This document shows, piece after piece, positions 1 to 18,623 of a stretch of 18,623 bases of DNA. Position 1 is the stretch's first letter; the number at the start of each line of letters is the position of its first letter. This DNA comes from an uncultured Erysipelotrichaceae bacterium (lineage in GTDB: Bacteria > Bacillota_I > Bacilli_A > RF39 > UBA660): assembly GCA_902768065.1 (NCBI GenBank), contig CACXJP010000046.1, positions 1 to 18,623 of the forward strand, read 5' to 3'. The notes beneath the pieces were generated by a model. It did no database searches and had not been told where the DNA came from. It saw only the letters and a list, made by a program, of their open reading frames with translations. The position numbers were made by a program, and so were the translations under genes.

Positions 1-104
1 AGACAACTCAATTATAAAGCATTTTTTAGGTTTTAACCTTTTTTATTGATTTAAAAAGAGATTATTTATAAATCTCCCCACTTTGGAAACACTATCAAAT
101 AACT

Positions 105-173
105 ATGTTTGATAGACTTATAAAAATTATTGTGATATATTTCATATGTATTAATTATCTTGCCATAAGTTAA
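105..173 (+). CDS. Possible 22-residue leader peptide upstream of ORF6N copy 1
   Basis: A short frame starts at ATG 105 and ends at TAA 171-173. Its last residues (INYLAIS) match the end of the short frame in front of ORF6N copy 2 (IDYLAVS). No convincing RBS precedes this ATG, and an 8-bp inverted repeat (CTATCAAA/TTTGATAG) surrounds it. The matching ends lie inside the conserved leader RNA, so the peptide similarity may only reflect RNA conservation. Treat it as a weak call. Confidence 0.2.
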   Translation: MFDRLIKIIVIYFICINYLAIS

Positions 174-300
174 TATGACAATTTGGACGCTAAGGTTCTA
201 ATTCTTTAAGGCAAGGAAGAATTATTGCATGCTGCGGGATATCCCTTTTAATAGGATGAAGGGGATATCCTTTTTTTATTCTAAAGAAGGAGGTTCAATT
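150..300 (+). promoter_or_regulatory. Conserved structured leader with terminator, before ORF6N copy 1
   Basis: This stretch is nearly identical to 3008-3163, the leader of ORF6N copy 2. It carries CTTGCC (159-164), then GGACGCTAAGG, then the inverted pair TAATTCTT/AAGAATTA. The loop of that hairpin contains GGCAAG, complementary to the upstream CTTGCC, so a pseudoknot is possible. It ends in a 12-bp hairpin (GGATATCCCCTT-like arms around 238-269) followed by a T run: an intrinsic terminator just before the AAGGAGG of the gene. This is the layout of an attenuator or riboswitch-like leader. I cannot assign it to a known RNA family. Confidence 0.55.
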
Positions 301-1174
301 ATGAATGAAACAGCAGAAACAAAAGATATTGAAAAGAGAATTTATACTATTAGAGGAGTAGAAGTAATGTTTGATTTCGATTTAGCAAAAATATATGATG
401 TTGAAACGAAAAGAATTAATGAATCTGCTAAGCGTAATCAAATAAAATTCCCCGAGAGGTTTAGTTGGGTACTTACAGATGATGAATCAAATAATTTTTT
501 GTCGCAAATTGCGACCAAAAAGTAGAGACTCGTGGTGGTCGTTATAAAAATCCAAGGGTATTTACTGAATAAGGTGTAGCAATGCTATCTACTATTCTAA
601 GTTCTAAAAAAGCAATAGTGGCAAGCATTTCTATCATCGACGCTTTTGTTCATATGAGACACTATTTAAGTTTTTCTAATGATGTTTTACTAAATAAGGT
701 AATGTTATTAGAAGAAAAGGTTGATGATAATACAAAAAAGATAAATGAATTATTTGATAAATTTGAACCTAAATTATTTTTAAAAGATAAAATAATATAT
801 ATAAAGGAGAATTATTTGATTCTCATATAATTCTTTTGGATATATTTGATAATGCTAAGGAAAAAATAATAATAATTGATAATTATGCTGGTAAAGAACT
901 ATTAAAGAGTTTAAAAGACATTAAAAAAAATATAATTATCATTTCATCTAATGTTGATAATACATTGAAAGAAAAGTATGAAAGACAATATACTAATGTT
1001 AAATTTATTGCTAACAATACTTATCATGATAGATTCATTTTGATTGATAAAAATAGACTATATTACTCTGGGGCATCCTTTAAGGACCTCGGTAAGAAAT
1101 GCTTTGATATACATGAAATAGATGATGAACAAACAATTAGAGAGTTTGTCAATAATTTACCAGACAATATATAG
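301..1174 (+). pseudogene. ORF6N-domain / PLD-like protein, copy 1 (frameshifted)
   Basis: ATG 301 follows AAGGAGG. The first 74 residues form an ORF6N domain (IRGVEVMFDFDLAKIY, then VETKRINESAKRN and FPERFSW). ORF6N domains are found in phage anti-repressor-like and DNA-binding proteins. The frame breaks near 523 and continues in another frame, where the normally conserved TEQGVAML reads TE-stop-GVAML (TAA at about 570). The frame 582-830 holds the rest of the domain (AFVHMRHY) and a coiled linker. A second frameshift near 810 leads to 836-1174, which carries IIIIDNYAGKELL, YHDRFILID and GASFKDLGKK. These are hallmarks of the PLD-like C-terminal domain that often follows ORF6N in Firmicutes. 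All parts are present but out of frame, so it is probably inactive. An 8-bp hairpin (ATTATGGC/GCCATAAT) lies just downstream. Confidence 0.8.
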
Positions 1175-1230
1175 TTTTTAATTATGGCAAAATCGCCATA
1201 ATAAGAAGATTATATTGTTAAAAATAAAAA

Positions 1231-1512
1231 AAGACTTAGTACTAATACGCAAACAACCTAGATGTTTTAATAATTAGGAAATATTCCTGATACGCAAACA
1301 AGGTTAGAGCACTTAGAATTGACACTGATACCACCCACGTTGAATGCGTGTCAGTACTTAGCCGCAAAACGTAAAAAAATAAGGAAAACGATTTCTAAAA
1401 AATGCCTAAAAAAGCAAGTTTTTGTATAAAAATAGCATAAAATAATTTATTAAATATTTAACCATGTCCTGGGAAAATATGTCTCCCAGGGCCAGTGTCT
1501 ATGCTAAAAGAT
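1231..1512 (+). repeat. Type B leader element, copy 1
   Basis: It aligns with 5769-6037 across its length. Shared words include TAATACGCAAA, AGGAAATATTCCT, AAGGTTAGAGCACTTAG, GACACTGA and, near the 3' end, TTAACCAT followed by AATATGT. It begins with a hairpin closed by AACC/GGTT around AGGAAATATTCCT. It then has a GACAC/GTGTC stem and ends with CCTGGGA/TCCCAGG (1468-1474 and 1484-1490). A direct repeat (ATACGCAAACAA) flanks the first hairpin. It stands in front of a good RBS and a broken gene remnant. It may be a leader, a mobile repeat or a recombination site; the function is unknown. Confidence 0.6.
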
Positions 1513-1546
1513 GTTTTACAGAACATTTTTTTTAATTGAAAAAAAG

Positions 1547-1671
1547 AAGGAGGAAAAAATAAAAAATGTGTAGATGTTTTACCATCTAATTCAGATTTAT
1601 CAAGTATGAAAGTAGAATTAGTTAATGCAATGAGCAGAGAATATACAATTAAGAATTCTATTGAAGCATAA
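1547..1671 (+). pseudogene. Remnant of an unidentified small gene behind leader B
   Basis: A strong RBS (AAGGAGG, 1547-1553) is followed by a coding-like frame ending at TAA 1669-1671. Its stretch reads VDVLPSNSDLSSM, VELVNAMSREY, IKNSIEA. No start codon is in frame at the expected distance. The ATG that is present (1565) opens a frame that stops after six residues. The simplest reading is the 5' part of a decayed cassette gene that kept its leader and RBS. I do not recognise the protein family. Confidence 0.35.
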
Positions 1672-1697
1672 AAAAAGATTATGACTATATCATAATC
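1670..1697 (-). terminator. Intrinsic terminator of the ankyrin-like gene
   Basis: Read on the minus strand, GATTATGA and TCATAATC form a perfect 8-bp stem with a 5-base loop, followed by seven T. It lies just after the stop codon at 1706. Confidence 0.8.
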
Positions 1698-1705
1698 AAT
1701 ATTTA

Positions 1706-2740
1706 CTAATTGGATGGATGCTTCTTACTCTTGCAGAACGCAACTGCTTTTTTTACATCATCATCTAATTTATCTTCATCTATAAAATCCAAAATAGCTT
1801 TTGCACTTTTACAAAGATCATCCTTGACTTCAGATTCATCTCTTGTAAGACCTAGCGTTTCTGCTACACTTTTACATGAAATCTCATTTTTCTTAAAGCT
1901 ATTAACATATCTTGCATATTTTTCATCAGATTCATCTTCTCTCTTAGGTCGCATTTCATCTCTTGTTAATAATGAATATACATACGCTTTTGTTGCATTC
2001 CATGATTTATCATCTAAATCATGTATAATAACATTAGTATCAACATCTGTCTTTTTTAATAGGTAATCAGCTGCACCATAATTATGAGATTCTAATGCTA
2101 AAGCAAGGATATTTCCTAATCTACCGCTAGGTAATAATAGTATGCTTTTTCTCTTAACATGTATATCTAACACTTCTCTAGCTAGTTCATCTTCTGCATA
2201 AGCATAATTTTGCATCAAATGGTATAAACATAACGAATCATTAAATATTCTTGTCTTATCATCATCGCCTTTTACAGCATTATCAGTAAATCTTTCAAAC
2301 TCTTCTCTTTTAAGACCTAGCATTTCTGCTACATTTTTACATGAATTCTCATTTTCCTCAAAATAATTAACATATCTTTCATAATCTTCATCAGATTCAT
2401 CTCTTACCTTAGGACGCATTTTATCTCTTGTTAATAATGAATTTTCAAATTCTTGTTTTGCACTCCATTCTTTACTATCTGAATCATGTGCAACAACATT
2501 AGTATCAACATTTTCCCTTTTTAATAAGTACTCAGCTATAACGTAATTATGAAGTTCTAATGATAAGGCAAGAATATTTCCTAATCTACCACTAGGTAAT
2601 TGAAAACGATTCTTATAATTATTAACACATAAATCCATCATTTTTTTAGCGAATTCATCTTTTGTATAAGCATATCTTTTCATCCAATAATAACAATGTG
2701 CCGAAGCACCAAATAATTTCTCACTTTCTAATAACAACAT
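1706..2740 (-). CDS. Two-repeat ankyrin-like protein of unknown function
   Basis: A 344-residue protein built from a tandem duplication. Residues about 17-149 and 172-304 align with a period of 155 residues. Each repeat carries YAYxxDE, LPSGRLGNILAL, a helix pair resembling an ankyrin unit (GNILALALESHNYGAADYLL), then NSLLTRD or YSLLTRD, a charged DESDExY segment and a closing SCKxVAExLGLxR. There is no signal peptide and no membrane segment. The C-terminal 40 residues are acidic and then lysine-rich. It is probably a cytoplasmic protein-binding scaffold; the fold is inferred from the helix pattern only. It is the only large minus-strand gene here and has its own promoter and terminator. Its codons resemble the downstream core genes more than the neighbouring cassettes. 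Confidence 0.75.
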   Translation of the reverse strand: MLLLESEKLFGASAHCYYWMKRYAYTKDEFAKKMMDLCVNNYKNRFQLPSGRLGNILALSLELHNYVIAEYLLKRENVDTNVVAHDSDSKEWSAKQEFENSLLTRDKMRPKVRDESDEDYERYVNYFEENENSCKNVAEMLGLKREEFERFTDNAVKGDDDKTRIFNDSLCLYHLMQNYAYAEDELAREVLDIHVKRKSILLLPSGRLGNILALALESHNYGAADYLLKKTDVDTNVIIHDLDDKSWNATKAYVYSLLTRDEMRPKREDESDEKYARYVNSFKKNEISCKSVAETLGLTRDESEVKDDLCKSAKAILDFIDEDKLDDDVKKAVAFCKSKKHPSN

Positions 2741-2773
2741 ACTTTATTTTTCCCTTCCCTTCGAATGTCACAT

Positions 2774-2802
2774 ATTATAACGTAAATTCATAAATTATGC
2801 AA
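2774..2802 (-). promoter_or_regulatory. Promoter of the ankyrin-like gene
   Basis: On the minus strand, TTGCAT (2797-2802) and a perfect TATAAT (2774-2779) are separated by 17 bases. It lies 34 bases before the ATG at 2740, with a purine-rich GGGAAGGG RBS in between. Confidence 0.7.
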
Positions 2803-2822
2803 GTAAATTAATAAGATGTGTA

Positions 2823-2900
2823 ATCATTTTATGATAATGTCATGTTGTATCATTTTATGATAATGTCATGTTGTATCGTTTTTTGAAAATGTCAGTATGT
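2823..2900. repeat. Three tandem 26-bp repeats, operator-like
   Basis: Two perfect 26-bp copies (2823-2848 and 2849-2874) are followed by a diverged third (2875-2900). Each perfect unit contains the palindrome ATCATTTTATGAT and then AATGTCATG. The array lies between the minus-strand promoter of the ankyrin-like gene and a plus-strand TATAAT (2903-2908). This is a typical place for a regulator-binding array serving one or both directions. No cognate regulator is visible. Confidence 0.75.
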
Positions 2901-2902
2901 AG

Positions 2903-2927
2903 TATAATATGCTCTTTGATAAAGGAG
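2903..2927 (+). promoter_or_regulatory. -10 box and RBS for the short ORF before ORF6N copy 2
   Basis: TATAAT at 2903-2908 directly follows the 26-bp repeats. AAGGAG at about 2922-2927 precedes ATG 2936. No good -35 stands at 17 bases, and the nearest TTGAAA is only 14 bases away. The promoter may therefore need an activator bound at the repeats. Confidence 0.45.
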
Positions 2928-2935
2928 TAATCAAT

Positions 2936-3034
2936 ATGAATATACATGGTCATATAAAAATAGGTTTGTTCGATTGTATTTATAAAAATAGTATATTAAG
3001 CTCTATGCGTATTGATTATCTTGCCGTGAGTTAA
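2936..3034 (+). CDS. 32-residue short ORF / leader peptide before ORF6N copy 2
   Basis: ATG 2936 has a well-placed RBS and a TATAAT upstream. The frame ends at TAA 3032-3034, inside the conserved leader RNA. The end (RIDYLAVS) matches the end of the shorter frame at 105-173. The peptide starts MNIHGHIKIG and has no recognisable domain. Its stop falls just 3' of CTTGCC, the left arm of the possible pseudoknot, so a translating ribosome would cover that arm. A role as a regulatory leader peptide is inference from this position. Confidence 0.4.
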   Translation: MNIHGHIKIGLFDCIYKNSILSSMRIDYLAVS

Positions 3035-3163
3035 TATGACAATTTGGGACGCTAAGGTTCTAATTCTTTAAGGCAAGGAAGAATTATTGCACGCTGCGGG
3101 TTATCCCTTTTAATGGGGTTAAAGGAATATCCTTTTTTTGCTCTAAAAGAAGGAGGTTTAATT
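3008..3163 (+). promoter_or_regulatory. Conserved structured leader with terminator, before ORF6N copy 2
   Basis: Second copy of the element at 150-300. CTTGCC, GGGACGCTAAGG, TAATTCTT...AAGAATTA and the GGCAAG loop word are all kept. The terminator arms differ in sequence but still pair (GGTTATCCCTTT against AAAGGAATATCC, two mismatches) and are followed by seven T. The element ends at the AAGGAGG of the gene. Conservation of the leader is at least as high as that of the coding region. Confidence 0.55.
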
Positions 3164-3886
3164 ATGAATGAAATAGCAGAAACAAAAAGTATAGAAAACA
3201 AAATTTATAATATTAGGGGAGTGGAGGTGATGTTAGATTCGGATTTATCAGAACAATACAAATGTGCTTATGGTACTAAATCAATTAATTTAGCTGTTAA
3301 AAGGAATAGGGAGAGATTTCCAAGTGATTTTTATTTTCAGCTGAACGAAGAAGAATTTAATCAAATTTGCGGTTTCAATTTAAAACTTCAAAATAATAAA
3401 ATTAGAAGTTTACCATATGTATTTACTGAGTAAGGAGTGGCAATGCTTGCTACAGTAATAAGAACAGATGTAGCAGCTAAAGTAAGTATTGATATTATGA
3501 GAGCGTTTGTTAGAATGAGGCATTATATTAAATATAATGATCAACTGTTACCGCATAAATATTTGCTTTTAGAAGAAAAGGTAGATAATAACACAATTAT
3601 TAGAAATATTAAACCTATCAAGAGAAGAAGTAATAATTATAGATAATTATATGGGAAAGGTATTGCTAGATGAGTTAAGAACTATTAATAAAAAGATAAT
3701 TATAGTTTCTGCTAATATAAATAACACTTTAAAAAGCAAATATTCTAAACAATTTAATAATGTTACCTTTATAAATAATGATTCATATCATGATAGATTT
3801 ATAATTATAGATAGAAAAAGAGTTTTCACTGTGGAGCTTCATTTAAAGATTTAGGTAAAAAAAGTTTTGCAATAAATGAAATATAA
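3164..3886 (+). pseudogene. ORF6N-domain / PLD-like protein, copy 2 (decayed)
   Basis: ATG 3164 follows AGGAGG. The ORF6N domain reads IRGVEVMLDSDLSEQY, then AVKRNRERFPSDFYFQL. It stops at TAA 3431-3433, exactly where the family has Gln in TEQGVAML. The same frame resumes at once (GVAMLATVIRTD, RAFVRMRHY) up to about 3600. Then the linker is deleted and the frame shifts: the PLD-like part is read in another frame (VIIIDNYMGKVLLDEL, YHDRFIIID) and shifts again near 3827 to GASFKDLGKK, ending at 3886. It has one in-frame stop, one deletion and at least two frameshifts, so it is non-functional unless recoded. The downstream flank is shared with copy 3 (9034-9230). Confidence 0.8.
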
Positions 3887-3929
3887 AATAAAATAGAAAA
3901 AGAATAATTAATAAATGATGTTATTATTA

Positions 3930-4125
3930 ATTGTAGTATAGATAATCAATAATATTTATGATAAAATTTATATGTAAAACATTATAGTAATAAATATTTA
4001 ATAATAGTAACAAATAAGATATTTTTTTATCCTAGAACTAGACATGTTCTAGAAGTTTAAGAACATGTTCTATTGACCTAGTACAGGCCTAGTCAATATG
4101 TTCTTCGCCCCAGGACAGGGCACGT
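3930..4125 (+). repeat. Type A leader element, copy 1 (with upstream AT-rich flank)
   Basis: It is homologous to 9185-9405 and, from about 4029, to 7034-7165. Two hairpins are visible. The first is CTAGAAC/GTTCTAG (4032-4038, 4046-4052). The second is a long bulged hairpin, 4059-4105, in which AAGAACAT pairs with ATGTTCTT, ATTGA with TCAAT and CTAG with CTAG. The 5' flank shares ATGATAAAATTTA and ATGTAAAAC with the 9.2-kb copy. The 3' end passes into CACGTTGAATG, a word of the B elements, so this copy looks like an A-B hybrid. Confidence 0.65.
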
Positions 4126-4333
4126 TGAATGTGTATGCGCTCTAAAACTTAGATAGGCATCGATATATAAGGAAAAATCAACTGTTCAATGTATAGTTAA
4201 AAATATGATATATAAAGTAAATTTTTATATTATTGAATAAAAAAATATACTAAGGATGTTTGAGGGGAATATGTTTCCGCATACCATATTGATGGTATGG
4301 GTTGTATAATTAAAATGTAAGGAGAAATAGATT
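4119..4333 (+). repeat. 3' part of a B-like leader in front of the Nudix gene
   Basis: CACGTTGAATGTGT matches B copy 1 (CACGTTGAATGCGT), and GGGAATATGTTTCC resembles the 3' end of B copies 1 and 2. It carries an 8-bp hairpin, CATACCAT/ATGGTATG (4280-4287, 4292-4299). After this come TATAAT (about 4305) and the RBS AAGGAG before ATG 4334. Confidence 0.45.
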
Positions 4334-4945
4334 ATGAAAGAATTATTGTTAAATATATTAAATGAATATTTAAAAATCTTTCCAAAGGAGATAGAAAGAC
4401 AACAAGAATTAATAAAATTTTTAAATAATCATAAAGAAGAACAAATAACAGATTGGAATAACTTTGATGGTCATGTTGTTGCTGGTGGTTTTGTCTATGC
4501 AAAAGATGAGCAAAAGTTTTTAGTATTACACCATAAAGATTTAAATATATTTTTATACCCGGGTGGTCATATTGATAAAGATGATAGAAATCCATTAGAT
4601 GCTTCTATAAGAGAAATAAATGAAGAAACGGGATTAAAAAATATAATTGAATTTACAATATCAAACAATGAATTAGTTCCAATTGATATTGATACACATT
4701 TAATTGACTATAATAGGCGCTTAGATTTACCTGAACACTACCATTTTGAGTTTAGGTATTTGTATGTTATTGATAAAATTGAGAATATAAACGTTGATTC
4801 AAATGAGTCATCAGAATATAGATGGATCAGTGTAGAAGAATTGAAGCAAGATGAAAATTTTGGTAAAATTGCTGATAAATTTGATTTATTAAATTTAAAA
4901 AATATCAGAAAAAAGGGCTTAGTTCTATTGAAAAAGAGTATTTAA
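4334..4945 (+). CDS. Nudix hydrolase
   Basis: Cleaves a nucleoside-diphosphate-linked substrate; the exact substrate cannot be told. The Nudix box spans residues about 77-101: GGHIDKDDRNPLDAS followed by REINEETGL, the REUxEExGU core with both catalytic Glu. There is a two-residue expansion in the first half, and the usual first Glu is not at its standard position. The N-terminal 45 residues are helical, and FLYPGGHI matches cytosolic Firmicutes Nudix proteins. ATG 4334 is preceded by AAGGAG. It sits alone behind an A/B leader. The C-terminus may be altered by a frameshift near 4905-4915: another frame continues with coding-like sequence to TAG 4993-4995. The core domain is intact, so activity is likely. 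Confidence 0.9.
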   Translation: MKELLLNILNEYLKIFPKEIERQQELIKFLNNHKEEQITDWNNFDGHVVAGGFVYAKDEQKFLVLHHKDLNIFLYPGGHIDKDDRNPLDASIREINEETGLKNIIEFTISNNELVPIDIDTHLIDYNRRLDLPEHYHFEFRYLYVIDKIENINVDSNESSEYRWISVEELKQDENFGKIADKFDLLNLKNIRKKGLVLLKKSI

Positions 4946-5019
4946 ATTCTATTAATAAAATAAATCAAATTGTGGAAAGTTTAGATAAAAAATAGAACTA
5001 TACATAATAAACATACAAC

Positions 5020-5095
5020 TATAATGAATTGTTATTATGAATTAGTCAGCCATACCAAACATATAAAAAGTAACTATTCATAATTAACAAACATG
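5020..5095 (+). other. Intergenic stretch after the Nudix gene
   Basis: It holds an inverted repeat CATAATAA...TTATTATG around 5001-5040 but no T run and no coding signal beyond the possible Nudix tail that ends at 4995. Confidence 0.3.
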
Positions 5096-5136
5096 GCATT
5101 GTGAGAGTGTCTGTATATTAGAAAGAAGGTAAAATA
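5091..5136 (+). repeat. 3' module of a type A leader before the HD gene
   Basis: GGCATTGTGAGAGTGTCTG, then TATATTAGA and an AGAAGG RBS, aligns with 7134-7172 (GGCATTGCGAGAGCGTCTA...) before the HAD gene and with 9368-9410 before the GyrI-like gene. The homology runs to the start codon of three unrelated genes. The 5' hairpins of type A are missing here. Confidence 0.55.
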
Positions 5137-5766
5137 ATGGATAAAAAAATAAAAGATATAATGTCATTTTATGCATTATGTAGCAAATTAAAAGATACAA
5201 TAAGAAAAGGCCCACTTACATGGAATGCAAATAGAAAAAGAATAGAAAGTGTTGCAGAACATATTTATGGTGTTCAAATGTTAGCAATTTCTATCTATTA
5301 TCAATTTGGATATAAACTAGATTTAAATAAAGTAATCTACATGCTAGCTATTCATGAATTAGAAGAAATAGAAATTGGAGATTTAGCATTCTATGAAACA
5401 ACTAAAGAAGATAAATTAGAAAAAGGAAAGAATGCTACAGATTTAATTCTTAAAGACTTAATTGGAAAGGAAGAAATATCTAAATTATTGGATGAGTACA
5501 ACGAAAGAAAAACTGATGAAGCAATATTTGCATATCATTGTGATAAATTAGAATGTGATGTTCAAATGAAATTATACGATCAAGAAGGATGTTTTGATTT
5601 AAATAATCAACCTAATAATTCAATTATTGATTTACCTAGTGTTAGGAAAGTACTAGATAGTGAAAGTAGTATTTCAAATGCATGGATTGAATTTGATAGA
5701 AGTAAATTCGAAGACGATCCTGTATTTATTGAAATCATAAATTGGTTAAAAAATAACAACATATAG
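5137..5766 (+). CDS. HD-domain phosphohydrolase (YfbR/HDDC2-like)
   Basis: A metal-dependent phosphohydrolase, 209 residues, probably acting on nucleotides like the 5'-deoxynucleotidases of this fold. SVAEH (H42) is the first metal-binding His. The second motif is HELEEIEIGD (H73, E74, D82): Glu replaces the Asp of the classical HD pair, a variant seen in a Firmicutes subfamily. HCDKLECD (D136) gives the last metal-binding Asp. WNANRKRIESVAEH resembles the substrate-side loop of YfbR. ATG 5137 has AGAAGG upstream. The preceding leader is the A 3' module, and a B leader starts directly after the stop. A single-gene unit is the likely transcription unit. Fold confidence is high; substrate is not known. 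Confidence 0.85.
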   Translation: MDKKIKDIMSFYALCSKLKDTIRKGPLTWNANRKRIESVAEHIYGVQMLAISIYYQFGYKLDLNKVIYMLAIHELEEIEIGDLAFYETTKEDKLEKGKNATDLILKDLIGKEEISKLLDEYNERKTDEAIFAYHCDKLECDVQMKLYDQEGCFDLNNQPNNSIIDLPSVRKVLDSESSISNAWIEFDRSKFEDDPVFIEIINWLKNNNI

Positions 5767-5768
5767 AA

Positions 5769-6037
5769 ATGGCTTAGCACTAATACGCAAATAACCATGG
5801 TAGTTTCATATCTAGGAAATATTCCTAATAATGAAACAAGGTTAGAGCACTTAGCACTGACACTGAAACAACCCATGTGGAGTGCATATTGGTACTTGAG
5901 AGAAAAAACGTTGAAAAATAAAGTATCTGTAGTGAACATAAATTAGTAAAAAAGTAAATATATTTTAAAAAAATAATATATTAAATTAACCATTTCCTAG
6001 GAGAATATGTTTCCCAGTTCCAGGTTGATGATTTTAA
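5769..6037 (+). repeat. Type B leader element, copy 2
   Basis: It begins three bases after the HD gene stop and runs to the APH gene. It includes a multi-part hairpin at 5793-5843: AACC/GGTT at the base, GTTTCAT/ATGAAAC in the middle and AGGAAATATTCCT at the tip. B copy 1 keeps the base and the tip, while the middle differs in sequence. The 3' part has CCTAGGAGAATATGTTTCCC, the counterpart of CCTGGGAAAATATGTCTCCC in copy 1. Confidence 0.6.
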
Positions 6038-6136
6038 AGTAATGCAAATTCATTATTTAACAAAATAGTAAACAATTTAGATTTAGGAAACATAACTGAA
6101 GGCCCTATCCAAGTTACAGGTGGCTTAACACATAGA

Positions 6137-7033
6137 ATGTTTAGAATTTTTACTGATAAAGGTAGATATATTATTAAATTATTAAATCCAAATATTATGA
6201 AGAGACCAACTTCGATAAATAATTTTATTAAAGCAGAAAAATATGAAGAATTATTTAAAGAAAACAATATTAAAGCAGTTTATTCTCTAGAATTTAATAA
6301 TAAAAAGATGCAAGAAATTGATGGACAATATTTTTATGTATATGAATGGTATGATGGAAAATCTTTAAAAAATGAAGAAATAACTGAATATCATTGCAGA
6401 CAAATGGGAAAAACATTAGCTGAAATTCATAATATTGATCTTGGAAAAAGCGATTACAGTGAAAATGAAAAGAATATAGATTTTAAATACTATATAAATT
6501 TGGCTAAAGAAAAAGAATCTTCAATTTATGAGTTAATATATGATAAATTGGATATATTAAATGACAGTTTAAAAAAAGGTAACAATTCAATCAAAAATTT
6601 ACCTAATTTTTATTCTTTATGTCATAATGATATGGATCCTAAAAATGTAATGTGGTTAGATAATGATTATAAATTAATAGATTTGGAATGTTTAGGATAT
6701 TATAATCCATACTTGGAATTATATGAATTAGCATTATGTTGGTCAGGATATGAAAAGTGTAATATTAATTTTGATTTATTTAAAGTATTCTTTGAATCTT
6801 ATTTTGATAATTCTAGTCTAGATAAAAATATTGATTGGGAAGGTATTTATTATGCAAATAATAGAAGACTTGAATGGTTAGAATTTAATATTAGAAGATC
6901 TTTAATGATTGATTGTAACACTAAAGAGGAACAAAAAATAGGAATAAACGAGGTAAAAGAAACTATTGAGCATGTTATCTATTATGACAAAGCAAAGGAT
7001 GAAATATTGAAGAATATTAGCGATTTAATATGA
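6137..7033 (+). CDS. APH-family phosphotransferase (kinase fold), damaged 5' end
   Basis: Aminoglycoside phosphotransferase / choline kinase fold, which moves the ATP gamma-phosphate to a small hydroxyl compound. From ATG 6137: a Lys (K14 in YIIKLLNPNIM) for ATP binding, the catalytic loop CHNDMDPKN (H163, D165, N170), and LIDLE (D182) for Mg2+, followed by YYNPYLELYELAL typical of this Firmicutes group. Coding similarity starts further upstream: the same frame is open from 6038 and reads SLFNKIVNNLDLGNITEGP and VTGGLTHRM, matching the family N-terminus with its nucleotide-binding GG. No ATG, GTG or TTG lies in that frame. ATG 6042 is one base out of frame. Either a frameshift destroyed the start, or translation begins at 6137 and lacks about 30 residues. 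Function may be lost. The substrate cannot be predicted. Confidence 0.8.
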   Translation: MFRIFTDKGRYIIKLLNPNIMKRPTSINNFIKAEKYEELFKENNIKAVYSLEFNNKKMQEIDGQYFYVYEWYDGKSLKNEEITEYHCRQMGKTLAEIHNIDLGKSDYSENEKNIDFKYYINLAKEKESSIYELIYDKLDILNDSLKKGNNSIKNLPNFYSLCHNDMDPKNVMWLDNDYKLIDLECLGYYNPYLELYELALCWSGYEKCNINFDLFKVFFESYFDNSSLDKNIDWEGIYYANNRRLEWLEFNIRRSLMIDCNTKEEQKIGINEVKETIEHVIYYDKAKDEILKNISDLI

Positions 7034-7172
7034 TATGTTCTTCACCCTAGAACTAGTATAGTTCTAGGGATTTGAGAATATGTTCTATTGACCTAATACA
7101 GGCCTAGAGCATATGTTCTTCGCACTATAACAGGGCATTGCGAGAGCGTCTATATATTAGAGAGGTGATAAA
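7034..7172 (+). repeat. Type A leader element, copy 2
   Basis: It starts at the APH stop codon and ends at the GAGAGGTGA RBS of the HAD gene. It has a perfect 9-bp hairpin, CCCTAGAAC/GTTCTAGGG (7045-7053, 7061-7069). In the second hairpin the left arm (TTGACCTA) is the copy 1 form and the right arm (CTAGAGCA) is the copy 3 form, so they pair poorly. TATGTTCTTC occurs at both ends, at about 7035 and 7112. No T run follows either stem, so these are not simple terminators. Confidence 0.7.
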
Positions 7173-7174
7173 AA

Positions 7175-7753
7175 ATGATTAAAAATATTATTTTTGATAT
7201 AGGTGGAGTAATATTAGATGATAGTTTAGAAAACATTTCTAAAATATATGGAAAAGATATGAGTGACATTTATAAGAAAATATATAGTGGTAATTTTAAA
7301 GAATGTATACTAGGCAATATTAACATGACAGAATATCTTAAGCAGTTTCAATATGATAAAGACTATAAATATATTAGGGAAATATTAGACCCTGCAAATC
7401 AAAAAATATATACTCCATTAATAAAAGAAAATTATGAATATATATGTAATTTAAAAAATAGAGGTTATCACTTATATATATTATCTAATTTAACTAAAGA
7501 AACATATGATTATTTAAATTCCATCATTAATATAAACAAGTATTTTGATGGAGCAATATTTTCATATGATGTTGGTCTTAGAAAGCAAGAAGCAGATATT
7601 TTTAAATTGATAATTGATAAATATGATTTAGACTTAAAAGAAACAATATTTTTTGATGATAAAGAAAAAATTGTTAATAATGCAAAATCCGTGGGATTAA
7701 ATGCCAAAGTATTTAAATCTATAAATGATGTTGAAAGTGAGTTGTATTCATAA
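7175..7753 (+). CDS. HAD-superfamily hydrolase (HAD-IA, YihX-like)
   Basis: A Mg2+-dependent phosphatase, 192 residues. Motif I is FDIGGVI with nucleophile D8; the +2 position is Gly instead of the usual Asp, common in the YihX-like and related HAD-IA groups. Motif II is LSN (S104), motif III is LRKQEADIF (K137; the usual Pro after Lys is Gln), and motif IV is FFDDKEKIVNNAKSVG (D161, D162). The helical cap lies between residues 17 and 90. ATG 7175 follows GAGAGGTGA. All motifs are intact, so it is probably an active sugar- or nucleotide-phosphate phosphatase. It is a single gene behind type A leader copy 2. Confidence 0.9.
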   Translation: MIKNIIFDIGGVILDDSLENISKIYGKDMSDIYKKIYSGNFKECILGNINMTEYLKQFQYDKDYKYIREILDPANQKIYTPLIKENYEYICNLKNRGYHLYILSNLTKETYDYLNSIININKYFDGAIFSYDVGLRKQEADIFKLIIDKYDLDLKETIFFDDKEKIVNNAKSVGLNAKVFKSINDVESELYS

Positions 7754-7844
7754 TAATATGTTCTTTATTGTAATAGAAAAAAGAATTTATAAACAATTTG
7801 AAAGAGAAAATAGATGAAAGACTATATTTATTATATGATAGTAA

Positions 7845-7935
7845 AAGACTAGCCATTTAATGACTTAGTACTGACACGGATACCACTCATTGCAAATCCA
7901 TCGCAGGTTTAGAAAGGAAAAACTAAAATGAATAT
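7845..7935 (+). repeat. Partial type B element (middle module)
   Basis: GACTTAGTACTGACACGGAT and ACCACTCATTGCAAAT align with the middle of B copy 1 (1305-1350: CACTTAGAATTGACACTGAT, ACCACCCACGTTGAAT). A GAAAGGA RBS-like stretch and ATG 7928 follow, but that frame stops after 13 residues. It is probably the relic of a lost cassette. The stretch 7754-7844 shows nothing recognisable. Confidence 0.4.
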
Positions 7936-8032
7936 CAGAAAAATAAAGAACAATGCATTAATGGATTGAAATTTTATCCAATGAAAGTGGTTTTTTAATA
8001 ATATAATATGTTAAAAATGATTAAAGGTGTTA

Positions 8033-8064
8033 AAATCAATGTTAGTCATTGCATTGATTTTTTT
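8033..8064 (+). terminator. Intrinsic terminator upstream of the lipoprotein gene
   Basis: AAATCAATG (8033-8041) pairs perfectly with CATTGATTT (8052-8060), and T residues follow. It closes off the cassette transcripts before the lipoprotein promoter, whose -35 lies within the hairpin's right arm. Confidence 0.75.
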
Positions 8065-8081
8065 GAGTTTTGTGGTATAAT
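8054..8081 (+). promoter_or_regulatory. Promoter of the lipoprotein gene
   Basis: TTGATT (8054-8059) and an extended -10, TGGTATAAT (TATAAT 8076-8081), are separated by 16 bases. It lies about 25 bases before the RBS. Confidence 0.7.
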
Positions 8082-8107
8082 AGTATACCGAAATGGGGGA
8101 TATTATT

Positions 8108-8959
8108 TTGAAATTAGATTTTGTGAATAGAGATGCTATTCGAAATATAATGAAAAAAGGGACTTTAGTATTAGCAACTGGTGCTATATTATGCAGTTTA
8201 CCTGGTTGTAGTAGAGAAGTTTCAACAAATGCAAATGTCAAATATGATGTTATTGATACTATGGATGAGGAACTTGTTGCTAATGGTATTCAACAAAGAT
8301 TAGATGTACCTGGTGAAAACTTTGATTTAGTAGTAGATTATCGTTGTGCTTTAGAAGAAAATGCTAAATGGACAGTTACATCAGATAAGGAAATGTATAT
8401 AGGTGTACATACTGATGGATTAGATGATAAAATGAAAGTATTTATTGATAATGTCCATATTGATACTACTATTAGAAGTGTTTATCCATCAGTTGACGGT
8501 ATTACTCAAGATACTATGGATGATAGAATTCATAATTCTCAAATGTTAGGTTTTCCTATATCTGATGATAATACTTATAGTACTGTTAATTGTGTAGAAG
8601 GACAAAATCAAACTTTTATGCAAGGCTCATTTTATGGTTTTAATGGATATTCTAGTGGTACAGTTTCTGAAGAAAGATATGTAGAATCAGATTATCTAGC
8701 AGCTGGAGTTTATGCTAATAAGATTAATTCTATTATAGATTTAATTATTCAAAAAGAAGATGGTACTACTACTTGTGTATCTGTTCCATCAACTATTGGT
8801 ATTTCTGTTTGGCCATATATTGAAAGAGTTAATACTGATGGTTCATCAATGTTTAGATATTATTATTATAATGAAAATGATGGAAAAGTGGAATATAAAG
8901 ACTACACTATGGATGAGTATGAACAACAAACTCATTCAAATAAGCAATATCATAAATAA
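8108..8959 (+). CDS. Putative lipoprotein of unknown function
   Basis: About 283 residues. The N-terminus has a lysine pair (MKKGTLVLATG) followed by a hydrophobic run and LPGC, a fit to a lipoprotein signal with Cys as the first mature residue. The mature part is acidic and beta-rich, with no membrane segment and no family I recognise. TTG 8108 is chosen because GGGGGA lies seven bases before it. ATG 8093 has no RBS, and ATG 8150 would give a textbook signal peptide but has only a weak RBS. Codons end in T as in the downstream core genes. It has its own promoter and terminator, so it is probably a resident gene between two cassette groups. Confidence 0.75.
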   Translation: MKLDFVNRDAIRNIMKKGTLVLATGAILCSLPGCSREVSTNANVKYDVIDTMDEELVANGIQQRLDVPGENFDLVVDYRCALEENAKWTVTSDKEMYIGVHTDGLDDKMKVFIDNVHIDTTIRSVYPSVDGITQDTMDDRIHNSQMLGFPISDDNTYSTVNCVEGQNQTFMQGSFYGFNGYSSGTVSEERYVESDYLAAGVYANKINSIIDLIIQKEDGTTTCVSVPSTIGISVWPYIERVNTDGSSMFRYYYYNENDGKVEYKDYTMDEYEQQTHSNKQYHK

Positions 8960-8979
8960 AAGGAGTTATACTCCTTTTT
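8958..8979 (+). terminator. Intrinsic terminator of the lipoprotein gene
   Basis: AAAAGGAG/CTCCTTTT, an 8-bp stem with a 5-base loop, runs into a T run and starts inside the stop codon. Confidence 0.85.
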
Positions 8980-9033
8980 CTTATGTTATAATTTGTTGAT
9001 GTTATTACGATAAAAGTAATAAGGGGTGTATAT

Positions 9034-9230
9034 ATGTTCGCAATAATACTAAAATCAAAAGTAGCTAATGAAGTAAGTATTAAAATAATGGATACATTTG
9101 TTGGAATGAGATAGTATATTAAAAATGTTTTGTAATCAATAATATAGAAAATGAAAAAAATAATAAATGAAGTTATTAAAAAATTGCATTATAGATAATT
9201 AATTATATATATGATAAAATTTAAATGTAA
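9034..9230 (+). pseudogene. ORF6N gene copy 3, short relic
   Basis: GGGGTG before ATG 9034 corresponds to the GGAGTGGCA context in copy 2. MFAIILKSKVANEVSIKIMDTFVGMR aligns with MLATVIRTDVAAKVSIDIMRAFVRMR of copy 2. A TAG (9112-9114) stands where copy 2 has His. The middle of the gene is deleted. The region around 9160-9230 then matches the flank after copy 2 (AATAAATGA, TATAGATAAT, ATGATAAAATTTA). Only the end of the ORF6N domain and the 3' flank are left. Confidence 0.65.
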
Positions 9231-9405
9231 AACTTTAGTAAGTTATATTTAATAATATCAAAAAATGTGATATGTTCTTCGATCTAGAAGTGGTCTAGAA
9301 CTTGGATAATAAGAACATATTCTATTGCTCTAGTATAGACCTAGAGCATATATTCTTTGCACCATTACAGGGTACTTAGGTAGTGCCTGTATATCAGAGA
9401 GGAGA
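9185..9405 (+). repeat. Type A leader element, copy 3
   Basis: The AT-rich flank is shared with copy 1. Hairpin 1 is TCTAGA/TCTAGA (9283-9288, 9294-9299). Hairpin 2 has a perfect stem TGCTCTAG/CTAGAGCA (9326-9333, 9341-9348) on a lower AAGAA/TTCTT stem. Where copy 1 has ATTGA/TCAAT, this copy has a different sequence that still pairs. The end, GGTACTTAGGTAGTGCC, forms a small hairpin, and GAGAGGAGA follows as the RBS. Confidence 0.65.
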
Positions 9406-9411
9406 TAAACT

Positions 9412-9762
9412 ATGGTTTTTAATGGTATAAGTAAAGTATTTTCTACAAAAGACAATGAACAGTATAAAACAATAGTTGCCTTTTGGGATGAAATGTCTCA
9501 ATTATATGGAATGGAAAACATTAGAGGGTTGGGATATAATTGGACAGAAGATTCAATTGAATATGTTATAGGTTTAAAAAATGGTGTTATAGATAATGCG
9601 AATTGTGATGTAGAATTACCTAATGATGGTTGGTCTATTGTAATAGGGGATACGAATAAACTTCCCTTAATATATAAAAAAATATATGAAGGTGGTCCAT
9701 TAAAATACGAAATTGAAATGTTTTTTGAAAATGATAAGTGTGAAATATGGTATTATAGATAA
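9412..9762 (+). CDS. GyrI-like / AraC effector-binding domain protein
   Basis: A stand-alone ligand-binding domain of 116 residues with no DNA-binding part. GISKVFSTKDNEQYKTIVAFWDE, GLGYNWTEDSIEYVIGL, PNDGWSIVIG and LKYEIEMFFEND follow the order of strands and helices in the GyrI-like (SOUL/AraC-binding) fold. That fold binds small hydrophobic or cationic compounds and sometimes modifies drug action. ATG 9412 follows GAGGAGA. The neighbours are a GNAT acetyltransferase downstream and an A leader upstream. The family call rests on motif memory and is moderately sure. The ligand is unknown. Confidence 0.65.
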   Translation: MVFNGISKVFSTKDNEQYKTIVAFWDEMSQLYGMENIRGLGYNWTEDSIEYVIGLKNGVIDNANCDVELPNDGWSIVIGDTNKLPLIYKKIYEGGPLKYEIEMFFENDKCEIWYYR

Positions 9763-9845
9763 GATTTATATTATCTATTTTATGAAGAACCAATTAATAA
9801 TCAATTTGATAGAAAATGAAATTATATAAAGTAAGGAGTGATAAA

Positions 9846-10301
9846 ATGAACGAAAATGTTGAGTTAGTTCCATATACAGATGATGATTATGATTTTGTGT
9901 ATGAAGTAAAGAAAAGTGCATATAAAAAATATGTTGAAGAATGCTGGGGTTCATGGGAGGAAGAAAATCAAAAAAATTATTTTGAAAAGTTTATATCAAC
10001 TGTAAAGGATAATGCTTATATAATTATGTATGGAGATAAAAAGATTGGTTTTTATAATGGAGAAATATTAGAAAATGGTAACTATGAAGTTGGAAATATT
10101 TGTATTATTCCTGAATACCAAGGTAAAGGTATAGGAAGTAAAATTTTAAAAGATATTTTGGAAGAAAATAAAGATAAAAATATAGAAATTCAATATTTTA
10201 AACAAAATCCAGTTGGGAAATTATATGATAGATTAGGTTTTGCATCCAATGGTGAAACTGAATTTCATTATAAAATGATCAAAGGAAAAACTAAAGAATA
10301 G
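9846..10301 (+). CDS. GNAT-family N-acetyltransferase
   Basis: A cytosolic enzyme of 151 residues that moves an acetyl group from acetyl-CoA to an unknown amine. The acetyl-CoA loop is IIPEYQGKGIGSKIL (QGKGIG, residues 92-97). Late motif B is KLYDRLGF, and the protein ends in a beta strand (TEFHYKMIK). ATG 9846 with AAGGAGTG upstream is preferred over ATG 9816, which has no RBS. It lies 83 bases after the GyrI-like gene with no terminator visible, so the two may be co-transcribed. No A or B leader precedes it. Confidence 0.9.
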   Translation: MNENVELVPYTDDDYDFVYEVKKSAYKKYVEECWGSWEEENQKNYFEKFISTVKDNAYIIMYGDKKIGFYNGEILENGNYEVGNICIIPEYQGKGIGSKILKDILEENKDKNIEIQYFKQNPVGKLYDRLGFASNGETEFHYKMIKGKTKE

Positions 10302-10311
10302 AATTGATGGG

Positions 10312-10419
10312 GTGATTAATTTTATAGGTACAAGACCCTATTATGAATTTAATAATGGAGAGATATTTGAAAATAGTTCAGATTATGTTTTATTAAATCA
10401 GGAATATCATCAAAAATAA
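10312..10419 (+). CDS. 35-residue ORF of unknown function, possible gene fragment
   Basis: A GTG start directly after GATGGGG, 10 bases past the GNAT stop, gives IGTRPYYEFNNGEIFENSSDY and ends at TAA 10417-10419. The sequence looks like real protein rather than noise, but I do not recognise it. It may be the start of a truncated cassette gene. Confidence 0.3.
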   Translation: MINFIGTRPYYEFNNGEIFENSSDYVLLNQEYHQK

Positions 10420-10448
10420 AAACTGATAAATATATTTTTTGTTTAAGT

Positions 10449-10507
10449 TCAATGACCTAGACAGAGTATTGTATAGGTGATACAATATAGAGGATGATTA
10501 CTATATG
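10449..10507 (+). repeat. Possible relic of a type A leader
   Basis: CAATGACCTAGACAG resembles CTATTGACCTAGTACAG of the A copies. A 7-bp hairpin, ATTGTAT/ATACAAT (10468-10474, 10480-10486), follows. AGAGGATGA comes next, before an ATG (10505) whose frame stops after five codons. Similarity is short and the call is weak. Confidence 0.25.
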
Positions 10508-10555
10508 TATTATAATGATTGAATATTACTTAAAGTATTTAAATAAAACGATGAG

Positions 10556-10577
10556 CAGGTAAGAATAACCTGTTTTT
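10556..10577 (+). terminator. Weak terminator before the core operon
   Basis: CAGGT/ACCTG, a 5-bp stem with a 7-base loop, is followed by five T. Confidence 0.45.
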
Positions 10578-10628
10578 AGTATAAGTTAATTCTTATGGAT
10601 ACTGATAAATAATAGAATGGATGGTATT

Positions 10629-10838
10629 ATGTATATTGATGAAGATGAATTTGATTTTGAGAGTCTTAGACAGGATTTAGTGGATCACTTTACTGCGGCT
10701 ATGTTTAATGTTTCACCGGTTGCGATGATAGATTTAACGCAAGTAGAAAGTGCTAGCTATGAAGAACTTATTAGAATTGCTGTTAGAAATAATTTTGATT
10801 TAAATAAGTATATAAATAATAATGGTTTTAAACGTTAG
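10629..10838 (+). CDS. Small acidic protein of unknown function
   Basis: 69 residues from ATG 10629, which has TGGATGG upstream; ATG 10617 is possible and adds four residues. The N-terminus is acidic (MYIDEDEFDFESLRQDLVDHF), followed by a hydrophobic AAMFNVSPVAMIDL segment and a predicted helix, SYEELIRIAVRNNFDL. No known domain. It lies 16 bases before the inositol-monophosphatase-like gene and is probably the first gene of that operon. Confidence 0.6.
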   Translation: MYIDEDEFDFESLRQDLVDHFTAAMFNVSPVAMIDLTQVESASYEELIRIAVRNNFDLNKYINNNGFKR

Positions 10839-10854
10839 GAATTATGGTGATTTT

Positions 10855-11631
10855 ATGGATGAATATTTAGTTTTTGCTAAGGACATTGCTTCTTATGCTG
10901 GAAAAATTATGAAAAAATATTTTGTAGGGGATAACGGATCTAACTACAAATATGATCAAACTATTGTAACAAAGGCTGATACGGAAATAAATCATTATTT
11001 GATTGAACAAGTTAGAAAAAAATATCCTAATCACTCTGTTGATGGTGAAGAGGAACAAAATGAAGTTAAGAGCAAGTATGTTTGGGTATGTGACCCTGTT
11101 GATGGGACGGCAATGTATGCTAGACATATTCCTGTTGCAGTTTTTTCTCTTGCTTTAGTTATTGATGGTGTTTCTACAGTTGGAGTTGTTTATGATCCTT
11201 TTACTGATAGTTTATATACCGCTATAAAAGGAAAAGGTGCTTTTAAAAATGGGGAAAGAATACATGTAAATGATGTTTTGTTAGATGATAAAAAAAGTGT
11301 TCTTAATATAGATATATGGCCTGCTGCTAAATATAATATTTGTAATGTTTTATTTGACTTAAATAAAAGGACTTATACTGTTGCTATTGGAAGTGTTATT
11401 AGAGCTTGCATGTGTGTTGCTAATGGTGATTTTACTGCTGCAGTATATCCAGGAAGAAAACATAAAAATTGCGATATTGCAGCTGCTAAGGTTATTGTTG
11501 AAGAAGCTGGAGGAAAAGTAACAGATTTTTATGGTGATGATCAAAGATATGATGAAAGTATAAATGGAGCAATTATTAGTAATGGTTTAGTACATGATGA
11601 TATAATTAAAATTACTGAAAAGAATAAGTAG
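10855..11631 (+). CDS. Inositol monophosphatase family protein
   Basis: A Mg2+-dependent phosphatase of 258 residues that hydrolyses small phosphomonoesters (inositol phosphate, histidinol phosphate or 3',5'-bisphosphate nucleotide; not decidable here). Metal-site motifs are GEEE (64-67), CDPVDGTAMY (D80, D83; family DPxDGTxxF) and CDIAAAKVIVEEAGG (D207; family WDxAAG, with Cys for Trp). ATG 10855 has GGTGA six bases upstream. The earlier in-frame codon at 10822 would overlap the preceding gene. The tsaC-like gene begins right after the stop, so they are translationally close. Other candidates would be SuhB, HisN or CysQ types. Confidence 0.88.
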   Translation: MDEYLVFAKDIASYAGKIMKKYFVGDNGSNYKYDQTIVTKADTEINHYLIEQVRKKYPNHSVDGEEEQNEVKSKYVWVCDPVDGTAMYARHIPVAVFSLALVIDGVSTVGVVYDPFTDSLYTAIKGKGAFKNGERIHVNDVLLDDKKSVLNIDIWPAAKYNICNVLFDLNKRTYTVAIGSVIRACMCVANGDFTAAVYPGRKHKNCDIAAAKVIVEEAGGKVTDFYGDDQRYDESINGAIISNGLVHDDIIKITEKNK

Positions 11632-11640
11632 ATGTTATAT

Positions 11641-12243
11641 ATGAAAAAAGTTATTTATGATGAAAATGAAATTAATGATTTAGCTTCTATATTGGATAAT
11701 AATGAAGTTATATGTGTTCCTACTGATACTGTTTTTGGATTGTGCTCTAAGACTAATTCTCTTGAAGCATATAATAATCTTGTAGATATCAAAGATAGAC
11801 CTATTAATAAATTATTTCCTGTTATGTGTTCAGATATTGAACAAATAAGAGATCTTGCTTTAATAAATGATAATGCTGAAAAAATTATAAAGGAATTTAT
11901 GCCGGGACCTCTTACTATAATACTGAAGATAAAAGATAATCCTCATAATTATATTGATTTAAAACAAGACACCATTGCGATTAGACTTGCTACTTCTGAT
12001 GTCTTATATAAACTAATTAAGTTGATTGATTGTCCTTTATTTATGACTAGTGCTAATAAGAGTGGGGCAAGTCCTTGTAAAAATATTGATGAGGTTATTT
12101 GTCAAATTCCTAACATTGGCGGAATATTAAAAGGTAGTATCTTTTATTCTATTCCAAGTACTATTATAGATTGTTCTAATGATGATATTAAGATTATTCG
12201 AAATGGTCCTATTACTTTAGAAGATATTAAAAAAGTGTTATAA
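11641..12243 (+). CDS. tsaC: L-threonylcarbamoyladenylate synthase (TsaC/YrdC type)
   Basis: Makes threonylcarbamoyl-AMP from Thr, bicarbonate and ATP for the t6A modification of tRNAs reading ANN codons; an essential pathway. About 200 residues, so this is the short YrdC/TsaC form without the Sua5 C-terminal domain. VPTDTVFGL (27-35), the IKDRP loop, MPGPLTIILK, IAIRLATSD and MTSANKSGASP are the family landmarks of the nucleotide and substrate cleft. ATG 11641 (MKKVIY) is chosen. ATG 11632, one base after the previous stop, is equally possible and adds three residues; neither has a clear RBS, which suggests translational coupling. Confidence 0.92.
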   Translation: MKKVIYDENEINDLASILDNNEVICVPTDTVFGLCSKTNSLEAYNNLVDIKDRPINKLFPVMCSDIEQIRDLALINDNAEKIIKEFMPGPLTIILKIKDNPHNYIDLKQDTIAIRLATSDVLYKLIKLIDCPLFMTSANKSGASPCKNIDEVICQIPNIGGILKGSIFYSIPSTIIDCSNDDIKIIRNGPITLEDIKKVL

Positions 12244-12260
12244 TATTTGTGGTGGTTATT

Positions 12261-12950
12261 ATGAAGAAAATTAATCGATATAAGGTATCTTTAGTTTTAA
12301 ATATTATTATTGTATTATTAACTGTTTTATCTACTATTTTTATGTTTACTGGTTTTAAATTTATGCATGGTGTTGAGCCTGTTTTAGAAAGTACTAAACT
12401 AGGAGCTTTTAAATATTTTACAGTTGATTCAAATGTTTTTGCTGGTATTATATCTTTATTATTTATATTTATTAATATTGGTATTTTAAAAGGAAAAAGT
12501 AAAAATATTTCTAAATCTTTGTATTTATTGAAACTTATGGCTACTTCTGGTGTTACTCTTACGTTTGCTGTTGTATTCTTATACTTAGGACATATAGCAC
12601 AAGGTGGAATTTATTCTTTATTATTAAATAGTAATTTATTTTTTCATTTAATTATTCCAATATTAAATATAGTTGATTTTGTTTTGTTTATTCAGTTTGA
12701 TGATGTTTTATATAAATATGCTTTTTATGGTTTAATACCTATGGGCTTGTATTCAATTTTTTATGCTACAAATGTTATCTTACACATTAATAATGGAATG
12801 GTTTCTCCTAAATATGACTGGTATTGGTTTGTTCAAAATGGAATATGGACTATGGTTTTTGTTATACCTATAATTGTTTCATTAAACTATATTATAAGTT
12901 TACTGCTAGTTTTATTTAATAAAAAGAAAAAGAAATTTATAGAGGGGTAA
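12261..12950 (+). CDS. Pr6Pr/AIG1-like integral membrane protein
   Basis: 229 residues with about six hydrophobic helices (starting near residues 10, 57, 85, 120, 155 and 195) and a lysine-rich C-terminus. KYFTVDSNVFAGI in the first loop, and NSNLFFHLIIPILNIVDFVLF later, match the pattern of the Pr6Pr/AIG1-like membrane family: a conserved FTxxSN and an FHxxxP His within a helix. Its function in bacteria is not established. A lipid-ester hydrolase role is known for the eukaryotic AIG1 relatives only. ATG 12261 follows GGTGG; the GTG at 12249 is less likely. It is 4 bases from the YfhO-like gene. Confidence 0.6.
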   Translation: MKKINRYKVSLVLNIIIVLLTVLSTIFMFTGFKFMHGVEPVLESTKLGAFKYFTVDSNVFAGIISLLFIFINIGILKGKSKNISKSLYLLKLMATSGVTLTFAVVFLYLGHIAQGGIYSLLLNSNLFFHLIIPILNIVDFVLFIQFDDVLYKYAFYGLIPMGLYSIFYATNVILHINNGMVSPKYDWYWFVQNGIWTMVFVIPIIVSLNYIISLLLVLFNKKKKKFIEG

Positions 12951-12954
12951 TAAT

Positions 12955-15327
12955 ATGAGTAAATTAAAGAATTTTATAAAAAACAGATATAAAGATATTA
13001 TTATAATTGGTTGTTTTATTATTACATATCTTATTATTTATATATATTTAACTAAAAATGGTACTTATATATTTGCATCTTCAAAGGACTTTGATGTTCA
13101 ACATTATTTATTACCTGAATATTTAAGAGAAATATTTATAAATACTCATAATTTGTTTCCCAAATTTTCTTTTAACTTAGCAGCAGGTACTAATATATAT
13201 AATTTAGCTTATTATGGTTTATATAATCCTATTATTTTAGTATCTTTTTTATTTCCTAAAATAAAAATGCTAAATTATATTATTTTTGCAATGGGGTGTA
13301 TTGTAGTTTTATCTACATCATTACTATATTTTTATTTTAGAAAGAATAATTACTCTTATTTAACTTCTTTTATATGTTCATTTATGTTTTTATGTTCTGG
13401 ACCTCTTATCTTTCATAGTCATAGGCATATTATGTTTATAGATTATTTTCCTTTTTTGATACTTGGTTTTTTTGGTACTGATATTTATATTAAAAATAAG
13501 AAAAGTTTATTATTAATTATTTCAATATTTTTAATGATTTTAACTAGTTATTTTTATAGTGTTGCTGGTTTAGTTGTTTTATTTATTTATGGTATATATA
13601 GGTATTTAAAAATACATAAAAAAATTAAATATAATAATTTTACTAAGTATATTGTTGGTTTAATATTGAGATATATTCCTGCAATCCTTACTGCTGCTTT
13701 TCTTCTTATACCCACTTCTTTTGCTTTATTAAATGGTAGGGGAGCAGGACCTGGATTTAATATTTTTAAAGAATTATTTTCTATAAAAAATAATTTGTTT
13801 TATCAATCTTATACTATGGGTTTAACTTTATTTAGTTTGTTTTCTATGATATATGTTCTATTTAAAGGTGATAGAGCTAATAGATTTTTATCTATAATAC
13901 TTTTAATATGTAGTTTTATTTCTTTTCCATCTTTCATTTTAAATGGTTTTTTATATGCTGATGGAAAATCTTTAATTCCTTTTATTCCTCTTGTTATTAT
14001 TTTAGTGGCAGAGGTATTTGAGAAAGTCATTTATAAGACAAAATTTAAATATATAGTTATGATCTATTTAATTATTTCATCTTTTACTATGTGTTTAATT
14101 GCTAATAATAATGATAAATTAATTCCTAAGAATTCTATTGATTTTAAGGAAGAAGAAATATATAGAAATAAAATAAATAATATTATTGATAATAATGATA
14201 TTTATAGAATAAAGAATGATTTAATTGCCAAAGATTATATAAATAGAATTACTAATATTAATGAATATAAGACAACTAGTTATTTATCATCCAATAATAA
14301 AATTTATAATGATGCTTATAAGTATTCTTTTGATAATCCTTTGCAATATAGAAATTCTATGATGTATTCTTCTTCTAATAATCTTTTGTTTGAAATGTAT
14401 ATGGGAGAAAAATATATATTTACGAAGAATAATTATAATAATATTTATCATAAAATTGATAGTTATAAAGATGTTAATATATATGAAAATGATTATGTTT
14501 TACCAATGGGTTATGCTACTAATAATTACATTAATAAGAATGATTTTAATAAATTAAAATATCCTGATACTATTTTAAACTCTTTAGGGGTTGTTGTTAG
14601 TGATAATAAAACTAATGTTGATATAAAGAAGGCTAAAGAAATTTATCTTAATTATCAAGTTATTGAGAAGAAAAACCTTACTTATGAAAAGAGTAGTGAT
14701 GGTTATAAAATTAAATCTAAATCAGATGGTTCTTTAAAACTAAAAACAGATGAAGAGTTTGACAATAAGCTTCTAATTATACAATTTGAATTAGATGATA
14801 AAGATAAGTGTATGTATAATGATTTAAGTATTCAGATTAATTCAATTATGAATGTTCTTACTTGTAAAAATTGGAAATATTATAATGATAATAGAGTATT
14901 TACTTATACTATAAGTGAAAATCCTGAACTTTTAGATATTATATTTGAAAAAGGTACTTATAATATTCATAATATTAAACTGTATACAATTGATTATGAT
15001 GATATTATTTCTTCTAATGATAATATTTATCCTATGATTATTGATAAGAATAAATCTAATAATGAAGTTATTACTGGGAATATTAGTGTTTTAAAAGACT
15101 CTTATTTTACTATTTCTATTCCTTATGATAAAGGTTTACTTGTAAAATTAGATAATAAGATGGTAGAATATGACTTAACAAATGGATCCTTTGTTGGTTT
15201 TCCTATAAAAGAAGGAGAACATATAATCGAAATAAGTTATATTCCTCGAGGATATAATTTAGGAATAATTATTAGTATAATTGGTTTACTTTCTTTTATT
15301 TCGGTCCTTATATATGAGAGAAGATGA
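12955..15327 (+). CDS. YfhO-like multi-pass membrane glycosyltransferase
   Basis: 790 residues of the GT-C-like YfhO family. In Bacillus, YfhO moves sugar from a lipid carrier to lipoteichoic acid on the outer face of the membrane. The N-terminal half has about twelve hydrophobic helices. The first extracytoplasmic loop carries DFDVQHYLLPEYLRE (acidic residue and Gln/His as in the family's D-x-x-x-Q motif) and SFNLAAGTNIYNLAYY. A large extracytoplasmic C-terminal domain (about residues 390-765) is rich in Asn, Asp and Tyr. A last helix (GIIISIIGLLSFISVLIY) ends in RR. Start ATG 12955 after GAGGGGTAA. It ends at TGA 15325-15327, two bases before the phosphatase start. Length is near the family norm. 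Confidence 0.8.
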   Translation: MSKLKNFIKNRYKDIIIIGCFIITYLIIYIYLTKNGTYIFASSKDFDVQHYLLPEYLREIFINTHNLFPKFSFNLAAGTNIYNLAYYGLYNPIILVSFLFPKIKMLNYIIFAMGCIVVLSTSLLYFYFRKNNYSYLTSFICSFMFLCSGPLIFHSHRHIMFIDYFPFLILGFFGTDIYIKNKKSLLLIISIFLMILTSYFYSVAGLVVLFIYGIYRYLKIHKKIKYNNFTKYIVGLILRYIPAILTAAFLLIPTSFALLNGRGAGPGFNIFKELFSIKNNLFYQSYTMGLTLFSLFSMIYVLFKGDRANRFLSIILLICSFISFPSFILNGFLYADGKSLIPFIPLVIILVAEVFEKVIYKTKFKYIVMIYLIISSFTMCLIANNNDKLIPKNSIDFKEEEIYRNKINNIIDNNDIYRIKNDLIAKDYINRITNINEYKTTSYLSSNNKIYNDAYKYSFDNPLQYRNSMMYSSSNNLLFEMYMGEKYIFTKNNYNNIYHKIDSYKDVNIYENDYVLPMGYATNNYINKNDFNKLKYPDTILNSLGVVVSDNKTNVDIKKAKEIYLNYQVIEKKNLTYEKSSDGYKIKSKSDGSLKLKTDEEFDNKLLIIQFELDDKDKCMYNDLSIQINSIMNVLTCKNWKYYNDNRVFTYTISENPELLDIIFEKGTYNIHNIKLYTIDYDDIISSNDNIYPMIIDKNKSNNEVITGNISVLKDSYFTISIPYDKGLLVKLDNKMVEYDLTNGSFVGFPIKEGEHIIEISYIPRGYNLGIIISIIGLLSFISVLIYERR

Positions 15328-15328
15328 T

Positions 15329-16108
15329 ATGATGAAGATTAAAAATATTAAATTAAAAGAAAAACAAAATATAAGAGATTTTTCTTATATTATAAATAAA
15401 GATAATTATACAATATTAAATAATTCTTTTCTTAGATCAAATAATATTAATGTATTTGATAGGGAAGATATTGAGTTTCTTAAAGATAATTATCATCTAA
15501 AAACTATAATTGATCTTAGAAATAAAGATGAAGTATTACTTAATCCATGTAATATTGATAATATTAAATATTATAATATTCCATTATTTGAAAGTAGAAA
15601 GAGAAAATCTATTTCTAGTAGTTCAAATAAACAAAAAGTTAGTAAAGTTCCTAATATATATGAAGTTTATTTAGATATGATTAGGACAAAAACTGCTAAA
15701 AAGCAATTAAAAAAGATTCTTAAAATACTTATGAATCCAAAGAATAATTGTATCTTGTTTCATTGTACTTTTGGTAAAGATAGGACTGGTTTAATTTCTT
15801 TATTATTATTATCTTTGCTTGATGTTGATATTGATATTATTAAAAAGGATTATTTATATTCGAATAATTATCTAGAATCAATTGCTAATGATAAGTATAA
15901 TTATTATTTAGAAAAGAGTAGGAATAAAGAGTATGCTCTTCAAATGAGGGATATTTTTCTAGTAAAAGAAGAATATATTGATTATATTATTGACTATATG
16001 ATTAAAGAGAAGGGTTCTGTTATTAATTTTATAAAAAAAGAACTTGGTGTAAGTGAAAGAAGAATTATTAAATTTAAAAATAGTGTTTTATATAAAATAG
16101 ATAAGTAA
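15329..16108 (+). CDS. Tyrosine/dual-specificity phosphatase family protein
   Basis: 259 residues. The Cys-based phosphatase loop is HCTFGKDRTG (nucleophile C146, Arg at 152), the HCxxGKDRTG form of bacterial Y_phosphatase3/DSP proteins, whose members act on phosphoproteins or phosphoinositides. IIDLRNKDE (about 60-68) is the conserved N-terminal motif with D62. The N-terminal NIRDFSY also fits the family. A serine-rich insert (SISSSS) lies near residue 95. ATG 15329 follows GAGAGAAG. It is directly downstream of the YfhO-like gene and is the last gene of the operon. No signal peptide, so cytoplasmic. Confidence 0.88.
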   Translation: MMKIKNIKLKEKQNIRDFSYIINKDNYTILNNSFLRSNNINVFDREDIEFLKDNYHLKTIIDLRNKDEVLLNPCNIDNIKYYNIPLFESRKRKSISSSSNKQKVSKVPNIYEVYLDMIRTKTAKKQLKKILKILMNPKNNCILFHCTFGKDRTGLISLLLLSLLDVDIDIIKKDYLYSNNYLESIANDKYNYYLEKSRNKEYALQMRDIFLVKEEYIDYIIDYMIKEKGSVINFIKKELGVSERRIIKFKNSVLYKIDK

Positions 16109-16130
16109 ATTTTGCTTATCTATTTTATTT
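16094..16130 (+). terminator. Operon terminator
   Basis: AAAATAGATAAG (16094-16105) pairs perfectly with CTTATCTATTTT (16115-16126), 12 bp, enclosing the stop codon of the phosphatase gene in the loop. It is T-rich on the 3' side. Confidence 0.85.
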
Positions 16131-16135
16131 AAGTC

Positions 16136-16174
16136 TTGAAAAAAACTTGAAAATATATTAAAATTTAATATAGT
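16136..16174 (+). promoter_or_regulatory. Promoter of the Pro-rich membrane protein gene
   Basis: Two overlapping possibilities: TTGAAA 16136-16141 with TAAAAT 16159-16164 (17 bases), or TTGAAA 16147-16152 with TATAGT 16169-16174 (16 bases). The RBS AGGTGA at about 16180 follows. Confidence 0.6.
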
Positions 16175-16191
16175 AGGATAGGTGAAAAGAA

Positions 16192-17364
16192 ATGAATAAT
16201 AATGGGGAAAATCAAAATTTAAATGCTGAATCTGTTTTGACACCAATTACTGGTGAACAAACTTCTAGTAGTCCAGCACCACAACCTGCTCAGCAACCTC
16301 AAGTTGTTCAGCCTAGTGTTGTTGCGAGTACGCCTACTGTTCAACCAGCTCAGCCTGCTCAAGTAATTCAGCCAAGTGTTCAAGTTCCACAAAATCCTGT
16401 CCAGGTTCCTGCTGCAGCACCAACTCCAGTTCCTGTTGCCCCAGAACCTAATCCTGTTCCAACTGTTCAGGCTGCTTTAGTAGATGATAATAAAGATAGT
16501 TCATATCAAGCATCTACTTCTAATTTAAATAGTGCAGAACAACCTTTAAATCAAGATGCTACAGCAAGTACTTCACCTGATGATATGAATGATTATGATG
16601 GTGATGATGAACCTGTAGTTATTAAGAAAAAATCAAAGATTGCACCGTTCTTATTATTGATTATCCTTGGTTTAGGTAGTTATCTTTTATTCACTACAAA
16701 GGATTATCATAATAAAATTGAAACTATGAAATATAATTGTACTCCTGTTACTTCATATAAAGAAGAAAAAGAGTTGGATTTAAATTCTACTTTAGTACAG
16801 GATTTATATACTAAAGTTCATACTTCTATCAGGGAGGATGTTGCTCAACCTGAGTGGGATGATACGATGAAGTTATATTTGGCTTATCGTCAAATTCCTG
16901 AATATGAAAAATATGATAGCAATTGTAATTTGTTTGATCCATCTAAGATGGAACCTTATACTTGTGCAGAATCTTCTACAAGTAAACCTAAAGCTTTTAA
17001 AGCTTCTACATTAGAATTGGAATTTAAAAAACTATTTGGAGAGGATACTTTATTTGAATTTCAAAATATTAAGTTAGTTAATTCTTGTATTGGTGGATAT
17101 CAGTATATTGCCGATAGAGGGGAATATGTTGAAGGTACATGCAATCAACAGACAGCGACATCTTTTAAAGTTGAAAAACAGCTATCTAAAGCTGTAACAT
17201 ATAGAAATACTATTGTTCTTACAGAAAATGTTAAATATCGTTCTAATGAGAGTATGGAACTTCCTTCATTTCTTAAGAGTGGGGAATATATTTATACATT
17301 TAGATTAGATGTTAACTATAATTATGTTTTAATTAGTAAAGTCTATAATGATAAGTATAATTAA
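16192..17364 (+). CDS. Pro/Gln-rich single-pass membrane protein
   Basis: 390 residues, type II topology by inspection. A low-complexity cytoplasmic N-terminus (residues 1-147) is made of Pro, Gln, Val, Ala and Ser (recurring QPAQP, VQPSV, QVP). A short acidic patch (DYDGDDE, 134-140) and a basic KKKSK come next. One membrane helix follows (about 150-168). The extracytoplasmic domain of about 220 residues has five Cys (including YNCTP, YTCAE, NSCIGG, EGTCN), four or fewer of which could form disulfides. No domain is recognised. The Pro-rich part uses CCA/CCT and CAG/CAA codons and is far less AT-rich than its surroundings. The next gene starts 13 bases after its stop. It may be a surface or envelope-associated adaptor; that is inference only. 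Confidence 0.75.
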   Translation: MNNNGENQNLNAESVLTPITGEQTSSSPAPQPAQQPQVVQPSVVASTPTVQPAQPAQVIQPSVQVPQNPVQVPAAAPTPVPVAPEPNPVPTVQAALVDDNKDSSYQASTSNLNSAEQPLNQDATASTSPDDMNDYDGDDEPVVIKKKSKIAPFLLLIILGLGSYLLFTTKDYHNKIETMKYNCTPVTSYKEEKELDLNSTLVQDLYTKVHTSIREDVAQPEWDDTMKLYLAYRQIPEYEKYDSNCNLFDPSKMEPYTCAESSTSKPKAFKASTLELEFKKLFGEDTLFEFQNIKLVNSCIGGYQYIADRGEYVEGTCNQQTATSFKVEKQLSKAVTYRNTIVLTENVKYRSNESMELPSFLKSGEYIYTFRLDVNYNYVLISKVYNDKYN

Positions 17365-17377
17365 TGGAGGTAATTAT

Positions 17378-17905
17378 ATGGATATAAAATGTATAGTAAC
17401 AGGTTTTTTAGATGAAAATTGTTATTTACTTATTAAGAATAATACCTGTTTAGTTGTAGATCCTGGAGATGATTATAATAAAATCAAAGATCAAATAGGT
17501 GATAATAAAGTTTTGGGGGTATTAATTACTCATTCTCATGCTGATCATATTGGTGCTTTGAGAAACTTTCTAACAAAAAGAAGCATAAAAATTTTTAAAA
17601 GAAGTAATTTAGAAGAAAAAGAATATTCAATTGGTGACTTTACTTTTAAATGTATTCATACTCCTGGACATTCCAAAGATTCTGTTACTTTCTATTTTGA
17701 GGAAGAAAATGTTATGTTTATTGGTGACTTTATATTTAGAGATAGTATTGGAAGATGTGATTTGCCTGGAGGTAGTGAACTAGAGATGAAGGAAAGCATT
17801 AAGAAAATTTTAAATTATGATGATTCTATAAAACTTTATCCTGGTCATTACGAAGAAACTACTCTTGGTGATGAGAAGAAGAATAATGAATATTTAAAAA
17901 TATAA
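17378..17905 (+). CDS. Metallo-beta-lactamase-fold hydrolase (glyoxalase II-like)
   Basis: A di-zinc hydrolase of 175 residues, cytosolic, of the small YqgX/GloB-like group, which hydrolyses thioesters such as S-lactoylglutathione analogues; the substrate here is unknown. THSHADH (H52, H54, D56, H57), TPGHSKDS (H98), GDFIF (D117) and PGHYEETT (H157) complete the metal ligands. DENCYLL near the N-terminus is also typical. ATG 17378 follows TGGAGG; the ATG at 17348 lies within the preceding gene and has no RBS. All catalytic residues are present and the length is near the lower end for the family. Confidence 0.9.
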   Translation: MDIKCIVTGFLDENCYLLIKNNTCLVVDPGDDYNKIKDQIGDNKVLGVLITHSHADHIGALRNFLTKRSIKIFKRSNLEEKEYSIGDFTFKCIHTPGHSKDSVTFYFEEENVMFIGDFIFRDSIGRCDLPGGSELEMKESIKKILNYDDSIKLYPGHYEETTLGDEKKNNEYLKI

Positions 17906-17933
17906 TAGAATAACAATGTTATTCTATTTTTTT
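17904..17933 (+). terminator. Intrinsic terminator
   Basis: AATAGAATAA (17904-17913) pairs with TTATTCTATT (17919-17928), 10 bp, followed by a T run. Confidence 0.9.
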
Positions 17934-17946
17934 ATTACATATATAA

Positions 17947-17975
17947 TTGTTTTTTATATCTAAATATGTTATTAT
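17947..17975 (+). promoter_or_regulatory. Promoter of the small gene at 17999
   Basis: TTGTTT (17947-17952) and TATTAT (17970-17975) with 17 bases between, about 10 bases before the RBS. Confidence 0.5.
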
Positions 17976-17998
17976 ATTAAGCCATAGAGGTGATGATG

Positions 17999-18307
17999 AT
18001 GAAGATTTGGGCTAAAATACAAATTAAAGATAAAAATAAGGATGTAGAAGTAATTTCTAAATGCCTTACTAATTATCTATATGGTTATGGGCCAATCAAT
18101 GATATTTGTCACAAATATGGTATTTCTAATGAAGATAGAAAAAGATTAGATACTTATACTGCGAATAGAACTGCAGGTATTCTAATGTTATATTTATCTA
18201 AAAATATAAAGAGATTAAATGATATTGTTAATAAATACAATGTTAATATAGCTACAATGAATGATATTGTACCTGAAATAGAAGGTTATATCGAAAAAAA
18301 AATATAA
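17999..18307 (+). CDS. Conserved-looking small protein of unknown function
   Basis: 102 residues, soluble, basic. A run of ATG codons (17993, 17996, 17999) follows AGAGG; 17999 gives the best spacing and starts MKIWAKIQI. The body is helical: CLTNYLYGYGPINDICHKYGIS is followed by a second helix set (RTAGILMLYLSKNIKRLNDIV, then TMNDIVPEIEGYI). The PINDICHKYGIS part resembles a helix-turn-helix in spacing, but I cannot assign a family. It has its own promoter and terminator. Confidence 0.65.
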   Translation: MKIWAKIQIKDKNKDVEVISKCLTNYLYGYGPINDICHKYGISNEDRKRLDTYTANRTAGILMLYLSKNIKRLNDIVNKYNVNIATMNDIVPEIEGYIEKKI

Positions 18308-18329
18308 TATTTGTTATTATATTTTTTTT
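18300..18329. terminator. Bidirectional terminator
   Basis: AAATATAATA (18300-18309) pairs with TATTATATTT (18315-18324), 10 bp. T runs lie on the 3' side in either direction, and the + and - genes converge on it. Confidence 0.8.
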
Positions 18330-18414
18330 ATAGATAAATCAAAACACTAAAAAATCCTATTAACATAGCTAAGAGCATTACTACTGCTACTATTTTTATT
18401 ACTTTATCATTCAC
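18328..18414 (-). CDS. 28-residue membrane peptide, Prli42/DUF4044-like
   Basis: A GTG start with a strong AGGTGA seven bases upstream gives 28 residues. There is a short polar, basic N-terminus (NDKVIKI) and then one hydrophobic helix (VAVVMLLAMLIGFFSVLIYL). Size, N-terminal Lys pattern and single helix resemble Prli42, the membrane mini-protein that anchors the stressosome in Listeria and Bacillus, and DUF4044. The family assignment is a guess from layout and composition; the gene itself is well supported by promoter, RBS and terminator. Confidence 0.6.
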   Translation of the reverse strand: MNDKVIKIVAVVMLLAMLIGFFSVLIYL

Positions 18415-18433
18415 TTAGAATCACCTCATATTA

Positions 18434-18462
18434 ATTATAAAACAAATGATGTTTTTTGTAAA
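18434..18462 (-). promoter_or_regulatory. Promoter of the membrane peptide gene
   Basis: On the minus strand, TTTACA (18457-18462) and a perfect TATAAT (18434-18439) are 17 bases apart, just upstream of the AGGTGA RBS. Confidence 0.75.
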
Positions 18463-18516
18463 ATTAATTATCTTCTAATTTTAAATATACTGAATATAAT
18501 ATATCAGGTGAATTTA

Positions 18517-18623
18517 ATGATTAATCTAAGAAAAAATAAACTATTATTCTTTTTGATATTATTTTCTGTATTCTTTTTTATAATTGGCTTTCTTTTTTAT
18601 TTTTTTATTGGAGATTCTTCTAA
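18517..18623 (+). CDS. Membrane protein, 5' end only (cut by the window)
   Basis: ATG 18517 follows AGGTGA (18506-18511), and TATAAT (18495-18500) lies just upstream. The first 35 residues are MINLRKNKLL, then a strongly hydrophobic helix (LILFSVFFFIIGFLFYFFI) and GDSS. This is a signal-anchor or first membrane helix. The family cannot be decided from this piece; SpoIIM-like proteins begin in a similar way, but that is only a suggestion. Confidence 0.6.
   Translation, partial: MINLRKNKLLFFLILFSVFFFIIGFLFYFFIGDSS

What the first reader, a model, noticed from the sequence alone, without database searches (positions are those of the whole stretch)
3930..9405. A shared leader family (type A) joined to unrelated genes: a cassette-like array
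Three full type A elements (about 4029-4125, 7034-7172, 9270-9405) and a 3' module (5091-5136) lie at gene junctions. The homology runs to the RBS of at least three non-homologous genes (HD, HAD, GyrI-like), while the coding sequences share nothing. Elements start almost at the stop codon of the gene before (APH stop 7033, element from 7034). This is what a swap of coding sequences behind a common leader, or a cassette system with structured junction sites, would look like. No recombinase is in the window. Alternatives are a common regulatory RNA that spread by duplication, or a MITE-like repeat.
Basis: partly seen in the sequence, partly recalled or inferred. Interest (0 to 1): 0.78.

Follow-up and report, generated by a model that had tools for sequence, protein, structure and literature searches.

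The report
Integron-like gene cassettes at rlmD
The repeats are the seams of a row of swappable, mostly single-gene cassettes that pile up at the end of a ribosome-modifying gene (rlmD) in uncultured gut and rumen bacteria, each cassette bringing a spare copy of that gene's tail; it looks like a gene-capture system that works like an integron but is not one.

Summary
The repeats are real, but the "leader" is two half-sites joined at a fixed point (CA|). The left half (type A hairpins, or other unrelated types) is the 3' end of the upstream gene's cassette. The right half begins the next cassette and encodes, in frame, the C-terminus of the 23S rRNA methyltransferase RlmD (e.g. H|CESITVLERR*), its stop beside the RBS. 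In 16 of 102 junctions the left half is the rlmD gene itself. Identical cassettes recur behind unrelated left halves and the reverse; identity switches at CA| (40 and 77 pairs). A 351-bp cassette is 97.7-99.4% identical in six species whose RlmD proteins share 39-62%. The window shares its chromosomal right flank with G005, where rlmD heads the array. So these are site-specifically inserted cassettes accumulating at rlmD, as in integrons or SCC. No integron integrase passes its cut-off in 18 genomes; no dedicated recombinase was found near arrays; Xer/dif does not fit. A rumA-type serine integrase acting in trans is my best guess; the enzyme is unidentified. Eight paper searches listed no description of such arrays.

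The parts
229..1174 (+). ORF6N-domain gene remnant (interrupted frame): body of the first cassette visible in the window
   Evidence: PF10543, E 8e-19; frame in pieces; intact relatives
1229..1337 (+). Left half-site, type B, ending ..CCACCCA|
   Evidence: D3; 81-87% identity to stretches of L048, L051, L053, L054, L061, L166
1336..1374 (+). Right half-site, RlmD tail HVECVSVLSRKT*
3113..3880 (+). Second ORF6N gene remnant, of a cassette that ends in left half A1
   Evidence: (65-87% identity up to 3596 with ORF6N stretches of at least ten loci)
4019..4122 (+). Left half-site, type A (copy A1), end of an ORF6N cassette
   Evidence: (many local matches end exactly at 4122)
4121..4156 (+). Right half-site, RlmD tail HVECVCALKLR*
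4334..4945 (+). NUDIX cassette gene
   Evidence: PF00293, E 1.5e-13
5097..5132 (+). Right half-site, RlmD tail HCESVCILERR*, with RBS for the HD gene
5137..5766 (+). HD-domain cassette gene; unit 5099-5875 recurs in L046, L052, L054 at 93.7-96.3% identity
5767..5875 (+). Left half-site, type B, end of the HD cassette
5874..5921 (+). Right half-site, RlmD tail HVECILVLERKNVEK*, followed by a noncoding leader
   Evidence: (5874-6048 is 91% identical to the stretch at the rlmD end in L050)
6137..7033 (+). Phosphotransferase/choline-kinase-like cassette gene; 6047-7056 is 96.4% identical to L052
7034..7137 (+). Left half-site, type A (copy A2), end of the phosphotransferase-like cassette
7136..7168 (+). 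Right half-site, RlmD tail HCESVYILER*, with RBS for the HAD gene
7175..7753 (+). HAD-hydrolase cassette gene
   Evidence: PF00702, E 2.5e-12
7859..7889 (+). Left half-site, type B-like (..GACACGGATACCACTCA|)
7888..7926 (+). Right half-site, RlmD tail HCKSIAGLERKN*
7888..8005 (+). Start and end of a GNAT cassette lacking its middle part
   Evidence: 7888-7950 and 7943-8005 match L056 9474-9412 and 9055-8993 at 90% and 92%; the L056 gene is GNAT
9025..9237 (+). ORF6N cassette remnant (gene fragment 9034-9126 and 3' flank 9182-9237)
   Evidence: (D8, D12)
9265..9374 (+). Left half-site, type A (copy A3)
9373..9408 (+). Right half-site, decayed RlmD tail YLGSACISERR*, with RBS for ORF 9412
9412..10301 (+). 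Last cassette genes: 116-aa ORF without family match and a GNAT acetyltransferase (9816-10301)
12249..18307 (+). Chromosomal right flank, partly shared in order with L052 (G005), where rlmD heads the array
   Evidence: (12261-15288 at 69%, 16623-17388 at 73%)

Best explanation
This is the downstream part of an array of mobile gene cassettes inserted one behind the other by site-specific recombination at the 3' end of rlmD. A cassette is [RlmD-tail half-site + RBS] - gene - [left half-site]. Shown by sequence: exchange occurs at a fixed CA|; cassettes start with an in-frame RlmD tail; where the head of an array is in view it is rlmD; the same units occur in different orders in different species and have moved between them. 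Inferred: a cassette circle carries left|right as its attP; insertion at rlmD swaps the rlmD tail for the cassette's own near-equivalent tail, so RlmD stays intact and the entry site is regenerated for the next cassette; the newest cassette lies next to rlmD and is read through from it (the RlmD stop overlaps or adjoins the RBS). Also inferred: the enzyme acts in trans. My first choice (about 0.4) is a large serine integrase of the rumA-targeting kind.
For: (junction list). (rlmD 3' ends run straight into cassettes). (91 distinct right halves, RlmD-tail coding). (identity switches within 2-3 bp of CA| in 40 same-right and 77 same-left pairs). (unit 97.7-99.4% identical where host RlmD is 39-62% identical). 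(CA at 94 of 102 junctions; same orientation in 23 of 23 loci with two or more junctions; a stop in the first 9 codons in 3 of 86 distal right halves against 54 and 48 in the other frames; right-half kinds C and V both occur behind all four main left types; 12 of 16 rlmD-headed loci show further junctions downstream, the other 4 none in the stretch held). (reversed-sequence control: 0 hits >=10 bits in 860,030 bases, against 105 and 49 forward). (20 further loci: 45 junctions, rlmD in 12 loci, 32 ORFs >60% identical to earlier cassettes). (window and G005 share the chromosomal right flank; rlmD heads the G005 array). (L155 has rlmD|F0 where L060 has rlmD|F8|F0: one clean extra unit). (the head gene is RlmD, TIGR00479 over cut-off). 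(published ICEs insert in rumA with single serine integrases and 2-21 bp direct repeats).
Against: rlmD itself is not in the window; its place is inferred from synteny. Home-made recombinase models found none in 61 array or rlmD loci except one host-type Xer gene, nor in 20 more. Serine recombinases (PF00239) were not found in 4 of 16 array genomes, and 20 of the 46 found elsewhere were checked and carry no RlmD-tail half-site of 14 bits or more (best 11.0 bits). The genomes are drafts, so absence is weak. Not all units are simple: 18 of 76 closed units exceed 1600 bp (up to 6456), and in 25 of 76 the longest ORF starts neither at the junction nor 30-50 nt behind it, so some hold several genes or have lost junctions. 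The pairs were chosen for low identity on one side and share junctions, so the drop is partly by construction; its place is not. A few bases left of the junction (-30, -27, -24, -7: 0.78-0.95) are also shared across left types. Right halves were collected with a model trained on right halves, so their likeness is partly by selection; reading frame, rlmD and left halves are not.
Confidence: 0.9

Rival explanations
1. A structured regulatory RNA leader (the type A element as one unit) that spread by duplication.
For: Type A left halves fold better than shuffles (mean z -2.14, 53% below -2, n=34; control inside genes -0.36, n=98); elements lie before RBSs.
Against: The element splits at CA| and its halves assort separately; other left types fold less well (mean z -1.1 and -0.85); RNAalifold shows 0 of 6 pairs with two-sided change and a covariation term of +0.25; Rfam has no match at gathering score.
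Confidence: 0.04
2. Homologous recombination between dispersed repeats shuffles genes, without a site-specific recombinase.
For: Left halves of one type are often 75-90% alike over about 100 bp.
Against: Near-identical cassettes stand behind unrelated left halves (rlmD body, types A, B, C), with identity near background over most of the 28 bases left of the CA (40 pairs).
Confidence: 0.04
3. A degenerate integron: a cluster of attC sites lacking integrase.
For: Mostly single-gene cassettes in one orientation and variable 3' sites; such clusters are reported from Firmicutes, rarely.
Against: 0 of 18 genomes have TIGR02249 over its cut-off (weaker matches to Xer-type genes in all 18 and in all 14 controls); the base left of the exchange is A in 99 of 102 junctions and G in 1, not the G of G|TT (recalled); the conserved side is protein-coding rlmD tail, not an R/L-box hairpin.
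Confidence: 0.05
4. Host XerC/XerD act on the junctions, as in dif-module elements.
For: The 30 best of 66 PF00589 matches in 16 array genomes form two clades with about one member each per genome; by eye rlmD's TTTCCTAGGACATATCATTG recalls the left arm of dif.
Against: A dif-like site (TTCCTATAATTGATATTATGTTAACT or close, up to 3 mismatches to a recalled pattern; backward control hits in 4 of 16) lies within about 4 kb of a tyrosine recombinase gene in 13 of 16 genomes; by eye the junctions lack its right arm, and left types A-D its left arm too.
Confidence: 0.1
5. The recombinase is encoded by a frequent cassette, the ORF6N protein with a phospholipase-D-like nuclease domain.
For: It is the second largest single cassette family (7 of 105 units; 13 proteins in 10 loci); 15 of 30 ORF6N matches in 18 genomes lie on array contigs; the C-terminal part (pLDDT blocks 72-91) matches NucT, Nuc and Zucchini (TM to target 0.53-0.55) and keeps H-x-R-x4-D (motif recalled).
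Against: On array contigs, at the array, in only 10 of 18 genomes and in none of G012, G014, G149 at all; half of the ORF6N genes lie elsewhere; the best matches by E-value are the DNA-binding TrmBL2; PHROGs calls it anti-repressor; no PLD-family site-specific recombinase is known to me.
Confidence: 0.07
6. An IS110-type enzyme guided by a structured RNA (bridge RNA) moves the cassettes.
For: A 2-bp core and structured noncoding ends would fit (recalled).
Against: Among the 25 of 57 Pfam families shown for 50 cassette proteins there is none of this kind.
Confidence: 0.06

Closest known systems
Integrons (IntI/attI/attC)
   Same: Tandem, mostly single-gene cassettes in one orientation, a fixed entry point, variable 3' sites, mobility between species.
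   Different: No IntI found; the entry site is the 3' end of rlmD; the invariant half-site codes for protein and travels at the 5' end of each cassette; exchange at CA|, not G|TT (recalled).
SCC / Enterococcus cassette chromosome at rlmH (PMC6222049, passages read)
   Same: Insertion in the 3' region of an RNA methyltransferase gene; several att sites in a row occur; the SCC att core TATCATAA and the rlmD site share TATCAT, in rlmD on Tyr-His codons.
   Different: The ECC example is 32 kb and these elements encode ccrAB; here most closed units are under 1.6 kb and no recombinase was found in the arrays examined; the target gene differs; left halves do not keep TATCA.
ICEs in rumA with a single serine integrase (PMC4701971, passages read)
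   Same: Same target gene (rumA and rlmD name one family, TIGR00479), exchange of its 3' part, short direct repeats.
   Different: ICEs are conjugative and encode the integrase, whose gene contains attR; there the exchange changes RumA's C-terminus and frame; here the tail is kept and units are mostly one gene.
Xer-dependent dif modules (pdif; recalled)
   Same: Small gene modules bounded by recombination sites without their own recombinase.
   Different: Junctions do not resemble the dif found in these genomes; units carry an rlmD tail.

Membership tests
Integron | IntI integrase in the genome | tested here: not met
   TIGR02249: 0 of 18 genomes over cut-off; drafts, so not final
Integron | attC exchange point G|TT in an R box (recalled) | tested here: not met
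   Base before the exchange: A 99, G 1, T 1, C 1 of 102
Integron | attC R/L-box secondary structure by a covariance model | not tested
   No attC model at hand; type A halves fold better than shuffles, other types less so
Integron | Tandem one-gene cassettes in one orientation | tested here: met
   23 of 23 loci single orientation; 58 of 76 closed units <=1600 bp; 72 of 76 with longest ORF on the array strand
SCC/ECC | Insertion at the 3' end of rlmH | tested here: not met
   The target is rlmD, TIGR00479
SCC/ECC | ccr serine recombinase in or near the element | tested here: not met
   No serine recombinase in 81 loci or in the window, by home-made models
SCC/ECC | Target gene keeps a coding 3' end after insertion | tested here: met
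   Right halves code the RlmD tail
rumA ICE | Insertion in rumA/rlmD with tail exchange | tested here: met
rumA ICE | Serine integrase gene containing attR | tested here: inconclusive
   20 of 46 serine recombinase places inspected, no half-site of 14 bits or more
rumA ICE | Conjugation or mobilisation module | tested here: inconclusive
   None among the 25 of 57 Pfam families shown for 50 of 62 cassette representatives
Xer/dif modules | dif-like XerC/XerD arms at both ends | tested here: not met
   Genome dif-like sites compared by eye with the junctions

The most novel reading that the evidence does not exclude
A gene-capture platform of its own kind: a recombinase not yet recognised as such, acting in trans (an unrecognised serine enzyme, an RNA-guided enzyme, or the ORF6N-PLD cassette protein), captures single genes behind rlmD. 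It tolerates very different left half-sites because it recognises structure or guides rather than sequence, and uses the coding tail of an rRNA methyltransferase as a self-regenerating entry site and built-in expression signal across a genus of gut Bacilli and beyond.
Probability: 0.3. Interest if true: 0.93.

Novelty: new variant of a known kind. Interest (0 to 1): 0.84.

Why it matters
Complete integrons are almost unknown in Firmicutes (one case named in the passages I read of PMC9024848). Here, in uncultured gut and rumen Bacilli, is an integron-like economy of single genes: 17 of 39 genomes of one genus have two or more right half-sites. The design is neat: each cassette carries the tail of its own entry gene, so insertion should cost the host little, renew the entry site and supply a ribosome-binding site. 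It gives a way to predict mobile genes (NUDIX, HD, HAD, GNAT, HIT and many unknowns) and points to an enzyme worth finding.

Tried and rejected
Leader-RNA reading: Rfam gave nothing at gathering score; RNAalifold on 19 type A junctions gave 6 pairs and no covariation. Viral carriers: the type A core and two right-half patterns have 0 exact matches in viral contigs; rlmD and ORF6N alignments found no relatives there. Three unannotated fecal 'Bacteriophage sp.' records with a match to the 68-aa protein or to ORF6N hold no right half-site (best 4.6 bits); by eye at least one is bacterial DNA, and two carry tyrosine recombinase genes. Plasmids have no match to the 68-aa protein. Nine serine recombinases with the motif STEDQAREGF and their context sit beside a small ORF, not beside right half-sites. 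A dyad scan around the junction showed no common centre of symmetry.

Limits: draft genomes; array contigs often break in the array. The junctions at two contig ends of G013 (L047 12935 and L046 2) look like the same cassette and both are among the 105 units. In one search one window junction was entered at a wrong place (1358 for 1337); it is left out of the 102 (which hold six window junctions) and corrected. Junctions with fewer than 60 bases to the left (e.g. L054 at 55, behind an rlmD end; L046 at 2) are not in the 102 typed by left half. The class and family searches draw samples and use stricter filters; the 150 best candidates per genome were scored. Cassette families: 50 of 62 representatives were scanned.


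Full report
OBSERVATION. The type A repeats are present as described (D2, D10; 4 core matches against 0.29 expected). The window encodes, in order, an ORF6N remnant, a minus-strand gene, a second ORF6N remnant, NUDIX, HD, a phosphotransferase-like protein, HAD, a lipoprotein-like ORF (by eye), a third ORF6N fragment, an unassigned 116-aa ORF and GNAT, then chromosomal genes. No whole genome is held for it.

RELATIVES. An exact pattern for the type A core hit 15 loci in genome contigs and none in viral contigs. The record titles name Bacilli, Bacillales, Erysipelotrichaceae, Tenericutes or Firmicutes MAGs; five name goat gut sites, the RUG ones are rumen genomes (recalled), the rest give no source. 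Printing the flanks showed the key fact: the same gene tail plus hairpin is followed, after ..ACAGGGCA, by different sequences in different genomes, and the same downstream gene is preceded by different hairpins. I fetched 19 array regions, 40 further regions of which 39 hold rlmD and later 20 more.

ANATOMY. A model of the stretch after the junction gave 105 units and 102 junctions with enough sequence to type the left half. The left 32 nt fall into type A (34), a mixed group with types B, D and E (26), type C (21), the rlmD gene body (16) and five singletons. The right half reads as the end of RlmD: H-C-E-S-I-T-V-L-E-R-R-stop and variants. RlmD is identified by TIGR00479 over its cut-off. 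In the 86 junctions not attached to rlmD the first nine codons hold a stop in 3 cases in the RlmD frame and in 54 and 48 in the other two frames; 68 of 86 stay open for nine codons and then stop within codons 10-13; 45.6% of pairwise differences fall on third codon positions against 34.0% and 20.4% on first and second. All seven window junctions keep the frame open for at least 10 codons. The model gave no hit of 10 bits or more in 860,030 reversed bases against 105 and 49 forward.

EXCHANGE POINT. For 40 pairs of junctions with the same cassette on the right but different left flanks, identity is mostly 0.12-0.6 left of base -2, with four shared positions (-30, -27, -24, -7 at 0.78-0.95), and 0.82-1.0 from base -2 onward except at +3 (0.47) and +6 (0.68). 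For 77 pairs with the same left flank and different cassettes, identity is 0.68-1.0 up to base -1, 0.81 at the first base behind the junction, 0.64 at the second, and lower behind, apart from positions that the RlmD tail holds constant. Pairs were picked for under 50% identity on one side and are not independent; what they show is where the change lies. The last two bases are CA in 94 of 102. Both right-half kinds (C and V) occur behind all four main left types. Window junctions 5098 and 5875 are among these pairs.

MOBILITY. A 351-bp cassette (68-aa protein without Pfam match) was compared in nine copies: six (L050, L059, L060, L063, L155, L169) are 97.7-99.4% identical over 15 pairs while RlmD of the same genomes is 39-62% identical in protein; the other three (L046, L047, L057) are 82-92% identical to these and to one another. 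The window's HD cassette (777 bp) is 96.3%, 93.7% and 95.0% identical to L052, L054 and L046 (L046 covered to 90%). In L155 the 68-aa cassette directly follows rlmD; in L060 one further cassette stands between them. Of 76 units closed on both sides the median length is 799.5 bp, 58 are at most 1600 bp, 43 have the longest ORF starting 30-50 nt after the junction, 8 have it open from the junction, and 72 have it on the array strand. Cassette families include NUDIX, GNAT, HD, HAD, HIT, Ham1-like, nitroreductase, histidine phosphatase, S51 peptidase and GyrI-like (50 of 62 representatives scanned, 25 of 57 families shown). PADLOC lists 130 model matches among the same 50, led by a candidate (PDC) model with 4 members; I did not follow these.

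PLACE. In 18 array genomes the right-half model has 91 matches, 89 on contigs identified as array or rlmD contigs; the other two are in G009:C13 and, weak, in G007:C5. 12 of 16 loci with rlmD as left half show further junctions in the stretch held, 4 do not. In the second set, 12 of 20 loci contain rlmD and 45 junctions score 14 bits or more, 37 of them with CA; these loci were chosen by the right-half model, so only rlmD, left halves and cassette genes are independent checks. In G005 (L052) rlmD, the array and then genes of the window's right flank (12261-15288, 16623-17388) follow each other, so the window's array very probably starts at rlmD beyond its left end. Half-sites (rlmD's own tail included) occur in 12 of 395 genomes drawn from the class (E<=1e-3), in 37 of 386 from the family, 12 of them with two or more (E<=1e-4), and in 23 of 39 of the genus, 17 with two or more (E<=1e-4).

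ENZYME. Models built from the recombinases fetched found no serine or tyrosine recombinase in 61 loci except one host-type gene in L061, in 20 more, or in the window. PF00239 has 46 matches in 12 of 16 genomes and none in G001, G010, G012 and G149. PF00589 has 66 matches, in all 16; the 30 best fall in two clades with about one per genome each, the other 36 were not compared. A dif-like site lies near a tyrosine recombinase gene in 13 of 16 genomes and by eye does not match the junctions. TIGR02249 is over its cut-off in 0 of 18. Nine serine recombinases in eight genomes share the motif STEDQAREGF; the seven compared with one another are 33.5-69.9% identical; they sit elsewhere. The known precedent is the set of single serine integrases that put streptococcal ICEs into rumA (PMC4701971, passages); SCC/ECC at rlmH is the closest design (PMC6222049, passages). 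I therefore rank a serine integrase in trans first, at about 0.4, and leave the class open.

ORF6N. ORF6N cassettes end in type A halves A1 and A3 of the window. The C-terminal part is predicted with fair confidence (mean pLDDT of the whole 59.3, C-terminal blocks 72-91). Foldseek's best matches by E-value are TrmBL2 with low TM-scores, followed by PLD-type nucleases NucT, Zucchini and Nuc at TM 0.53-0.55 to the target. It is a candidate helper, nothing more.

LITERATURE. Eight searches were answered; their listings (8 to 15 papers shown each) show no paper on cassette arrays at rlmD. Passages read: PMC4701971, PMC9024848, PMC6222049, PMC9668308. The library holds no preprints and few subscription journals.

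VERDICT. A real and, as far as these searches show, undescribed cassette array system: works like an integron, inserted like SCC, member of neither by the tests made.

Noticed in passing
window 182-285 and 3044-3147: The leader before the ORF6N genes, with a terminator-like hairpin and T run, is more conserved between copies (82-92% in L054, L064, L186, L155) than whole matches over leader and gene (67-73%); it may be a regulator of its own.
   Followed up: partly
window 5876-6048 and 4240-4316: Right halves of the HVEC kind are followed by a noncoding stretch with a hairpin near GGAATATGTTTCC; the first lies at the rlmD end in L050 (91%), the second resembles a stretch behind rlmD in L183 (81%).
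   Followed up: partly
window 1706-2740, minus strand: Gene with an internal 300-nt duplication (82% identity), no Pfam or NCBIfam match.
   Followed up: no
L060 9897-10100: 68-aa cassette protein without Pfam family; 411 related clusters, many of the 120 listed on short metagenome contigs.
   Followed up: partly
L050 4663-6519 (minus) and L248: NuoF/hydrogenase-type subunit (PF01512) in a unit that ends with a rare left type (..ATAACTCATCA|), 99.8% identical in protein between two genomes: units can hold several genes.
   Followed up: partly
13 of 16 array genomes: A dif-like site lies a few kb from a Xer-type gene, an arrangement known from single-recombinase systems (recalled), though most of these genomes have two Xer-type genes.
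   Followed up: no
cassette proteins, alignment A4: 130 PADLOC models match among 50 cassette proteins; whether any cassette is a defence gene was not examined.
   Followed up: no
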